Shown here piece by piece: positions 1 to 64,000 of a stretch of DNA of 64,000 nt (position 1 is its first letter; each line of letters begins with the position of its first letter). Made by a program: the position numbers and the translations under genes. Source of the stretch: Bradyrhizobium elkanii USDA 76. GTDB lineage: Bacteria > Pseudomonadota > Alphaproteobacteria > Rhizobiales > Xanthobacteraceae. The notes beneath the pieces were generated by a model that was given only the letters and a program-made list of their open reading frames with translations, was not told where the DNA came from and made no database searches. The stretch is taken from contig NZ_CP066357.1 of NCBI RefSeq assembly GCF_023278185.1, positions 310,001 to 374,000 of the forward strand, read 5' to 3'.

Positions 1-669
1 TGGCGGCTCTATTATAGGGAGATAACAGACCACATAGGGCACATTCTCAAACTTCGATCCGATCCCTATGTCTTGGAGGCGGGAAGTGGATCTGGAAAAG
101 CGTCTCTACTGTTATCATCGAATATGAGGCGAGTGTTGCTAGATATATCGCCGAGCGCTCTGCGATTCGCAAAATATCTCGCCGAGCGGTTTGGATGCCA
201 AAATGTTGATTTCATTCAAGGCGACTTATTCAAGCTCCCTTTTGAGGAGCGGTCATTCGACCTCACATGGAATATTGGTGTACTAGAGCACTATCACCCT
301 GAAGCAGCCCTGCAGATCTTGAAGGAAATGTCCCGAGTTACAGTTGATGGTGGCTATCTCGCCGTCGGAGTGCCGAACTTCGGAGCCTTTGCGATCCAAA
401 AAGCTCGTACGCTGCGATCTCCTATTCTGCACTTCGTTCCTGGCTATCGATTGGGCACCGAGAGACCCTATACGCCGCCGCAACTAATCGAGCTTATTGA
501 AGGGGCATGTCATCTTGAGGGACGCTCCGTTAAGAGCACAGAGATTGTCAATTTTGGAAATCCGCTGCCGATGGGATCACCTGCTTGGCTGCTGAGATCG
601 CTCGGACCTGCGGCGGAGCGGCGATGGCCCCATCGGAAGTTTCTCATCGTAGCCATTTCGAGACTATAG
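1..669 (+). CDS. class I SAM-dependent methyltransferase (5' end outside window)
   Basis: The frame is open from base 1, so the N-terminus lies outside the window. An internal TTG at 73 is an unlikely start because the SAM-binding strand begins before it. Motif I reads VLEAGSGSG (about residues 24-32 counted from base 1). It is followed by the acidic strand end QGDLF and the motif DLTWNIGVLEHY, typical of small-molecule class I methyltransferases. The substrate cannot be deduced. Downstream there is about 100 bp of non-coding sequence and then recombinase debris, so no operon partner is visible on the right. Family assignment is firm; function is open. Confidence 0.8.
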   Translation, partial: WRLYYREITDHIGHILKLRSDPYVLEAGSGSGKASLLLSSNMRRVLLDISPSALRFAKYLAERFGCQNVDFIQGDLFKLPFEERSFDLTWNIGVLEHYHPEAALQILKEMSRVTVDGGYLAVGVPNFGAFAIQKARTLRSPILHFVPGYRLGTERPYTPPQLIELIEGACHLEGRSVKSTEIVNFGNPLPMGSPAWLLRSLGPAAERRWPHRKFLIVAISRL

Positions 670-789
670 ATGCCAGGCCAAGGCTCAGGACCTTGCCAGA
701 CATGGTGATGTGAGGCTGACCTGCCACTGAGTATTTCCTCCAGAAGGAGTTAGAGTCCGCCCCGAAGTGTAGCGAGACCGAACTTTGGA

Positions 790-1498
790 CCACCCAGAAC
801 TAGAGTTTTGCGCCGCTGTCACGTTGGCGGGCTGGTCGCGCCGACGTGGGTTTGCAGCAAAATCGGCGGTCGATTGCCGATCGCCCTATGGGGCCGTTCT
901 TCGTTATACAACAAGGCTCAAGAACGCCCACAGGACCGTTCTTCGCGAGGTTTTTTATCGACATCATCCCTGGTTTGGTCTCCGAGTTTGCGTTCATGGA
1001 AGGGTCGAGAAGGCTGATGATGTCGCTTTCCGCTGCTCTCTTGATGGATCGCAAACAGATCGTTGCCTGGAAGTTCCAGCGTGGATGTTCGACCGGACGG
1101 CATGCCCTGACGCTGAGCCTTTGACAGCTCAGCCGTTTGTCAGCATTGACGCACTTGCGGCGCTCTCTACGCTTCTCGATCTGGCGTTGAAGGATCGAAC
1201 GCCATTAGCTGCCCTGCTTTCTGGCGCATCCAGAGCCTCTCACGACCAGAATCGGGGAGAGACTCATGTCACGGCAGACGGCAGTGCCAGCGAGCGGATA
1301 CCGACACAATCGACAACCGCGGCCGCAGCAGCAGATGGATCTGTTCGGGAGTGGCCTATCGAACGGCGCCATCGGCGCGCCCACATGGCTGGATCTGCCC
1401 GCAGAAGCGCGGGCAGCGCTCACGAGCCTGATGACGCAGTTGATCCTCGACCATGCAGCGATGACAGCGACGCCGCCCGCGAAGGAGGTCGATCATGA
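790..1498 (+). pseudogene. recombinase-cassette accessory ORF, frameshifted (DUF5372-like?)
   Basis: The 3' part of this frame contains a stretch (REVFYRHHP... then EKADDVAFRCSLDGSQTDR) that resembles the ORF on the minus strand at 48719-48955 (DKADGDVLCCTLDGSETER). The 5' similarity (QQGSRTPTGPF, matching QQGLRTPTGPF) lies in another frame, so the coding sequence appears to carry a frameshift near 980. The ORF sits directly in front of a small conserved ORF and a serine recombinase, the usual company of this type of cassette. The DUF5372 label is a guess from gene order. Function unknown. Confidence 0.5.
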
Positions 1499-1505
1499 TC
1501 TCTGA
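1266..1505 (+). CDS. small conserved protein preceding a serine recombinase
   Basis: A 79-aa ORF whose middle (QQMDLFGSGLSNGAIGAP) and Leu/Ala-rich C-terminal helix (EARAALTSLMTQLILDHA) I recognise as the short protein found immediately upstream of large serine recombinases in rhizobia. It overlaps the recombinase start by 11 bp (ATG at 1495), the arrangement expected for translational coupling. It also overlaps the preceding ORF in another frame. Function is unknown; it is probably non-functional in practice because the recombinase behind it is truncated. Confidence 0.55.
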   Translation: MSRQTAVPASGYRHNRQPRPQQQMDLFGSGLSNGAIGAPTWLDLPAEARAALTSLMTQLILDHAAMTATPPAKEVDHDL

Positions 1506-1710
1506 CAAGGTCAGGCCTCATCATCTGGAGCGCAAGGCGATTCTTTACGTGCGTCAGTCTTCGGCCCATCAGGTGTTGCACAATCGCGAGATCGGCGCGC
1601 TCCAATACGCCATGCGAGACCGGCTGACGGCACTCGGGTGGTCCGAGATTGAAGTGATCGATGATGATCTCGGTCGTTCAGCCGCCGGCGGCATTCCCGG
1701 TGTGGACGTA
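1495..1710 (+). pseudogene. serine recombinase, N-terminal fragment
   Basis: The first about 68 residues match the N-terminus of resolvase/invertase-type recombinases: KAILYVRQSS contains the strand and nucleophile-serine region, and the frame continues through DRLTALGWSEIEVIDDDLG. Similarity ends around base 1700 (RSAAGG...), after which the frame runs without a stop into an unrelated NYN-domain gene. The remaining catalytic domain, the recombinase domain and the zinc ribbon are missing. A separate middle fragment of a similar recombinase is at 48490-48690 on the minus strand. The element is dead. Confidence 0.75.
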
Positions 1711-1755
1711 ATTTCGCTCAGCTATAATTTCGCACTTCGCTCGGAAACGGCAGCC

Positions 1756-2382
1756 ATGTCACCTTCTGCCACTAACAAGATCGCGCTCTTCATCGATGGG
1801 GCCAATCTCTACGCGACGGCGAAAACTCTGGGCTTCGACATCGACTACAAGCGCCTGCTGAAGGAATTTCAGAGTCGCGGGACGCTGTTGCGGGCGTTCT
1901 ACTACACCGCGATCATCGAGGATCAGGAATACTCCTCGATCCGCCCGCTGATCGACTAGCTGGACTACAACGGCTACACGGTCGTCACCAAGGCGACCAA
2001 GGAGTTCATCGACGCCTCCGGCCGCCGCAAGGTCAAGGGCAACATGGACATCGAGCTCGCCGTGGACGCGATGGAGCTCGCCGAGCACATCGACCAGATG
2101 GTGCTATTCTCGGGTGGCGGCGACTTCCGCTCCCTGGTCGAAGCCGTCCAGCGCCGCGGCGTCCGGGTCACCGTGATCTCCACCATCGCGAGCCAGCCGC
2201 CGATGATCGCCGACGAGCTGCGCCGCCAGGCCGACGTCTTCACCGACCTCGTCGAGCTGCAATCCAAGCTCGGCCGCGACCCGTCCGAACGCCCCGCCCC
2301 GCGTGACCGCGGCGAGCGTCGCGACGGACGCGGTCATCTGCCGAAGTTAGAAGAGCCGAAGGGGAACGACCCTCAAGAGTGA
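1756..2382 (+). pseudogene. NYN-domain (LabA/DUF88-type) protein, interrupted by a stop codon
   Basis: Translation from ATG 1756 gives a LabA-like NYN ribonuclease fold: NKIALFIDGANLY holds the first catalytic Asp, and a second acidic block follows at KGNMDIELAVDAME. An in-frame TAG at 1957-1959 separates RPLID from LDYNGYTVV; the family normally has a Trp here, so TGG to TAG is the likely change. The usual SGDGDF motif reads SGGGDF, so one acidic residue is also lost. The C-terminus ends in a run that looks frameshifted. An intact NYN protein would act on RNA in the cytoplasm; this copy is almost certainly inactive. Confidence 0.8.
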
Positions 2383-2401
2383 AACCTGTTCATACAGGTT
2401 T
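2382..2401 (+). terminator. short perfect hairpin after the NYN gene
   Basis: AAACCTGT (2382-2389) and ACAGGTTT (2394-2401) form an 8-bp stem with a 4-nt loop, starting on the last base of the NYN stop codon. There is no long T-run, so this may be a weak terminator or an operator-like palindrome. Confidence 0.35.
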
Positions 2402-2507
2402 GTGGGCGCTTGGGGACTTCGGTCTCGGGGTGTACCCACTTATAGTTTGATCGCTGCCTGACGAAACACCCTAAGATTGTGCTGGATGCAGTCGAGGAGG
2501 ATTTCCG

Positions 2508-4031
2508 ATGCGCCGGCAGCCTGTTCCGCTTACTCCGGGTGACCTAGTCAATCGTCAATTTGGCACCGACGACAACCTGATAGGCAACCCTGACGCACCG
2601 ACCCTATTCGGTGATGCTGGTGGTAGCATGTTTGACTTTTCGAAGGGAGGGAACGACACCTTCGATGAAGTCGGACTTTCCAATTACACATTTTATGGCG
2701 ACGTGGTTGGCAGCATTTTCGATTTTGCGCAGGGCGGCGATGACACATTCAACGGACTCCCAACGGGAGGTGTCACTGCCTACGGGGACGCTGGCGTGGA
2801 CATGTCGGGCCACAGTAAGGGGGGCAACGACACCTTCTTGAGTGGAACTGGCAGACAGCAAATCAATACGTTCTTCGGCGATGCTGGCGGCGCCATGTCG
2901 GGTCACGCTCAGGGCGGCGACGACACCTTCATAACTCAGACGGTACAGGGCGGCGCCCACACCTTTTACGGCGATGCGGGCGGCGACATGTCTGGCCACA
3001 GCAAGGGTGGCAATGACAGCTTCCAAGGCTCCAGACAGGCTACAAACACGTTTTTTGGTGACACCGGGAGCAACATGACCGGTCACGCCCAAGGCGGCGA
3101 TGACACATTCACAGCCAGAACGGACTCAGGCAACTCATTCTACGGAGATGCCGGCGGTAACATGACCGACCACAGCAAAGGTGGCAACGACACCTTCAAC
3201 GGGGCCTTGTTCGCAACGCAGGTGTTCTACGGTGATGCCGGAGGCAACATTTCCGGCCATGCTGAGGGAGGCGACGACAGTTTCACGGGATCCGGTGGGG
3301 CGGTAACGTCAAAGACCTTCTATGGCGATGCCGGCGGCGACATTTCCAGTTTTGCCAAGGGCGGCAATGATACTTTCGTAAACGAGGGCGGCTCCACAGT
3401 GTCTTTTTACGGGGACGCCGGCGCCACAATGTCCGGCCGTGCGCAAGGCGGCGACGACGTTGCAGCGCTGCAGGGGAGCAAGAACTTCGCCGTCGGCGAT
3501 GCTATTACGATGCTCGACGCTGCCAGCGGAGGTAATGACAGTCTTAGTGGCGGCGACAGGTCTTTGACGGACGTTGTGAACCAGCTCTATGGCGACGCAC
3601 AGATCATGGGCGGGGCGACCCAAGGAGGCGATGATCTTATCTTCGGGGGCCATGCCGCTGGTAGCGGCCGGGTCGACAACTTCTTATGGGGCGATGCGGC
3701 GCAAGTTTCAGGTCGCGCCAAGGCCGGCAGCGATGTCCTATACGCGGGGACGGCTGGGCAAGGTGGCACAGTCAGCAATGAGATGTGGGGAGATGGTGAA
3801 CTGAGCGGCAATGCTCATGGAGGTGCCGATACGTTTGTATTCAAGGACAATGGTCTAATGACCGTTGGTGCCAACAATCTCATCCGGGATTTCAGCCAAT
3901 GCCAGGATGACAAGATAGCTTTCATTGATGTTGCGGGTGTGCAGTCGTTCGATGACCTTGTCATCACTCAAAGCGGAACTAGCACCATAGAGCTGGCCCC
4001 GGTTGTTTGGACAGCGCCCCGCTGGATTTAA
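2508..4031 (+). pseudogene. RTX-like repeat protein, C-terminus replaced by IS sequence
   Basis: The start ATG 2508 has a strong ribosome site (GAGGAGG about 8 bases upstream). The protein is built almost entirely of glycine/aspartate-rich repeats of about 30 residues with the core YGDAGG..SGH.KGGNDTF. They resemble calcium-binding RTX-type repeats but not the classic nonapeptide. After the repeats comes NLIRDFSQCQDDKIAFID, typical of the region before the C-terminal secretion signal in RTX proteins. From base 3989 the frame runs into ISa and ends in IS-encoded residues (ELAPVVWTAPRWI), so the native C-terminus, and probably the type I secretion signal, is lost. Likely a former exported, calcium-binding surface protein. 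Confidence 0.7.
2602..3848 (+). repeat. 14 tandem protein-coding repeats, about 84-99 bp each
   Basis: Each unit encodes (F/Y)GDAG... followed by GG(N/D)D(T/S)F. In the first ten units the class alternates between S-K-GGND and A-Q/E-GGDD types with only small exceptions. The last four units are more degenerate. DNA identity between units is moderate, so the array looks old rather than freshly amplified. Confidence 0.75.
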
Positions 4032-4134
4032 GTGGATTCCTGCCGGGTTATGCTGAACGCGGGGCTTTACGATTTTGTCGTTGCGTCGGGAGGGCGTAGC
4101 CCGACCAGAGCGACGACAAAATCGTCGGCGACGG

Positions 4135-4962
4135 TCATGCGGCCATCACCATAGCTTGCGTGCCGAAGTAAGCCTCGTCGGGCGTGCGCCCGTCAAGGCT
4201 CGAGTGAGGGCGTCCCTGATTGTAGAAGGCCAGATACTTGGCAATTGACGCTCGCGCCTCGGACACGCTGTCGTAGGCGCGGAGATAAACTTCTTCGTAT
4301 TTGACCGTGCGCCAGAGCCGCTCGACAAACACGTTGTCGCGCCAGGCGCCCTTGCCGTCCATGCTGATGGCGATCTTCGCGTCCAGCAGCACATCGGTGA
4401 ACTCGAGGCTGGTGAACTGGCTGCCCTGGTCCGTGTTGAAAATCGCGGGCCTGCCGTGCTTCGCCAACGCCTCCTGGACCGCTTCGACGCAGAAGGCCGC
4501 CTCCATTGTGATCGAGACGCGATGGGCCAGGACCCGTCGGCTGAACACATCGACGACCGCCGCGAGATAGACGAAGCCACGCCGCATCGGAATGTAGGTG
4601 ATGTCCATTGCCCACGCATGGTCGGGCCGCTCGATCTTCAATCCGCGCAACAGGTACGGGTAGATCTTGTGACCCGGAGCCGGCTTGCTCGTGTTCGGGC
4701 GACGATAGACCGCCTCGATCCCCATGCGCTTCATCAGCGTCGCGATGTGGCGGCGACCGGCGTATACCCCCTCCCGCCGCAGCAACGATCGCAGCATACG
4801 CGCTCCCGCGAAGGGATAATCGAGATGCAGCTCATCGAGCCGACGCATCAAGGCAAGGTCCTCGGCCGAAACTGGCCGAGGTTCATAGTAGACCGTGCTG
4901 CGAGCCAGCTTCAGGACCTTCGCCTGGCGCACGATAGAAAGATCATGACCGCGGTCGATCAT
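4135..4962 (-). CDS. IS3-family transposase OrfB (ISa copy 1)
   Basis: A 275-aa DDE integrase-type transposase. The HTH_21-like N-terminal part (LDYPFAGARMLRSLL) is followed by the rve core: first Asp in AMDITYIPM, second in FNTDQGSQFTS, and Glu in the WRDNVFVERLWRTVKYEEVY block, ending in the YNQGRPHSSLDGRTP signature. The start ATG overlaps the orfA stop (ATGA). A run of six T in the sense strand of orfA (after GAAAACGA) is a plausible -1 frameshift site for making the OrfAB fusion. No inactivating change is seen. Confidence 0.92.
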   Translation of the reverse strand: MIDRGHDLSIVRQAKVLKLARSTVYYEPRPVSAEDLALMRRLDELHLDYPFAGARMLRSLLRREGVYAGRRHIATLMKRMGIEAVYRRPNTSKPAPGHKIYPYLLRGLKIERPDHAWAMDITYIPMRRGFVYLAAVVDVFSRRVLAHRVSITMEAAFCVEAVQEALAKHGRPAIFNTDQGSQFTSLEFTDVLLDAKIAISMDGKGAWRDNVFVERLWRTVKYEEVYLRAYDSVSEARASIAKYLAFYNQGRPHSSLDGRTPDEAYFGTQAMVMAA

Positions 4963-5264
4963 CGCTTTGCGCTCAGCAGGCCCGCCTTGGTGAGCGCGCC
5001 GGACAAAAAATCGTTTTCCAACGCCAGCTCGCCGATCTTGGCATGTAACGCCTTCAAATCGACCGGCGTCTCGGCCGATGTCTTGTCATGCCCAAACACG
5101 CCGGCGGCGCCTTCCAGGAGCTGGTTTTTCCAGATCGTGATCTGGTTCGGATGAACATCAAACAGTTGCGCCAGCTCCGCCAGTGTCTTGTCTCCTTTGA
5201 CCGCAGCCAAAGCAACCTTCGCCTTGAATGCCGGAGAATGCGTCCGGCGGCTCTTCTTCGTCAT
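4959..5264 (-). CDS. IS3-family OrfA, HTH protein (ISa copy 1)
   Basis: A 101-aa protein starting MTKKSRRTHSPAFKAKVALA, the typical HTH_Tnp_1 start of IS3 OrfA. Its helix-turn-helix reads LAELAQLFDVHPNQITIWK, and a leucine-zipper-like tail follows. It recognises the terminal repeats and regulates transposition. ATG 5264 is chosen because AGGAGCGAAG lies directly upstream; the frame is open further upstream without a ribosome site. Confidence 0.9.
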   Translation of the reverse strand: MTKKSRRTHSPAFKAKVALAAVKGDKTLAELAQLFDVHPNQITIWKNQLLEGAAGVFGHDKTSAETPVDLKALHAKIGELALENDFLSGALTKAGLLSAKR

Positions 5265-5439
5265 CTTCGCTCCTGATTCGCAGCAAGAATCCTCGCCGCT
5301 GTCAGGCAGAAAATCCACTCAAGCTACTGTCCGAATTTGCGGGGCCAGCTCTCTAGTCACCGATCCTCAAATCCAAGGCAATCGCTCCAACGAATTCGGT
5401 CCTCAACCGCGACTGCTCCTGCTCATAAGCGAACGCATC

Positions 5440-5716
5440 ATGAAGATAGCCCGCTGGATCATATCCGGCGGGCTGTTCGCGATGGGACTACTTCCCCTTC
5501 ATCTTCGGGTCATTGATGTCGCGCCCGGGTTGGTCGATCCAGGGCTGCTCGAAGCGCCTTGACCGCTAGCGGCCGCCGGAGAATTGCAGCCGCCGCCGGA
5601 TCCAGCGCCCCCAGCCCGCGCCGCCGCCGGCTCCGCCTGATCCAGCAGTCGCACTCCTGCCCGCCAGCTTCTGCTACCGACCCAACCCGGACATCTCTTG
5701 CACCGGCGGCAAGTAG
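5440..5716 (+). pseudogene. small membrane-anchored proline-rich protein, frame broken
   Basis: The first 40 codons encode a positively charged start and a hydrophobic segment (MKIARWIISGGLFAMGLLPL), ending at TGA 5560. In another frame the sequence continues as a proline-rich linker (PQPAPPPAPPDPAVALLP) and a Cys-containing tail (CYRPNPDISCTGGK) closing at TAG 5714. The two parts look like one small anchored or secreted protein separated by a frameshift. Inference only; no family recognised. Confidence 0.35.
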
Positions 5717-5727
5717 CCGTTTTGGGT

Positions 5728-5755
5728 GTCCGGTAAGGCCGCCGCCTCACCGGAC
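5728..5755. terminator. hairpin between convergent genes
   Basis: GTCCGGT (5728-5734) pairs with ACCGGAC (5749-5755). It lies just past the stop of the minus-strand gene ending at 5775 and after the plus-strand gene ending at 5716, a typical bidirectional terminator position. The T-run is poor. Confidence 0.35.
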
Positions 5756-5774
5756 GGATTAAGCCTCGACCGCT

Positions 5775-6212
5775 TTAGTTGAATGTTTGCAGCCTCAATT
5801 TGAGCGATCCGTCGGCTTGGCGTTCGAAGACGTGCGTCGCTAAACCACTGAAGGGAGACGGCTTGCCCTCCTTGTCCTTACCCGTAGCGCTCCACTTGGC
5901 TGTGCCGAACACAATTTTGTCGTCTCCGCCGGCGTCGATCATCTCCAACTTATGACCCGTCACACCGTTGGCAAAGAGTCCGGCAAAGAACTCCTCGATC
6001 TCGGCCGGACCCGACGCCACCTGATGTGTTGGCGGCATCAATTTTGCCGTTGCGACATAGGTGGCGCCGATGGCTTTCTCGTCCTGCTTGTTGAATGCGG
6101 CATCCCAAGCGGCGTAAGCCTTCTCCACGTCCTCTTTGGCGTCCGCGGCCAACGAAACTCCCGGCGCGCCGAGCAGACAAATGATTAGTGCTGATGTTTG
6201 AGCCAACTTCAT
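5775..6212 (-). CDS. secreted SnoaL/DUF4440-like protein
   Basis: A 145-aa protein with a clear Sec signal peptide (MKLAQTSALIICLLGAPGVSLAADA, cut probably after SLA). The mature part has the NTF2-like pattern of DUF4440/SnoaL proteins: DVEKAYAAWDAAFNKQDEKA at the start, a region around PPTHQVASGPAEIEEFF, and a closing strand THVFERQADGSLKLRLQTF. The start is supported by GGAG seven bases upstream. Probably periplasmic; ligand or reaction unknown. It is a single gene flanked by non-coding DNA. Confidence 0.82.
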   Translation of the reverse strand: MKLAQTSALIICLLGAPGVSLAADAKEDVEKAYAAWDAAFNKQDEKAIGATYVATAKLMPPTHQVASGPAEIEEFFAGLFANGVTGHKLEMIDAGGDDKIVFGTAKWSATGKDKEGKPSPFSGLATHVFERQADGSLKLRLQTFN

Positions 6213-6779
6213 AGGATACTCCTCTATTCTGCCTTTCCCGATTTCTCAGATGATCAATCCGATCGTCCGCCGCGGCTGCGCTCCCGCCAGCATGACGACA
6301 CCGTCGCCGGTCGCGCTGTAGCCGGCCATTGGTTCATTAGGAAGGAGGCGCAGGCGGCGCTAACTTCAACGGCGCCATTTACCTCGGGAGTCCACATCGC
6401 GCGCCATGACACCGCTAATGCAGCCGGTCACACATGCGCCGAACTTCAACCACCATGACCAGTTCTGCGAAGGCACATTCATCATGATTGGTTGGTAGGA
6501 CTCCACCCAATAGTTCGCGGAACAGCAATTCCGGGCAATTACCGTCAACGGCGCTGACAAATGGGAGACGCGGCACACCATTGCCCAGGTCGGAAATCCC
6601 TGCGTTGGTTACAGTGTAATTCGGCCTTGGCCCTTAGCTATCATCTGTCTCAATCGCCGTATTGTCGGCTTTGGGCTTTGAGCTGACCAAGGTCGGACAC
6701 CAGCTAGACAGCCGCTTGTGACCCAAAGCCGACGTAGGTCAGGAACGCGCTGAAGTCGACTTCTGACCCGAAGCGCTCA
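6213..6779. other. 567 bp with no recognisable gene
   Basis: Short ORFs exist on both strands but none has a ribosome site together with a recognisable protein pattern. The segment separates the secreted protein gene from the TPR half of the regulator. Confidence 0.5.
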
Positions 6780-7314
6780 TCATCCTTCCGGCACGCCAGC
6801 GAGGCGCCAGCCTTCACACAAGCGCTGCAGCCCGGCAAGGTAAATTGGATTGTCGCTTTGTTGAGCTGCGAGCAAGCGACGAATGGTGAAACCTGAGTTG
6901 AGCGCAAGTCCCGTTCTCGCAGCAGTTCGCGCCTCATCGAGCGCGCCGGTCAAGGCCAAGGCAGCGGCGAGCGATATATGAGCGAGATGAAAGTTACGGT
7001 TCGCCTCGGTGCTTTTTCGCAGCCAACTGACGGCTTCGACGTCTGAACCAAGCAGCAGCTTGGCCACGCCCGCAAAACACGCCCACTGGTAGGCGAAAAC
7101 GTCGCGAGGAGAGAGCCGTAAAGCTTCGAGTATATGGCCTTCGGTCTCGGTAGCGCGACCTATGTAGGATTTGGCGAAACCAAGGGCAGCATGAGCGTTG
7201 ACCAAATTCGGAGCCAGCGCCAACGCATGTTCGAACTCACGGATGCCTTGGGCGGCCCGGTTCGTAAAGGTCTGGACCCAACCCCGAGCCATGTGGGCTG
7301 AGGCACTGTTCGGC
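6780..7314 (-). pseudogene. winged-helix/TPR regulator, C-terminal TPR half
   Basis: The minus-strand frame is open from the IS1380 border into RPNSASAHMARGWVQTF and continues through several tetratricopeptide-like helices (REFEHALALAPNLVNAHAAL, EALRLSPRDVFAYQW, AALALTGALDEARTAARTGL). This is the 3' half of the gene whose 5' half lies at 9285-10354. Removing the IS and one copy of the 4-bp duplication CTAA joins the halves in frame as ...KVLSI-RPNSA.... An ATG at 7292 could allow translation of a fragment, but it would lack the DNA-binding domain. Confidence 0.85.
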
Positions 7315-9288
7315 CTAACCCGTCTTATTCGCGAGAGGGCGCCTGAGAGGCTGGCGAGCGTGGTGTAAAGCGCTGATGCGGCGTAGGATTCGGTTGTGAA
7401 GCCAACCCCATCACCTCAACCGCGAACGCCACGCCCGCCATGACCGATGATACGATTTCAGACCACTATCGAGAAGCAAGAATTCAACACAAATAAAACC
7501 TCTGCCTCGCGCTCGATCTCTTCATGCTTGATAGTCTCGTTTCGGAGGCTGATCACCTACCGCGTCTAATAGGCCGCTCGCGCCGGTTTCTTTGGACGCG
7601 GCACGACCGCGACTCCACGTTTCGGCACAGAAATGATCGGGAGTCACTCAATCTTTCTTCAACTTAACCCGTCTTATTCGTAAGAGTGCGTCTGAGGGGT
7701 AAAGCGCTGATGCGGCGTAGGATTCGGTTGCGAAGCCAACCCCATCACCTCCAACCGCGAACGCCACGCCCGCCATGACCGACGATACGATTCCGCCCTT
7801 CTCGTTTCCAGCCGTTCACGCCAAGAAAGTCACAGCTGCCTTCGATGGTGGGCGCCTAACCTCGAACGGGGGCGTGATGCTTCTGGCGATGGCCGAGCGG
7901 CGTCTCGGTTTGGCCAACAATCTGGCCCGGGTGTTCCCGGATCGGCGCGATCCGACGCGGGTCGTGCACAGCCTTGTCGATATGTTCCGCGCGCGCATGT
8001 TCGCGATCTGCTGCGGCTACGAGGACGCCGACGACCTCGATCATCTGCGGTCCGATCCCGCATTCAAGCTGGCCTGCGGACGGCTGCCGGACACGGGCCG
8101 CGATCTGTGTTCCCAACCGACGCTGTCGCGGCTGGAGAATGCTCCGCGCCTGCGCGACGTGATCCGACTGACCTACATTTTGGTCGACGCATGGATGGAT
8201 AGCTACCCGCGCGAGCCGGCATCCGTCACGCTCGACATCGATGATACCTGCGATGTCGTCCACGGCCATCAGCAGCTCTCGCTGTTCAACGCTCATTATG
8301 ACGAACGCTGCTTCCTGCCGATCCACGTCTACGACACGGAGAAGAGCCGGCCCGTGGCCGTCGTGCTGCGGCCCGGCAAGACGCCGGGCGGCGTCGAGGT
8401 GCGTGCCCATCTGCGCCGCCTGGTACGGCATATCCGGACGCGATGGCACAACACGCAAATTACGTTCCGTGGCGACGGGCACTATGCCCGGCCGGAGGCA
8501 ATGGCGTGGTGCGAGACCAACGGCATCGACTACATCTTCGGTCTGTCCGGCACCAAGCCTCTCGCCAGAAAAGTCGACGAGGTCGCCGACGACATCCGCA
8601 CCCGACGCGCCATCGAGAACCTGCCGGTTCTGCGTGGCTATACCGAGACGCGCCACAAGGCAAAGTCCTGGGATCGCGAACGGCGCACCGTCGCCCGTAT
8701 TGAGGCGACGATGCTCGGCCTCGACATCCGCTTCGTCGTCACCAGCCTCGATGTCGGCTCGGCCGAGTGGATCTACGACAGCCTGTATTGCGCGCGCGGC
8801 CAAGCCGAGAATCTGATCAAGCTGCATAAGACGCAGCTCGCCTCCGACCGCACCAGCTGCCGTTCGGCGCTCGCCAACCAGGTCCGTCTCGTGCTCCATA
8901 CGGCCGCTTATTGGCTGATGCTGACCGTGCGCGACGCCATTCCCAAAGTCCGGGAATTGGCCGCTGCCGAGTTCGCGACGCTGCGTCTTCGGCTCTTGAA
9001 AATCGCCGCCCGTGTCGTCGAGACCACGAGCCGCATTCGCCTTGCGTTTGCCGCGGCATGTCCCGAAGCCGACCTGATCTGCGGCTTGCCCGGCGCGCTG
9101 CTGCCGCTCGGTCCTTGACCGGCGGGGCGTCCGCCCCCGTTCGCCCAACCCATCCCTCAAGCGCGTTGCAAAGTACCGGTCGTCAGGCGGCGAAAAGCCG
9201 AAGGCAATCCTGTGCGCCTCGTCAGACAAGATGTGCGGCCGCATCAATCGGGCCCAAAAGCCGCACTCTCACGAATAGGACGGGCTAA
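7315..9288 (+). mobile_element. IS1380-family element with a duplicated left end
   Basis: The outer ends are CCCGTCTTATTCG... at 7319 and ...GAATAGGACGGG ending 9284, flanked by a direct repeat CTAA (7315-7318 and 9285-9288), so the whole block behaves as one insertion. A second left end (TTAACCCGTCTTATTCGTAA) lies inside at 7664. The first about 145 bp after each left end are nearly the same, including the transposase start. The 195 bp between them (about 7465-7663) are unrelated. This looks like one IS1380 invading another, followed by loss of the older body. Confidence 0.85.
7775..9118 (+). CDS. IS1380-family transposase
   Basis: A 447-aa DDE transposase of the DDE_Tnp_1/IS1380 type. Recognisable parts are the N-terminal GGRLTSNGGVMLLA, the catalytic-region strand SVTLDIDDTCDVVHGHQQLS, the TFRGDGHYARPEAMAWCE motif carrying the second Asp, and the C-terminal YCARGQAENLIKLHKTQLAS block carrying the Glu. 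The length is normal for the family and no stops are present. It starts at the ATG of the inner left end; a second, severed start lies at about 7440. Confidence 0.92.
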   Translation: MTDDTIPPFSFPAVHAKKVTAAFDGGRLTSNGGVMLLAMAERRLGLANNLARVFPDRRDPTRVVHSLVDMFRARMFAICCGYEDADDLDHLRSDPAFKLACGRLPDTGRDLCSQPTLSRLENAPRLRDVIRLTYILVDAWMDSYPREPASVTLDIDDTCDVVHGHQQLSLFNAHYDERCFLPIHVYDTEKSRPVAVVLRPGKTPGGVEVRAHLRRLVRHIRTRWHNTQITFRGDGHYARPEAMAWCETNGIDYIFGLSGTKPLARKVDEVADDIRTRRAIENLPVLRGYTETRHKAKSWDRERRTVARIEATMLGLDIRFVVTSLDVGSAEWIYDSLYCARGQAENLIKLHKTQLASDRTSCRSALANQVRLVLHTAAYWLMLTVRDAIPKVRELAAAEFATLRLRLLKIAARVVETTSRIRLAFAAACPEADLICGLPGALLPLGP

Positions 9289-10354
9289 TCGACAACACCT
9301 TGTTCACCATCGCCTCGGCCGCCGCAAGCCGCGCGGGCCCATCATCCGTCGTAAAGCTACCTCCAACTACCGTATCAACATTTGCCAGACCAATCATTGC
9401 TTCGACGTTGCCGGAATCGAACTCCAGCGAGCGTTCGAAGAAGCCCCGCGCTTGCGTCACGCATTCAAGGCTAATCCCCTTCATCAACCAGGCCCGGCCC
9501 TGGAAGCACAAGTCCATCGCATCGGGATGCAGCGTACGCTCGGCTCGTCGCGCCTCAGCCTCGATGAGCTGGGCACCTAGTGTACCGGCGAGCCTCGACA
9601 CGATTTCGTCCTGCATATCGAACAGGTCGACGACAGGCTTCTCGAAGCGCTCGGCCCAAAGATGCTGGCCGCTCCTGGCGTCGATCAGCTGAACATTCAT
9701 CCGAAGTCGCTTGCCGCTGCGTTGCACTGAGCCTTCGAGCACGTAGCGAACGGTTAATTCGCGGCCGACTTGCCGTACATCGACTGCTCTATCCTTGTAT
9801 GAGACGGCGCTGTGCCGTGCGATGACAAATGAACCAGCGATGCGCGACAAGTCCGTGGTCAGATTCTCGGTTACACCATCCACGAAATAGTCCTGCTCGC
9901 GATCACCGCTCAGGTTCGCGAAGGGTAGCACGACGATGGACAGGCGCGGCGGCGCGTCGTCGGTTCGCTCGACTGGGCCCACCGTCTGACTTGCGGGCCT
10001 CCGGTCTTCCTGCACTGCACGAACGAAGCGGAAACCTTTGCGCGGCAATGTTTTGATCAACTGCTGTTTCTCGCCCGTGTCGCCGATTGCGCTCCGGGCG
10101 GCATTGAGGCGAGTCGTCAGCGCAGCATCCGAGACGATGCGACCCTTCCAAACGGCGTTGATGAGGTCGTCCTTGCTGACGACGCGCTCTCTGTTTCGGA
10201 TCAGGTATTCGAGTAGATCGAACACTTGTGGTGCGAAAACAACCACGTCTGTTGCGCGCTGCAGTTCGCGCCTGTCGGTATCAAATGCGTAATCCTCAGA
10301 AAGAAACCGCAAGCTGCATTCCCTCTCCGGGGCCACCCTCGGAAACCATACCAA
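9285..10354 (-). pseudogene. winged-helix/TolB-like/TPR regulator, N-terminal half
   Basis: The N-terminal part is an OmpR/CadC-type winged helix: VFDLLEYLIRNRERVVSKDD followed by LIKTLPRKGFRFV. It is followed by a TolB N-terminal-like or adenylate cyclase-associated domain (LSIVVLPFANLSGDREQDYF through QLIDARSGQHLWAERF), and the first TPR units end at the IS border. Such proteins act as one-component transcription regulators. The reading frame stops 3 codons into the IS1380 end. With the other half at 6780-7314, the intact gene would have encoded about 530 aa. The start is uncertain. Confidence 0.85.
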
Positions 10355-11092
10355 TAAGCTGCCAGTGAGGAAAATGTAAGCGAGCTGTTAGTGCGCCACT
10401 AGCGACCAACGCCTTCGTCCTTAGATCCGCGGCCGGACTGGCGTTCCTTATTCCCTCTCCTCCCGCTTGTGGCCCTTAGAGGTCGACCCAGCATGTCCGC
10501 TAGATGTCCGCTCCTTGGGGGTGAAGCAGACTTGATATGCTCAGGCCGAGTTCTTCCGGGTGTGACCCGTAGCGCACTGGTCGCGCCCTTTGCGCAGCGA
10601 AGGCGCAAATCGAGATTGCGGAAATCGTTGGCTGACCGCTTTCGTCGCTCGCGGAATCATACCGGATGGCAGACGACCTATCCTTGCGCCGGACCAAAAG
10701 AAAAGCCCGGCATCGCTGCAGGGCTTGAGGTCATGAAAAAATTTACGTGATGAAGGCTAGTAGCAATATGTTTTTCCCGTTATTCCAATCTCCTTTGATG
10801 AACATGCGTTCGCGGATGACGAACGACAAGAAGGCCGCAATCAGGGTTGAAGCTGCACGAATGGCTTGGGCCAACTCGCAATAATTGCGCAAAGATTCAT
10901 TCCCCGAAAATGGACCAATTGAAAATGCCTAGCGAAGAAAGCGGTAGTGAGGGGTTCAAAACGACCAGAACCGCTGCGCATCGGTACGGCGGCTTCTGGG
11001 CGGCCTATTGACCAACCTATTGGGCTCGACCCAAGACCACGCGCAAGCCCCAGCGACTGGCTCAAGGCTCGGCTAGCCCCTATCCTGTCGCC
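10355..11092. other. 738 bp intergenic region
   Basis: No supported ORF. It contains a small hairpin TTTGCGC/GCGCAAA near 10590-10610 and a terminator-like structure at 10693-10726. The long ORF on the minus strand entering from 11221 is antisense to the gene at 11093. Confidence 0.5.
10693..10726 (-). terminator. rho-independent terminator on the minus strand
   Basis: On the minus strand AAGCCC and GGGCTT form a stem with a 12-nt loop and are followed by TTCTTTT. No clear minus-strand gene ends just before it, so it may be left over from a lost gene. Confidence 0.4.
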
Positions 11093-11446
11093 ATGATCAA
11101 CACCGCGCTCACCCGCCGCCGCGCCGACAATCCGCATGAGGAAACCTGGCAGATCTACTTCACCGATGTCCGCAACGGGGCCATCGGCGTACGCGCCGGC
11201 GTACCTGTGCACGCCGATCAATGGGAATGGTCGCTCGGCTTCTATCCCGGCATGGATCCAGGCACCGGGCGAAGGGGCATAGCCACCACCTTCGAAGCCG
11301 CGCGCGAGGCTTTCGAGAACGCTTGGTCTGAGCTACAGCTGAGCATCCCGGACAATGCATTCGCCGAATGGCACCGCGATCGCGACTGGCGGGCCGCGGT
11401 GGCGGCCAAGCGGGCGCGTGGCGAGAAACTCTCTAGTCCGCAGTGA
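11093..11446 (+). CDS. conserved hypothetical protein
   Basis: A 117-aa soluble protein, rich in Trp and charged residues (ETWQIYFTDVRNGAIGVRAG, WEWSLGFYPGMDPGTGRRG). The C-terminal half has the look of a helix followed by WHRDRDW and a basic tail. The composition and codon use match chromosomal-type rhizobial genes, and the protein resembles a hypothetical common in Bradyrhizobium. Only weak purine-rich sequence precedes the ATG. No domain is recognised; function unknown. Confidence 0.65.
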   Translation: MINTALTRRRADNPHEETWQIYFTDVRNGAIGVRAGVPVHADQWEWSLGFYPGMDPGTGRRGIATTFEAAREAFENAWSELQLSIPDNAFAEWHRDRDWRAAVAAKRARGEKLSSPQ

Positions 11447-11467
11447 AGAACGCGGACGAGCGCTGAT

Positions 11468-12802
11468 TTAAGCGATCTTTTGTGGCAGGACGGTTTCAGC
11501 CAACGCCCGGATGATGACGCGCAAAAGCTCTGCGAGCCATCGTAGGAGCAGGCCGAAGTTGTAGCCGGCAGCGGCGAGGACGGCGTTGATGCGGTCGCCG
11601 AGGCGTCCCTTGAGATAGTTTCGATCCATGCGGTGCTCGGCCTTGATGTGGCCGATGACGGGCTCGACAGCCGCGCGACGCTTTATCTCGCGACGGATGG
11701 AAGCCGTGACGCGACGAACCTGACCAGAGATCCAGACCCTGAACCGATGCGGGTGGTTGTGACCGCGGTACCCTTTGTCGACGTGGATGCGACGAGCCTC
11801 CACGCCGGTCAGCTTCTCCATGTCGGCGATCACGGGGCCGAGCGTGTGGCCGTCGAAGGGATTGCCGTGCAGCGCTTTGGCATGGAGCACGAACTGTCCG
11901 CCCTTCGGAGACGTCACGGGGGTGGCGATACTGATCTTGCAGCCGAACTCGTAAGGCGCGCGGGCTTTGCCTTTGCCGATGCACTCGACCTCCGGCGCAT
12001 GTAATGCATAGACCTTGGGGCCGCGCTGATGCTGATCCTGGCTGCGCACCTGCTGCGCTAAACCGAGCAGCGGGCCGAAGCGAGCTTCCAGCACCGCATC
12101 GCCATCAATCTTGCGGCGGATGTCGCGGATGATCCGGCCAAGCCGTGTCCGCAGGAACTTGAGCTGGCGCCGGGCGCGTTTGAACTGGTGGGCGTGGGTA
12201 TAGCGGCCGACCATGATGGCGGCGCGCTTGGCCAGGCGCAGATAGCTCTGGCGCAGCGGCACACGGTTGCGCTTGGCGAGCCCGACGAGCTTGATGATGG
12301 CCCGATGCATCAGCCGCGCGTCGGTCGGGTGCGCAACTGCCTTGGGCTGCACCGTGGTATCGACCACCACCCGCTCCAGGTCCTTAGGGCCGATGGCGCC
12401 AGTCTTGTGCGCCACCGACAGACTTTCCTGGATGAGCGCGACGAGTTGCTCCTCGCCGAGCCGCTGGCGCCAGCGTGTCATCGACGATCGATCGAACGGC
12501 AAACGGTGGCAGAAGCTCAACTCGCCACAGAAGTATTGGTAGTAGGGATTCTCAATCCACCGGGCGCACAGCGCCTCATCTGACAGATTGTGCATGTGCT
12601 TCAGGATGAACAGGCCGGCGACAAGCCGCGTCGGCAGGCCTGGCTGCCCCGGACCGGCCTGGCACACCGAACCAAAGCGGTCATCCAGAAACTTCCAGTC
12701 GATCAGCGCCGCCAACCGCACCAGCGGGTGGCCCATGTCGAGGATTTGATCAAGCGCCGGAAGCAACAGGTCCTTCTGGCGATCGTCCCGCGGTTTGCTC
12801 AT
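11468..12802 (-). CDS. IS5-family transposase
   Basis: About 444 aa. The N-terminal DUF772-like region (LVRLAALIDWKFLDDRFGSV, GLFILKHMHNLSDEALCARW) is followed by the DDE domain: the first Asp in LERVVVDTTVQPKA, the second in RRIHVDKGYRGHNHP, and Glu in KRRAAVEPVIGHIKAEHRMD. The length and all three catalytic blocks are normal, so it may be active. ATG 12802 is preferred over the TTG 12 bases upstream. I could not identify matching terminal repeats with certainty, so no IS borders are given. Confidence 0.88.
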   Translation of the reverse strand: MSKPRDDRQKDLLLPALDQILDMGHPLVRLAALIDWKFLDDRFGSVCQAGPGQPGLPTRLVAGLFILKHMHNLSDEALCARWIENPYYQYFCGELSFCHRLPFDRSSMTRWRQRLGEEQLVALIQESLSVAHKTGAIGPKDLERVVVDTTVQPKAVAHPTDARLMHRAIIKLVGLAKRNRVPLRQSYLRLAKRAAIMVGRYTHAHQFKRARRQLKFLRTRLGRIIRDIRRKIDGDAVLEARFGPLLGLAQQVRSQDQHQRGPKVYALHAPEVECIGKGKARAPYEFGCKISIATPVTSPKGGQFVLHAKALHGNPFDGHTLGPVIADMEKLTGVEARRIHVDKGYRGHNHPHRFRVWISGQVRRVTASIRREIKRRAAVEPVIGHIKAEHRMDRNYLKGRLGDRINAVLAAAGYNFGLLLRWLAELLRVIIRALAETVLPQKIA

Positions 12803-13000
12803 CGCCGTTCCCAATGCCGATGACCCGCGGTCAGGGAATCACGAATCGCGCGAAAGCAAAATCCCAAAACGCAAGAATGCGCGGCCCGACACCCGGCTTT
12901 CCTGCAAAATCGAATACTTTATCGAGACAACTTCTGCCTATCTCTCAGGCCGATCTGCATTCTTCACGAACGACTCGACAGCGAGATCCGGAGCACGCTG

Positions 13001-13105
13001 ATGCGCTGCGTTTGCGGGACGACATTCGACAGCTGGAAACCGGCGGAGAGCTACCCGCACCGCGCACACATCACCGCCGCCCAGGCGGCCAATGGGACAC
13101 GCTGA
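13001..13105 (+). CDS. very small conserved ORF
   Basis: A 34-aa ORF beginning MRCVCGTTFDSWKPAESYPH, with a CxC motif and His residues that hint at a tiny zinc-finger-like peptide. I have seen peptides of this pattern in Bradyrhizobium annotations, but function is unknown. It is in the same frame as the next ORF, separated only by TGA at 13103. Confidence 0.4.
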   Translation: MRCVCGTTFDSWKPAESYPHRAHITAAQAANGTR

Positions 13106-13369
13106 AGCACCGAACAACGCCCCTATGCGGATCCGGAAGCGGCCGCGCGCAAGCTCGTCGAGCTCGCAGCGAGCGTCGAAGCCGTGCAGGACGGCCGCAT
13201 CTACATCGAGCGGATCAACGCGCCCTTCCTGTTCAAGCTGAAGGGCAGCGGCAGCGAGTTCGGCGCCGGGCTCAAACACGCGATCGAGCGCGGCTGGCTC
13301 CAGCTGCACGAGAGCGGGACTTACGTGCGCTTGGCCCGGGCGGCCCACTCACTCAATAGATCAGCGTAA
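13106..13369 (+). CDS. hypothetical protein, start codon apparently lost
   Basis: The frame right after the preceding TGA reads STEQRPYADPEAAARKLVEL and continues through DGRIYIERINAPFLFKLKGS to GWLQLHESGTYVRL, a coherent protein of about 85 residues with good codon use. It has no ATG at its natural beginning; GTG 13181 or the codon at 13184 would give only a fragment. One base change or an indel probably destroyed the start (an ATGAGC would fit where TGAAGC is seen). Function unknown. Confidence 0.45.
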   Translation, partial: STEQRPYADPEAAARKLVELAASVEAVQDGRIYIERINAPFLFKLKGSGSEFGAGLKHAIERGWLQLHESGTYVRLARAAHSLNRSA

Positions 13370-13445
13370 AACACAACCAGCCCGAGAGAAGCGCGCAGAA
13401 ACCAATTCCCATAAAAGGCAATGCAAGGCGCATCGGATATTTCAT
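13353..13445 (-). CDS. 30-aa single-pass membrane peptide
   Basis: MKYPMRLALPFMGIGFCALL and a further hydrophobic stretch form one transmembrane helix with a positive N-terminus. Its tail overlaps the tail of the plus-strand ORF ending at 13369. The ribosome site is weak. Listed because other tiny ORFs cluster here. Confidence 0.4.
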   Translation of the reverse strand: MKYPMRLALPFMGIGFCALLSGWLCFTLIY

Positions 13446-13516
13446 GGCGGTCGGCCGACGACAACGAATCTGAAGTTGTATCTTTGGGAGGTAAGGGGCC
13501 GCCAACTGACGCGGCC

Positions 13517-13651
13517 TTAGTTCATCTTGCGCCTGAGCTTCCGAACGATCTCACGAAGCTCAGCGGCATACTCCTCAATGATCCGGCGCGCTTCGTCTAA
13601 GCGCGAGGGCTTGGGCTTTTCGGGCTCGCTCTGTTCCTCAGGCTTTCCCAT
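13517..13651 (-). CDS. 44-aa hypothetical protein
   Basis: Starts MGKPEEQSEPEKPKPSRLDE, then a charged amphipathic helix (ARRIIEEYAAELREIVRKLR) ending KMN. The sharp division into a disordered acidic/Pro N-terminus and a coiled-coil-like C-terminus, with no stop, supports a real small protein. Similar peptides occur in Bradyrhizobium. Function unknown. Confidence 0.55.
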   Translation of the reverse strand: MGKPEEQSEPEKPKPSRLDEARRIIEEYAAELREIVRKLRRKMN

Positions 13652-13728
13652 GAGGCCCAGCGTCCGTGATGGCGGCCAGCGTCTTTTGATCTAAATCAAA
13701 TCACGCCGAGCCGCCAACTGAGGCGGCC

Positions 13729-13802
13729 TCAAATCGTCAGGATTAGCCAGACGATTAGGCCAGCGTTCACGGTGCCTACGGTGACAATGCCTGCCCGAAT
13801 AA
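13729..13802 (-). pseudogene. small membrane peptide cut by ISa copy 2
   Basis: On the minus strand the frame leaving the IS reads IRAGIVTVGTVNAGLIVWLI to TGA 13729, a hydrophobic helix. On the far side of the IS, 15167-15189 reads MALVLIA in the same direction. Joining the flanks directly gives one 31-aa ORF without a shift. The flanks have no 3-bp duplication, so the join is an inference. Confidence 0.35.
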
Positions 13803-13890
13803 AGAGCTGGCCCCGCAAATTCGGACAGTAGCTTGAGTGGATTTTCTGCCTGACAGCGGCGAGGATTCTTGCTGCGAATCAGGAGCGAAG

Positions 13891-14196
13891 ATGACGAAGA
13901 AGAGCCGCCGGACGCATTCTCCGGCATTCAAGGCGAAGGTTGCTTTGGCTGCGGTCAAAGGAGACAAGACACTGGCGGAGCTGGCGCAACTGTTTGATGT
14001 TCATCCGAACCAGATCACGATCTGGAAAAACCAGCTCCTGGAAGGCGCCGCCGGCGTGTTTGGGCATGACAAGACATCGGCCGAGACGCCGGTCGATTTG
14101 AAGGCGTTGCATGCCAAGATCGGCGAGCTGGCGTTGGAAAACGATTTTTTGTCCGGCGCGCTCACCAAGGCGGGCCTGCTGAGCGCAAAGCGATGA
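13891..14196 (+). CDS. IS3-family OrfA (ISa copy 2)
   Basis: Protein identical to OrfA of copies 1 and 3 as far as can be read: HTH start MTKKSRRTHSPAFKAKVALA, recognition helix region DVHPNQITIWK, C-terminal LENDFLSGALTKAGLLSAKR. AGGAGCGAAG precedes the ATG. Its stop overlaps the orfB start. Confidence 0.9.
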   Translation: MTKKSRRTHSPAFKAKVALAAVKGDKTLAELAQLFDVHPNQITIWKNQLLEGAAGVFGHDKTSAETPVDLKALHAKIGELALENDFLSGALTKAGLLSAKR

Positions 14197-15020
14197 TCGA
14201 CCGCGGTCATGATCTTTCTATCGTGCGCCAGGCGAAGGTCCTGAAGCTGGCTCGCAGCACGGTCTACTATGAACCTCGGCCAGTTTCGGCCGAGGACCTT
14301 GCCTTGATGCGTCGGCTCGATGAGCTGCATCTCGATTATCCCTTCGCGGGAGCGCGTATGCTGCGATCGTTGCTGCGGCGGGAGGGGGTATACGCCGGTC
14401 GCCGCCACATCGCGACGCTGATGAAGCGCATGGGGATCGAGGCGGTCTATCGTCGCCCGAACACGAGCAAGCCGGCTCCGGGTCACAAGATCTACCCGTA
14501 CCTGTTGCGCGGATTGAAGATCGAGCGGCCCGACCATGCGTGGGCAATGGACATCACCTACATTCCGATGCGGCGTGGCTTCGTCTATCTCGCGGCGGTC
14601 GTCGATGTGTTCAGCCGACGGGTCCTGGCCCATCGCGTCTCGATCACAATGGAGGCGGCCTTCTGCGTCGAAGCGGTCCAGGAGGCGTTGGCGAAGCACG
14701 GCAGGCCCGAGATTTTCAACACGGATCAGGGCAGCCAGTTCACCAGCCTCGAGTTCACCGATGTGCTGCTGGACGCGAAGATCGCCATCAGCATGGACGG
14801 CAAGGGCGCCTGGCGCGACAACGTGTTTGTTGAGCGGCTCTGGCGCACGGTCAAATACGAAGAAGTTTATCTCCGCGCCTACGACAGCGTGTCCGAGGCG
14901 CGAGCGTCAATTGCCAAGTATCTGGCCTTCTACAATCAGGGACGCCCTCACTCGAGCCTTGACGGGCGCACGCCCGACGAGGCTTACTTCGGCACGCAAG
15001 CTATGGTGATGGCCGCATGA
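14193..15020 (+). CDS. IS3-family transposase OrfB (ISa copy 2)
   Basis: Intact 275-aa DDE transposase as in copy 1. It differs at one visible position: KHGRPEIFNTDQG here against KHGRPAIFNTDQG in copies 1 and 3. All catalytic blocks (MDITYIP, NTDQGSQ, the Glu region and the RPHSSLDGRTP tail) are present. Confidence 0.92.
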   Translation: MIDRGHDLSIVRQAKVLKLARSTVYYEPRPVSAEDLALMRRLDELHLDYPFAGARMLRSLLRREGVYAGRRHIATLMKRMGIEAVYRRPNTSKPAPGHKIYPYLLRGLKIERPDHAWAMDITYIPMRRGFVYLAAVVDVFSRRVLAHRVSITMEAAFCVEAVQEALAKHGRPEIFNTDQGSQFTSLEFTDVLLDAKIAISMDGKGAWRDNVFVERLWRTVKYEEVYLRAYDSVSEARASIAKYLAFYNQGRPHSSLDGRTPDEAYFGTQAMVMAA

Positions 15021-15225
15021 CCGTCGCCGACGATTTTGTCGTCGCTCTGGTCGGGCTACGCCCTCCCGACGCAACGACAAAATCGTAAAGCCCCGCGTTC
15101 AGCATAACCCGGCAGGAATCCACTTAAATCCAGCGGGGCGCTGTCCAAACAACCGGGGCCAGCTCTATGCGATCAAAACGAGCGCCATCGACACTGCCGT
15201 CGAGAGGTGCAATTCGTGCGGAGTC

Positions 15226-15705
15226 TCAGTTGAAACTCATGTCTTGTCTAGAAGCACAACCGTACTTGTTTCGTAATCGTTCGAGTAGGACACCTTCCGT
15301 TTGACGCTGTTCAAACTCTTCGCCCACGCACCACTCATCGATAGTCCGCACGCGCCCGAACTGAGCACGGAAACCTGACTCGTGCTCCCAGATTGTACCC
15401 CACAGCCAGACTGAGCCAATTGCGAGAGCAACTGGCCCTTGCTGGCCCGTTGGTGGTGGAAGAAGAGGCGGGGACCGCCAGGTGTTTGCAAGCTCTCTCC
15501 GGGCCGGTACGCTCGTAATGAAGCGCTCGACCAGGTCTCTGGTCTTGAAGGCATACACCCCGGCATGGCCACTATCGTTCATACCGCGGCCTGACATCGG
15601 CTCTTCAGGGTGCCAATGGCGCCAGCTGTGTGGTCCAAACAGATTCTCTTGCCAAGAGACAACCCAATACCGATAGCCAACAAGTTCGCCGACCACAAAG
15701 CTCAT
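15226..15705 (-). CDS. hypothetical protein with WG..EHE-type motif
   Basis: 159 aa, beginning MSFVVGELVGYRYWVVSWQE. It contains HAGVYAFKTRDLVERF in the middle and WLWGTIWEHESGFRAQFGRV near the end. This order (a short GIYA-like motif, then W-G-x-x-x-E-H-E-x-G-x-R-A) occurs in a widespread uncharacterised family of phage and plasmid proteins. The start is supported by AAGGAA upstream and by the 4-base overlap with the preceding small gene (ATGA). Function unknown. Confidence 0.7.
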   Translation of the reverse strand: MSFVVGELVGYRYWVVSWQENLFGPHSWRHWHPEEPMSGRGMNDSGHAGVYAFKTRDLVERFITSVPARRELANTWRSPPLLPPPTGQQGPVALAIGSVWLWGTIWEHESGFRAQFGRVRTIDEWCVGEEFEQRQTEGVLLERLRNKYGCASRQDMSFN

Positions 15706-15830
15706 GCCGGTTCCTTTTCAGGCACCTTAGTCGGAACTTCGGGAAGATCAGGCGGTTCTGGACTGATCACAGGCTCGTTCAAAGGGATCACCTCATGTCG
15801 CCTGAGAGGTTCACCAATATCGGGTTCCAT
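15702..15830 (-). CDS. 42-aa proline/glutamate-rich protein
   Basis: MEPDIGEPLRRHEVIPLNEP followed by a Pro/Glu tail ending VPEKEPA. GAGGTGG lies upstream of the ATG and the stop overlaps the start of the next gene, so the two form a translationally coupled pair. The length and pattern match a small rhizobial protein that precedes this hypothetical in other genomes. Function unknown. Confidence 0.6.
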   Translation of the reverse strand: MEPDIGEPLRRHEVIPLNEPVISPEPPDLPEVPTKVPEKEPA

Positions 15831-15959
15831 CGCTGTCCACCTCATTTGTGTCTTCTCTTGTACCCCTTTCGGCGTGGTTGTTTCTCATTTTCTTCAGGCA
15901 ATTTAGAAGTACTTCTCTAGGAGACAGCAAGTGATCTGACGCCGGTAAACCATCCCACT

Positions 15960-15991
15960 AAGTACGACGGTCTGCTGCCGACCGAAATGAG
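15960..15991 (+). pseudogene. tiny IS3 OrfA scrap
   Basis: About 30 bases encode KYDGLLPTEMR, matching the middle of the IS3 OrfA remnant at 52320-52580 (KYDGLLPTEMRRLKQ). It marks the point at which the neighbouring DUF7007-like gene was cut. Confidence 0.45.
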
Positions 15992-16458
15992 ACCTTGCGG
16001 TTGCGCTCGGCCGAGAGATGAAAGCCGCCGTGGCCTGCCGTCGAATGGCAGACAACGCCTTCCGCATAGACGGTTGCACCCTGCGACGGCCCCCATGGCG
16101 TGTTCGCATTGGAACCGGCGTCGCGACGGCCGAGCGCACGCTTCTCGCGCTGATGCTCGGCGTTCTCCAAGACCTTTGTCCGGAAGGCCACCTCGTCGGC
16201 GAGCCCGCCGGAATGGCCGTAGAAGTCAGAGCGCTTCCATTCGGCGATCGGCCGGTTGATGCGCCAGCCGCTCGCGAGATAGTGGCGGGCGTTGCGTCCC
16301 GGCAGCATGGCGAAGGCCGTGTCGCCGACACGAGCGACGAGATAGCCGTCGCCGCTGCGGCCGAACTCTATCTCGAATTCGAGTCCCTCACGGTGGTGAG
16401 AGGTGAGGGCGTCGTCATTCGGCCGTCCTCCCCTCCATGACGTTGGCTGTCGGCGCAT
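15985..16458 (-). pseudogene. DUF7007-like protein of conjugative elements, C-terminus lost
   Basis: The N-terminal half (LEFEIEFGRSGDGYLVARVG, GRNARHYLASGWRINRP) leads into TPWGPSQGATVYAEGVVCHS and GHGGFHLSAERNRKV, the core of DUF7007 proteins found beside ParB-like genes in rhizobial conjugative islands. After RKV the similarity ends and the frame runs into IS debris. ATG 16458 overlaps the upstream gene by 44 bp; a start closer to 16424 would need a frameshift. Function of the family is unknown. Confidence 0.65.
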
Positions 16459-16891
16459 CGGCTGTCACCTCGTCGAGAACCGCATCCGGATAGCCGTGGC
16501 TCTTCAGCCAGGTTTCGGCGTCGGCGCGGCTGCTGGCGAGATAGACGAGTTCGGCGTCCTCGCCGGGTCGGCTGAGCACGCGGACCGCACCGACCCTCGG
16601 GCGTTCGGTCACGACGAACCTCAGGTCGCTGTCGACCGAGAAGGTCCGGTGGACGCGAAGCACCACAACTCCGCCGCCGCCATAGTCGCCGGCGTGCAGT
16701 GTGATGGTGGCGCCGATGACGGTGTTGCCGACGCGGCGTTCTGCCTGCTTGCGGATCAGCCGGCCGCCGCTGTTGCGGTGTTCCCAGGCCGCAAGCTTCT
16801 TGCGGTGCCGCTCCGGTGGCCGCGGCATGCCGTCGGAAAACCGTATGATCGCTCCGAGCGGGACGAGGTCGTAGATCAACTGCGCGGACAT
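16415..16891 (-). CDS. conserved hypothetical of conjugative islands
   Basis: 158 aa starting MSAQLIYDLVPLGAIIRFSD, with PERHRKKLAAWEHRNSGGRL, a Gly-rich strand (TLHAGDYGGGGVVVL) and a C-terminal helix (SRADAETWLKSHGYPD). GGAGG lies about 8 bases before the ATG. The gene order ParB-like, this gene, DUF7007-like is one I associate with rhizobial integrative elements, which supports reality over the overlapping ORFs. Likely a cytoplasmic element-maintenance protein; no activity can be assigned. Confidence 0.75.
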   Translation of the reverse strand: MSAQLIYDLVPLGAIIRFSDGMPRPPERHRKKLAAWEHRNSGGRLIRKQAERRVGNTVIGATITLHAGDYGGGGVVVLRVHRTFSVDSDLRFVVTERPRVGAVRVLSRPGEDAELVYLASSRADAETWLKSHGYPDAVLDEVTADAPTANVMEGRTAE

Positions 16892-16983
16892 GGACGTCCT
16901 CCTTGTTCGTGGGTGTTGGAAACGAAGCCGCCGCCGGCTGGGCCGGCGGCGGGGTGTCATTCGGATTGTCGATGGCGGGCTTG

Positions 16984-18669
16984 CTATTCAGCCGCCTCAC
17001 GAAAGGCCTCGACGTCCGAGGCTTCGCCGCCATCCTCCTCGCCGGCGTCCGGGTCCTCGACCTGATCGTCGGCCTCGTCGGCGGCAGTGACGACGTTCTT
17101 CGCCATCCAGGCCAATAGGGCGACCTTGTCCGGAGCGAACAGCGCTGCCGGATGGACGAAGCGGCTTTCCTTGAAGTGCTCGACCAAGGCGGCGCGGGTG
17201 TCCTTCACCTTCTGGCGCGGGAGAACCGACGCGTCCTTGCACGAGCCTTCGAGCGCGGCGCGCGACAGGCACGACAGGAAGTCGTCGGTGCCCATGTTCG
17301 GCAGGAAGTTGTCCGCGACGACCACCTCGCCGGCGACGCGCGCAACGATGCCGCTGTCGGTGCGGTTTTCCCGGCACGAGAGAACCTCAACGAGGATCGA
17401 GCGCGCCGCGACGCGCAGCGTGTCCATGTCGAAGACGAGCTTGCCGTCCTGATCGAACAGCGTTGCGGCATGGCGCGCAATGCGCCGGTTGCCGTAACAG
17501 GTGCCGCCGCTACCGGAATCGACCGAGACGTTCTGGCCCGCGAACGCGAGGATCAGCAGCGCCATCAGCGCATCGTCCTCGATTGGCGCGCGTGCCAGCG
17601 CCTCGTGGAGGGCGTCCGTTCGGAAGTCACCGATGATCTCGACGCCCTTGCGCGTCACGTCGGGACGCGGATTCGAGACCGCCGTACTTTCATCGGCAGC
17701 ATCAGTGCCGGCCGGCGCGCCCTTGTCCTTCGCCTTCTTGACCGCAGGCAAGCGGTAATGCGCGCTCTGCACCCGGCCGTCGCGATCGAGATACATCGCC
17801 GTGCAATCCGACTTCGACGGCTTGCCGTAGACGCGCTCCGCCTTCGGTGGCAGCTTGACCTCGCCCCAGCTCGTCGTCTCGGCGATCATGCCGCGCTTCG
17901 GCAGGTTGTTCGTCATCCATTCCTGCTGTGCGCCAAGGAACGCCTCGACATCCGTGGTGTAGCGGCTGTCCTCATCCGCCGGCGCGAACAGGTCCTCAAC
18001 CCACTGGATGCCGTAGGCCTGGGCCAGGTCGTCGCCGAAGCTGGCGTGACGTGCGTACATGCGGGCCTTGGTCAGTGCCTGCGCCACGCTCCCCCACGAA
18101 ACCTGCGGATCGGCCTTGGAGGGCTTGTGCTTCTTCCAAACCTCCTTCTGCTCATCGAGCGCTGCCGAGGCGATGGTGCGGAGCTGACGCTCGTCGGGCA
18201 TGTCGCCCTTGGCCATGTGGTCGAGCATGGCAGGCAGCACGTTTGCCAGCAGGCGGAGCTTCCTGATCTGCCGGACTGCCAGACTGAGAGCGACACCGAT
18301 CGCCTCCTCGGTCCAACCGAGCGCGACGAGGCGTTCGATCGCACGCCACTGGTCGACGGGATTGAGCGCCTCGCGGGCGATGTTCTCGATCATCGAGCGC
18401 ATGGCGCCGTTGTCGTTCGCCGCCTCGTCGACGAGGACGTCGATCTCCTCAAGGCCGGCGGCGATGGCCTGCTTCACGCGGCGATGACCGGCATTGATGA
18501 CATAGCCGTTGCCGCCGCCGGTCTCGGGCGTGATGACCGGCGGCTGGACGATGCCAACCGCCTTGATCGTCGCGAGCAGTAGGGCGTCCGCCTGCGGCGT
18601 CGACTTCGTCTGGCGCATGCGATCGGGATTTTCGTTCAGCGCACGCGGATCAATTTTGATGAGTTGCAT
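16984..18669 (-). CDS. ParB-like nuclease-domain protein
   Basis: 561 aa. Residues about 1-100 are a ParB/Sulfiredoxin-type domain: QLIKIDPRALNENPDRMRQT, ATIKAVGIVQPPVI, and the GHRRVKQAIAAGLEEIDVLV motif. It is followed by an HTH region (MIENIAREALNPVDQWRAIE) as in ParB/RepB proteins. The long C-terminal part is not shared with chromosomal ParB and contains an acidic tail. ATG 18669 is chosen because GGAGAAAA lies directly upstream; the ORF is open to 18771. Probably a partition or regulatory protein of the conjugative element. Confidence 0.85.
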   Translation of the reverse strand: MQLIKIDPRALNENPDRMRQTKSTPQADALLLATIKAVGIVQPPVITPETGGGNGYVINAGHRRVKQAIAAGLEEIDVLVDEAANDNGAMRSMIENIAREALNPVDQWRAIERLVALGWTEEAIGVALSLAVRQIRKLRLLANVLPAMLDHMAKGDMPDERQLRTIASAALDEQKEVWKKHKPSKADPQVSWGSVAQALTKARMYARHASFGDDLAQAYGIQWVEDLFAPADEDSRYTTDVEAFLGAQQEWMTNNLPKRGMIAETTSWGEVKLPPKAERVYGKPSKSDCTAMYLDRDGRVQSAHYRLPAVKKAKDKGAPAGTDAADESTAVSNPRPDVTRKGVEIIGDFRTDALHEALARAPIEDDALMALLILAFAGQNVSVDSGSGGTCYGNRRIARHAATLFDQDGKLVFDMDTLRVAARSILVEVLSCRENRTDSGIVARVAGEVVVADNFLPNMGTDDFLSCLSRAALEGSCKDASVLPRQKVKDTRAALVEHFKESRFVHPAALFAPDKVALLAWMAKNVVTAADEADDQVEDPDAGEEDGGEASDVEAFREAAE

Positions 18670-18915
18670 GGGTTTTCTCCTGTTCGGGTTCGCGGACCGC
18701 GCCTTGCGGGCCCTTCCTCGTCTTCTTCCCGAAGACACCCCCCGGCCCGCGGAGCGGTCGGGCCGGCACAACTGCGGCCGAGCATCCCTGCCAGGCCGGA
18801 CGAGCAGGGCTAACAGCCCTGCGAAGGACGACGGGCTGGGATCGCGCAGGCGGCGGTTGTGCGTCAGCGCTGCCGGCCTGACCGCTCTGCGAGCAGGCCT
18901 TCCCTTCCTCCCTCA

Positions 18916-19860
18916 TCACGCTGCAATTGCGCTCTCGCCCGCGCCCTCCACATCTGTCGCAAGGGCTTTCTCGACCTCCACCAACTGCCTGCGCTTCTCG
19001 GCGAGATCGGCTGCGAACACGAATTCGCCGTCCTCGCGCGACCGGTACGAGGCGAGCCGGCGATGTGCGTCGGCGAGACGCCGGCGATAGCGCTCCCGCT
19101 CGCCCTCGAAATCGTCGAATGCATGCTCAAGGCGAGAGATCGCGCCGAGCGGCGTTACCGTGACGGGCAACTCGATCTCATGCTGTTCCCCGGTGCGGAT
19201 CAGCGAGGTGCTGTACCGATAGCCGTCACGGCCGTAACGCTCGCCGGAGTACGCGAGGTCGAACCCGCCGATCGTGGCGATGATGGTCTCGCCCTCCTGC
19301 TGAAGCTGGACGAGGGTCAGGATTTCCTTCATCAGGGCACGGCCGGCCTCCTTGCGCTCGACACAGCGCTTGCCGGCCACGGTCGCGGCGAAGCCGTCGC
19401 CAACGGTCGGAACAAGGCGCTCGATATCCTTGCCGACCTCCGCGATCCGCCGCGTGCAGAACTCGATGTCGCATTCCGCGTCTCGGATCTGCCGACGGAC
19501 GGCGTGCTGGTCGTCGATATGCGCCGCGCGCAGACGCTCCAGCCGGGCGATGTCGGCTTCGAGCCCAGCCTTTAGCATCAGCCGCTGGTCGCCGCTCGCG
19601 ATCGCCTTGGCCATCGCGAACTGGTTGGCCTGGCCTTCACCGAGATCCTCGAGCCGACGGATCGACGTGTCGCCGGAGAGCGCCGCGGCGATGAAGCGAG
19701 CCTTGCGCTCGTTGTTCTGCCACATGCTTGCGTCGAGCGAGCCCTCGGTAGCATAGGAGAAGATGTCGATGACGTCGTGCTGGTTGCCCTGGCGCTCGAT
19801 CCGGCCCTCGCGCTGTGCGATCTGCGACGGTAGCCACGGCACGTCGAGGTTGACTTGCAT
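18916..19860 (-). pseudogene. SNF2-type helicase of a conjugative element, C-terminal fragment
   Basis: The recognisable sequence starts at QVNLDVPWLPSQIAQREGRI, which is helicase motif VI (QxxGRxxRxGN) of SNF2-like proteins. It continues through IDIFSYATEGSLDASMWQNN and a long coiled-coil tail (FDDFEGERERYRRRLADAHR). These belong to very large helicase or methylase-helicase proteins of conjugative islands. Everything N-terminal of motif VI is gone, and the border at about 19857 abuts the truncated virB9 running in the opposite direction. No function is expected. Confidence 0.8.
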
Positions 19861-20220
19861 TATGCTTACGGCGCCCGGAACTGGCGCTTTTCTGCCCAAG
19901 GCTCGATCGACCTCGAACCCGACGCCGTCTTCGACGACGGCAAGGAAACCACCTTTCGCTTCGCTGGCAATCGCGAGATCCCGGCGATCTATCTGATCAA
20001 CTCGGACGGCTCTGAAAGTCTCGTCCCTAAGGATGTCCGTGGCGAGCTCGTGGTGGTCCACGCCACGGCCCGCGAGTTTCGACTGCGCAAGGGCGACATC
20101 GTGCTCTGCATCTTTAACGAAGCGTTCGATGCTGTCGGCGTCAATCCCGGCACCAACACCACGAGCCCCTCGGTCGAGCGGCGGGCGAAGAGGTCATCTC
20201 CAACCCTTAAGGCACGATAG
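19855..20220 (+). pseudogene. virB9: VirB9/TrbG-type T4SS protein, C-terminal half
   Basis: About 121 residues of the VirB9 C-terminal domain: ARNWRFSAQGSIDLEPDAVF and the outer-membrane-interacting strands FRFAGNREIPAIYLIN, LVVVHATAREFRLRKGD, IFNEAFDAVGVNPGTNT. VirB9 normally has a signal peptide and an N-terminal domain, and both are absent. The first codon is TTG with no signal sequence, so the fragment cannot reach the periplasm. It lies 11 bp before virB10, in operon order. Confidence 0.85.
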
Positions 20221-20231
20221 GCGAGCGCAAC

Positions 20232-21377
20232 ATGACCGAGCATGAGAATGAGACGCTTGCCGGCGAACGTGGCATTACCCCGGTGGGAGGGGGGGACAAT
20301 GGTCGAACAGCGATGCTCAAACGCGGCTTCGGCGCGCTCGCGCTCACCGCATTCGCTTTTCTAATCATCTGGGGGACCTGGAAAAGCGACAAGCCTGTCG
20401 CTGATTCCGCCCGCAAGCTCATGATCCGCCAGGCGGCAGCCTTCGAGCCCGCCGCGGAGCCACCTGCCGCACCGATCACCACCGCGTCCATTCCGGTCGC
20501 ACCCATTGCTGCCACACCTGCGGCCGCCGTGCCGGCCGCGGACCAGATGCTCGAAAGCGCACGGCGCGCGCCGGTGCTCGCCTACAACCGGCCGGTCGCG
20601 TCGGGGCGTCCGCCCCATAATGGCCCGACCGGAAGCGTCCCCATCGATCCCTATGATTTTGGGCTGGCCGAGCCACGCAACGAGCTTGCGGACAAGCTGA
20701 AACCCACGCCGATCGAAGGCGTGCGCGCGGCCCGGCTTGCCAATCGCAATCTTCTGGTCACCCAGGGCACGTCGATCCCTTGCGTGCTGGAGACCGCGAT
20801 GTCGTCGGACGTGGCGGGCTTCGTCTCCTGCGTCGTGCTGCGCGACGTGATGTCGGATTCCGGCAACGTGGTGCTCATGGAAAAGGGCACGCAAGTGGTC
20901 GGGGAATATCGTGGCAATGTCCGGCGCGGCTCCAAACGGATGTTTGTGCTTTGGGCTCGCGCCAAGACGCCGACGGGAGTGATCGTGGCCCTGGCCTCGC
21001 CTGCCGCAGATGCGCTCGGCCGCGCCGGCTTCGACGGCGAGGTCGACAGGCATTTCTGGGAGCGCTTCGGTTCGGCGCTGTTGCTGTCGATCGTTGGAGA
21101 TGCCTCCTCCATCGGGCGCCAGCAATTGCAAGATGGCTCGATTCAGATCAACAACACCCCTGGTGCGACAAACACCGCCGCCGGCATCGCGGTCGAGCAG
21201 TCCATCAACATCCCGCCGACGTTGAACAAGAACCAGGGTGAGCTCGTGAATATCTTCGTCGCGCGCGACCTCGATTTCTCGTCGGTCTACCAACTCAAGC
21301 GGATCGAAAGCCGCACCCAGATTCTCGACCGCACCCTCCCCGGAAGCATTGTGGGCCCGGCTGTGGTGACGAAATGA
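20232..21377 (+). CDS. virB10: VirB10/TrbI-type T4SS core protein
   Basis: 381 aa. There is a short cytoplasmic N-terminus, one transmembrane helix at about residues 32-50 (GFGALALTAFAFLIIWGTW), and a proline/alanine-rich periplasmic linker (PAAEPPAAPITTASIPVAPI). The TrbI/VirB10 domain follows: TQGTSIPCVLETAMSSDVAG, GTQVVGEYRGNVRRGSKRMF, and the end NIFVARDLDFSSVYQLK. It would span inner and outer membrane in the transfer channel. The gene is intact and overlaps virB11 by 4 bp (ATGA), a compact operon. Confidence 0.93.
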   Translation: MTEHENETLAGERGITPVGGGDNGRTAMLKRGFGALALTAFAFLIIWGTWKSDKPVADSARKLMIRQAAAFEPAAEPPAAPITTASIPVAPIAATPAAAVPAADQMLESARRAPVLAYNRPVASGRPPHNGPTGSVPIDPYDFGLAEPRNELADKLKPTPIEGVRAARLANRNLLVTQGTSIPCVLETAMSSDVAGFVSCVVLRDVMSDSGNVVLMEKGTQVVGEYRGNVRRGSKRMFVLWARAKTPTGVIVALASPAADALGRAGFDGEVDRHFWERFGSALLLSIVGDASSIGRQQLQDGSIQINNTPGATNTAAGIAVEQSINIPPTLNKNQGELVNIFVARDLDFSSVYQLKRIESRTQILDRTLPGSIVGPAVVTK

Positions 21378-22405
21378 GCGCAGGTGCATCCATCGAACGC
21401 GAGGGCGGGCGGCTGGTGCTGGCGCGCTACCTTGAGCCGCTGGCGCCGTACCTGGCGGACAACACCCTCACCGAAATCGTCGTCAACCGACCAGGCGAGG
21501 TTTTCGTGGAAGGACCCGACGGATGGACCCGGCATGAGCTAGCTGCCCTCACGCAAACTTACCTCTCACACCTTGCAACCGCAGCCGCCAGTCACACCCG
21601 CCAAGATATAGGGCCCGAGTACCCGGTGGTCTCGACCAGCCTGATCGGTGACGAGCGCTGTCAGATCGTGGTACCGCCGGCCGTCTCCGCTGGCATGATC
21701 AGTCTCACGATCCGCAAGCCCTCGATACTGACCATGAACCTGGACGCTCTTGAGCGGGCAAAGTTATTCGATGAGGTCCGCTCCGCCAGTGACGAGCTGG
21801 ATGCCGACGAGCATCGACTGCTCGCGCTGAAAGAAGCCGGCCACTGGCGGGAGTTCCTTGAACTTGCGGTAAGCACCCGCCGCAATATCCTGATCTCGGG
21901 GGCGACGGGTTCCGGCAAAACCACTCTGTCCAAGGCACTGATTGCGGCGATCCCGGCGCATGAGCGGCTGATCACCATTGAAGACACCGCCGAGCTCGTC
22001 ATCCCGCATCAGAATAGCGTTCGGCTGCTCTATGCCAAGGATGGACAGGGTGTGGCCAAGATCGGCCCCCGCGAACTCCTGGAATCGTCCTTGCGGATGC
22101 GGCCCGACCGCATCCTGCTGCAAGAATTACGTGACGGCACCGCCTTCTTCTATCTCAGGAACGTGAATTCGGGGCACCCGGGATCGATCACGACGGTTCA
22201 CGCTGACAGCGCTCGCCTCGCCTTCGAACAGATGACGTTGCTGGTCAAGGAGAGTGCGGAGGGACGGGACCTTCATCGCGACGATATCCGTTCGCTTTTG
22301 CTGCATCTCGTCGACGTGGTCGTCCAGATGCAGAAGCGCAATGGCCAGTATCGCATTTCGGAAATCTACTATGACCCCGATCGCAAACGCGACCACGCCC
22401 GCTAA
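21374..22405 (+). CDS. virB11: VirB11-type T4SS ATPase
   Basis: 343 aa hexameric traffic ATPase. The N-terminal domain (LADNTLTEIVVNRPGEVFVE) is followed by Walker A GATGSGKTT at about residues 175-183, the Asp box ITIEDTAELVIP, Walker B-type MRPDRILLQELRDGTAFFYL and the His box GHPGSITTVHADSA. It powers assembly and substrate transfer at the inner membrane. All motifs are complete. The end overlaps virD4 by 35 bp. Confidence 0.95.
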   Translation: MSAGASIEREGGRLVLARYLEPLAPYLADNTLTEIVVNRPGEVFVEGPDGWTRHELAALTQTYLSHLATAAASHTRQDIGPEYPVVSTSLIGDERCQIVVPPAVSAGMISLTIRKPSILTMNLDALERAKLFDEVRSASDELDADEHRLLALKEAGHWREFLELAVSTRRNILISGATGSGKTTLSKALIAAIPAHERLITIEDTAELVIPHQNSVRLLYAKDGQGVAKIGPRELLESSLRMRPDRILLQELRDGTAFFYLRNVNSGHPGSITTVHADSARLAFEQMTLLVKESAEGRDLHRDDIRSLLLHLVDVVVQMQKRNGQYRISEIYYDPDRKRDHAR

Positions 22406-24317
22406 GACTGCCCTCGGCACCGCGCTTGCGTTCGGCGCCGGCGCGGTCTTCCTGCTGGTTGCCTCGAACGTTCTGCTGCTCGGGCTCAGGCTCCACGATG
22501 GCGGCTTTCACTGGTCGGAGATCGCCACAGGCTGGCCGCGCTATGGCGCCGCCCCCCGCTTCGACCGCTGGCTGACTCTGTCGACGCTCGCTGGTCTGAT
22601 TGTGGTCTTTGGCCTGCTAGGCGCTATCCTCCGGCACCGTCCGCTTCCACTTCATGGCAAAGCCCGTTTCGCCTCCGAGCGAGAGATCAGGGCCGCCGGC
22701 CTACGATCCAAGGACGGACTGCTGCTCGGCCGCAAAGACGGAAAAATGCTCTGCTTCGGCGGATCGGAACATGTCCTCCTCTATGCCCCAACCCGGGCCG
22801 GGAAGGGAGTCGGCTATGTCATTCCGAACTTGCTCAACTGGCCGGACTCGGTTGTTGCGCTGGACGTGAAGAAGGAGAACTGGGATCGCTCGGCCGGCTT
22901 CCGCGCCGCGCACGGGCAGGAGGTCCATCTGTTCGATCCGCTCGACGAGAACGGTCGCACTGCGCGTTACAATCCGCTGGGGTATGTGCGCAGTGATCCC
23001 ACCGACCTGTATGACGACCTACAGCGCATTGCGGTGATGCTGTTTCCGGCCGAGAGTCGCGGGGATCCTTTTTGGTACGAGGCGGCTCGTTCATCCTTCG
23101 TGGCGATCGGCGGCTATATCTCGGAAACGCCGGGCTTACCATTGACGATCGGAGAGATCCTACGCCAGTTGTCGGCGACGCAGGATCTCAAAGCCCACTT
23201 CGACACGATCATCGCCGACCGCAAGGCGGGTCCTTCCCCGCTGTCGCGGCACTGCATCACGGCGCTGAATGATTTTCTCGCGGCCTCCGAGAACACGCTG
23301 AACTCGGTCCGCAAGACCGTGACGGCACGGCTCGGCCTCTGGCTCAATCCCCGCATCGATACCGCAACCTCGACCAATGATTTTGACCTGCGGAAGCTAC
23401 GCAAAGAGCCCATGTCGATCTATCTCGGGGTGACGCCAGATAATCTCGACCGCATGGCGCCGCTTCTGAACCTTTTCTTTCAGCAGGTGGTTGATCTCAA
23501 CACCCGCGAACTTCCAGAGCAAAATTCCAAGCTCACTCGCAAGGTGCTGCTCTTGCTCGACGAATTCCCGGCGCTCGGCAATGTCAATGTGCTGGCAAAA
23601 TCGGTCGCTTTCATCGCCGGGTACGGCATCCGCCTTCTCACGGTGGTCCAGAGCCCGGCGCAGCTACGCGCCATCTACGGGATTGATGCCGCGCGCAACT
23701 TCATGACCAATCACGCTGTCGAGGTCGTGTTTGCTCCGAAGGAGCAGGACGTGGCAAATGAGCTTTCGGAGCGCATCGGCTACGAGACCGTGAACGCGCG
23801 CAGTCGCAGTGGGCCAAAGGGGCTGGCGATGCGCGCAACCAGCGAGACGGTGTCCGAGCATCGTCGCGCTCTGATGCTGCCGCAAGAGCTGAAACTTCTT
23901 CCGAAATCCAAGGCCTTTATCCTCGGCGCGGGTATTCCACCCATCATTGCCGACAAGATCATCTATTACGAGGACAAGGCGTTCCTGCAGCGATTGCTGC
24001 CGGCCCCGGTCCCGGAATTGCCCAAAGGGCGCTCAAATGCACTGCTCGACGCCGAACTCAAGGAGCTGCGCTCCGAGATTGCCGAGCTTCGCGCCGTATT
24101 CCGGGCTCGGCCCATGACCGACGACGAGGTGGCCGACCCCGCCACGATTCCCGACAATGCCTCCTTCGACTTTGGTGACGTGAATGTCGACCTCGAAGGT
24201 CTCTCCGAAGACGACATGAAGGCCTGGACCCTGAACTACATCGATGCCCAGACCATCCCGCCGGCGCGACGGTCCGGCCGCAAGAAAAACGAGCCGCAGC
24301 ATGAACGACACGCGTGA
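22371..24317 (+). CDS. virD4: VirD4/TraG-type coupling protein
   Basis: 648 aa starting at ATG 22371; an earlier in-frame ATG at 22254 would overlap virB11 far more. There are two N-terminal transmembrane helices (LGTALAFGAGAVFLLVASNV, LAGLIVVFGLLGAILR). Walker A is in LYAPTRAGKGVGYVIPNLL (about residue 137) and Walker B in LLLLDEFPALGNV (about residue 392), with the TraG/VirD4 C-terminal region after that. It recruits the relaxase-DNA complex to the channel. Intact, and overlaps the next gene by 17 bp. Confidence 0.95.
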   Translation: MTPIANATTPAKTALGTALAFGAGAVFLLVASNVLLLGLRLHDGGFHWSEIATGWPRYGAAPRFDRWLTLSTLAGLIVVFGLLGAILRHRPLPLHGKARFASEREIRAAGLRSKDGLLLGRKDGKMLCFGGSEHVLLYAPTRAGKGVGYVIPNLLNWPDSVVALDVKKENWDRSAGFRAAHGQEVHLFDPLDENGRTARYNPLGYVRSDPTDLYDDLQRIAVMLFPAESRGDPFWYEAARSSFVAIGGYISETPGLPLTIGEILRQLSATQDLKAHFDTIIADRKAGPSPLSRHCITALNDFLAASENTLNSVRKTVTARLGLWLNPRIDTATSTNDFDLRKLRKEPMSIYLGVTPDNLDRMAPLLNLFFQQVVDLNTRELPEQNSKLTRKVLLLLDEFPALGNVNVLAKSVAFIAGYGIRLLTVVQSPAQLRAIYGIDAARNFMTNHAVEVVFAPKEQDVANELSERIGYETVNARSRSGPKGLAMRATSETVSEHRRALMLPQELKLLPKSKAFILGAGIPPIIADKIIYYEDKAFLQRLLPAPVPELPKGRSNALLDAELKELRSEIAELRAVFRARPMTDDEVADPATIPDNASFDFGDVNVDLEGLSEDDMKAWTLNYIDAQTIPPARRSGRKKNEPQHERHA

Positions 24318-24981
24318 CGAAAGCTGGGACTTCAGCCTTAGCCGGCAACATCGCACGGGGCGCGGTCCCGACGCGGACCGGGGAGGGGAGGACTCAGCAG
24401 CCAACTCAGCGCCGAGCGACAAGCCAGACGCTGCGACGGTCCAGCACAACCCATTGCCTGATCGTATCCGCCGCAAATACTATGTAGTGGCCAACGAGCC
24501 CGGCAAAGAAGGGCCGGACGGCGAAGCGCGGTTGTACGCGGATGAACGGGGCGAGTATCTCGCATTCAAGGTCACAGAAGATCGGCTGGTCACGCGGCTG
24601 GCCGCCGCCGAGGTCATCCGCGACATGGTCAATGTAGCGCAACATCGACAGTGGGACGCTCTCCACGTCCGCGGCTCCGTGGAATTCCGGCGCGAGGCCT
24701 GGCTTGAAGCCGGCGCGCGCGGTATCGAAGTCCAGGGTTATCAGCCGACTGTTCTCGATCGGCAGGCACTCTCCGATCGGCAGGAAGCCTTGGACCGAAC
24801 ACATCGACATACGCACGAGGTGGAGGTTCGTTCGGGTTCTGACAAAGACCGGCGCGGGGAGCGACTTGACTACGACAGAGGTGTCTCAGGACAATTGATC
24901 GAGGTCAGCCGGGCACCCTATCGCAATCGTGACGATGCCGAGACATCCGCCTACATAGTCATCGAGCTTGACAACGGTCGG
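24301..24981 (+). pseudogene. LPD7-like conjugation protein, 5' part (split by ISa copy 3)
   Basis: MNDTRDESWDFSLSRQHRTG opens a polar N-terminus. It is followed by PLPDRIRRKYYVVANEP and ARLYADERGEYLAFKVTEDR through VIRDMVNVAQHRQWDALHVR, the pattern of the large-polyvalent-protein-associated domain 7 attached to relaxases or mobilisation proteins. The frame is interrupted at 24981 by ISa with target duplication CGG. Removing the IS restores ELDNGRQHQVWGVG. Position after virD4 suggests a role in DNA processing. As it stands the product is truncated and fused to a few IS-encoded residues. Confidence 0.8.
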
Positions 24982-25127
24982 AGAGCTGGCCCCGGTTGTT
25001 TGGACAGCGCCCCGCTGGATTTAAGTGGATTCCTGCCGGGTTATGCTGAACGCGGGGCTTTACGATTTTGTCGTTGCGTCGGGAGGGCGTAGCCCGACCA
25101 GAGCGACGACAAAATCGTCGGCGACGG

Positions 25128-25955
25128 TCATGCGGCCATCACCATAGCTTGCGTGCCGAAGTAAGCCTCGTCGGGCGTGCGCCCGTCAAGGCTCGAGTGA
25201 GGGCGTCCCTGATTGTAGAAGGCCAGATACTTGGCAATTGACGCTCGCGCCTCGGACACGCTGTCGTAGGCGCGGAGATAAACTTCTTCGTATTTGACCG
25301 TGCGCCAGAGCCGCTCGACAAACACGTTGTCGCGCCAGGCGCCCTTGCCGTCCATGCTGATGGCGATCTTCGCGTCCAGCAGCACATCGGTGAACTCGAG
25401 GCTGGTGAACTGGCTGCCCTGGTCCGTGTTGAAAATCGCGGGCCTGCCGTGCTTCGCCAACGCCTCCTGGACCGCTTCGACGCAGAAGGCCGCCTCCATT
25501 GTGATCGAGACGCGATGGGCCAGGACCCGTCGGCTGAACACATCGACGACCGCCGCGAGATAGACGAAGCCACGCCGCATCGGAATGTAGGTGATGTCCA
25601 TTGCCCACGCATGGTCGGGCCGCTCGATCTTCAATCCGCGCAACAGGTACGGGTAGATCTTGTGACCCGGAGCCGGCTTGCTCGTGTTCGGGCGACGATA
25701 GACCGCCTCGATCCCCATGCGCTTCATCAGCGTCGCGATGTGGCGGCGACCGGCGTATACCCCCTCCCGCCGCAGCAACGATCGCAGCATACGCGCTCCC
25801 GCGAAGGGATAATCGAGATGCAGCTCATCGAGCCGACGCATCAAGGCAAGGTCCTCGGCCGAAACTGGCCGAGGTTCATAGTAGACCGTGCTGCGAGCCA
25901 GCTTCAGGACCTTCGCCTGGCGCACGATAGAAAGATCATGACCGCGGTCGATCAT
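25128..25955 (-). CDS. IS3-family transposase OrfB (ISa copy 3)
   Basis: Intact 275-aa DDE transposase, identical by eye to the copy 1 protein. It has catalytic blocks MDITYIP and FNTDQGSQFTS and the terminal YNQGRPHSSLDGRTP. Overlaps orfA by 4 bp. Since this copy has a clean target duplication it is the most likely recent jumper. Confidence 0.92.
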   Translation of the reverse strand: MIDRGHDLSIVRQAKVLKLARSTVYYEPRPVSAEDLALMRRLDELHLDYPFAGARMLRSLLRREGVYAGRRHIATLMKRMGIEAVYRRPNTSKPAPGHKIYPYLLRGLKIERPDHAWAMDITYIPMRRGFVYLAAVVDVFSRRVLAHRVSITMEAAFCVEAVQEALAKHGRPAIFNTDQGSQFTSLEFTDVLLDAKIAISMDGKGAWRDNVFVERLWRTVKYEEVYLRAYDSVSEARASIAKYLAFYNQGRPHSSLDGRTPDEAYFGTQAMVMAA

Positions 25956-26257
25956 CGCTTTGCGCTCAGCAGGCCCGCCTTGGTGAGCGCGCCGGACAAA
26001 AAATCGTTTTCCAACGCCAGCTCGCCGATCTTGGCATGCAACGCCTTCAAATCGACCGGCGTCTCGGCCGATGTCTTGTCATGCCCAAACACGCCGGCGG
26101 CGCCTTCCAGGAGCTGGTTTTTCCAGATCGTGATCTGGTTCGGATGAACATCAAACAGTTGCGCCAGCTCCGCCAGTGTCTTGTCGCCTTTGACCGCAGC
26201 CAAAGCAACCTTCGCCTTGAATGCCGGAGAATGCGTCCGGCGGCTCTTCTTCGTCAT
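25952..26257 (-). CDS. IS3-family OrfA (ISa copy 3)
   Basis: Same 101-aa HTH protein as in copies 1 and 2, with its own AGGAGCGAAG ribosome site. The nucleotide sequence differs from copy 1 at a few silent positions (for example near 26039 and 26187). Confidence 0.9.
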   Translation of the reverse strand: MTKKSRRTHSPAFKAKVALAAVKGDKTLAELAQLFDVHPNQITIWKNQLLEGAAGVFGHDKTSAETPVDLKALHAKIGELALENDFLSGALTKAGLLSAKR

Positions 26258-26345
26258 CTTCGCTCCTGATTCGCAGCAAGAATCCTCGCCGCTGTCAGGC
26301 AGAAAATCCACTCAAGCTACTGTCCGAATTTGCGGGGCCAGCTCT

Positions 26346-26846
26346 CGGCAACATCAAGTGTGGGGCGTCGGGCTGGAACAGGCAACCGCCGATAGCAGGG
26401 CAAGACCCGGCGATCGCATCCAGGTGCGCAGGGATGGTGTCGACCGCGTCGCCAAAGACATCAAAGTCATAGACGCCGCGAGCGGGAGTGCGCGTATCGA
26501 ACGACGGCAGGTGCCGCGCAACCGTTGGCGGGTGACGGCAGAGAAATTCCGTGCGGCAGATCGAAAGACAGCCGCACGTGATCCCGACCTCGCCGCAGCG
26601 CAATCACAACTCGTAGTCATTGAGAAGGCTTTAGAACGGGCATTTCCCGATGATAAGCGCGCCCGTCATAGCATCGTCGCAGCGGCCCGAGATCGGATTG
26701 CAAAACACCTACAGCAGGGGCGTTCGTTTCATCGAGCGTCAATCTTCGAACCCGCTCAAGACCAAGACCGATCCGGACGCGAAAAAGGTGACGCTCACCA
26801 TAACCAGAATAGCGAGCGTGTTAGAATTCAGGAACGAGAACGCTGA
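26346..26846 (+). pseudogene. LPD7-like conjugation protein, 3' part
   Basis: The frame leaving the IS continues the gene at 24301: RQHQVWGVGLEQATADSRAR, then GDRIQVRRDGVDRVAKDIKV and RIERRQVPRNRWRVTAEKFR, ending with a charged tail. The GDxI....G linked to a T/V helper strand is a recurring pattern in relaxase-associated tails. No start of its own is apparent, so it is translated only if the IS excises precisely. Confidence 0.8.
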
Positions 26847-27216
26847 AGCCGGCGACGGGGCCGTGGAAACGCTTTAGTCCCTTCGGTTCATAGAAGCTTG
26901 AATCCTGTCCCCGCCCGACCGCACTGACTTCTGCTGACCGTTGTCTGTATTCAACGTCAGCTCGACCGGCATTCCCCCGCCCCATATGTGATTGTGACGC
27001 GAGTGGCAGGGACGAAGATTCAATGCGTACAAGGTCTGAGAGCATGCGAGGCCGTCATTATGAAACTTCAGAGGCCTCGCCGCCATTGTCGCGCGGACCT
27101 ACCAGACGAGTCCATCCAAAGCCGACTTCGGGCGGCAAGCAGAGTTGCGTCGATGTCTTCGAGGGGCTTGTTTGCCCCCGTGGGGAGGTCGACATGAAAT
27201 CGGCGCCGGGGACCTG
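26847..27216. other. 370 bp without a recognisable gene
   Basis: Several short ORFs of up to 70-80 codons occur, but none has a ribosome site together with a recognisable pattern. It is the border between the conjugative module and the IS-rich region. Confidence 0.45.
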
Positions 27217-27549
27217 TCAGGGCTTCACGAACCGATAGGCGAAGCGATCGGTCTCGCCCTTCGTCGAGGGATCGAGCACCTTGATCGAGTGCGGATCGTC
27301 CTTGTTCGCGAGCATGGTGCTTTCCGCGTCCAGTACGAAGCCGGCCACCTCCACCTCCTCGCGAACGGATGCAGACTCAATCCGATGCAGAGACTGGGCG
27401 TCGCTCGTGCCCGCCCCGACGGCGGCCGCGTCGGCCACGATGACGTAGGACTCACTGGGCTTCAGCCGCTCGTAGACAGTTCGATTGAAGTGGGCCGCCG
27501 TCGGTTTGCGCATCTGGTCCATCTCGACGAGAAGGAGGTGCACATTCTC
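27217..27549 (-). pseudogene. COG4798-like methyltransferase, C-terminal fragment
   Basis: The minus-strand frame gives ENVHLLLVEMDQMRKPTAAH, NRTVYERLKPSESYVIVAD, SLHRIESASVREEVEVAGFV and ends DRFAYRFVKP. This is the C-terminal part of a predicted SAM-dependent methyltransferase family whose members end in the same RFVKP. The SAM-binding N-terminus is missing or scrambled: the ORF continues upstream to 27795 but not with family sequence. Non-functional. Confidence 0.65.
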
Positions 27550-27855
27550 GCAAGCACCGGTACCGGGATGGCGCATTGCCTGCAATCCAACTGCCGCCTC
27601 GGCTCCGGCGTCGCGCCCGCCGACGCGATGGCGCGCCTCGGTGGTGCCGTCTCGCTCGGTGTTGACGGAGCAGCCTCTGTGCGCTTGGCGGGTGATCGCG
27701 GGTTTCCGGGAGAGTTGGAAGACGCCCTTTTTCAAACAGTCGAAAGATGGCCGAATAGAATTGCTGCAGACAATGTGCCGCCTATGTGGGCGCAACCGTT
27801 CTCAGAGCCGGCTCCGCAAATTTGAACAGGGCGATAAGTGGAGCCTCTGCCGGGG

Positions 27856-28683
27856 TTAGGCCGCCAAGCGGACTGGCGGCTTGTTGAAGTAGGCTTGATC
27901 TGGTGTGGCGTCGTCAAGGCTTTGGTGCGGTCGGCGGCCATTGTAGAAATCGAGGTATCGGCCGATCGAGTTACGGGCCTCGCTGACGCTTTCGTAGGCC
28001 CGCAGATACACTTCCTCGTACTTGACGCTGCGCCACAGCCGCTCGACGAACACGTTGTCCCGCCAGGCCCCTTTGCCGTCCATGCTGATGGCGATGCCAT
28101 TGCTGGCGAGCAGGCCGGTGAAGGCCGAGCCGGTAAATTGCGAGCCTTGGTCCGTGTTGAAGATGTCAGGCCTGCCATGACGAGCGAGAGCATCTTCCAG
28201 GGTCTCGACGCAGAGCGCCGCCTCCATCGTGATCGACAACCGTCAGGACAAAACCCGGCGGGTTGCCCAGTCGAGCACGACAGCGAGATAGACGAAGCCG
28301 CGCGCCATCGGAATGTACGTGATGTCCATGGCCCAGACTTGGTTCGGTCGCGTGATCACGATGCCGCGCAGCAGATACGGATGGATCTTACGGCCGGGCT
28401 CGGGCTTGGTGGTGCGCGGACGGCGATAGAGCGCCTCTATCCCCATCCGCCGCATCAGCGTCTTCACATGCCGGCGGCCGATCTTGCACCCCTGCAAAGC
28501 CAGCAAGCCTCGCAACATCCGCGAAGGGGCGAAGGGATACTCCAGGTGCAGCCGATCGAGCCGTTGCATGATCGCCAGATCGGCGACTGATACCGGGCGC
28601 GGCAGGTAATAGACGCTGCCGCGGCTGATCTTCAAAACTTCCGCCTGTTTCGTAATCGGCAGATCGTGCTCACGGTCGATCAT
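27856..28683 (-). pseudogene. IS3-family transposase OrfB of ISb, internal stop
   Basis: The N-terminal part ([40 protein letters not shown]) is followed by TGA at 28243-28245 and then in the same frame RLSITMEAALCVETLEDALA, NTDQGSQFTG and the Glu block. The missing residue would be Trp (TGG to TGA). The gene is otherwise intact and closely related to ISa OrfB. Confidence 0.88.
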
Positions 28684-28729
28684 CGCTTTGCGCTCAGCAA
28701 TCCCGCCTTGGTGAGCGCTCCTTCTAAAA

Positions 28730-30328
28730 AACTGAGCGCGGCGCTGCGCGCCCCCTGTGGGATAGAAACGGGCAACCGCTAGACTGCGGCCGGAAGGGAG
28801 CGGCCGATACGATTTTGGTGGCACGTGACCCCGTCAAAAAACCTGGTCCATGGGCTGTTGCGCACTTGAGAGTGGTGACGCCATCTCGGCGATCCCGTTT
28901 AGGAATTTGAATGAATTGCGCAGCCCAGCCCTTCCGCCGGAGTCAGGAGGAGCTACAGATGAATCCCAAAAGATCGAAGTCGAAGGACGGCGGTAAGATG
29001 CCGATGGTGCACCCGAACGCGGCTGCCATCGACGTTGGCGCCACCATGCATATGGCGGCCGTTAGGGCAGATCGCGCACCGGAGCCAGTCCACAGTTTCG
29101 GTACCTTCACGGCCGATCTGCATCGGCTGGTCGACTGGTTTACGGAATGCGGCGTCGAGACCGTCGTCATGGAATCGACCAGCGTCTACTGGATTCCAAT
29201 TTTCGAGCTTCTCGATGCCCGGGGATTTACGGTGTTTCTTGTCAACGCGCGCGATGCCAAGCACGTGCCGGGGCGTAAGACCGATGTCAGCGACGCGCAA
29301 TGGCTGCAGCGGCTCCATTCATTCGGGTTGCTGCGGGCCAGCTTTCAGCCCAAAGGGCAGATTGCCGAGCTGCGAGCCTACGTGCGTCAGCGCGAGCGTC
29401 TGCTGGAGTACGCGGCCTCACACATCCAGCATATGCAGAAGGCCTTGACGGAGATGAATCTTCAGCTCCACCACGTCGTCGCCGACATCACCGGCGCGAC
29501 CGGCCTGCGTATCATACGCGCGATCCTTGCCGGCGAGCGCGATCCCGAGGCGCTGGCGTGCTTGCGCCATTACAGTTGCCACTCCAGTGCCGAGACGATT
29601 GCGAAGGCGCTCACCGGGAGCTACCGCGCCGAGCATCTGTTTGCGCTCGAGCAGGCACTTGCGCTTTACGACACCTACCACGAGAAGGCATCTGCCTGCG
29701 ACGCCCGGATCGAAGCCGTGTTGAAGGAACTGAGCAACCATCGCGGTCGTGGTCATGGACCAGCACCGCCGGCCTCGCTGCGTCGGAACGCTCTAGCTTT
29801 CGACGTCCGCGAGGCGCTATTCGCGTTGCTGGGAAAAGACATCACCACGATCGACGGCCTCGGTCCTTACCTCTCGCTGAAGCTGATCGCTGAATGCGGT
29901 GACGACCTCTCCTCGTGGCCAAGTGCAAAGCATTTTACCTCCTGGCTAGGACTGGCGCCGAGCAACAAGGTCTCCGGCGGCAAAAGGCTCTCGTCCCGAA
30001 CGTGCCGATCCGGCGGCCGGGCGGCGGCGCTTCTGCGCCTTGCTGCCGTCACCGTCGGACGCACCAATACTGCGCTCGGCGCCTTTTACAGGCGACTTTC
30101 ATCGCGCATCGGTAAGGCGAAGGCAGTGACCGCCACGGCCCGCAAGATCGCAGTTCTGTTCTACAATGCTGTGCGATACGGAATGGACTATGTCGATCCC
30201 GGGGCCTCGTCGTACGAGACGCGCTACCGGACGCGAGTGGTCAACAATTTGCATCGGCGTGCCAAGGCATTCGGCTTCGTTCTCCAGCCCTTGGAGCCGA
30301 ACGTCGGCGATGCTGTTTCTTAGGAATC
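28730..30328 (+). mobile_element. IS110-family element inside ISb
   Basis: ISb orfA is interrupted after codons for LENDS, and its continuation FLEGALTKAGLLSAKR lies at about 28685-28730. Joining the flanks at the A-rich target restores the OrfA reading frame. Borders are estimated from this join and are accurate to a few bases. There is no target duplication, as is usual for IS110. Confidence 0.75.
28959..30323 (+). CDS. IS110-family transposase
   Basis: 454 aa. The DEDD-type N-terminal domain has AAAIDVGATMHMAAV and GVETVVMESTSVYWIPI, with VPGRKTDVSDAQWLQRLHSF for the later acidic pair. The C-terminal Transposase_20 domain contains ITTIDGLGPYLSLKLIAECG and a Ser-containing block FTSWLGLAPSNKVSGGK. 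The start ATG 28959 has AGGAGGAGCTACAG upstream; the ORF is open further up. Complete and probably functional. Confidence 0.93.
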   Translation: MNPKRSKSKDGGKMPMVHPNAAAIDVGATMHMAAVRADRAPEPVHSFGTFTADLHRLVDWFTECGVETVVMESTSVYWIPIFELLDARGFTVFLVNARDAKHVPGRKTDVSDAQWLQRLHSFGLLRASFQPKGQIAELRAYVRQRERLLEYAASHIQHMQKALTEMNLQLHHVVADITGATGLRIIRAILAGERDPEALACLRHYSCHSSAETIAKALTGSYRAEHLFALEQALALYDTYHEKASACDARIEAVLKELSNHRGRGHGPAPPASLRRNALAFDVREALFALLGKDITTIDGLGPYLSLKLIAECGDDLSSWPSAKHFTSWLGLAPSNKVSGGKRLSSRTCRSGGRAAALLRLAAVTVGRTNTALGAFYRRLSSRIGKAKAVTATARKIAVLFYNAVRYGMDYVDPGASSYETRYRTRVVNNLHRRAKAFGFVLQPLEPNVGDAVS

Positions 30329-30583
30329 GTTCTCCAGCGTAAGTTCTCCGATCTTGGCGTGCAGCGACTTCACATCGACCGCGGGCACCGCCGTCGCGGG
30401 GCTCCCCGTGCCGAACACGTCAGAAGCCCCGCCCTCAAGCTGGGCTTTCCAGGCCGTCACCTGATTGGTGTGGACGTCGAAATGCTCGGCCAATTGGGCC
30501 AGCGTCCGATCGCCCTTGACGGCGGCAAGCGCCACCTTCGCCTTGAAGGCCGGGCTGTGATTCCGGCGCGGTGGTCTGTTCAT
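30325..30583 (-). pseudogene. IS3-family OrfA of ISb, 3' end displaced by IS110
   Basis: MNRPPRRNHSPAFKAKVALA with HTH LAQLAEHFDVHTNQVTAWKA. The ribosome site AGGAGAG precedes the ATG. The frame runs to LHAKIGELTLEND and then stops in the IS110 end. The missing 17-18 codons lie on the other side of the IS110. Confidence 0.85.
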
Positions 30584-30671
30584 GGTCTCTCCTGTTCGCG
30601 GCAATCATCGCCGCTTTCAGGCAAAAACTCCACTTATCGCCCTGTTCAAATTTGCGGAGCCGGCTCTAACC

Positions 30672-30740
30672 GCCCGGAGTTGAAGCCGGTCAACTCTGGG
30701 GCCGCAGCCATCGACATTGGTTCGAAGATGCACATTGTAC
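30672..30740 (+). pseudogene. IS110 transposase N-terminal scrap
   Basis: LKPVNSGAAAIDIGSKMHI is the start of an IS110/IS1111-type transposase with its first catalytic Asp. It is cut by ISb on the left and by the end of another IS3 element at about 30741. Confidence 0.6.
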
Positions 30741-30774
30741 CGCCCCGGGTTTGCCGGAGGCAATTTGGTTTAAG

Positions 30775-31090
30775 TTATGCCGCCATGGCCGATTGTTCCA
30801 GCATTGCGTAGTAGCGTTGCTCGGCTTCGGCCGGCGGGATGTTTGGGCTCCAGGAGCCGTCGGTTTTTGAACCAATCGACCCATTCGAGAGTGGCGAACT
30901 CGACGGCCTCGAAGCTGCGCCATAGCCCGCGCCGATGGATCACCTCGGCCTTGTAGAGACCGTTGATGGTTTCGGCGCGAGCGTTGTCATAGGAATCTCC
31001 GACACTGCCGACAGAGGGCTCGACGCCAGCTTCAGCCAGGCGCTCGGTGTACTTAATGGATACGTATTTGGGCGGATTCAATCGGTCGTC
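30775..31090 (-). pseudogene. IS3-family OrfB, C-terminal fragment with frameshift
   Basis: YTERLAEAGVEPSVGSVGDS, DNARAETINGLYKAEVIHRR and EAVEFATLEWVDWFKNRRLL are the end of an IS3-subgroup DDE transposase with the catalytic Glu. After LLEP the frame is lost; in a neighbouring frame NIPPAEAEQRYYAMLEQSAM continues to TAA at 30775-30777. The N-terminus is absent. Confidence 0.75.
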
Positions 31091-31110
31091 GCAACACCAA
31101 TTATTTTCAC

Positions 31111-31445
31111 TCATGACAGCAGTTCGTCAAGCGCCTCCGCTGGCGTTTTCCAGCCTAGTGTCTTTCTCGGTCGGGCATTGAGGGCCGCCGCCACAGCGGA
31201 TATTTCGTCGGCGCTGTGGATGCTCAGGTCTGTGCCTTTCGGGAAGTACTGCCGCAGCAACCCGTTGGTGTTCTCGTTAGTGCCGCGCTGCCAAGGGCTT
31301 TGCGGGTCGCAGAAGTAGACCTGGATACCCGCATCGATCTTGAGACGATCGTGCTGAGCCATTTCGGCTCCCTGATCCCAAGTCAGCGATCGACGCAGTT
31401 CTTCGGGTAAGGTGATGACGGTGCGCGTGATCGCATCGCGCACGG
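31111..31445 (-). pseudogene. IS30-family transposase, C-terminal fragment
   Basis: RRSLTWDQGAEMAQHDRLKI (catalytic Asp), IQVYFCDPQSPWQRGTNENT (catalytic Glu after RG.NEN) and NARPRKTLGWKTPAEALDEL are the closing part of IS30 transposases. The N-terminal two thirds are missing, replaced by plus-strand IS3 sequence. Confidence 0.8.
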
Positions 31446-31560
31446 CTTCAACGGCAGCGAACTCACCAGCAACGCCATTCTTGCATGGGCGGATCACAGC
31501 CATGTCGCATGGCACTACATCGCGCCGGGCAAGCCCATGCAGAACGCCTTCATCGAGAGC
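31446..31560 (+). pseudogene. IS3-family OrfB, fragment before the IS110 insertion
   Basis: The plus frame reads NGSELTSNAILAWADHSHVA and HYIAPGKPMQNAFIES, the region around the second catalytic Asp up to the Glu-containing helix. It stops where the IS110 begins. The continuation is at 32899. Confidence 0.75.
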
Positions 31561-32898
31561 GGCCCCGCGGATGCAAGGGATTTCAGCAGCACTTTGGATT
31601 CCGGTCGGGTGCGTTCATGTATCCGGCCTGTTAGTGCGACCGATGCCATGGCCGCTGGCCCTGATGGAGATCGCGGATCGAGGCCTCATCAACGGGTCGC
31701 GCTTGTTGCGCTTAAAGCTCTTCGGGCTTGCTCGATCCCCAGCTCCGCCGGTGTCCATCATGCTGTCATTTGCCCTCACACCATAAGGTGGCCAACATAC
31801 GCGGAAAGTCAGGCCGCGAGCTTAGGCCGATAGAATTCCCCGGTCGTCAGAGCCCAGACGATCCGGGCCAACTTGTTGGCAACGGCGATGGCGACGACCA
31901 TCGGCCGACGCCGTTCAAGCAGGGCTTCGATCCAGCCGCCTCCAACCCGGGAGCGAGCCTTTGGGTACCGAACGACGTTACGTGCCCCGATGACAAGCAA
32001 GTGCCTGAGATAGGAATCGCCCTGTTTCGTAATCCGGCCGAGCCGATCCTTCCCGCCGGTGGAATTCTGCTTAGGCGTCAGGCCAAGCCAGGCCGCGAAC
32101 TCCCGCCCGGAGCGGAACATTGTTGCGTCCGGTACGGTCGCGGCGAGAGCCGTGGCCGTTATGGGACCGATCCCGGGAATTGTGGACAGCAACTTCGCCA
32201 TCGGATTTACTCGCTGGATCTGAGCTATCTCGCGCTCGATGGCCTCGACCTGCCGGTCCAATTCCTTCAGTTGGTTCACAAGGACGGCTAGTGCGATACG
32301 GGCGTGGGCCGGTAGCGTCAGTTCCTCGTCATCCAACAAGTCCACCAGACCATCCACCCGTTGCCGGCCTTGCCCGACAATGATTCCGAACTCAGCAAAG
32401 TGAGCCCGAATCGCGCAGGCTGTCATGGTTCGTTGGCGGACCAACAAGCCTCTTGCACGATGAAGCATCAAGAAGCCCTGGTTCTCAACGCTCTTGATTG
32501 GAACGAACCGCATATTGGGACGGGTGACCGCTTCGCAGATCGCGGCCGCGTCAGCGGCGTCATTCTTGGCTCCTCTTCGTAGGTAGGGTTTAACATAGGC
32601 TGGCGGGATCAATCTCACATCGTGTCCAAACTGCCGAATCTCCCGCGCCCAGTGGTGAGCAGTCGCACAGGCCTCAATGCCGACTAGGCAAGGTGCGAGC
32701 GAGGAGAAGAACGACACGATCTCGCCTCGCCGGAGGCGTTGGCGACCGGCCACTTGGCCTTGGCCATCAACTGCATGGATGTGAAATACGTGCTTCGAAA
32801 TATCCAACCCAATTGTCGCGATTTCCATGGTGAATTGCTCCTGTTAGCGGGTTCGTCCATCGCCAGTATATCGCCGGCGCCGAGGGAGCGGGGCCGTC
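31561..32898 (-). mobile_element. IS110-family (IS1111-type) element splitting an IS3 orfB
   Basis: Defined by the split OrfB: FIES on the left, INGRLRDELLNETLF on the right, where the family reads FIESFNGRLRDELLNE. Borders are accurate to a few bases. Confidence 0.75.
31809..32828 (-). CDS. IS110-family transposase (IS1111 type)
   Basis: 339 aa. IGLDISKHVFHIHAVDGQGQ at the N-terminus carries the first Asp, and APCLVGIEACATAHHWAREI the Glu. The later Asp pair is in GAKNDAADAAAICEAVTRP. LLSTIPGIGPITATALAATV and EFAAWLGLTPKQNSTGGK form the C-terminal domain. No interruptions. Closely related in pattern to the gene at 33267. Confidence 0.92.
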   Translation of the reverse strand: MEIATIGLDISKHVFHIHAVDGQGQVAGRQRLRRGEIVSFFSSLAPCLVGIEACATAHHWAREIRQFGHDVRLIPPAYVKPYLRRGAKNDAADAAAICEAVTRPNMRFVPIKSVENQGFLMLHRARGLLVRQRTMTACAIRAHFAEFGIIVGQGRQRVDGLVDLLDDEELTLPAHARIALAVLVNQLKELDRQVEAIEREIAQIQRVNPMAKLLSTIPGIGPITATALAATVPDATMFRSGREFAAWLGLTPKQNSTGGKDRLGRITKQGDSYLRHLLVIGARNVVRYPKARSRVGGGWIEALLERRRPMVVAIAVANKLARIVWALTTGEFYRPKLAA

Positions 32899-33177
32899 TT
32901 CCCCATCAACGGCCGGCTGCGGGATGAGCTGTTGAACGAGACGTTGTTCACGTCACTGGCCCAGGCCCGCGTCACACTTGGATACTGGCGGGCCGATTAC
33001 AACGACAGAAGACCACACTCGCAGCTCGGATGGAGAACCCCGTCCGAGTTCGCGATGACCTGCCACCCGCGCCGGGATCTGGCGCTGCGCTATGCTGAAG
33101 GCTCCGCGCCAGCCCCCGTCGCTGCCACCGCCCAACCGGGCAAATCCAACGGCAAGGGCGAACTCAGAATTGGATAA
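32899..33177 (+). pseudogene. IS3-family OrfB, C-terminal part after the IS110
   Basis: INGRLRDELLNETLFTSLAQ, YWRADYNDRRPHSQLGWRTP and a long tail ending GKGELRIG. It continues the fragment at 31446-31560. Everything before NGSELTS is missing, so this IS3 element is dead. Confidence 0.78.
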
Positions 33178-33266
33178 AACTTGATGTGGTGGAACGGCCC
33201 GCTCCAACAGCATCAAAGTGCTAGAACGTGGTCGTTGTTCGAACGCCACAAAGGAGGGACCGTTCC

Positions 33267-34310
33267 GTGAAACAGGTTATCACCATCGGGCTGGATCTGG
33301 CCAAGCACGTTTTCCAGGTTCACGGGGCGGATGCCGAGGGCTCACCCGTGTTCAACCGGAAGCTACGGCGCAGCGAAGTTCTGCGTTTCTTTGAGAAGCT
33401 GCCAGCATGCCTGGTGGGGATGGAAGCATGCGGTAGCGCCCACTATTGGGCGCGCGAGATCGCAGCTCTCGGTCATGAGGTCCGGCTCATTCCGCCGGCT
33501 TATGTCAAACCCTTCGTCAAGCGTGGCAAGACGGATGCGGCGGACGCTGAGGCCATCAGCGAAGCGGTGACCCGAAAGACCATGCGCTTCGTGCCGATTA
33601 AGACGGCTGAGCAACAGGCTGCCGCGATGGTGCTGAAGACCCGCGCTCTTCTAGTGCGGCAGCGAACGCAGTCGGTCAACGCGTTGCGCGCGCATCTGGC
33701 AGAATTGGGGATCATCGCCACCGCCGGCCTGGCAAAGGTTGAGGCGCTGGTCGCAATCATACGGGATGAGACAGATGCACGCCTGCCCGCAGCAGCGCGC
33801 TTCGCGCTGATGGCTATTGCCGACGAGATTGAAGCTTCAGCCGACCAGATCGAGAGGCTCGAGCGCGCAATCGTCGCGGAGGCCAAGCACGACGAGGACA
33901 TGCGTCGGTTGACCACGATCCCTGGCGTCGGCGCCATTACGGCGGCGACCATCAAAGCGCTTGTGCCGGATCCCGGCGGGTTCAAGTCGGCTCGCCACTT
34001 TGCCGCCTGGCTGGGATTGACGCCGCGGCCTCATTCAAGCGGAGGCAAAGAGCGGTTGGGACGAATATCGAAGATGGGAAATCCAGAACTCCGCTCTCTC
34101 CTCGTTGTCGGGGCAACGGCCGTCTTGCGGCTTGTCCGAAACGACGTTCGGGCGCGGCCGTGGCTGAAGGCGCTTCTCGCCAGACGCCCCTTCAAGGTTG
34201 CCGCCGTCGCGCAGGCCAATAAGACGGCGCGGATCATCTGGGCGCTCCTGAACAAGGGCGGAATTTATCGGCGTCCCGACCCATTGGCGATTGCCGCGGT
34301 GACGCAGTGA
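33267..34310 (+). CDS. IS110-family transposase (IS1111 type)
   Basis: 347 aa. The GTG start at 33267 has AAGGAGGGAC upstream. The motifs follow the gene at 31809: ITIGLDLAKHVFQVHGADAE, ACLVGMEACGSAHYWAREIA, RGKTDAADAEAISEAVTRKT, LTTIPGVGAITAATIKALVP, HFAAWLGLTPRPHSSGGKER. Complete. About 90 bp of IS sequence lie before it and about 150 bp after it. Confidence 0.92.
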   Translation: MKQVITIGLDLAKHVFQVHGADAEGSPVFNRKLRRSEVLRFFEKLPACLVGMEACGSAHYWAREIAALGHEVRLIPPAYVKPFVKRGKTDAADAEAISEAVTRKTMRFVPIKTAEQQAAAMVLKTRALLVRQRTQSVNALRAHLAELGIIATAGLAKVEALVAIIRDETDARLPAAARFALMAIADEIEASADQIERLERAIVAEAKHDEDMRRLTTIPGVGAITAATIKALVPDPGGFKSARHFAAWLGLTPRPHSSGGKERLGRISKMGNPELRSLLVVGATAVLRLVRNDVRARPWLKALLARRPFKVAAVAQANKTARIIWALLNKGGIYRRPDPLAIAAVTQ

Positions 34311-34559
34311 CCGCCAAAACGATCTGACCGGCGCAGGCCGGCAGAGGGCGAGGTGCAACAACAGGCGATGAACCCATGGGACGAAATCCCGAAACGAGTG
34401 AAGCTACTGCCCCCAATGCGCTCAAGCGCGTAAACTTGATTTAGCTCCTCGTTCCGCGGATCTCATCGAGGCCAGCGGCCATATTGTGCCGCGCGCAAAG
34501 GCCGGACATATGACCGCACCGTTCCAATGTGTGAAATCGACTGAAAAAGCTCTTGCCTC

Positions 34560-35115
34560 GCGGGCCGTTCCACATATGGGGGCAAGGTCACCGCCAAAGC
34601 CAGATCGGCTCGAACGTTACGACTACGAATATCGGCGCAATGGAACGGTCAACCTGTTCGTTCTCCTCGACGTGCATCGCCCATGGCGGAAGGTCAAGCT
34701 AACCGAGCGGCGAACGGCGAAAGACTATGCCCAATGCATGCGGGAACTCGTCGACATCCATTATCCCGATGCCGAGATCATCCGCGTCGTTCAGGACAAT
34801 CTATCGACCCACTCAGCCGGCGCCCTGTATCAGACGTTCCCGCCCGCTGAAGCACGGCGTATCCTGCGGCGGATCGAGTTCCACTACACCCCCAAGCACG
34901 CAAGCTGGCTCAATATGGTCGAGATCGAGATCGGCGTCTTGCGGGGACAGTGCCTCGACCGCAGGATCGACGACCCAAAGCGGCTGCGCCACGAAATCTC
35001 CGCCTGGGAACGGCAGAGAAACGCAGCACGCGCTCGCATCAAATGGATGTTCAGAACAGACAGGGCTCGCGCTAAAATGGGACGCGCCTACCCAGATACT
35101 GCCAAAGAGTCATAA
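34560..35115 (+). pseudogene. IS630-family transposase, C-terminal part
   Basis: From about GARSPPKPDRLERYDYEYRR onward the protein matches IS630 DDE transposases: NLFVLLDVHRPWRKVKLTER, IIRVVQDNLSTHSAGALYQT and YTPKHASWLNMVEIEIGVLR with the catalytic Glu, ending PDTAKES. The N-terminal HTH domains are absent. The 75 codons before 34560 in the open frame do not belong. A few bases past the stop comes the CTAG at which IS701 is inserted. Confidence 0.8.
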
Positions 35116-35509
35116 TCTCTGTGCAGAGGTACTAGCACTACTTTGGGTGCGCCGGGAGACCGGCAAGGAGGAGATGGTGAAAGTCCATTGCGATGAAGGT
35201 GTAGCGAACCACATCGGCCCCGAGCCGTGCGCAGGCGTCCGCGAGGGTGTCGGCGAAGCGTCGGTAGGGGAGCATGCAGGCCAGCCATTGAGCCGCGAAA
35301 CAGTGTTATCTCGGGAGCCGACGCTGTCCAAAGAGCGGAAGGCAACATGGATGAGTGCGCAATTGCGAGCACCCGTCCAACCCGGCGTGGTCGTAGACCC
35401 TGGCATGCATGGAAGCTCCTTGTACGGGAACCGGGATATCTCCGGGTCGGCCATCTTCCTCCTCGGAGGAGGTGGTCCGCAGCGGGAAGGCGAGGAGCCG
35501 TAGCCGCTG

Positions 35510-36985
35510 ATGCATGACACGGAGAAGTCTGACTCTGGCATAGTAGCTGAGAAGCCGACGAACAAAGCTGGATTACTGGCGGCGGAGTGGGCGGAGCCAA
35601 GGCCGGGGACCAAGGGAAACGCGGAACAGCAGCGCATGCACCGGACACAGGGCCGGGCTCGCATGACCCAGTCGCTGGACCGCGTACGGACAGCCGCAAG
35701 GCTGAGGAAGAAGGACCGGTTCACCGCGCTCTTTCACCACATCAATGTCGATACACTGCGGGCGGCGTTCTTTGCGCTCAGGCGTAGGGCTGCTCCCGGA
35801 GTGGATGGCATGACGTGGCAGGACTACGAGGAAGATCTCGAGCCCCGGCTCGCCGATCTGCACAAACGGGTCCAACGAGGAACGTACCGCCCGCAACCGT
35901 CTCGCCGGACGTACATACCAAAAGCAGACGGCAAGCAGCGTCCGTTAGCGATCGCGGCTCTCGAAGACAAAATCGTCCAGGGGGCCACCGTCATCGTGCT
36001 CAACGCCATCTACGAAGGAGACTTCTGTGGCTTTTCCTACGGGTTTCGGCCCGGCAGAGGACCACATGATGCGTTGGACGCGCTCTGCACAGCGATCGAG
36101 ACGCGGCAGGTGAACTGGATCATTGACGCCGACATCCAAAATTTCTTTGGCGCAGTCAGTCAACCTTGGCTGGTTCGCTTCTTGGAACATAGGATCGGCG
36201 ACAAGCGCATCATCCGCCTCATTCAGAAATGGCTGAAGGCGGGTATTCTCGAAGACGGCGTCGTAACCGCTGATGACAGGGGAACGGGTCAAGGTTCGGT
36301 GATTTCACCGCTCCTTGGCAACATCTACCTGCACTACGCTCTCGACCTGTGGGCCAAACGCTGGCGACAGCGCGAGGTCTCCGGCGGCATGATCATCGTG
36401 CGTTACGCGGACGATGTAGTAGTCGGCTTTGAGCGCGAGGATGACGCACGTCGTTTCCTTGACGCGATGCGCGCGAGACTGGAGGAGTTCGAGCTGACGC
36501 TCCATCCGGCCAAGACCCGCCTGATTGAGTTTGGTCGCCATGCGGCGGCTCAACGCAAGCAGCGCGGACTCGGAAAGCCGGAAACCTTTGCGTTCATGGG
36601 GTTCACGTTTATCTGCGGCAAATCACGCCGAGGGCGCTTCCAGCTTCAACGGAAGACCCGTGGCGACCGCATGCGAACCAAACTCCGCGAAATCAAGGAG
36701 GAGCTGAGGCGCCGAATGCACTGGCCGATCCCTGCACAGGGGAGATGGCTGAGGCAGGTCTTGACCGGCCACTTTGCGTACTTTGCTGTTCCGACGAATG
36801 GCCGAGCGCTCAATGCGTTTCGGTTCTACCTGACCGATCTCTGGAGGCGTACGCTTCGGCGGCGCAGTCAGCGGACCTGTCTGACCTGGGATCGCATAAC
36901 GCAGATCACCGACGACTGGCTTCCCAAGGCTCGCATCCTTCATCCATGGCCGAAGCTGCGCTTCGCCGTCAAACACCCGAGGTAG
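35510..36985 (+). CDS. ltrA: group II intron reverse transcriptase/maturase
   Basis: 491 aa from ATG 35510. RT motifs in order: AAPGVDGMTWQDYE (RT1), RPLAIAALEDKIVQGA (RT2), GFSYGFRPGRGPHDALDAL (RT3), NWIIDADIQNFFGAV (RT4), GTGQGSVISPLLGNIYLH (RT5), MIIVRYADDVVVGFE with the YADD active site, and FAFMGFTFICGKSRRGRF. The maturase X domain follows (LRQVLTGHFAYFAVP, WRRTLRRRSQ). No C-terminal HNH endonuclease is present. Intact; it would promote splicing and retrohoming. Confidence 0.95.
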   Translation: MHDTEKSDSGIVAEKPTNKAGLLAAEWAEPRPGTKGNAEQQRMHRTQGRARMTQSLDRVRTAARLRKKDRFTALFHHINVDTLRAAFFALRRRAAPGVDGMTWQDYEEDLEPRLADLHKRVQRGTYRPQPSRRTYIPKADGKQRPLAIAALEDKIVQGATVIVLNAIYEGDFCGFSYGFRPGRGPHDALDALCTAIETRQVNWIIDADIQNFFGAVSQPWLVRFLEHRIGDKRIIRLIQKWLKAGILEDGVVTADDRGTGQGSVISPLLGNIYLHYALDLWAKRWRQREVSGGMIIVRYADDVVVGFEREDDARRFLDAMRARLEEFELTLHPAKTRLIEFGRHAAAQRKQRGLGKPETFAFMGFTFICGKSRRGRFQLQRKTRGDRMRTKLREIKEELRRRMHWPIPAQGRWLRQVLTGHFAYFAVPTNGRALNAFRFYLTDLWRRTLRRRSQRTCLTWDRITQITDDWLPKARILHPWPKLRFAVKHPR

Positions 36986-37058
36986 GAGCCCGGTGCCTTA
37001 ATTGGGCTCGCCGGGATCTGCGCGGGGGGCGCCCAGTGATGGGTGTCCCTACCGCGAA
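36986..37058 (+). ncRNA. group II intron domains V and VI
   Basis: Starting one base after the RT stop, GAGCCCGG pairs with CCGGGATC around an internal stem GCC/GGC with a TTAATT loop, giving the catalytic domain V with its AGC triad. The following CGGGGGGCGCCC...GGGTGTCCCTACCG hairpin is domain VI, with a bulged A near its 3' arm as candidate branch point. Confidence 0.8.
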
Positions 37059-37083
37059 CAGAATGTGTTTTGGCCGCTGTTTT

Positions 37084-38397
37084 TCAAGGATTTGCTTTCG
37101 GCAATATGGGCATTGCTGAGGCGGCGGCCGAAGGATGAGATCGACGATGGCGTGGCGTACGGCGGGCATGGTTGGTTGAGGCGGAGGCCCGTTGATTCTT
37201 TTTTTTCCGCCCCGCGTATGCGAGGCGACGATGTTGCAGGAAGGCGTAGGCAATCATTGTCATAAGGGCGTGGCGATGAAGACCTTGCCATGATCGCCCT
37301 TCGAAGTGATCAAGTCCAAGCTCCTCCTTCAACTGTTGATGCGCCTGCTCACAAATCCACCGTGCCTTGATGGTGGCGGCCAGCGTGCGCAGATCCGTCG
37401 TCGCCGGAAGATTGGCGAGATAGTATTTCCTCTCCCCGGAGGCACGTTGCTCGCCAATGAGCCAGGCTTCGTCGCCTGGGAGATGCTGCTGACCTTTATC
37501 CCATATCCGCTGCGGAGGGCCGTCGGCGGTGCGGACACGGAGAGCAGCAAATCGGGCTTTGAGCCGACCTTTCGTCCCGCTACGCCAACTCACGGTTTTC
37601 CATTTGGCGCTGGCCAGCATTTGTTCTGCCGCAATCGATAAGATATCGGGCACGTGGTGCTTTCGTGGTTTGCCACGGACTTTGGTGATCGGCCAAATGA
37701 GCTTCACATCGACGGGATACACTTTCTGGTGCCGAGGGATACCGACCGCCCAGGCCAGCCCGCGCTCTGTTAGCCCTTGTCGAAACGGTGCGCTGAGGCC
37801 GTATCCTGCATCCGCCAGCACACATCCAAAGCGCATGTTGGCTGCCATCGCGCGGTCAATCTCGGCCAAAGCGATCTCCGGCTTGGACCGTGGCGTTCGG
37901 TGTTCGACTGGCACGCGAGCGCGCTTCAAACGGGGCATGTCGCTTGTCCAGCTGTCAGGCAGAAAGAGACGTAACGCGACCATCACTGGCACTTCGCCGC
38001 GCGCAAGCGTTAAAGACACCAGCGTTTGGCAATTTGCAGTTTTACCGAGAGCCGATGCGTATTGCGCCGCAACACCGACCGATCGCTCACCCTTCTTCGG
38101 CAGTGAGGTGTCATCAATAACCAGCACCGCATCCCTGCCGCCGACAAGTCGGTCCGCCTGATTGAGCAGTTCTGTCTCCAGCGGCGTCGCGTCCCAGACA
38201 CCGTCCGCAATGAAATGGTGCAACTGGTCGTAGTTGCTCGTGGCAAGGCGTTCCGCCATCGGCTGAACGCTCTTGCGATCGCCAGGACCGATCAATCCCG
38301 CAACATACAGAGGACACATCCGCTGCCGGGTCTTATGACCCAGCCGGTCCAAGAACGGCATCAGCCAGCGTTCGAGTTCGTCTTCCCATCCCGGCAT
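37084..38397 (-). CDS. IS701-family transposase
   Basis: About 437 aa. DDE_5-type signature: DAVLVIDDTSLPKKGERSVG with the first Asp, then RFGCVLADAGYGLSAPFRQG with the second Asp, and QLKEELGLDHFEGRSWQGLH with the Glu. ATG 38397 has GGAGGG upstream and is preferred over the ATG at 38433. Intact. Confidence 0.9.
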   Translation of the reverse strand: MPGWEDELERWLMPFLDRLGHKTRQRMCPLYVAGLIGPGDRKSVQPMAERLATSNYDQLHHFIADGVWDATPLETELLNQADRLVGGRDAVLVIDDTSLPKKGERSVGVAAQYASALGKTANCQTLVSLTLARGEVPVMVALRLFLPDSWTSDMPRLKRARVPVEHRTPRSKPEIALAEIDRAMAANMRFGCVLADAGYGLSAPFRQGLTERGLAWAVGIPRHQKVYPVDVKLIWPITKVRGKPRKHHVPDILSIAAEQMLASAKWKTVSWRSGTKGRLKARFAALRVRTADGPPQRIWDKGQQHLPGDEAWLIGEQRASGERKYYLANLPATTDLRTLAATIKARWICEQAHQQLKEELGLDHFEGRSWQGLHRHALMTMIAYAFLQHRRLAYAGRKKKNQRASASTNHARRTPRHRRSHPSAAASAMPILPKANP

Positions 38398-38498
38398 GGT
38401 CAGCCCTCCAAGAGCCGACCACCCATGAATCATTGAAAAATTGATTCGGGAATCCTATAAAACGCGGCAAAATCAACAATCTGCCAAAGTAGTGCTAG

Positions 38499-39330
38499 GG
38501 TCCAGACTCAATTGAGCCAATATGCGACGAGAGCGGCGAGATGAACAGCGGCCCAGAAATTACGGGCGAGCTTGTCATATCGCGTGGCGATGCGCCGGAA
38601 GTCCTTGAGCCTGCAAAAGCAGCGTTCGATGACATTTCGTCCTTTGTAGGCGCGTTTGTTGAAGCGATGGATGACGACACGGTTAGATTTATTGGGGATT
38701 ACGGGCTTGGCGCCACGACGAATGATTTCGCCGCGAAGCTTGTCGCCATCATACCCTTTGTCGGCGAGGAGCACGCTCATGGGTGGCGCGAGCGCCAGGA
38801 CATCGGGAGCCGCAGCGATATCGGCATCCTGGCCTGGAGTCAGATGCAGGACGACCGGCCGGCAGAGCGGATCGCTCAGCGCATGGATTTTTGTCGTGCG
38901 GCCTCCGCGCGAGCGGCCGATTGCTTGATTGTGCTCCCCCCTTTTCCGCCGGAGGCACACCGGTGAGCTTTAATCGAGGTCGAGTCGAGCGACAGTACGA
39001 CGCCGTCTTCGCCAGGCTTGGCCAGCGCTTCGAAGATTGCGCACCATCGTCCTCGCTTGGCCCAGCGATTGAAGCGATTGTAGATCGTCGTGTAAGGGCC
39101 GTATTCACGTGGACAATCACGCCATCGTGCACCCGATTGCAGCATGTGAATGATGCCGCTGACGATGCGTCGGTCGTCGTCCCGATCCGGCCCCGTCAGT
39201 CCCCTCGGCAGATGCGGTTCGATACGCGCCCATTGCCTGTCGTTCAGCCAAAACAAACCAGCGCGCATTCTCTCGCCCCCGAATCAACACGTAGGCAAGA
39301 GAATCACGTGGCGCTATTTAGGTACAGACC
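38499..39330 (-). mobile_element. IS5-family (IS427-like) element flanked by CTAG
   Basis: The ends GGGTCCAGACTC and the inverse of GTACAGACCC are imperfect inverted repeats. CTAG abuts both sides (38495-38498 and 39331-39334), the left one shared with IS701. It is about 830 bp, normal for the IS427 type. Confidence 0.75.
38508..39268 (-). CDS. IS5-family transposase in two overlapping frames
   Basis: Frame one (39268 down to 38876) has LNDRQWARIEPHLP and LSLDSTSIKAHRCASGGKGG with the first Asp. Frame two (to 38508) has RSRGGRTTKIHALSDPLCRP, MSVLLADKGYDGDKLR with the second Asp, and NVIERCFCRLKDFRRIATRY with the Glu. The switch occurs in a sense-strand AAAAGGGGGG run, a typical programmed -1 frameshift site, so the gene may be functional rather than broken. 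Confidence 0.82.
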
Positions 39331-39334
39331 CTAG

Positions 39335-40150
39335 TTCGATCTCGCCACGCTCGAGTTCCTCCGGAAACAGTTCCGGAACGCTCGACGGTTCGATCGACGA
39401 TATCTCGATCGTCGGGCGCAGCGAAGGCGGAAGCTCAACGCGCGCGAGTTCCTGATCTAGGGCCCAGCGCATGGAGGCCAGCCGCCGGGCTGCGCGCTGT
39501 TCGGCCCAGATGCCGACGCCGCGCTGCGCGGCGTTCGCGTTCGGCAGCCGAAATCTCGGGAGTAAGTTGATGTTCCGAAAAGGCATGCCGTGCGGCGCTC
39601 GCCGGGTCGAGCCGCAGCTGCCGAACTTTCAGATAATGATCGAACGGCCGCGCGGGGTCGCCTTGTTGCTCGTAAGCGACCATAATGTCGCCAATGTCGC
39701 TGCCATCCAATTCCTCCACGGCGATCGTGGTGCGGTAGATCATGACGCCGCGGCGGGCTCCGGCGAACAGCCACAGGGTATCGATGCGCGTCTGCAGTTC
39801 TGTGACGCCACGTGTCGCATCGCGCCAGCCGATGAAGCACCGCACGCGAAAGGTGGGCAGGCGGCCTTCGATCAACGGATGCTCGGCAGAGAAGTTCTGC
39901 AGCGCGTAGGGTTCTCCGCCGCAGATGAAGCCGCTCATGCGTTGGTCTGGCGGAGCGAAGAGAAATAGCCGCGGATCGGCGTCGGCCGCCAGAGCGGGCG
40001 CAATTGATCGCAGCCACGCGCTGTCATAGGTGCCCGCGTATTGTAAGCGCTCCTTATCGTCAACCGCAATTGGTCCGAAGGTTGCGGATGGCGCGGTAGA
40101 CTCAATCAACTGAATCGCATGCTCGGGGCTTTCTACGTTGGGCAGGGCCA
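39335..40150 (-). pseudogene. DUF2169 type VI secretion-associated protein, truncated
   Basis: The central part of a DUF2169 protein: PEHAIQLIESTAPSATFGPI, YDSAWLRSIAPALAADADPR, PDQRMSGFICGGEPYALQNF, GRLPTFRVRCFIGWRDATRG, RRGVMIYRTTIAVEELDGSD. A frameshift near 39540 is followed by GIWAEQRAARRLASMRWALD and continues to the CTAG border of IS5. Both ends are removed by IS elements. DUF2169 genes travel with VgrG/PAAR T6SS effector modules; nothing else of such a module is visible here. Confidence 0.75.
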
Positions 40151-40213
40151 CCAGTTCGCCGGCCCTACTGCGGCGGAGCGCCTGACCGTGATCCACGCTC
40201 AGGAGCGGGGAAG

Positions 40214-40546
40214 GCCGAAGACGCGCTCACGCGGCAGGTTCGCCGGCAGCGGCCTGCGGCCGCGCTTCTTTCCCGTTGTGTTTTCGACGGGTGGCAAGCC
40301 CGTGTCCGGAAGTTCGGCGATATTGTTCGTTTCACTGCCGGCGTCATCCTCATCGGCGGCCTGCTCGGCTTCATTGAAGAGACGATCGACGTGCTTTTCG
40401 CTGCGTGGCGCAAAACGATGCAGGCGTGCCAGCGCCAGTTCTTCCTCGAGTTTGACGACGCGGTCGGCGAGTTGATGGTTCTCCGCCTGCAGCGCAGCAG
40501 TGCGCGCCAACAGCACTTCAACACTCGGATCGCCGGTTCGATTCAT
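40214..40546 (-). pseudogene. IS66 TnpC, N-terminal fragment (IS66 unit 1)
   Basis: MNRTGDPSVEVLLARTAALQ with the coiled coil ENHQLADRVVKLEEELALAR and LHRFAPRSEKHVDRLFNEAE, then GRRPLPANLPRERV. The family continues here with the zinc-binding CPCC region, but the frame exits into foreign sequence. Confidence 0.8.
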
Positions 40547-40598
40547 CGGATTCTTGAATCTGAACCGTACCGACGCGTCAACCGCTCAACTCGAGAGC

Positions 40599-40951
40599 TC
40601 AGCCGGCAACCTGATAGTGCCGCACCGGATGGCGGACCATCGCATCGATATCGATGCCATCAAGAATCCAGTGCAATTGCTCGGTCGTAAGCCGGCGACC
40701 GCCTCCTGGCGGCGCGGCCATCGGAACTTGTCCTCGGTCAGCCGCTTCAGGACCAGCACAAAGCCGGACCGGTCGAAGAACAGCAACTTCATCCGGTCGC
40801 AACGGCGATTGCAGAACGCAAAAACCGCCGGCGTGAATGGATCGAGCGCCATCGTCTCCTGGACCAGGACCGCAAGGCTGTTGATGCCAGCCCGGAAGTC
40901 GATCGGCTCACGGTGCAGATAGACCTGCAGGTCACCGCCCAGTCTGAACAT
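40599..40951 (-). pseudogene. IS66 TnpB (unit 1), frameshifted
   Basis: MFRLGGDLQVYLHREPIDFR and AVFAFCNRRCDRMKLLFFDR are typical TnpB (Orf2). The C-terminal TTEQLHWILDGIDIDAMVRH is in another frame, so one base was lost or gained near 40700. The protein normally supports transposition in an unknown way. Confidence 0.85.
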
Positions 40952-41404
40952 GGCCCAGTGCTCCGATGATCGCCGTCAATGCATCCACATCGCCGCATTC
41001 CAGCGCGAGCTTCACGCCGTTCGGCAGCGACACGCTCACTTTGGCCGGAGAATAAAAAGCTGGAGTCCCTTTGGGTTCCGAACCTCCACTTCATCGCAAG
41101 TCGCCGGCAAATCCACCGTCGCCACGCTGTCTTGCCGCGACAGGGCTCGATCGGCGGCCCCCTCAAGCTGAACCGGGATGAACGCCGGGCGTGAGGACGG
41201 CGGCAGCGACCTGGCTGCGGTGTGCTTCTTGATCCACTTCCGAAGCAGGTTCGCGTTGACCCCATGTTCGAGTGCAAGCCTCGATACCGAAACCCCAGGC
41301 TCAAGGCAGGCCGTCACAAGACGCTCTTTCGATGCCGCCTCGTAGCGCCGGCGACCGTTCCGGCCAACAAGCCTGACCCGCACTTTCTGATCATCCGCTG
41401 CCAT
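40932..41404 (-). pseudogene. IS66 TnpA (unit 1), frameshifted
   Basis: MAADDQKVRVRLVGRNGRRR, then the HTH region ERLVTACLEPGVSVSRLALE and HGVNANLLRKWIKKH. The C-terminal VSVSLPNGVKLALECGDVDA lies in another frame after a shift near 41036 and ends at TGA 40932. The true start is probably ATG 41404, just after the palindrome at 41410-41435. Confidence 0.82.
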
Positions 41405-41409
41405 CACAA

Positions 41410-41435
41410 GGTGTCCACCTATTTTGGTGGACACC
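41410..41435. promoter_or_regulatory. palindrome upstream of IS66 unit 1 tnpA
   Basis: GGTGTCCACC and GGTGGACACC, a perfect 10-bp inverted repeat with a 6-nt spacer, ending 5 bases before the tnpA ATG on the minus strand. The same arms stand before tnpA of unit 3. Confidence 0.5.
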
Positions 41436-41568
41436 TCGCATCAGAGCACTCAAAAGCAAAAGGTGCGGAGAAATTCGTGCTTAGACTTGTAGTGATAGGT
41501 CGATCGGTCAAACTCGATCGCGTCACAAGGCCTTGCGTAACCGGTATGAGCTCCCACGTCGGCGGTGA

Positions 41569-42192
41569 TCAGCGTGCGCGTGCATAGCGGATCGGCATCC
41601 AGTATTGGCGCATGGCCTCGACGGCTGCGGGAATATCGAGGTGGGCGTTGCGCAGAGAGGCGCGGGTCTCGCGGCCGGTCCGTGGCGGTCCGAGCAGCGG
41701 ACCGGCCTGATCGTCGCGACAGTGCAGCAGAATAGGCAGCAGCAGGCGGTGATTGACGTTGCTGGCGTCCAGCAATGGCGCCCACGCCGACAGCCTGAGC
41801 CGCATCGCGGCGTAGAATCCCTGGCACCATGGTCGCGGATCGACGTCGCCGTTGGGTTGACGCCGGTGCATCGGGGCGAACTGGTTAGGCGTGGTGGAAA
41901 GGATCCGGCTGATCTCGTTATGACGCAGCGCGACGGCGGAGAACGCAGCGAACTCCGGGGTACCGCCGTGGTTGAAAGCATCGGCATCGATGGCAAGCAG
42001 TGGGCATATCCAATCGAGCGGGCTCATCGACGCCGGTCCGGCCACGATCGCGGCGACGTAGCCGTCGAGCATGGGGAGACTGGTGGTGGCGGGATGCTGA
42101 TCGAGGCGAGCCTGGAGCCATTGCTCGAGCTCCGCAAGCGGCATGGCGGCGGCCGCCATCGACGATGAAGCTTTAGGGCGACGTGGGCTCAT
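41569..42192 (-). CDS. YecA/UPF0149-family protein carried with IS66
   Basis: 207 aa with PLAELEQWLQARLDQHPATT, MLDGYVAAIVAGPASMSPLD and WCQGFYAAMRLRLSAWAPLL, the UPF0149 pattern of an N-terminal helical domain. The usual C-terminal SEC-C zinc motif is missing. The gene overlaps the end of tnpC by 4 bp, and YecA-like genes are common passengers at this place in IS66 elements. Function in the IS is unknown. Confidence 0.75.
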   Translation of the reverse strand: MSPRRPKASSSMAAAAMPLAELEQWLQARLDQHPATTSLPMLDGYVAAIVAGPASMSPLDWICPLLAIDADAFNHGGTPEFAAFSAVALRHNEISRILSTTPNQFAPMHRRQPNGDVDPRPWCQGFYAAMRLRLSAWAPLLDASNVNHRLLLPILLHCRDDQAGPLLGPPRTGRETRASLRNAHLDIPAAVEAMRQYWMPIRYARAR

Positions 42193-43749
42193 GCTGCAGC
42201 CTGTGCGATGCGCTCACGCGCCCCCTTCCAGTTCCAGACGAGCAGCTCGTGGAGCTGGTGGCTCTTGGTTCGTCCGGAGACAATCCGCTCCAGCACGTCC
42301 GTCAGATAGATCTGAGGATCGAGTTCATAGAGTTTTGCCGTGTTCACGATCGACGAGAGAATCGCCCAGCTCTCGGCGCCGCCTTCGCTGCCGCTGAACA
42401 ATGAGTTGCGTCTTCCCATGGCAATCGGGCGCATGGAACGCTCTACCGTGTTGGAATCGACCTCGACGCGGCCGTCGCGGAGAAACAGCGTCAACCCGTC
42501 CCAGTGATTGAGTGCATAGTTGATCGCCTCCGCCAGCTTCGACTGCGAGAAGAGCTGGCCAACCATTGTGGTCAATCGTGCCTTGAGCGCCTCCATCAAC
42601 GGAGCGGTCCTGGCGCGACGGACGGCGAGCCGCTGCTCGGCGCTCGAGCCGCGGATCTCGGCTTCGATCGCATAGACCGCCTGCAGGCGTTCGATCACCT
42701 CGCGCGCGAACGGCGACTGCGTCGTCTTGAACACTTCGACGAACTTACGTCGGGCATGAGCAAGACAAAAGGCGAGCTGGATCTCGCCGCCATGATCGCG
42801 GGCGAGCGCCTTGTTGGCGGCATAGCCGTCCACCTGCAGAATGCCGGAAAAGTCCGTCAATTGTCCGGCGATCTGCTCCGTGCCCCGGCCGGCCGCGAAC
42901 ACGTAGGCAACCGCCGGCGGCGAGGGCCCGCCCCATGGTCGGTCATCCATGGCATGCGCCCAGAACTGGCAGATGCGGGTGCGATGTCGCCCGGGGTCGA
43001 GCACCGGCATCGGCGTCTCGTCGCAGAACACGCGCGGCGCGCTCTGGATCGTCCTCAGCTGAAGCTCAAAGAGGCTTTTGAGCCACCAGGCGGTACGCCT
43101 CACAGCTGGCGAGCGTCGCGCGGTCGAGCTGGATGCCCTAGCCGGCCAAGATCTGCACCTGCCGGTACAGCGGCAGATACCAGGCGAACTTCTAGACCAC
43201 CACGTGGCTCATGAGTGCGGTCGAGGCCATGCCGCTCTCGATCAGCCGCGGCAGCGCCTTCGCTTGGACCACACCATCGGTGCAGCTGCGGCAGCCATAT
43301 TTGGGACGGATCGTGCGCAGCACCCGCAGGATCGCCGGGATGATGTCCAGCACCTCGGTGACGTCCTCGCCGATCTTGTGGAGCTGACCCTGGCAGCACG
43401 GGCAGGCCGTCGCCTCCGGCTCCAGCACCTGCTCGCAGCGCGGCAGGTGCTTTGGGAGTGCGCCGATGTTGCGGCGCGCCTTCTTCCGCGGCGGCTTGCC
43501 AAGCGGCTTCGCCGCTGCCGCATCGTCGTTGGCAGCGGCAGGTGGCGTGGCGTCGGTCTCGAGATCGCCCAGCTCGAGCGCGAGTTGCTCGTCCACGAGC
43601 ACCGCAAGTCGCTCCGAGCGCTTCCCGAAGATCATCTCCTTGAGCGTCTGCATCGCCACACGCAGCTTCTCATTCTCGGCGTCAAGCGCGAGCACCATCT
43701 CGGTCAGAGCTGACGGATCGGTCGGGAGAGCGTCGGGGCGAATCGCCAT
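42189..43749 (-). pseudogene. IS66 TnpC transposase with two stops and a frameshift (unit 2)
   Basis: The N-terminal part MAIRPDALPTDPSALTEMVL and LKEMIFGKRSERLAVLVDEQ, with the zinc-binding region ACPCCQGQLHKIGEDVTEVL, is followed by TAG after SHVVV (43192), a second TAG after QVQILAG, and a frame change near 43100. The C-terminal part is intact: RVFCDETPMPVLDPGRHRTR, GILQVDGYAANKALARDHGG, NYALNHWDGLTLFLRDGRVE, NTVERSMRPIAMGRRNSLFS. Inactive. Confidence 0.88.
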
Positions 43750-43878
43750 GACCAGACGATACATCCGCGCGCGACACGCTCCAGCGAAATCCTCACCTCT
43801 CAGCCGACAACGGCCGGCTGCTTCACAGTAAGCGCTCCTTTCTACGCACCTATGCAGTTGAGCGCGGGGATGGGATGA

Positions 43879-43906
43879 GGTGTCCACCATGAACGAGGTG
43901 GACACC
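43879..43906. promoter_or_regulatory. palindrome upstream of IS66 unit 3 tnpA
   Basis: GGTGTCCACC and GGTGGACACC, a perfect 10-bp inverted repeat with an 8-nt spacer, ending 4 bases before the tnpA ATG (43911). Confidence 0.5.
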
Positions 43907-43910
43907 ATCG

Positions 43911-44351
43911 ATGATCACTCCAGAAGAACTTTTGAGACTTGAGACGGTCGGCGTGTTGCGCAATGGGCGGCGTCGCTATGATCCGGCCAGCAAACAGCGG
44001 CTGGTCGAGGCCTGTCTGCAGCCTGGCGTGTCGCTGGCGGGGCTGGCGTTGCAACACGGCGTGAACGCGAACCTGCTGCGCAAATGGGTGGCCAAGCGAC
44101 AACGTCAGAACGGGGATGGCCAGCCGGAGGCGCCGATTGCGCCAGCCTTTGTTCCGGTTCGCGCGCCGTCGCCGTCGCCAACTCGATCTGCTGGCGCGAT
44201 CGCGGTTTGCGCGACGGAGCGATCCTGTGCAGGGCGGCTGACGGCATCGATGCCCAACGGCGTGACGCTTTCGCTGGAAGGCGGCGACGCGCAGTTGCTG
44301 TCGGCGGTGATTGAAGCGCTGGGGCGTTGCGATGTTCCGGCTGGCGTCTGA
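43911..44351 (+). CDS. IS66 TnpA (unit 3)
   Basis: 146 aa. LLRLETVGVLRNGRRRYDPA and QRLVEACLQPGVSLAGLALQ form the HTH, followed by HGVNANLLRKWVAKRQRQNG, a Pro/Ala linker, and the C-terminal SMPNGVTLSLEGGDAQLLSA. It binds the IS ends. It overlaps tnpB by 20 bp. Confidence 0.88.
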   Translation: MITPEELLRLETVGVLRNGRRRYDPASKQRLVEACLQPGVSLAGLALQHGVNANLLRKWVAKRQRQNGDGQPEAPIAPAFVPVRAPSPSPTRSAGAIAVCATERSCAGRLTASMPNGVTLSLEGGDAQLLSAVIEALGRCDVPAGV

Positions 44352-44685
44352 TCTTCGGGTCTACCTTCACCGCGAACCGATTGACTTCCGGGCGGGCATC
44401 AACAGCCTGGCGATCGTGGTCGAGCAGTCGATGGGGCTGGATCCGTTCCAGCGCGCGGTGTTCGCGTTCTGCAATCGTCGCCGCGACCGGATCAAGCTGC
44501 TGATTTATGACCGGTCAGGATTTTGGATGCTGCTGAAGCGGCTGGAGGCCGACAGATTCCACTGGCCCCGAAGTCAGGAGGCGGTGCTGACGCTGACGAC
44601 GGAGGAGCTGCACTGGCTGCTTGACGGCATCAACATCGCGGCGGTGCGTCGTCATCCGGTGCGGCAATATCACAGCGTGGGCTGA
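44332..44685 (+). CDS. IS66 TnpB (unit 3)
   Basis: 117 aa. MFRLASDLRVYLHREPIDFR, AVFAFCNRRRDRIKLLIYDR, LKRLEADRFHWPRSQEAVLT and a terminal LDGINIAAVRRHPVRQYHS. Standard TnpB length with no frame change, unlike unit 1. ATG 44332 gives the family's usual N-terminus. Confidence 0.92.
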   Translation: MFRLASDLRVYLHREPIDFRAGINSLAIVVEQSMGLDPFQRAVFAFCNRRRDRIKLLIYDRSGFWMLLKRLEADRFHWPRSQEAVLTLTTEELHWLLDGINIAAVRRHPVRQYHSVG

Positions 44686-44785
44686 GCGTGTTCGATGCGG
44701 GCGGCGTCATCAGCGCTATCGGATGACGCCGGCCACCGCATGGAACTCGGTTGACGCGGCGGCATGACTTCGATTCAAGACTACG

Positions 44786-46384
44786 ATGAGTCGCAGGCCC
44801 ACGACGCACGAGCTGGAAGCCTTGATCGCGGCGCACGCGGCCGAGCTCGCGGCGCTGAAGGCGGAGAACGAGAAACTCGCGCAACGCGTCCTGCATCTTG
44901 AGGAGCAGTTGCGCCTGGAGCGCTTGCGCCGCTACGCGCCGAAGAGCGAAAAGCTCAAGGAGCGCATCTTCAACGAAGCCGAGCAGGCCGCCGCTGAAAG
45001 CCGGGACGACGACGATGTCGAGGCGGTCGCCGTGCCGGACACGGGATTGCCGGAGGCTCCAAAGCCGGCACCGAAGACACGCGGCCGCAAGCCGCTGCCT
45101 GACGATCTGCCGCGCCAACGCGTCGAACATGATCTGGGTGAGGATCAAAAGGACTGTCCGTGCTGCCGCAATCGGATGCATCGGATGGGCGAGACCGTCA
45201 CCGAGCAGTTGCACGTCGAGGTGAAGGCGTCAGTGCTGCAACATGTGCGGTTCAAATATGCCTGCCGTCACTGCGAGCGCACCGCGCTGAACACCCCGAT
45301 CGTGACCGCGCCGATGCCGGCGCAGCCGCTGCCGGGTAGCGTCGCCACGCCATCGACGCTGGCGCTGGTGCTCGCCAACAAATACGTCGACGGCACGCCG
45401 CTGTACCGTGTGGCGGACGCGCTGGGGCGCGCCGACGTCAGCATCAGCCGCGGGACGCTGGGCAACTGGGTGATCCGGGCGAGCGAGTTGCATCTGCATC
45501 GGGTCTATGACGCGCTACAGCAAAAGCTCAGGTCGCAGCCCCTGGTCCACGGCGACGAAACCTGGGTCCAGGTTCTGAAAGAGGACGGCCGGGATGCGCA
45601 GGCCAAATCCTTCATGTGGGCCTATCGCAGCGGCCAGGACTGCGCGCAGCCGGTCGTGCTGTTCGATTACCAGCCCGGTCGCGGCCAGGAACATCCTCAG
45701 GCCTTCCTGGCCGGCTATCGTGGCTTGTTGATGAGCGACGGCTATGACGCCTGGGGCACGCTGACAGGCGCGACCCATCTTGGCTGTATGGCGCATGCGC
45801 GCAGGAAATTTACCGATGCGCTCAAGGCCAGGAAGACGCCCGGCGGTCCGCCATTGCAGGCGCTCAAGTTCTTCGAGGCGTTGTATGAGGTCGAGAGGGT
45901 GGCGCGCCAGACGCCGCCCGACGACGAAACGCGCGCCGCATACACCTTGCGGCTGCGCCAGCAGCATAGCCTGCCGGTATTGGCCGCCTTCCGGACCTGG
46001 CTCGACGACCAGGCGCCGAAGGTCCTCCCCGAAAGCTTGACCGGCAAGGCGATCGCCTATGCGCGCAACCAATGGGATTATCTGACCCGTTACACCAGTG
46101 ACGGTCTCGCCCCGATCGATAACAATGTTCTGGAGCGCGACATCAGGCCGTTTTGCACCGGACGAAAAAGTTGGCTGTTCAGCGACACCGTTGCCGGCGC
46201 CAAGGCAAGCGCCGTGATCTACAGTTTGGTGCTGACATGCCGGGCATGCGGCGTCGATCCCTATGCATGGCTACGTCACGCGCTCACCGAATTGCCCCAG
46301 CGCGCGCCAGACGCCGATATCGAAGATCTGTTGCCGTTCAACTGCACCGCTCAAAAAAACCTGCCAGCTGAGAATAGCGGCTGA
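44786..46384 (+). CDS. IS66 TnpC transposase (unit 3)
   Basis: 532 aa. The coiled coil ALKAENEKLAQRVLHLEEQL is followed by RYAPKSEKLKERIFNEAEQA and zinc-binding CPCCRNRMHRMGETVTEQLH. In the DDE domain, LVHGDETWVQVLKEDGRDAQ has the first Asp and YRGLLMSDGYDAWGTLTGAT the second. GCMAHARRKFTDALKARKTP and NNVLERDIRPFCTGRKSWLF carry the Glu. Intact and probably the active transposase among the IS66 units. Confidence 0.93.
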   Translation: MSRRPTTHELEALIAAHAAELAALKAENEKLAQRVLHLEEQLRLERLRRYAPKSEKLKERIFNEAEQAAAESRDDDDVEAVAVPDTGLPEAPKPAPKTRGRKPLPDDLPRQRVEHDLGEDQKDCPCCRNRMHRMGETVTEQLHVEVKASVLQHVRFKYACRHCERTALNTPIVTAPMPAQPLPGSVATPSTLALVLANKYVDGTPLYRVADALGRADVSISRGTLGNWVIRASELHLHRVYDALQQKLRSQPLVHGDETWVQVLKEDGRDAQAKSFMWAYRSGQDCAQPVVLFDYQPGRGQEHPQAFLAGYRGLLMSDGYDAWGTLTGATHLGCMAHARRKFTDALKARKTPGGPPLQALKFFEALYEVERVARQTPPDDETRAAYTLRLRQQHSLPVLAAFRTWLDDQAPKVLPESLTGKAIAYARNQWDYLTRYTSDGLAPIDNNVLERDIRPFCTGRKSWLFSDTVAGAKASAVIYSLVLTCRACGVDPYAWLRHALTELPQRAPDADIEDLLPFNCTAQKNLPAENSG

Positions 46385-46395
46385 CGTTCGAACGC

Positions 46396-46830
46396 TCAGG
46401 TCAACCAAGCCGTTCCGATGACACTGCTGGGGCCCGGCGTCACGCGACGCCGCGGCCAGCCGCGCGCGTAGCCTGTGCGGTAAAATACGCGCTTACGCTT
46501 CACAGGCTTGGGGGAGACACGCGTCCACTCGAGCCCGTCGACCAGCATCGCGAGCTGCGTCGCACTCAAATGCACCGCGCCGTCGCGGATCGGCGGCCAG
46601 GTGAAATGCCCTTCGTGCAACCACTTCGTTACAAGCACCATGCCGCTGCCGTCCCACGCCAGCAGCTTCACTCTGTCGGAACGTTTGGAACGGAAAACGA
46701 AGACGGTGCCGTCATAAGGATTCGTGTGTAACGCTTCGCTCACCAGCGCCGACAGCGTGTGCACCGACTTGCGAAAGTCGACCGGCTGGGACGCCAGCAT
46801 CACCTTGAGGTCGGGCCGCAGCGCTATCAT
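46396..46830 (-). pseudogene. IS66-type TnpB with replaced tail (unit 4)
   Basis: MIALRPDLKVMLASQPVDFR, GTVFVFRSKRSDRVKLLAWD and LSATQLAMLVDGLEWTRVSP are family-typical. After KPVKR the sequence is no longer TnpB and probably reads across the junction with unit 3. tnpC of this unit is absent. Confidence 0.78.
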
Positions 46831-47266
46831 CGACCGCCTCTGAGCACCGACAGCACCGTGCAAAGCGTCGCAGCATCCACTTCTCCCTCGACGCGAATGC
46901 GCGCCCCACTCACCTCGATCTCGACCACCCCACAGGCCCTGGTCGGCGGCGCGGTCACCTTCAAGGGCCTCGCTTGCGCCGAGGCTGAGAGAGCTGGCCG
47001 CTCTCGGCGCCAATCTGGATCGGCACGAAGCTCGGCGCCTTGCCGGCCATTGCCGTAATCTGGCGTCGCCACACCGTGAGCAGCCCGCGGGAAACGCCGT
47101 TGCGCCGCGCTACCTCGGAGATGTTCGTGCCTTCCTCAAAACTCTCCGCCACGATCCGGGCCTTCTCCTCGCCCGTCCATCGTCGCCGCCGGCGCTCCCG
47201 GGTGATCACCTCGACACGACGATAGGAGTCACCTTCCTGCCTGGCATCAAGCATGGCATTTACCAT
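46827..47266 (-). pseudogene. IS66-type TnpA, frameshifted (unit 4)
   Basis: MVNAMLDARQEGDSYRRVEV, RRRWTGEEKARIVAESFEEG and VARRNGVSRGLLTVWRRQIT form the HTH. The second half (TRACGVVEIEVSGARIRVEG, LCTVLSVLRGGR) is in another frame after about 47000. Confidence 0.8.
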
Positions 47267-47830
47267 CGATCCACCTCCTCCAATCAGCTCATGCCAGGCT
47301 CTATCGCGCGCAACCCCACAGAGGGCTAGGTGGGGGCCTCATGCCGGTTACGGCCTTGCGGATCGAGACTTGCCATTCGCCACGGACTTCGTCGACCAGC
47401 TTGCGCTTCCGGCCGGGCTTCATAGCTTTCGGCAGCGCGCATCGGCCAGCGGCCGCCGGATCGCCTTCTCGAGCCCGTCGATCCGCTTCTGCGCCGCCAT
47501 GAAGGCCCTTGGGGTCCGTCACGACGAAGCGGGACGTGGTCGGCACCACCAACTTCTCCTGCGCCTGGCGATGACGGACCAATTCAACAACTCGGCAACG
47601 AACAGTTTAAGCGCGAGCTTCAAGCGCTGATCGCCAAATCCATCACGCCCGCGAGTTCCTTCGCGGACTGTTGCGCCATCACCGATGAATTGACCGAGGA
47701 GGAGCACGGCTCGCCGAGAAGACCGAAAAGTTTCCGGATGAGGAGGTCAACGCCTCGGTGACCGGCCCGGCACCGGACCCTATAAAGGGTAAATGATCAC
47801 CGACGACCTACGAGATGTGCCAGCAAGCAC
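47267..47830. other. 564 bp of IS debris without an intact gene
   Basis: A minus-strand stretch at 47340-47430 reads KPGRKRKLVDEVRGEWQVSI, resembling the junction region of IS3-type OrfAB. The rest (47440-47760) has only short ORFs that I cannot assign. Confidence 0.4.
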
Positions 47831-48307
47831 TCAGTCGACGATTTCAAGTTGGTGCCCCCAAGGATCAAGAACATAGAGATTGGTCTTTCCAGCCAGCGGG
47901 CCCGCATCGATGTAAATTGCGTCGAGGACAGTGCAGCCGTGAGCGGCCAAATAGCTAGCCGCCTTACCGACATCATCCACCCGAAGGCCAAGGTGGTGTC
48001 CGCCACGATCGCAGTTCCGGGGCAAGTCAAACCGGCGCTGTTCAGGCTTGTCGTATTGAACAAGTTGAAATTTCAGATTCGGCGTGAGTTTCAACATAGC
48101 GAACTTCAACCTGGCCTCCGCCACGTTGACGTGAGATTCCATCCAGTCTCGACCGTCCGTTCCGCGAGGTAGGTCGGCGGCATCCAGCGGTCCCAAGCGA
48201 AAGAGCTCGGTGGCGCCGAAGACATCGCAGTAGAAAGAAATGGCGGCATCAAGATCCGGCACCGTCCAAGAAACATGGTCTGCTTCAAGGAAATTTGGCT
48301 TTTCCAT
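47831..48307 (-). CDS. VOC-family (glyoxalase/dioxygenase-like) protein
   Basis: 158 aa from ATG 48307. One VOC module pair: HVSWTVPDLDAAISFYCDVF with a metal-ligand His, KFQLVQYDKPEQRRFD, then GGHHLGLRVDDVGKAASYLA with a second His, and NLYVLDPWGHQLEIVD with Glu as the third ligand. The family includes glyoxalases, extradiol dioxygenases and fosfomycin-type enzymes; the substrate is not deducible. Upstream in-frame ATGs reach to 48382; none has a convincing ribosome site. Confidence 0.8.
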   Translation of the reverse strand: MEKPNFLEADHVSWTVPDLDAAISFYCDVFGATELFRLGPLDAADLPRGTDGRDWMESHVNVAEARLKFAMLKLTPNLKFQLVQYDKPEQRRFDLPRNCDRGGHHLGLRVDDVGKAASYLAAHGCTVLDAIYIDAGPLAGKTNLYVLDPWGHQLEIVD

Positions 48308-48489
48308 AGCTGCACCATCCAGTTGACACGGCGCCTCCATCGCATTTTGAGACATGCCGCGCTTGCGAAAAATGAGATCCACCTCGCTTCATCACAGCTT
48401 CAGACTGCATCGCAAACTGCGATCGGCTTCTACGACCGCGCATCAGAACACCATTTGTCTATGTTGTTGAAGAGAAGAGACTTTGCTGA

Positions 48490-48690
48490 TTGGGATGCAA
48501 TCCTGGGGGTATTTTGGGGTTCTGCCGCGCCAGTGCCACCTTGCGGCGGATCTTCGCACCTGCCCCATGGACGCCGTAACCCGTCGCGGCTATTCTACCA
48601 TAAACGTAGGCTCCGCCGTAGACCGAATTCTCGACCATCCTATGGAGGGTCGCGTAGCTGGGCCGCCGCCAGGCTGTGTCGCCGTTCAGC
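48490..48690 (-). pseudogene. serine recombinase, internal fragment
   Basis: The minus frame gives PSYATLHRMVENSVYGGAYV, YGRIAATGYGVHGAGAKIRR and KVALARQNPKIPPGLHP, which is the recombinase domain between catalytic region and zinc ribbon. It is the same type of recombinase as the N-terminal fragment at 1495-1710. No start or end is present. Confidence 0.65.
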
Positions 48691-48718
48691 TGCTACACCC
48701 GGTAGGTCGAGGCAGTGT

Positions 48719-48955
48719 TCATGGAACCACAGCAGCGCCTGCCGCGCGTTCGATCATCCCCGATGGGATCTCCAGAAGACGCTCCGTCTCTGATCCATCC
48801 AGCGTGCAGCAGAGAACATCGCCGTCCGCCTTGTCGATCACAGCATGGACGAAAACCTCCCGGCTTGCCTTAAGGGCGAGGCCAGTACAGAACCTCACGG
48901 TAAATGGTCCCGTGGGCGTTCTCAAGCCTTGTTGTACAACGATTGTCGCCTTCAT
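48719..48955 (-). CDS. recombinase-cassette accessory ORF, second copy
   Basis: 78 aa: MKATIVVQQGLRTPTGPFTV, ASREVFVHAVIDKADGDVLC, CTLDGSETERLLEIPSGMIE. It resembles the frameshifted ORF at 790-1498, and like that copy lies next to a recombinase fragment. This copy is uninterrupted for 78 codons but shorter at the C-terminus. Function unknown. Confidence 0.5.
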   Translation of the reverse strand: MKATIVVQQGLRTPTGPFTVRFCTGLALKASREVFVHAVIDKADGDVLCCTLDGSETERLLEIPSGMIERAAGAAVVP

Positions 48956-49430
48956 CAGGCACCCGGCTATCGCGCGCCGATGGCGGCGAACAGATGCAGG
49001 TCGCGAACGTTGTGGACATGATGGACAACGCCGGCGCGTTGACCATCATGTCCACAGCAACAGCAGCAGACAGAGTCTCTGGCAGCGTGATAGAAAGGGA
49101 ACAGGAGCGGTCAGTTTCCAACTAACAAACCGGTTCAAGCGGTCCCGCTCCGCGGGTCCATTTCAGAGTCCTGACAGCATTCACCCCGGAGAAATCCGCG
49201 AGCTACCTCGACAATTCAGGCTATCGAACCTAATTCTATGACGCCACCGGACGGGATGCGCATTTTGTAATGCGGGAATGAAGCGTTGGCAGCAACTTAC
49301 CATATGTCCGATTGTGCGACAAGTTCTTGTTCACCGCGCAAGGGTCTTGGATCGCGTCTTGGTGCAAACCTGCCGGCGTCACTGAGATCGCATGATGGGC
49401 TCGTCCACGAGTCTCCGCGACTTGAAACTC
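48956..49430. other. 475 bp non-coding or decayed
   Basis: Only scraps such as ENAHGTIYREVLYW in alternative frames. No supported gene. Confidence 0.4.
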
Positions 49431-51071
49431 CTAGTGCGCGGTAAAGCCCGGATAGCCACTTGCGGCGACTTCGTCGCACTTTTGCCGATAGTTGCCTGCG
49501 CCCCCGGTGTAGGCGAGTACTCGGCGCGGTTTGCCTTCAACGTTCGACCCCAAGTACCAGGAATTCGTCTTGGCGATCAGCATTGCGTTGGCGAGCTCGT
49601 CGTGATGCGCCACCCATTGATCTTCCAACTCTTCGGAGGGTTCGATTACCTTCAAATTGTTGTCCCGGAGATAGCTAATGCATCCAGTTATCCACTCGAC
49701 CTGCTGCTGCAAGCAGGTTGTCGCGTTGCAAAGCGCGGCCACCGGGGCAAGCGGCACTGCGGTCGTGAAGAGATTGGGATAGCCGTGCACCTGCAACCCC
49801 ATGGTGGTCCGGATGTCTCGGCCCCAATCCTCCTTCAGGGATCGTCCATCGCGGCCGCGGATGTCGATGCGGGTCAAAGCGCCCGTTGCTGCATCGAAGC
49901 CCGTTGCCAAGATGATGACGTCGAGCGGGTGAACTGTGCCGTCCACCGTCTGGATCCCTTCGGTCGTGATGCGCTCGATAGGGTTGGTCTTGACGCTGAC
50001 AACTTCCACATTGACTCGATGGAACGCCTCGAGGAAATTCTGCTCCAAGGGCACCCGATGAGTGCCGAATCCGTAATCGCTCGGGATCAGCAGGTCATAA
50101 AGTTTTGGATCTCTGAGCCGCTCGCGCATTTTCGCGCGCACGAATTCGGAGATCTCCGCGTTCACCGCCTCATCGAAGAACAGCTCGGCGAAGGACGATA
50201 TCCACAACTTCACGGAACCGTCGTTCCAGCAGTCTTCAATCACCCTGCGGCGTTGTTGCGGTGGCAGACCGGCCCAGGCGTACTCGACGTCATGTTCGAA
50301 GCCCGTGAACGTGTGCGGCAGTCGCTCGGTAAGGGTTTTGAACTTTGACTTGTAGGCCTCGACGTCCCCGGCAGTGTACTTGGAATTCTTCATAGGTATG
50401 ATGTATTGCGGCGTGCGGACGAATACTTTGAGATGGCCAACCTTTTCCGCGATCGTCTGGATCACCTGGATCCCCGTTGGTCCGTTACCAACCACGCCGA
50501 CGAGCTTCTCATCAAGATCGACCGGTTGCTGCGGCCATCGCGCCGTATGAAACACCTGCCCCTTGAACGCCTCCTGCCCCGGAAAGGACACATGGGGTGC
50601 CGAAAGCACACCGCAACAGGTGACGACAAACTGGGTATCGATCACATTACCTTTGTCGGTCACGACCACCCATCGCTCCGTCGCTTCATTAAAATGCGCG
50701 CTCTGGACCGTCGTGCCGAACTGAATGTCCTTGCGCAGGTCAAGCTGATCCGCCACGTAATTCAGCCAGCGTTCGATTTCGGGCTGGCTCGGAAATCTTT
50801 CGCTCCAGCTCCATCGTTTGTAGAGGTCTTCGGAGAAAAGGTACTGGTACTGGTAGCCTTCTGAATCGACCCGCGCACCAGGATAACGGTTCCAATACCA
50901 AGTGCCGCCGACACCCGAGGCAGCGTCGATCGCCCTGACGTTCAGCCCGAGCTCTCGTAGCCGGTACAGCTGGTAAAGACCGGCGATGCCTGCTCCGACG
51001 ACCAGGGCATCGAATTTCGTTGTCGCACGCCCGCCACTACGACAATTGTCCTTGTTCGGCGTCTTGGTCAT
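49431..51071 (-). CDS. Baeyer-Villiger-type flavin monooxygenase
   Basis: 546 aa. The FAD-binding Rossmann motif GAGIAG is at residues 26-31, the GGTWYWNRYPGARVD block at about 55-69, the BVMO fingerprint FKGQVFHTARWP at 169-180, and the NADPH-binding GNGPTG at 195-200. A closing ATGFDAATG motif is near 400. Such enzymes insert oxygen into ketones, giving esters or lactones, using FAD and NADPH. The gene is intact, with GGAGG about 6 bases before the ATG. It is separated from the VOC gene by debris; both may come from one catabolic cluster. Substrate unknown. Confidence 0.93.
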   Translation of the reverse strand: MTKTPNKDNCRSGGRATTKFDALVVGAGIAGLYQLYRLRELGLNVRAIDAASGVGGTWYWNRYPGARVDSEGYQYQYLFSEDLYKRWSWSERFPSQPEIERWLNYVADQLDLRKDIQFGTTVQSAHFNEATERWVVVTDKGNVIDTQFVVTCCGVLSAPHVSFPGQEAFKGQVFHTARWPQQPVDLDEKLVGVVGNGPTGIQVIQTIAEKVGHLKVFVRTPQYIIPMKNSKYTAGDVEAYKSKFKTLTERLPHTFTGFEHDVEYAWAGLPPQQRRRVIEDCWNDGSVKLWISSFAELFFDEAVNAEISEFVRAKMRERLRDPKLYDLLIPSDYGFGTHRVPLEQNFLEAFHRVNVEVVSVKTNPIERITTEGIQTVDGTVHPLDVIILATGFDAATGALTRIDIRGRDGRSLKEDWGRDIRTTMGLQVHGYPNLFTTAVPLAPVAALCNATTCLQQQVEWITGCISYLRDNNLKVIEPSEELEDQWVAHHDELANAMLIAKTNSWYLGSNVEGKPRRVLAYTGGAGNYRQKCDEVAASGYPGFTAH

Positions 51072-51089
51072 TTCTCCTCCCTTCTGTTT

Positions 51090-52067
51090 TTGACGACCTG
51101 CGAGGAGAACAGCAAGTATCGTACCAATGAGGGGAGGGGGCGCAAGAAGTCCGCAGTCCTAAGCGAGATGAAGCCGCCAAAGAATGGCTGTGAGCAGCGC
51201 CCCACGCGGTACTCTGACGTGTTCGGTGATCCCGTCGTCGCCACTGCGATCCTCGACCGGCTCCTGCACCACAGCCACATGCTGACGGTGAAGCCCTGTG
51301 TCAATTCGAATAAGAACGACGTGATCGACGCGGCTGCGATCGCCGAGGCCGTCACGCGGCCGACCATGCGCTTTGTTGAGATCAAGACGGAGACGCAGGC
51401 GGAGCTGCAAGCGCTTCACCGTATCCGCGACCGCATGGTAACCGGGCGAACCCGACTGATCTGCCAGATGCGGGCGCTGTGTATCGAGTTCGGCGTCGCA
51501 ATCCATCAGGGTGTGGGTAAGTTCAAGGCCGACATGCCGCGAGTACTAGCCAGCGAGGAAAACGACCTGACGCCGATGATGCGCCGGCTGCTGGGAGATC
51601 TGTTCGGCGACCTGTGCCATCTCGAAGAGCGGATCACCGAAGTCACCCGTGAGATCGAAGCAAATGCCGCAGAGGACGAGCGATCTCGACGGCTGATGAC
51701 AATACCCGGCATCGGCCCGCTCATAGCCACCGCAATCCTGGCTTCGGCTGGAGACGGTCGGCAGTTCCGCACCGCACGTGATATGGCTGCTTGGCTGGGC
51801 CTCGTCCCAAGACAGCACTCGACTGGCGGAAAGACGACGCTGCTGGGAATCAGCCGCCGAGGGAACCACTACTTGCGGCGCGTGCTCATCCACGGCGCAC
51901 GATCCTGTGTCATCCACCTTGATCGAAGCCGAGACCGGCTCGGCGCCTGGATCGACACCTTGCAGAAGCGCATGCACATCAACAAAGTCACGGTGGCATT
52001 GGCGGCAAAGGTCGCGCGTCGCATGGGTGATTCTCAATCGGCCGGGAGCAACCTACGAACGCCGTGA
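51090..52067 (+). pseudogene. IstB (IS21) tail fused in frame to IS110 transposase
   Basis: The first 60-70 codons contain YSDVFGDPVVATAILDRLLH and HHSHMLTVK, the C-terminus of the IS21 ATPase IstB. After KPCV the frame is IS110: NSNKNDVIDAAAIAEAVTRP, LMTIPGIGPLIATAILASAG, MAAWLGLVPRQHSTGGKTTL. Near 52012 a frameshift removes the end; the family sequence ARVAWVILNRPGATYE continues in another frame. The IS110 N-terminal catalytic Asp is missing, so the protein is inactive. Confidence 0.8.
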
Positions 52068-52319
52068 CCCCACGGTGGCATAGAGTTCCTGGCCGGCAGA
52101 CTGCGAGGCTTGAGGAAGCGATGACGAGAACGTTGATCGGCGCACTGTAAGCCTTCCTGCCGAAAGCGTGCTCCAGCACGACGAAGCTATCCAGGAACAG
52201 CGCGCGCGTATCTCATCTTGGCTGCAACCGCAGCTCGCTCGCGAGAGGCCGAATACATTTAAGCAGACTATGCTCGTTACGAGACCGAAAAGCCTTGCAC
52301 GGACGGAGTGGACCATACA

Positions 52320-52578
52320 TTTCGGCGGATCACGTCCTGCAGCATCTCCTTGTCGAGCGGCAGATCCGCCACCAGCTTCTTCAGCTTGCTGTTCTCTTCC
52401 TCGAGCTGCTTCAACCGTCGCATCTCGGTCGGCAGCAATCCGTCGTACTTCTTCTTCCAGTTGAAATAGGTCCGCCCTGGCTGATCCCGGCCTTGCGGCA
52501 GATCTCCGCCACCGCAACGCCATCGTTGCCCTGCTTCAGGATGAACGCCTTCTGGGCGTCCGAAAAACTTCGAGGCCT
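52320..52578 (-). pseudogene. IS3-family OrfA, multiply frameshifted
   Basis: TYFNWKKKYDGLLPTEMRRL and KQLEEENSKLKKLVADLPLD match the C-terminal half of an IS407-type OrfA. The N-terminal half (MKASKF, then QKAFILKQGNDGVAVAEICR in another frame) is shifted. orfB is absent. Bases 52080-52310 before it contain no recognisable gene. Confidence 0.7.
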
Positions 52579-52711
52579 TCATCGTCTTCACTCCTCCCAG
52601 CCGAGGGAATCGATGCGAAAACTCTAGCCAAAAATGGTCCAGTTTGCCGGCCTCAGATCATCACGCGCACAGGTCTTGAACCTCGTCAAGTTCTCAGCCT
52701 ATCTAATGACC

Positions 52712-53200
52712 ATTATGGACAAGTACCCCACGGCGTTGGCGCCAGAGTTTGAGCCGAGTGGTGCGGTCAAAACACCATTCGATGAATGGTGGGCTCGGGG
52801 TTCAATCATCATTTCCTAATGTGCCGGAGGAAGTCGCGCGCGAGTGGCTGCATCGGCATTGGAAGTATTCGCCGCATGGGTACCTGGTATCGCGGAATTA
52901 CAGCTTCGAGCTGAAGCGCTGGCCAGACCTGGATGTTGTGGAGCGATTTCAAAGCCAACAATGCCGGCGCGTTCCGTAAAGGTGAAGAGCTGATCGATCT
53001 CCAGCCTGGCTGGATGCCCTGGGTACCAAAGTACATGTTGGCAAGACAACGACACGCAAGTCCGAAAGTAGACAAAGCCGTCACAACTACGCTGCAGATT
53101 GCAGGAGTTTTGTTTTGGCACAAAGAACGCAGTTCTTCGGGCATAGCCCAGGCCGCCCTCTCTTGGGTATGGTTACCATCGCAAGTTGAAGCTTTGGTTG
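52712..53200 (+). pseudogene. hypothetical protein broken by two frameshifts
   Basis: Three frames in series give a coherent protein: MDKYPTALAPEFEPSGAVKT and PFDEWWAR, then SSFPNVPEEVAREWLHRHWK and YLVSRNYSFELKRWPDLD, then SDFKANNAGAFRKGEELIDL and GWMPWVPKYMLARQRH. The shifts are near 52797 and 52930. I recall similar proteins in Bradyrhizobium, but no function is known. Confidence 0.5.
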
Positions 53201-53380
53201 GCCAGCGGAGTTAGCGGCGCGTGACTTGAGGCGCGGGACGGCGTCCGCCCGGCCGACACCGACGGGCGTTAGGTCACCACGCGTATCGCGGCATTTCCCC
53301 CGGGCTCCTGGTTCGATCACATCGAGCCGAATGAACATGAAGGGAACACGGACGACGAGAAGGCGCGAAGGCTTCGGAAA

Positions 53381-54278
53381 GTGAACGCAGAGAACGACTT
53401 CGCGGCGCGGCTCATTGATGCCGGGCGCCTTGCAACGATAGCCCGCACATGCGGCCTTAGAGATGACGTCTCCCACTACGTTAACAAAGCACTCAAGGAG
53501 CTTTGGCAAACCCAGTCTCCTGAAGAGGCAAGAAAGATCGCCGAGCGCTGGGTCTTTTGGGACGCGGAGGGGAAGCCGTGGCCGTGCATGCCCCCGTTGG
53601 ATAACGTGGTCCAGTTCCATCGCGCCGGCCCAACACAGATATCGATGGCGAGCCAGCCGGCAACACCATTGCAGGCAATCTGGGATTGGTTCGAACGACA
53701 GGATGAAGAGGCGCGAACTGAGATTCCGGCATGGCGGCGCTTCTGGTGTTCAAAGGTCATGATCTTCTCGACTTTGGCAGCCGAGCGTGGTGGGAATATC
53801 TTCGGCAGTGGCTGAGCGAGACGAAATTATCAAACCAGACGATCATTGGCCGCGCATTGACGTTCCGGAGCTGTTTTGAGTATTTCGCGGAGTGCAGGTT
53901 CACTGAATCGGGGTGGGCCCGGTCCGAAAAGGTCGCCTTAGCGTTGTTGAAGATGCCAAGAATGCGCCCGATTCCGATGCCGCGCGCCTCGCACCGATTG
54001 CGCAGAAAATGCTTGATACGTTGCCCGCGCGTAAAAGCCGATGGATCAGCGTGCGCAAGTCCTGGAGGGAACTGGTTAGTGCAAGCCTCACACCCCGGGC
54101 TTTGAGGGTTTGGAGCGCCTCGCAGATGGAGAGAGTTCAGGGGCATTGGTCCAATCGAGAAGTGTGGCGTGTCACCAAACCAATGCGCCACCAATGGGTA
54201 CAAGAAGCCTTATCCAGATGTCTCGCTAATCTAGGGGAGTTTGACCTTCCTCCCGCTACGCCGTACGAAAGAGCATAG
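53381..54278 (+). pseudogene. unidentified protein, probably frameshifted
   Basis: Frame one (53381-53815) encodes MNAENDFAARLIDAGRLATI, VSHYVNKALKELWQTQSPEE and NVVQFHRAGPTQISMASQPA. From about 53740 another frame (GHDLLDFGSRAWWEYLRQWL) looks more natural, and a third (53913-54278, with RKSRWISVRKSWRELVSASL) also stays open. No family recognised. It could also be two unrelated short genes. Confidence 0.35.
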
Positions 54279-54760
54279 GCTCAATGAGGCATTCAAAGGT
54301 CGGCTGCGAGAGATTTACCGGACGCTTGATCCGGTGGCATTGCTGGCACAGATGCGGGACGCTCAGAATGAGCTGGGTAAGGCGTCGATCAACGGGCTGG
54401 AAAGCCAGCGATGACTGTCGCGCAGGGGCACAGCGACTTGGCGGCCTTTGCCCGAGAGCTCGGCGATGGTTGGAAACAGGGTGAGCAGCGGGGCATTCAT
54501 CGGCGTCGCTATGTGCGGCGCAAGCCTGTGCCACGTCGGCCATCGATGCTCGACCCCTACATTCCCACCATCGAGGAATGGCTCGCCGCGGCTCCGCACT
54601 TGTCCGCGGTCGATCTTCTCTCCCGGCTGGAAGCGCATGCGCCCGGCCGGTTCAGCGGCCATCAGCGGGCGATTGGTGAAGAATTGGCGATAAAAGGCCG
54701 CTCGACAGCTCATCAGCAGCACAGAGATCACACTATCGGTCCAAGCTTCGTGCCTTAGTA
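54259..54760 (+). pseudogene. integrase-core transposase, C-terminal remnants
   Basis: EAFKGRLREIYRTLDPVALL with AQMRDAQNELGKASINGLES ends at TGA 54412. An overlapping frame (from ATG 54411) gives AFARELGDGWKQGEQRGIHR, RRYVRRKPVPRRPSMLDPYI and TIEEWLAAAPHLSAVDLLSR. Both are tail segments of large DDE integrase-type transposases. The catalytic domain is absent. Confidence 0.5.
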
Positions 54761-55027
54761 TTTAATCCTGACAGGTTCTTTCGCCGAAGCACCGCAAGCC
54801 GCTCGCTCGCTACGGCGCTCTGGAGGGCGCGCTTCGCGAGCGGCTTGCTCCGACTCGCGGCAGCCGATCCAGGACACCAGGGTGCGCTTCGGTAGCATTA
54901 TCATCTGAGGCAATATGAGGGGGCAGTTCCGGATGGCGTTTGACACCAAATAGGCGGAACGAACCCAATCTGCTCGGCGCTCCACTTCCATCCTGTTCGC
55001 CGCGCGGCAGATTAAGACCGCGCTCAA
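54755..55027 (-). CDS. possible 90-aa protein, TTG start
   Basis: The frame runs from TTG 55027, overlapping the stop of the preceding ORF by 4 bases, through ADWVRSAYLVSNAIRNCPLI and LPKRTLVSWIGCRESEQAAR to an Arg/Glu-rich tail. Coupling to the upstream ORF supports it; the unusual start and the repetitive tail argue against it. No family recognised. Confidence 0.3.
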   Translation of the reverse strand: MSAVLICRAANRMEVERRADWVRSAYLVSNAIRNCPLILPQMIMLPKRTLVSWIGCRESEQAAREARPPERRSERAACGASAKEPVRIKY

Positions 55028-55485
55028 GTTCCTTTCGCGGGTACATCTGGGATGTATCCGAGCTGCTGCGTGAGAGCGGCCAGGGCCTGGCGAGCTTCCT
55101 CCAGCGTCGCTGTCGCCTTGTTAAAGAGCTGCCGCGCTTCATTTGATTGAGTGACCGCTCTTGCACCGGCACCAAAGAGCTTTTTCCTGATTGATGGAGG
55201 TCGATCCTCGAGTACTGCCCGCTTCAGGTCTGCGAGGGTGCTCATGAGCGCTCGATGTGCGCGCGCTTGCGCCTTTTCAGAGTCCGCGGCAGCGGCTAGC
55301 GCGTCACGATAACGCCGTACCGCCTCGACGGTCCGCTCTTCAAGATGAGAATCGTCGCTCAATGGCTCGTTCTCGCTACTTGCACGGTCGAAGCCACAGG
55401 CGTCATGCTCGTTGGATGACAAATCGCTCTCAACCTCTCTGAGAGTACAACCTGACGCCACGTGCGCTTCAAGCGTCTTGAACAA
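55024..55485 (-). CDS. hypothetical coiled-coil protein, N-terminus possibly lost
   Basis: 153 aa. The second half is strongly helical and heptad-like: RTVEAVRRYRDALAAAADSE, QARAHRALMSTLADLKRAVL, SNEARQLFNKATATLEEARQ, ALAALTQQLGYIPDVPAKGT. The frame starts with TTG right behind an in-frame stop and adjoins the IS66 end at about 55495, so the true start may have been removed by the IS. Function unknown. Confidence 0.5.
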   Translation of the reverse strand: MFKTLEAHVASGCTLREVESDLSSNEHDACGFDRASSENEPLSDDSHLEERTVEAVRRYRDALAAAADSEKAQARAHRALMSTLADLKRAVLEDRPPSIRKKLFGAGARAVTQSNEARQLFNKATATLEEARQALAALTQQLGYIPDVPAKGT

Positions 55486-55499
55486 TCATTACTTTCGCC

Positions 55500-56680
55500 G
55501 CCGCTTCATCAGATTGCGCATCGGCGGTAGTTGCTAAGTATCCGTCCGGTGAGGACGTCAGTCAGATAGGCCTGCGGCTCGACGCCGCACAGCTTGCAGG
55601 TCTCGATCAGCCAAGCGACTCAGGCCCAGTTCTCCGCGCCCTCATCATGCCACGTGAACAGCGCATTCTTGCGGTTAAGGATAAGAGGACGGATGCTTCG
55701 CTCGACAACATTGGTGTCCAGCTCGATACGGCCGTCGTCGAGGAAGCGCGTCAGGCCAACCCAGTGGTTCAAGGCGTAACGGATGTGCTCGGCGATTGTC
55801 GCTTTGCCCGAGACGCGGGTGAGTTGCTGCTCGAACCAGGCCTTGAGCGCCAGCACCAGCGGCTTGCTGAGCTCCTGGCGGACGGCACGGCGCTCATCGG
55901 CGCTGCGGCCCCTGATCGACTTCTCGACGGCATAGAGAGCGGCGATACGCTCGAGTGCTTCACTCGCGATCGGGCAGGCCGTCCTGGCGCCGCCGCAGAT
56001 GAGCCCAGCAGAAGGCGAGCGTGATCGCCGCGTCAGGCCCGGTGTCGGCGACGGTCTTGTAGACGATATAGCCGTCGCATTGCACGATGCCGCGATAACT
56101 GTCGAGCAGCTTGAAGGCGTGGACGGCGCCGCGACCGGGCGCGTAAGTGTAGGCCACCGCCGGCGGGTCGGCCCCGCCCCACGGCCGATCGTCGCGCGCG
56201 ATCGCCCAGAAGAAGCCCTTCTTGGTGCGGCCGCGGCCGGGGTCGAGCACCGGCGCTGTTGTCTCGTCGACCGCGATCTTGCTCGCGGTCAGAATGATCT
56301 GCGCAGCCTGAGCCAGAGCGGACGAAGCTCCACGGCCGCATGGCCGCCCCAGAACGCCAGGACCGAGCGCTTGATGTCAATACCTTGCGCCAGCAGCACC
56401 TGAACCTGCCGGCACAGCGGCAGGTGCCAAGCATATTTGGCGACCGGCACATGGGCGACCATCGCCTCAGTTGGCAACCCGCCCTTGATCAGCCGCTCCG
56501 GTGCCGGCGCCTGAACCACGCCATCCGTGCAGGCCCGGCAGCCATATTTGGGGCGATGGGTGACGATCACGCGGAATTGCGCCGAGACGACATCGGGCCG
56601 CCGTGAGGTCTCCTCACCGATCACATGCCGAGGCGCGCGGCAGCACGGACAGCGGGTCATTTCTCGGTCTCGTGCCGTTG
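55500..56680 (-). pseudogene. IS66 TnpC, several frameshifts and a stop (unit 5)
   Basis: In order along the minus strand: RCPCCRAPRHVIGEETSRRP, VIVTHRPKYGCRACTDGVVQ, AKYAWHLPLCRQVQVLLAQG, then in other frames MLDPGRGRTKKGFFWAIARD, LLDSYRGIVQCDGYIVYKTV, ALKAWFEQQLTRVSGKATIA and NVVERSIRPLILNRKNALFT. A TGA follows GAENWA. tnpA and tnpB are missing. Distinct in sequence from units 1-3. Confidence 0.8.
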
Positions 56681-57339
56681 GAGCATTCGAGCGGCGCCAC
56701 CATCCGACGGTATCACCAAGGGCGGCAATGCTCTGGCGAGGCGCGCTCTGATCGAGGGGACGTTGATCTGAAGCGATTCGGCCCGAAAAACGGTCAACTA
56801 CAACAATTTGTAGCTTACGGAAGCTGCTATTCGGCTTAACATTCGAAATCATCGCGGTGACGGGCTTTGCGGCCGCATTGGAGCGGCTCCAATCACCGAA
56901 AGTCTCGTGTGATGCCAAGCTTCCTTGTTGTCAGTTCCAAATTGAAGGACGCCCAGCCAGATCCACCTAAGGCTGCGCGCTTTATGACGTTGGGGGGCTG
57001 TAATTAAGGAGAAGGGCAAGCAGGGTCATTCGCAGTTGGAGATCGCGCCGTACCCCAGTTCACTGCGCGACCGGAGGCTCGAGCCCGGAAGCCTGGCATT
57101 GGTCAAATTTCACGAACGGTTGGCTGCGGGGCTCGATTCCGAGATTGCCTTGGCGCCAGCGGTGCAAGACCTGCTAGACCTCCTCAATGGTAATCAGGTC
57201 GTCGCCATCGATGATGATGGCGCAGGCCCGCGACCTGGACACGGGGGGGTGTGCCCCGACCGCCGATCCCCGATCGCTGCTGTCGTTCGCGCTTTATTGC
57301 AACGTGCTGCTGAGTATATGCGCCCCGGAGGCAGACCAG
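56681..57339. other. 659 bp upstream region of the oxidase cluster
   Basis: A 136-codon ORF from TTG 57036 lacks a ribosome site and recognisable content. A GG-N10-GC pair at 57151-57166 resembles a sigma-54 -24/-12 element but could be chance. The promoter of the downstream genes should lie in this stretch. Confidence 0.4.
57151..57166 (+). promoter_or_regulatory. weak sigma-54-like -24/-12 match
   Basis: TGGCGCCAGCGGTGCA fits TGGCAC-N5-TTGCA at 13 of 16 conserved or spacer positions, including the GG and GC spaced by 10. It lies 174 bp before the ATG at 57340. I see no convincing NifA upstream site (TGT-N10-ACA). Confidence 0.2.
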
Positions 57340-58554
57340 ATGAATACCAACCCACCCGTTCAGCTCACCGCGAATTTCTCCATTTCCACTCGCGAGCAGT
57401 CGCCGCACCCGGCGCAGGGGCTATTTTCGCACAAGTCCGTTAGCATTGCTGGCCGGCAGCGAAAACGCCCGCTTGGCCTGCTCAGCGATTTTGTCACCGA
57501 TGAACTGCCGCACCGCGTTGCGGAGATTAGATGCAGTGAACAACCAAATGAGGCGGTCCGGCTCCTTGGCCGCAGCATCAACGCAATACTTTCGAAGGCG
57601 GACTATGATGCTCAGCTGCTGAGCCTACCGCAGTCCGATTTTGGCATCGCCAAGACCGACATCCATTATCTTGTCAATTGTTTGTATCAGATGTCGGCGT
57701 TTGCGGGTCTTAATCCGATGGACGCCGGGCGGACGGTGGGCGACCCGCTAAACCGCCTCGCACGCTTAAGCTGTCAGCAGCAGCCCAGCATTGATGTCCT
57801 CTCCTATGAAGATGTCATTCTCACGAATCCGTTGCAGAGCGACCCGCGCTTATATTGTCTCGGAGCGGCCGGGGTCGAGGAGCGAGATTTTTGTTTGGGC
57901 CATCAACTGATCGAGGGCGACTTACAATCAGCGATGGATGCTCTGCTTGAGTTGCGCGATACGCTCGACGTGGATGCGCGTCAATGTCTTACGCGGTGCT
58001 TGAAGCACCTTGACTCGGCAATTTATGTTCTGACCCGCTTTCATGAGCGGATGTCGCTTGATCTGTTTGGGCATTTTCGTGCGTACTATGTAAAAAATCC
58101 CTACAAGAATCGGCTTGGCCCAAGCGGCCGCTTTTCTGCTCGCATGGTGGCTGTCTCAGTTCTTCTCATGGGTGAAGAACTCTTTCACCAGAGCCTGCAA
58201 TTTTATAGGGACATATATCGACTATCTGACCACTATCCCCAAGCCTGCATTCGCGAGGTATTCCGCTGGCTAGTGCCAGATAACGGGAGTGGTGAACTCG
58301 ACCCAACTTGGTTAGAAGGGGGGGAGGCGGCATTTCCCAGGTCTGCGACTGTTTCGTCCGCTGTAGAACGCCACGGCTACGAGATCGGAAAACTGCGAGC
58401 ATCCTGTGTTCGTGCGTTAGATCAGTTCACCCGAATGCATCGTAACACGGCGTTAAAATATACCATTGAGCCGGGCCATTCAGTTAGCGGCGCCGAAGCG
58501 GAGGAGTGTGTTGAGGCCATCCTTTGTCAACGGCTATTGACGGCGCGGTATTGA
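57340..58554 (+). CDS. possible PrnB/indoleamine dioxygenase-like enzyme
   Basis: 404 aa from ATG 57340, chosen for GGAGG eight bases upstream (the frame is open from 57187). A Ser/Thr/Gln-rich start precedes a mostly helical protein. The central motif is LTRFHERMSLDLFGHFRAYY, then NPYKNRLGPSGRFSARM and LMGEELFHQSLQFYRD. The order His..R.., a Phe/Tyr-rich helix, G-P-S and a later acidic G-E-E reminds me of PrnB and other heme-binding IDO-superfamily proteins, in which a conserved His would bind heme. This is remote pattern matching. If right, the enzyme would oxidise an indole or related compound. First gene of the cluster running to 63119. Confidence 0.4.
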   Translation: MNTNPPVQLTANFSISTREQSPHPAQGLFSHKSVSIAGRQRKRPLGLLSDFVTDELPHRVAEIRCSEQPNEAVRLLGRSINAILSKADYDAQLLSLPQSDFGIAKTDIHYLVNCLYQMSAFAGLNPMDAGRTVGDPLNRLARLSCQQQPSIDVLSYEDVILTNPLQSDPRLYCLGAAGVEERDFCLGHQLIEGDLQSAMDALLELRDTLDVDARQCLTRCLKHLDSAIYVLTRFHERMSLDLFGHFRAYYVKNPYKNRLGPSGRFSARMVAVSVLLMGEELFHQSLQFYRDIYRLSDHYPQACIREVFRWLVPDNGSGELDPTWLEGGEAAFPRSATVSSAVERHGYEIGKLRASCVRALDQFTRMHRNTALKYTIEPGHSVSGAEAEECVEAILCQRLLTARY

Positions 58555-58670
58555 TAAAGATCCGACGCAATTGTCTAGTAACGAGATGCTGTAGCCGTCC
58601 GATAGTCGGGACGTATGGTCGATGTCCCAAAACGAAGCAGTCTTTCGTAGGTTCGCACCAGGAGATAGCG

Positions 58671-58925
58671 ATGCTGTATGGCGCCTACACAGAAGCGCGT
58701 TTGCGGATGCTGGTGCGCCCGGACGGGGCGTGCGCCGATGATTTACGCGATATCGGGAAAGCATACATTCGGTCAGGTGGCGACTTTACCATTGCGCATA
58801 TTGCTTTTCGGCTCGCTGCAATGGGAGGATTGAAAGCTGTTGATCGTGATGTCGCAGAGCTGAAGCGCATCCGGGTCAGATCCCGCCTTTCATCAACGCG
58901 GCCTTGGAAGGAGGATTCTTCGTGA
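58671..58925 (+). CDS. small hypothetical protein
   Basis: 84 aa from ATG 58671, with AGGAGATAGCG directly upstream: MLYGAYTEARLRMLVRPDGA, DDLRDIGKAYIRSGGDFTIA, HIAFRLAAMGGLKAVDRDVA. It looks like a small soluble helical protein. The frame is open upstream to 58524 but the ribosome site favours 58671. It lies 116 bp after the preceding gene and may share its transcript. No family recognised. Confidence 0.5.
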   Translation: MLYGAYTEARLRMLVRPDGACADDLRDIGKAYIRSGGDFTIAHIAFRLAAMGGLKAVDRDVAELKRIRVRSRLSSTRPWKEDSS

Positions 58926-59327
58926 ATTGGAATCAAGATCTGTTGCTCTGGGTGGGTACAGCCAGTGGCTATCAATTGGAGTGGCGCGCACCGCGAGAGG
59001 ACGGATGATCGGGAGGCGCATAAACGGGGAGGTTGCGCTCCCAAGGGGCTTTCTTTGTGGGAAAGCACTCGCAGATTCGGTCTATCGGCAGCAATGATTG
59101 GGCCAGGTTGAGCGCAATGTGACTCATCCGCGCTTAGCTTCCTTGAGGAAAGCTGAGAGAAGCTCCCGTATCGGCTCGAACTGGAGCGGGAGACGTTTTG
59201 TTCGAATCGGGCCGGCAGCACTGGTTGGATCACCGGGCATCTGTAAAAAAATATGGAAAGGAGATTGCGGAAGTGGTCCTATCGATTGCACTGCCGACGC
59301 CGTGAGAAATTTGAACTGGGAAGGGCT
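58926..59327. other. 402 bp gap before the dapA-like gene
   Basis: No supported ORF. It contains a palindrome at 59136-59154 and an AT-rich stretch (GTAAAAAAATATGG near 59243) that may hold the promoter of the four downstream genes. Confidence 0.4.
59136..59154. promoter_or_regulatory. palindromic operator-like site
   Basis: AGCTTCCT and AGGAAAGCT are near-perfect inverted arms around TG, about 175 bp before the dapA-like start. The arms are in the size range of LysR or GntR operators. It is not a tts box: the spacing differs. Confidence 0.25.
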
Positions 59328-60263
59328 ATGGACAGAAATAGTGTGAGTTGGTTCGGTTATATTCCTGCAATCACCACCCCCTTTCGCAAGAATGGATCTA
59401 TCGCGTGGGACGACTTTGCGGTGGAACTAGATTGGTATGTCACCGAGCGAATGCATGGTGTCGTAGTGGCTGGCACGTCGGGTGAATGGTTTAGTCTGAG
59501 CGAAGACGAGCGCAGTGAACTATTTAGTCAAACCAGCCGCGGTATCGATAGCCGCATCACGACATTGGGAGGTTGTAACGCCTACACGGCAGATGAGGCG
59601 ATTCGTCACGCCAGGGCCGCGGAGAGGGCTGGACTGGACGGCATTCTGCTGACGCCGCCTCCATATGTTGTGCCAAACAGGCGCGAGCTTGTTCAATTTT
59701 ACCGCGAAGTTTCAGACGCAACCGACATACCTATTTGTGTATACAACTGGCCCCGCGGTTGTGTCGTCGACATGGATATAGAGACTCTTAGCGAGATCTC
59801 CGATATAGATCACGTCGTTGCTATAAAAAACTCGACTGGAAATTTCTCCGCCTTCCTGGACGGCCTGTATGCTTTGGGTCGAAAAGTGCGTTACTTCAAC
59901 ATGCCCACTTCCGAGCTCGGAGCGGACATTGCGGGTCTTGGTCTCTCGGATGGGCTCATGGGAGCTGGCGGTATCCTGGGATCCGGGCATCCGGACTTTT
60001 GGCGTGCGATTCAGGAGGGCGACCGTCAACGAGCCGTGGTGCTCGGGGAGCGCGACCGGATCATCATGCGCGAATTGTTTAACAAGGACTACGCTGGTGC
60101 ATTTGGTAATGCGCAGGCAATTCTCAAAACTGCTCTGCGGTTGCGGGGTGTCCCTGCTGGGTACGTTCGCAGGCCCCTTCTTGATCTCGCTGCCGAGGAG
60201 GTTCGACGCGTCGCGGACACGCTCCAGCGCCTCGGGATTGAGGTTGTGAACGAAGATGCCTGA
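59328..60263 (+). CDS. DapA-family lyase/deaminase (HypD/LhpC-like candidate)
   Basis: 311 aa, class I Schiff-base TIM barrel of the dihydrodipicolinate synthase/N-acetylneuraminate lyase family. PAITTPF is at about residues 13-19 and the carboxylate-binding GTSGE at 49-53. The catalytic Tyr is in VYNWP (about 139) and the Schiff-base Lys in VVAIKNSTG (about 167). In the lysine pathway dapA is housekeeping. Here it lies next to genes for a heteromeric amine dehydrogenase, as does the deaminase of pyrroline-4-hydroxy-2-carboxylate in hydroxyproline breakdown. ATG 59328 follows GGGAAGGG. Overlaps the next gene by 8 bp. Confidence 0.88.
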   Translation: MDRNSVSWFGYIPAITTPFRKNGSIAWDDFAVELDWYVTERMHGVVVAGTSGEWFSLSEDERSELFSQTSRGIDSRITTLGGCNAYTADEAIRHARAAERAGLDGILLTPPPYVVPNRRELVQFYREVSDATDIPICVYNWPRGCVVDMDIETLSEISDIDHVVAIKNSTGNFSAFLDGLYALGRKVRYFNMPTSELGADIAGLGLSDGLMGAGGILGSGHPDFWRAIQEGDRQRAVVLGERDRIIMRELFNKDYAGAFGNAQAILKTALRLRGVPAGYVRRPLLDLAAEEVRRVADTLQRLGIEVVNEDA

Positions 60264-61431
60264 AACAGTCGATTGCCTAGTGGTCGGCGGCGGCTTGCTA
60301 GGCTCGGCACTGGCGTATTACTTGGTGTGTTCGGGGAGCACCGCGTGTCTTGTTGAGAAAGACCAACTGAATCAGCACGCCTCCGGGCGAAATGCGGGCA
60401 GCCTCCATTTCCAGCTCGAATATCGAATGATTGAGCACGGACTGGATGCAGCGAAGAAGGCGGCTGAGGCCCTGCCACTACATCTCGATGCCGCGCGGGA
60501 GTGGAGCCTGCTGAGCACTAGAATAGGTGAGAATGTTGGCGTCTTGCAGAGTGGCGGAATGATGCTTGCGGAAACGAGCGAGCAGGCGCTACTCCTGGAG
60601 AGAAAAACCGAACTCGAGCGCAGTTATGGGCTGGAGAATCGAATGCTTTCGAGCGATGAGATTCACCAGAGAGCACCTTATCTCAGCTCGGCAATTGTTG
60701 CAGCGGCGCTTTGCCCTCTAGAGGGTAAGGCGAATCCGCGCGGCGCCACTTTGGCATTTGCCAAAGTTGCTGAGGAGTTTGGAGCACGGATCCGGGCGGG
60801 TATAGCCGTGACCGGCGTGAAACAACAACGGGGCCGCTGGAGGACAACCCTTTCCGACGGGAGCGAAATTTTAGCGCGTAAGGTCGCCATTGCTGCAGGT
60901 CCCTGGTCGGCTCGCATCGCCGCTATGGCAGGGATTGCCCTTCCAGTCGTGCCGATCGGATTGATGATGGCGGCAACGGTCCAAGTGGCGCCATTTATCA
61001 AGCATCTCATCCAACATGCAGGACGGCGTCTATCATTGAATCAATCGGCCGAGGGTACCATTCTGGTAGGTGGGGGATGGCCCGCACGCCTGCATGAGAC
61101 AGGCGGAGTTTATGATCTGGATCTGCCGCCCGAAATCTTGCCTTCATCGATTCAGGGCAATTTGCGCGCCGCCGTTTCGGTGGTGCCGAGGATTGGTGAG
61201 ATCCCGGTCCTTCGCATATGGAGTGGTGCAACCTTGCTCGTTGCCGATCAATTGCCTCTTGTCGGAGCCTTGCCGCGCCGCTCGGATCTCTTCATTGCAA
61301 CAGGAGGATCCGCGTTCACGCTCGGGCCCACCTACGCGCGGGTACTTGCAAGCATGATCTTGGAGAAGCCTGTTGATCTCGATGTGTCGCGCTTCGATCC
61401 CGGCCGCTTCGTGAGTCTAAATAATGCTTAA
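60256..61431 (+). CDS. DAO-type FAD dehydrogenase subunit (beta)
   Basis: 391 aa. The FAD-binding GGGLLG is at residues 11-16, followed by SGSTACLVEKDQLNQHASGR with Arg and Gly typical of D-amino acid oxidase-like proteins. NPRGATLAFAKVAEEFGARI lies in the middle and LIATGGSAFTLGPTYARVLA near the end completes the FAD site. The length matches HcnC, the opine oxidase B subunit and the beta subunit of D-hydroxyproline dehydrogenase. It would oxidise an amino or imino acid in the membrane-associated complex formed with the next two products. Overlaps both neighbours by 8 bp. Confidence 0.9.
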   Translation: MPETVDCLVVGGGLLGSALAYYLVCSGSTACLVEKDQLNQHASGRNAGSLHFQLEYRMIEHGLDAAKKAAEALPLHLDAAREWSLLSTRIGENVGVLQSGGMMLAETSEQALLLERKTELERSYGLENRMLSSDEIHQRAPYLSSAIVAAALCPLEGKANPRGATLAFAKVAEEFGARIRAGIAVTGVKQQRGRWRTTLSDGSEILARKVAIAAGPWSARIAAMAGIALPVVPIGLMMAATVQVAPFIKHLIQHAGRRLSLNQSAEGTILVGGGWPARLHETGGVYDLDLPPEILPSSIQGNLRAAVSVVPRIGEIPVLRIWSGATLLVADQLPLVGALPRRSDLFIATGGSAFTLGPTYARVLASMILEKPVDLDVSRFDPGRFVSLNNA

Positions 61432-61717
61432 TGGGCATTACCTCCCGGGTTCACGCGGTTCGGAAATAGAACTATCCGTGAATGGCAATTCCGTCGTTTG
61501 CCACCGCGGTGATACTTTGCTTGCCGCCCTCCTTGCGTCCGGCCTGCGATCCTTTCGTCGGTCGATCGTTAGCAATGAGCCGCGTGCGCCATGCTGCAAT
61601 ACGGGGGTCTGTTTCGACTGCATGGTTACTGTGAATGGGACGTCATACATAAGGGCATGCATGATTGATGCCGAGCCCGGGATGGCCGTCGAGACCGGAG
61701 ACAAGACTGATGGCTGA
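61424..61717 (+). CDS. [2Fe-2S] small subunit of the heteromeric dehydrogenase (gamma)
   Basis: 97 aa, of the short ferredoxin type seen as HcnA and as gamma subunit of hydroxyproline or opine dehydrogenases. A beta-grasp start (IELSVNGNSVVCHRGDTLLA) is followed by the cluster-binding block PCCNTGVCFDCMVTV, with Cys at about 58, 63 and 66, and RACM with Cys 79. All four ligands can be accounted for. It is translationally coupled on both sides. Confidence 0.9.
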   Translation: MLNGHYLPGSRGSEIELSVNGNSVVCHRGDTLLAALLASGLRSFRRSIVSNEPRAPCCNTGVCFDCMVTVNGTSYIRACMIDAEPGMAVETGDKTDG

Positions 61718-63119
61718 TCTCAAGTGTTTTGACGTGGCCATCATTGGTGCAGGTCCGGCCGGTATGTCCGCAGCGCTTGAATGTTGTCGAAACCTATCCG
61801 TCGTTGTTTTCGATGAGCAAGGACGGGCAGGGGGGCAGATATTTCGACAGCCGCCGCCGCACCCCTCCGTCCAAGTGAACTCTCCCGCTTGCCGTCTCTA
61901 TCCCTTTGGCGATGTATTAGTGAGAAAGGCGGAGGCCGAGTCGCGCATAGACTGGCGATTCAGACAGACAGTTTGGGGCATATTTCCCGATGAGGATCGA
62001 ATCCGCGTTTGTACAAACAAAACAACCGTCTTGGCGAGGAAGACGTTGGTGGCCACCGGCGCCTATGAAATGCCAGTAGCTTTCCCGGGATGGACGCTTC
62101 CTGGCGTAATGGGGGTGGGAGCGATCCAGACGCTGCTCAGGAGCCAAAATGTCTTGCTTGGGCGGCGGTTCGTATTGGCGGGATCACACCCGCTTCTTAT
62201 TCTCGTTGCCGATATGCTTCTCGCGGCCGGTGCGGAGATACAGGAAGTTGCAATCGCGAGGTCGCGCCCTCGTTTTCGAGAGATCTTGGATGGATTGCTC
62301 GCCGTTCCTGGGAATATTCCAATTTTTAAAGAGACTGCTAGCTCTCTTTACAAACTCACAAAAGCGCGTGTGTCGATTCGGTTCGGGAGGATTATGGTCG
62401 AAGCTCGCGGTAACGAGGAGGGACTGACTCACGTTACGTTGTCAGATTGTGATCGCGATTGGATTCCGAGCGGAGCGCACCGTGTGTTTGAAACGGATAT
62501 TCTCGGGACGGGCTTCGGATTGCTTCCGTCCACTGAGCTTTGCCGCCAGATAGGTTGTGCAACACAATGGGATAGCCGAAATGGCGGCTGGATAGTGAAG
62601 CATGATGGATTTCAGCGTACCACTGTGAGAAACGTCTACGTGGCGGGAGAACCAGCGGGCATCCGCGGCGCTGCGAGCGCTCGTACTGAAGGCGAACTCG
62701 CGGGGCTAATGATTGTGCAAGACTTGATCCCGCAGCGGCGAGATGATCGATTGATCCGCCGTAACCTGTCGCAGACGAAGCGTAATCGGAAATTCTCGGA
62801 TCGAGTCGCGAAATTTTTTCAACCTAACATGAGAGCGCTGTCTGATCTGGCAAGCGATGGAACTGTGATCTGTCGATGCGAGGATGTGAAACGTTCTGCA
62901 GTCACGAAGTTTCTAGAGAGAAATAGCCACACGACCTCGATCAACAGTGTTAAGCTAGCCTGCCGTACTGGTATGGGCTTTTGTCAAGGACGATATTGTC
63001 ATCACACACTTGCGCAAATCCTGTCCAATGCCACAAGTCAGCCCGTTGAGCGGTGCGGAGAGTTTACGGCTCGGGTGCCGATCAAGCCAATTTCGGCCAG
63101 AGATTTATCAGATGTTTAG
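61710..63119 (+). CDS. FAD/NAD-binding subunit with C-terminal Cys cluster (alpha)
   Basis: 469 aa from ATG 61710. GAGPAG at residues 13-18 binds FAD, followed by GRAGGQIFRQPPP and the second dinucleotide region TLVATGAYEMPVAFPGWTLP. VYVAGEPAGIRGAASA is the closing FAD motif. The C-terminal domain has CRCED (about 387) and CRTGMGFCQGRYC (about 417-429), a BFD-like four-Cys site. The architecture is that of HcnB, opine oxidase A and the alpha subunit of D-hydroxyproline dehydrogenase. Last gene of the overlapping set. Confidence 0.9.
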   Translation: MADLKCFDVAIIGAGPAGMSAALECCRNLSVVVFDEQGRAGGQIFRQPPPHPSVQVNSPACRLYPFGDVLVRKAEAESRIDWRFRQTVWGIFPDEDRIRVCTNKTTVLARKTLVATGAYEMPVAFPGWTLPGVMGVGAIQTLLRSQNVLLGRRFVLAGSHPLLILVADMLLAAGAEIQEVAIARSRPRFREILDGLLAVPGNIPIFKETASSLYKLTKARVSIRFGRIMVEARGNEEGLTHVTLSDCDRDWIPSGAHRVFETDILGTGFGLLPSTELCRQIGCATQWDSRNGGWIVKHDGFQRTTVRNVYVAGEPAGIRGAASARTEGELAGLMIVQDLIPQRRDDRLIRRNLSQTKRNRKFSDRVAKFFQPNMRALSDLASDGTVICRCEDVKRSAVTKFLERNSHTTSINSVKLACRTGMGFCQGRYCHHTLAQILSNATSQPVERCGEFTARVPIKPISARDLSDV

Positions 63120-63125
63120 CAGATG

Positions 63126-63395
63126 CCTTTTCTGTTACGAGGCCGGCCCGACTGGCTATGGCCTTTATCGCCTGATCCGGTTCCTCGGCCGTGAACGCAC
63201 GGTGGTGGCAACATATGGGTTCCCGATGAAGGCCCGAGGCGATGCGCGATCTCGTTCGCGCCCGAGCGGCAGCGGTTGAAGCGCTGCGGGTCCCATCGGC
63301 AACAGGTGAGCGCGTTCATGCCCAGCACGGCCGCACCTATCCCCGCAAGAAGGGCTGGAGTTATCTGCGCTGGTTTCAGAAACAGAAGTGACCTG
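63126..63395 (+). pseudogene. IS110 transposase fragment with internal deletion
   Basis: FCYEAGPTGYGLYRLIRFLG (N-terminal third) is joined to VPDEG and, in another frame, MRDLVRARAAAVEALR, ending with HGRTYPRKKGWSYLRW. The region between and the whole C-terminal domain are missing. Confidence 0.75.
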
Positions 63396-63455
63396 CTCCC
63401 CTGAAACGCCCTCGGTTTTGAGTTAGGGTTCTGTCCTCCACCGAGAAGACAGGCG

Positions 63456-63610
63456 ATGCGTAAAGGCAGGTTCACAGAAGATCATCGGGGTCTTGAAGGA
63501 ACACGCCGCCGGGATGTCGGCGAGCGATCTCTGCCGTAAGCACGACATCAGCGATGACGTTCTACAAGTGGCGGTCGCGCTATGGCGAGCTATGGCGGAA
63601 TCTGGGTGAT
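63456..63610 (+). pseudogene. IS3-family OrfA fragment, frameshifted
   Basis: In shifting frames: MRKGRFTE, IIGVLKEHAAGMSASDLCRK, FYKWRSRYG. This is the HTH part of an IS407-type OrfA with at least two indels. Confidence 0.65.
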
Positions 63611-63683
63611 GACGGTGTGAGGAAGGCGGCGTATCGAGGCGGGTGACGAGCCTGCCAGAACCTCTCGAGGAGAGCGATACGCC

Positions 63684-63737
63684 ATGACCGAGACTACCAA
63701 TGTTCTTGCTTTCCGTCAGCCGTCCGCGGTTGATGGT
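63684..63737 (+). pseudogene. IS256-family transposase, N-terminal scrap
   Basis: MTETTNVLAFRQPSAVDG matches the first residues of an IS256-type transposase known from Bradyrhizobium; the remaining about 380 residues are absent. A strong AGGAG lies upstream. The ORF continues into unrelated sequence to 63905. Confidence 0.6.
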
Positions 63738-63847
63738 AAGCGACGTTCGCGTCCCATTCGCAAAGGTTTGGCGTGGGGATTGCAGTCTGTTGATCAACGT
63801 GTTTGCAAATCGTTGGCGGGGGGTATGGAGGCGGCAACGACGGAGAA

Positions 63848-64000
63848 TTACGAGGTGCGGCCGAACGACCAGGGCAGGAGCTCGTCGATCCGGGACTGCG
63901 GGTGACCGGTTGCGATCGCTTTGAGCGTCGCTTTCATCCAGACGTAGGGCTCCACGCTGTTGATTTTGCAGGTGGCGATGAGCGAAGCTATGCGCGCCCA
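63848..64000 (-). CDS. IS66 TnpC, C-terminus (continues beyond window)
   Basis: Reading in from the right edge: WARIASLIATCKINSVEPYV, WMKATLKAIATGHPQSRIDE, LLPWSFGRTS to TAA 63848. This is the final segment of an IS66 TnpC of a type different from units 1-5. Completeness cannot be judged. Confidence 0.78.
   Translation of the reverse strand, partial: WARIASLIATCKINSVEPYVWMKATLKAIATGHPQSRIDELLPWSFGRTS

Follow-up and report, generated by a model that had tools for sequence, protein, structure and literature searches.

A six-gene block on a Bradyrhizobium plasmid probably joins two unrelated modules, the relic of a rhizobial operon and an oxidase gene set

The six-gene block at positions 57340-63119 of the window (the whole stretch of 64,000 nt of Bradyrhizobium elkanii USDA 76 DNA analysed) probably consists, at a likelihood of roughly 70%, of two unrelated modules that adjoin on a conjugative plasmid of Bradyrhizobium. 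Module A (57340-59070), which includes the IDO-like gene 1, would be the relic of a three-gene operon from nodulating rhizobia, while module B (59328-63119) would be a dehydrogenase set that was acquired laterally and landed beside it. The intact NifA-type operon is the interesting result; the window holds a damaged copy of it. The features are listed in Table 1.

Table 1. Features in and around the six-gene block, in window coordinates.
Feature	Position	Strand	Basis
Transposase debris at the place of the HemN-like gene and promoter in other genomes	55620..56918	-	ORFs; IS66-like by inspection of translations
IDO/PrnB-superfamily protein (likely), 404 aa, orphan operon member (gene 1)	57340..58554	+	Profile, fold, conserved His367 and Arg247
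GNAT acetyltransferase pseudogene, split into three fragments, each in its own frame	58622..59070	+	Homology to full-length GNAT
DapA (DHDPS)-family lyase/deaminase	59328..60263 (ATG 59328)	+	Pfam DHDPS E 1.5e-43
DAO-family beta subunit, heteromeric flavin dehydrogenase	60256..61431	+	Pfam DAO E 1.2e-54; closest solved chain 1y56_B
Fer2_4 [2Fe-2S] gamma subunit	61424..61717	+	Pfam Fer2_4 E 2e-24
FAD/NAD alpha subunit with BFD-type [2Fe-2S] domain	61710..63119 (ATG 61710)	+	Pyr_redox_2 E 1.5e-20, Fer2_BFD E 6.4e-08; closest solved chain 1y56_A
End of IS66-family transposase gene	63848..64000	-	pS05J annotation transferred (L039 24509-26053), colinearity assumed

The original prediction held that the genes of this block are uninterrupted, and suggested selection for the set and a possible joint pathway. 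In such a pathway, the product of the IDO-like enzyme (an opened indole or imino acid) would then be degraded by the dehydrogenase and the DapA-type deaminase. The genes are indeed adjacent and on the same strand, and the combination occurs in B. elkanii pS05J, in two B. barranii plasmids and in a B. viridifuturi contig. The window block is identical to positions 18001-23780 of the pS05J locus (L039). However, the link was seen only in these four closely similar replicons, which carry copies of one stretch. Gene 1 is present in 26 of 197 relatives and a dapA ortholog in two (E ≤ 1e-70); because the latter is absent from all but those two, 24 of the 26 genomes carrying gene 1 lack it, which speaks against a joint pathway. 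Among 38 loci, surveyed with flanks that were mostly 1.5 kb but 10 kb in seven cases, oxidase genes occur only in the genome under study and in B. viridifuturi; the surveyed loci are related to each other and the counts are not independent. Embleya has the same four-gene oxidase order, with no module A gene within its 25-kb locus. Moreover, gene 1 is disrupted in three of the four replicons (one base shorter and frameshifted in B. viridifuturi and in one B. barranii copy, by base-by-base comparison; in two pieces in the second B. barranii plasmid), full-length alignments were obtained for the oxidase genes of both replicons compared, and a GNAT pseudogene stands between gene 1 and the oxidase genes. 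On the co-occurrence across relatives and loci, we reject the joint six-gene pathway as very improbable. Selection for the set of six fares no better, as the conserved partners of gene 1 are a HemN-like and a GNAT gene, not the oxidase genes; gene 1 and the four oxidase genes are intact as predicted, but the second gene is a piece of a broken GNAT gene.

The native operon consists, in this order, of a HemN-like radical SAM gene, the IDO-like gene and the GNAT gene. All three are of full length and without stops in 19 of the 26 relatives having gene 1, and an IDO-GNAT fusion exists in R. tropici and in a Mesorhizobium. Orthologs of the HemN-like gene (at least 60%) occur on five plasmid records, all of which also carry gene 1. 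All 26 genomes with gene 1 have nodA, compared with 65 of the 197 relatives as a whole. In seven chosen pairs of operon copies, dN/dS ranged between 0.06 and 0.12 for the HemN-like gene, 0.12 and 0.39 for the IDO-like gene and 0.14 and 0.61 for GNAT. Of 25 other loci selected, 24 have a GNAT gene of full length with no stops; one full-length homolog of 160 aa (L042:11271-11753) matches Pfam Acetyltransf_1 with an E value of 1.1e-15. The HemN-like protein resembles the HemN/HemW/ChuW-HutW family in its radical SAM and HemN_C domains, but it scores under every NCBIfam cut-off (HemN 194, STM4012 193, ChuW/HutW 182 and HemW 168 bits), has Phe instead of Cys at the fourth motif position (CxxxCxxCxF in all 21 near-full-length copies), and its orthologs of at least 60% on plasmids are found only together with the IDO-like gene. 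We found no description of a HemN-like/IDO-like/GNAT operon in the portions of the open-licence literature covered (PMC8305402, PMC4999443, PMC3557214, PMC6608401, PMC4113996, PMC4575208).

A sigma54 -24/-12 element, TGGCAC-N5-TTGC, lies upstream of the operon in 21 of the 22 loci tested (0.02 expected from shuffles), and an upstream activator sequence of the NifA type, TGT-N10-ACA, is located 94-115 bases upstream, exact in nine of 21 loci and with one mismatch in the other 12. Judged by its sequence, the intact operon is predicted to carry a NifA-type sigma54 promoter and to be expressed in a NifA-dependent manner; given these sites, it should be on in microaerobic, nitrogen-fixing bacteroids. 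Some loci share the short start of a leader ORF between the promoter and the HemN-like gene. We do not claim a conserved small leader protein (a radical-SAM peptide precursor), because the leader ORFs vary in both length and frame, and other loci lack them. FixK boxes occur in three of six operon leaders scanned.

The IDO/TDO/PrnB superfamily comprises heme-dependent aromatic oxygenases, of which IDO and TDO govern tryptophan and kynurenine signalling in animals, while PrnB and MarE make natural products. On the basis of fold and profile, the gene 1 protein likely belongs to this superfamily. The signal only emerges with a family profile or the fold, since PF08933 (PrnB) has no match in the genome at E ≤ 10 (the identical search finds members in three of 299 other genomes) and Pfam IDO (PF01231) matches gene 1 with an E value of 0.11 and 11.7 bits, under the curated cut-off of 26. 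Pfam IDO matches at E ≤ 1 occur in 19 of 31 members of the gene 1 family (best E 0.002), and profile comparison of the family with bacterial IDO gave a probability of 89 with two distant relatives included and 18 without them; with PF08933 proteins, the probabilities of 0.4 and 0.3 amount to nil. The IDO/PrnB-like character originally proposed is thus supported for the superfamily, by profile and fold, and not by direct searches with the two HMMs.

Sequence searches of the PDB with gene 1 came back empty at E ≤ 5. Foldseek matches reach a best E value of 0.066, with unrelated helical folds among the top rows for a second model, and the VIA fold rows have an rmsd of 5.4-8.3 Å over 267-308 residues. 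Such weak Foldseek E values, and the middling Z that helical proteins reach by chance, could suggest a generic helical bundle, with gene 1 outside the IDO superfamily, which we consider very improbable. The fold does match the superfamily, and the heme-ligand His sought in the structure has a counterpart: His367, invariant in 31 of 31 sequences, aligns with the heme-ligand His of IDO (His346 in IDO1 numbering). Arg247 is aligned with the substrate-carboxylate Arg of IDO, and both residues are invariant in nine of nine sequences, two distant ones included. His367 is the predicted heme ligand and Arg247 the predicted carboxylate-binding residue. Gene 1 is like the known members (IDO1, IDO2, SO4414, PrnB, MarE) in predicted fold and in the His367/Arg247 register, but it stays under the Pfam IDO and PrnB cut-offs, has only 10-16% identity in the VIA rows, and its family is linked to the HemN-like radical SAM and GNAT genes. 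We reject PrnB proper, the PF08933 genome search and profile comparisons being empty, although the top fold match, SO4414, is itself close to a PF08933 member.

Tentatively, and with somewhat less than even confidence, we propose that in several rhizobial genera a NifA/sigma54 operon combines a new family of IDO-like heme oxygenases with a dedicated HemN-like radical SAM partner and an N-acyltransferase to make a novel nodule metabolite derived from an aromatic amino acid, and that the window copy is dying. The IDO-like enzyme would bind heme b through His367, hold the carboxylate of a tryptophan-like amino acid via Arg247 and then oxygenate this amino acid; GNAT would acylate an amine on either the substrate or the product, the HemN-like protein would load heme or carry out a radical step, and the end product would be specific to the nodule. 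The operon might instead handle heme, with the HemN-like protein as a heme chaperone or ring-opening enzyme (HemW, ChuW/HutW-like), the IDO-like protein as a carrier or sensor, and GNAT in a regulatory role. The similar scores of the HemN-like protein on all four NCBIfam models, each below its cut-off, and its uniform CxxxCxxCxF motif are compatible with heme handling, but the invariant Arg247 indicates an amino-acid substrate for the IDO-like protein, and we consider heme handling unlikely. If the operon is NifA-controlled in several rhizobial genera, the IDO-like protein becomes a testable lead to an unknown symbiotic metabolite: there are three candidate genes to work on, and both the inducer (NifA, low oxygen) and the heme ligand are predicted.

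In the window, transposase debris occupies the place of the HemN-like gene and promoter, and a B. barranii plasmid has the annotation "transposase" at the corresponding position. We found no trace of the HemN-like gene within the window, no ortholog in the genome (the best of five HemN-like paralogs has 28% identity; range 24-28%), and no exact sigma54/NifA promoter site in the window. The GNAT gene is split over three frames (58622-58723, 58719-58877 and 58879-59070), so that the small second gene of the original prediction (ORF 58671-58925), its middle piece, is part of the debris. Apart from the 19 with a full operon, there are seven gene-1 relatives; in none of them does an intact HemN-like gene adjoin gene 1, and in six of them gene 1 is also broken or truncated, that of the window being the sole open copy. 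In 10 of 14 plasmid records from Bradyrhizobium, the match to gene 1 covers no more than residues 1-76. The window copy would, then, have lost its HemN-like gene and promoter and suffered the breakage of GNAT, leaving an orphaned gene 1, in frame here yet broken in the sister plasmids.

Gene 1 may still be used, because it is open for 404 codons and its dN/dS against operon copies is 0.18-0.22. Compared with B. viridifuturi, gene 1 has an excess of amino-acid changes (19:10 with codons 326-335 omitted; 31:35 for the oxidase genes), which does not reach significance (Fisher p 0.12). Two further loci, L006 and L041, retain an open IDO-like stretch but have no intact HemN-like gene. Gene 1 could work alone, with a housekeeping HemW and an acetyltransferase encoded elsewhere in the genome: a GGAGG RBS-like site precedes the ATG of the open frame by 8 bases, the five HemN-like paralogs are present, and the open stretch of L006 stands without an intact HemN-like gene or GNAT. 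With no promoter found, the partner genes gone, and gene 1 broken in the sister plasmids as in six of the seven relatives without an intact HemN-like gene, such lone function is rather doubtful. Read as decay, the case shows how soybean bradyrhizobia lose such genes from their symbiotic plasmids.

Taken alone, the set of four oxidase genes belongs to a known type. Its genes are intact, each neighbouring pair overlapping by 8 bases, and, as originally predicted, their Pfam families and beta-gamma-alpha order correspond to the gene set of D-hydroxyproline dehydrogenase plus deaminase. Module B would encode a beta-gamma-alpha dehydrogenase, of the D-hydroxyproline/opine type, together with a DapA-type deaminase of imino acids, and may act on a cyclic or N-substituted D-amino acid, with no epimerase needed. 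Pro_racemase (hydroxyproline 2-epimerase) has zero matches in the genome at E ≤ 1e-10 (a control search was positive in one of 14 genomes); therefore, the predicted lack of an epimerase is true of the whole genome. D-hydroxyproline dehydrogenase and Pyr4H2C deaminase are represented by LhpB-F-E and LhpC and by SCO6289-6292 (PMC6608401). Module B has the same four protein families side by side in beta-gamma-alpha order, but with dapA first and no epimerase found in the genome. It likewise shares three subunits in beta-gamma-alpha order with the opine dehydrogenase OdhB-C-A, whose prosthetic groups are flavins and [2Fe-2S] (PMC4575208); here, however, a DapA-family gene adjoins the three, and the abstract and introduction of PMC4575208 name none as part of the opine enzyme.

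The DapA-family protein scores 129.7 bits against NCBIfam dapA, under the cut-off of 206, and its closest solved structures are ordinary dihydrodipicolinate synthases. It has 630 relatives at E ≤ 1e-60, the closest named ones being from Massilia, Achromobacter and Verminephrobacter; at E ≤ 1e-80, the genome under study was the only one with dapA among 398 searched from the same phylum. The neighbourhood of the oxidase set on the Embleya plasmid includes a peptide-type ABC transporter with an HTH-cupin regulator, and that on a Novosphingobium plasmid LysR, TPP-enzyme and cyclase genes.

The window lies on contig C2, one of the two contigs of its genome. The six-gene block at 57340-63119 is present as originally predicted, and it is base-for-base identical to the corresponding stretch of pS05J, the conjugative plasmid of a B. 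elkanii strain from soybean nodules. The original prediction described four of these genes as coupled and all six as uninterrupted, and proposed that they could serve one joint pathway. Instead, they split into two modules: module A, consisting of the IDO-like gene 1 and the remnant of a GNAT gene, and module B, consisting of dapA and three dehydrogenase genes (see table). The prediction led to something real, albeit different from what was stated: the interesting module is a NifA-type operon of a HemN-like radical SAM gene, an IDO-like gene and a GNAT gene, of which the window carries a damaged copy. We found no published description of this operon in the open-licence literature searched.

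A TBLASTN search with the 160-aa GNAT protein of Rhizobium gallicum as the query yielded three successive pieces in three frames; therefore, the six genes are not all uninterrupted. The small protein of unknown function proposed as gene 2 is the middle one of these pieces, and its ORF has no Pfam match; gene 2 is a pseudogene.

Features of the window, with coordinates
Feature	Coordinates	Strand	Remark
Gene 1, IDO-like	57340-58554	+	404 aa
GNAT piece, first	58622-58723		
GNAT piece, middle	58719-58877		gene 2 ORF, 58671-58925
GNAT piece, last	58879-59070		
DapA family	ATG 59328		Pfam; in-frame stretch from 59322 used as search query
DAO beta subunit			Pfam
Fer2_4 gamma subunit			Pfam
FAD/NAD alpha subunit			Pfam; with BFD-type [2Fe-2S] domain
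275-aa ORF, first	4135-4962	-	rve integrase-core domain
275-aa ORF, second	14193-15020	+	
275-aa ORF, third	25128-25955	-	
TraG/VirD4-type coupling protein	22254-24317	+	conjugative
Reverse transcriptase ORF	35510-36985	+	RVT_1
FMO-like flavin monooxygenase	49431-51071	-	
Sigma54-like site	51112-51126		one mismatch

Gene 1 gave a single weak Pfam match (IDO, E 0.11). A search of 5.8 billion proteins returned 40 relatives at E ≤ 1, many of them metagenome proteins without an organism name; all named sources are Bradyrhizobium, Rhizobium, Ensifer/Sinorhizobium or Mesorhizobium. One relative is labelled DUF1864 in a public record, an older designation for the PrnB family. A profile was built from 31 sequences (the window copy and 30 of the 40 relatives, omitting the identical P0001, the fused P0013 and the short P0033-P0040); scored against the 7994 candidates with most words in common, it brought in a fragment (P0041) and, from a Dongiaceae bacterium, a distant relative (P0042). 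The plasmid search yielded a Kitasatospora protein with 28% identity to gene 1 across half of the query. On the Kitasatospora fiedleri plasmid (9728-12202 of the fetched locus), a distant IDO-like gene is directly followed by a gene annotated as biotin carboxylase; the two may form part of a small cluster for a natural product.

In R. gallicum, the HemN-like gene stops 17 bases ahead of the gene 1 homologue, and the GNAT gene follows. All three genes occur together, near full length and stop-free, in 19 of the 26 relatives having gene 1. An intact HemN-like gene is absent from the stretch seen in the other seven (own genome, G076, G023, G075, G070, G113 and G069); in six of these, gene 1 is itself incomplete or interrupted, which leaves the own copy as the only open one. 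Outside the 26, the IDO-like stretch is open in Bradyrhizobium LMTR 3 (L006), where the GNAT gene is broken and the HemN-like gene absent. R. tropici (L041) has an open IDO-GNAT stretch and a HemN-like gene that is truncated. The tie is therefore not absolute. The IDO-like and GNAT parts form a single polypeptide in R. tropici CIAT 899 and in Mesorhizobium protein P0013. HemN-like orthologues of at least 60% (search at E ≤ 1e-40) occur on five plasmid records, all with gene 1, the next best match being 30%. In seven chosen operon pairs, dN/dS was 0.06-0.12 for the HemN-like, 0.12-0.39 for the IDO-like and 0.14-0.61 for the GNAT gene. Uptake hydrogenase genes lie just downstream of the operon in B. 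australiense. Near the R. tropici fusion (pRtrCIAT899b, 1-21131 of the fetched locus), there are annotated reverse transcriptase, SLATT and Shedu SduA domain genes, as well as a His-Xaa-Ser radical SAM system.

The promoter set comprised 25 loci (L002-L005, L008, L041, L042 and 18 further fetched stretches; L001, L006, L007, L039, L069, the own copy and the G069 fragments stood outside it), 21 of which carry the full operon. Up to 900 bases ahead of the HemN-like start were scanned in 22 loci, L041, L065 and L068 being without that start. TGGCAC-N5-TTGC occurs on the correct strand in 21 of the 22 (0.02 expected in dinucleotide shuffles), in Bradyrhizobium, Mesorhizobium (L005) and Rhizobium (L042); within this range, it is absent from L067, whose operon is broken. 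The loci are related, some near identical, and therefore do not amount to 21 independent events. An exact TGT-N10-ACA lies 94-115 bases upstream of the motif in nine of the 21 loci, and a one-mismatch version, weak on its own, at 95-124 in the other 12; in 16 of the 21, such sites come as a pair spaced 20 bases apart. The motif is located 289-790 bases ahead of the HemN-like start codon, and the leader between them varies in length accordingly. nodA is present in all 26 relatives with gene 1 versus 65 of 197 overall (hypergeometric p 5e-15, kinship ignored). Four leaders (L051-L053 and L066) contain ORFs of 140-167 aa, beginning M-K/T-L-A-R-L-I-Q-I-N; these may point to a fourth gene that is shrinking or has been lost.

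Neither the HemN-like gene nor its leader could be traced in the window, where transposase debris occupies their expected place, and no exact TGGCAC-N5-TTGC-type sigma54 site was found there; the search of the own genome yielded no HemN-like orthologue, only paralogues of 24-28%. In the window copy of gene 1, a G-rich tract has 10 bases; in the copies of B. viridifuturi and B. barranii it has nine, and at this point their reading frame is split. Gene 1 has matches in 14 Bradyrhizobium plasmid records: the pS05J copy is identical, each of the two B. barranii plasmids has the gene in two pieces, strain 187 has a 70% copy with the HemN-like gene also on the plasmid, and in the remaining 10 the match is confined to residues 1-76. 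Compared with B. viridifuturi, gene 1 shows 19 nonsynonymous and 10 synonymous changes (codons 326-335 excluded), against 31 and 35 for the four oxidase genes together, a difference that is not significant (p 0.12).

The four genes of module B belong to the families originally named, as the Pfam scan bears out. A dapA orthologue occurs in two of 197 relatives (E ≤ 1e-70) and, among 398 genomes from the phylum, in the own genome alone (E ≤ 1e-80). Among the best 120 of 630 relatives in the big protein set (E ≤ 1e-60), identity is 62-84%, except for a near-identical first match, and the named sources are Burkholderiales, Pseudomonas, Serratia, actinobacteria and a few alphaproteobacteria. All four module B genes recur, with their order unchanged, in Embleya (57, 54, 38 and 40% identity), where they adjoin genes for an HTH-cupin regulator and an ABC transporter of the peptide type. 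The Streptomyces hydroxyproline operon SCO6289-6292 (beta, gamma and alpha subunits plus deaminase) equals module B by family (PMC6608401), and the opine dehydrogenase OdhB-C-A resembles its three dehydrogenase subunits (PMC4575208). The genome search yielded no member of the proline racemase/epimerase family, so a full L-hydroxyproline route is not evident; the simplest reading would be a D-configured or N-substituted substrate.

Elsewhere in the window, the FMO-like monooxygenase shares its protein accession with pS05J and B. barranii; the sigma54-like site lies 41 bases ahead of its start, 2.2 such sites being expected in the window by chance. The TraG/VirD4-type coupling protein agrees with the conjugative typing of pS05J. 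The three 275-aa ORFs are probably copies of one insertion sequence, because they are equal in length and the first, the one scanned, has an rve domain. The reverse transcriptase ORF possibly belongs to a group II intron.
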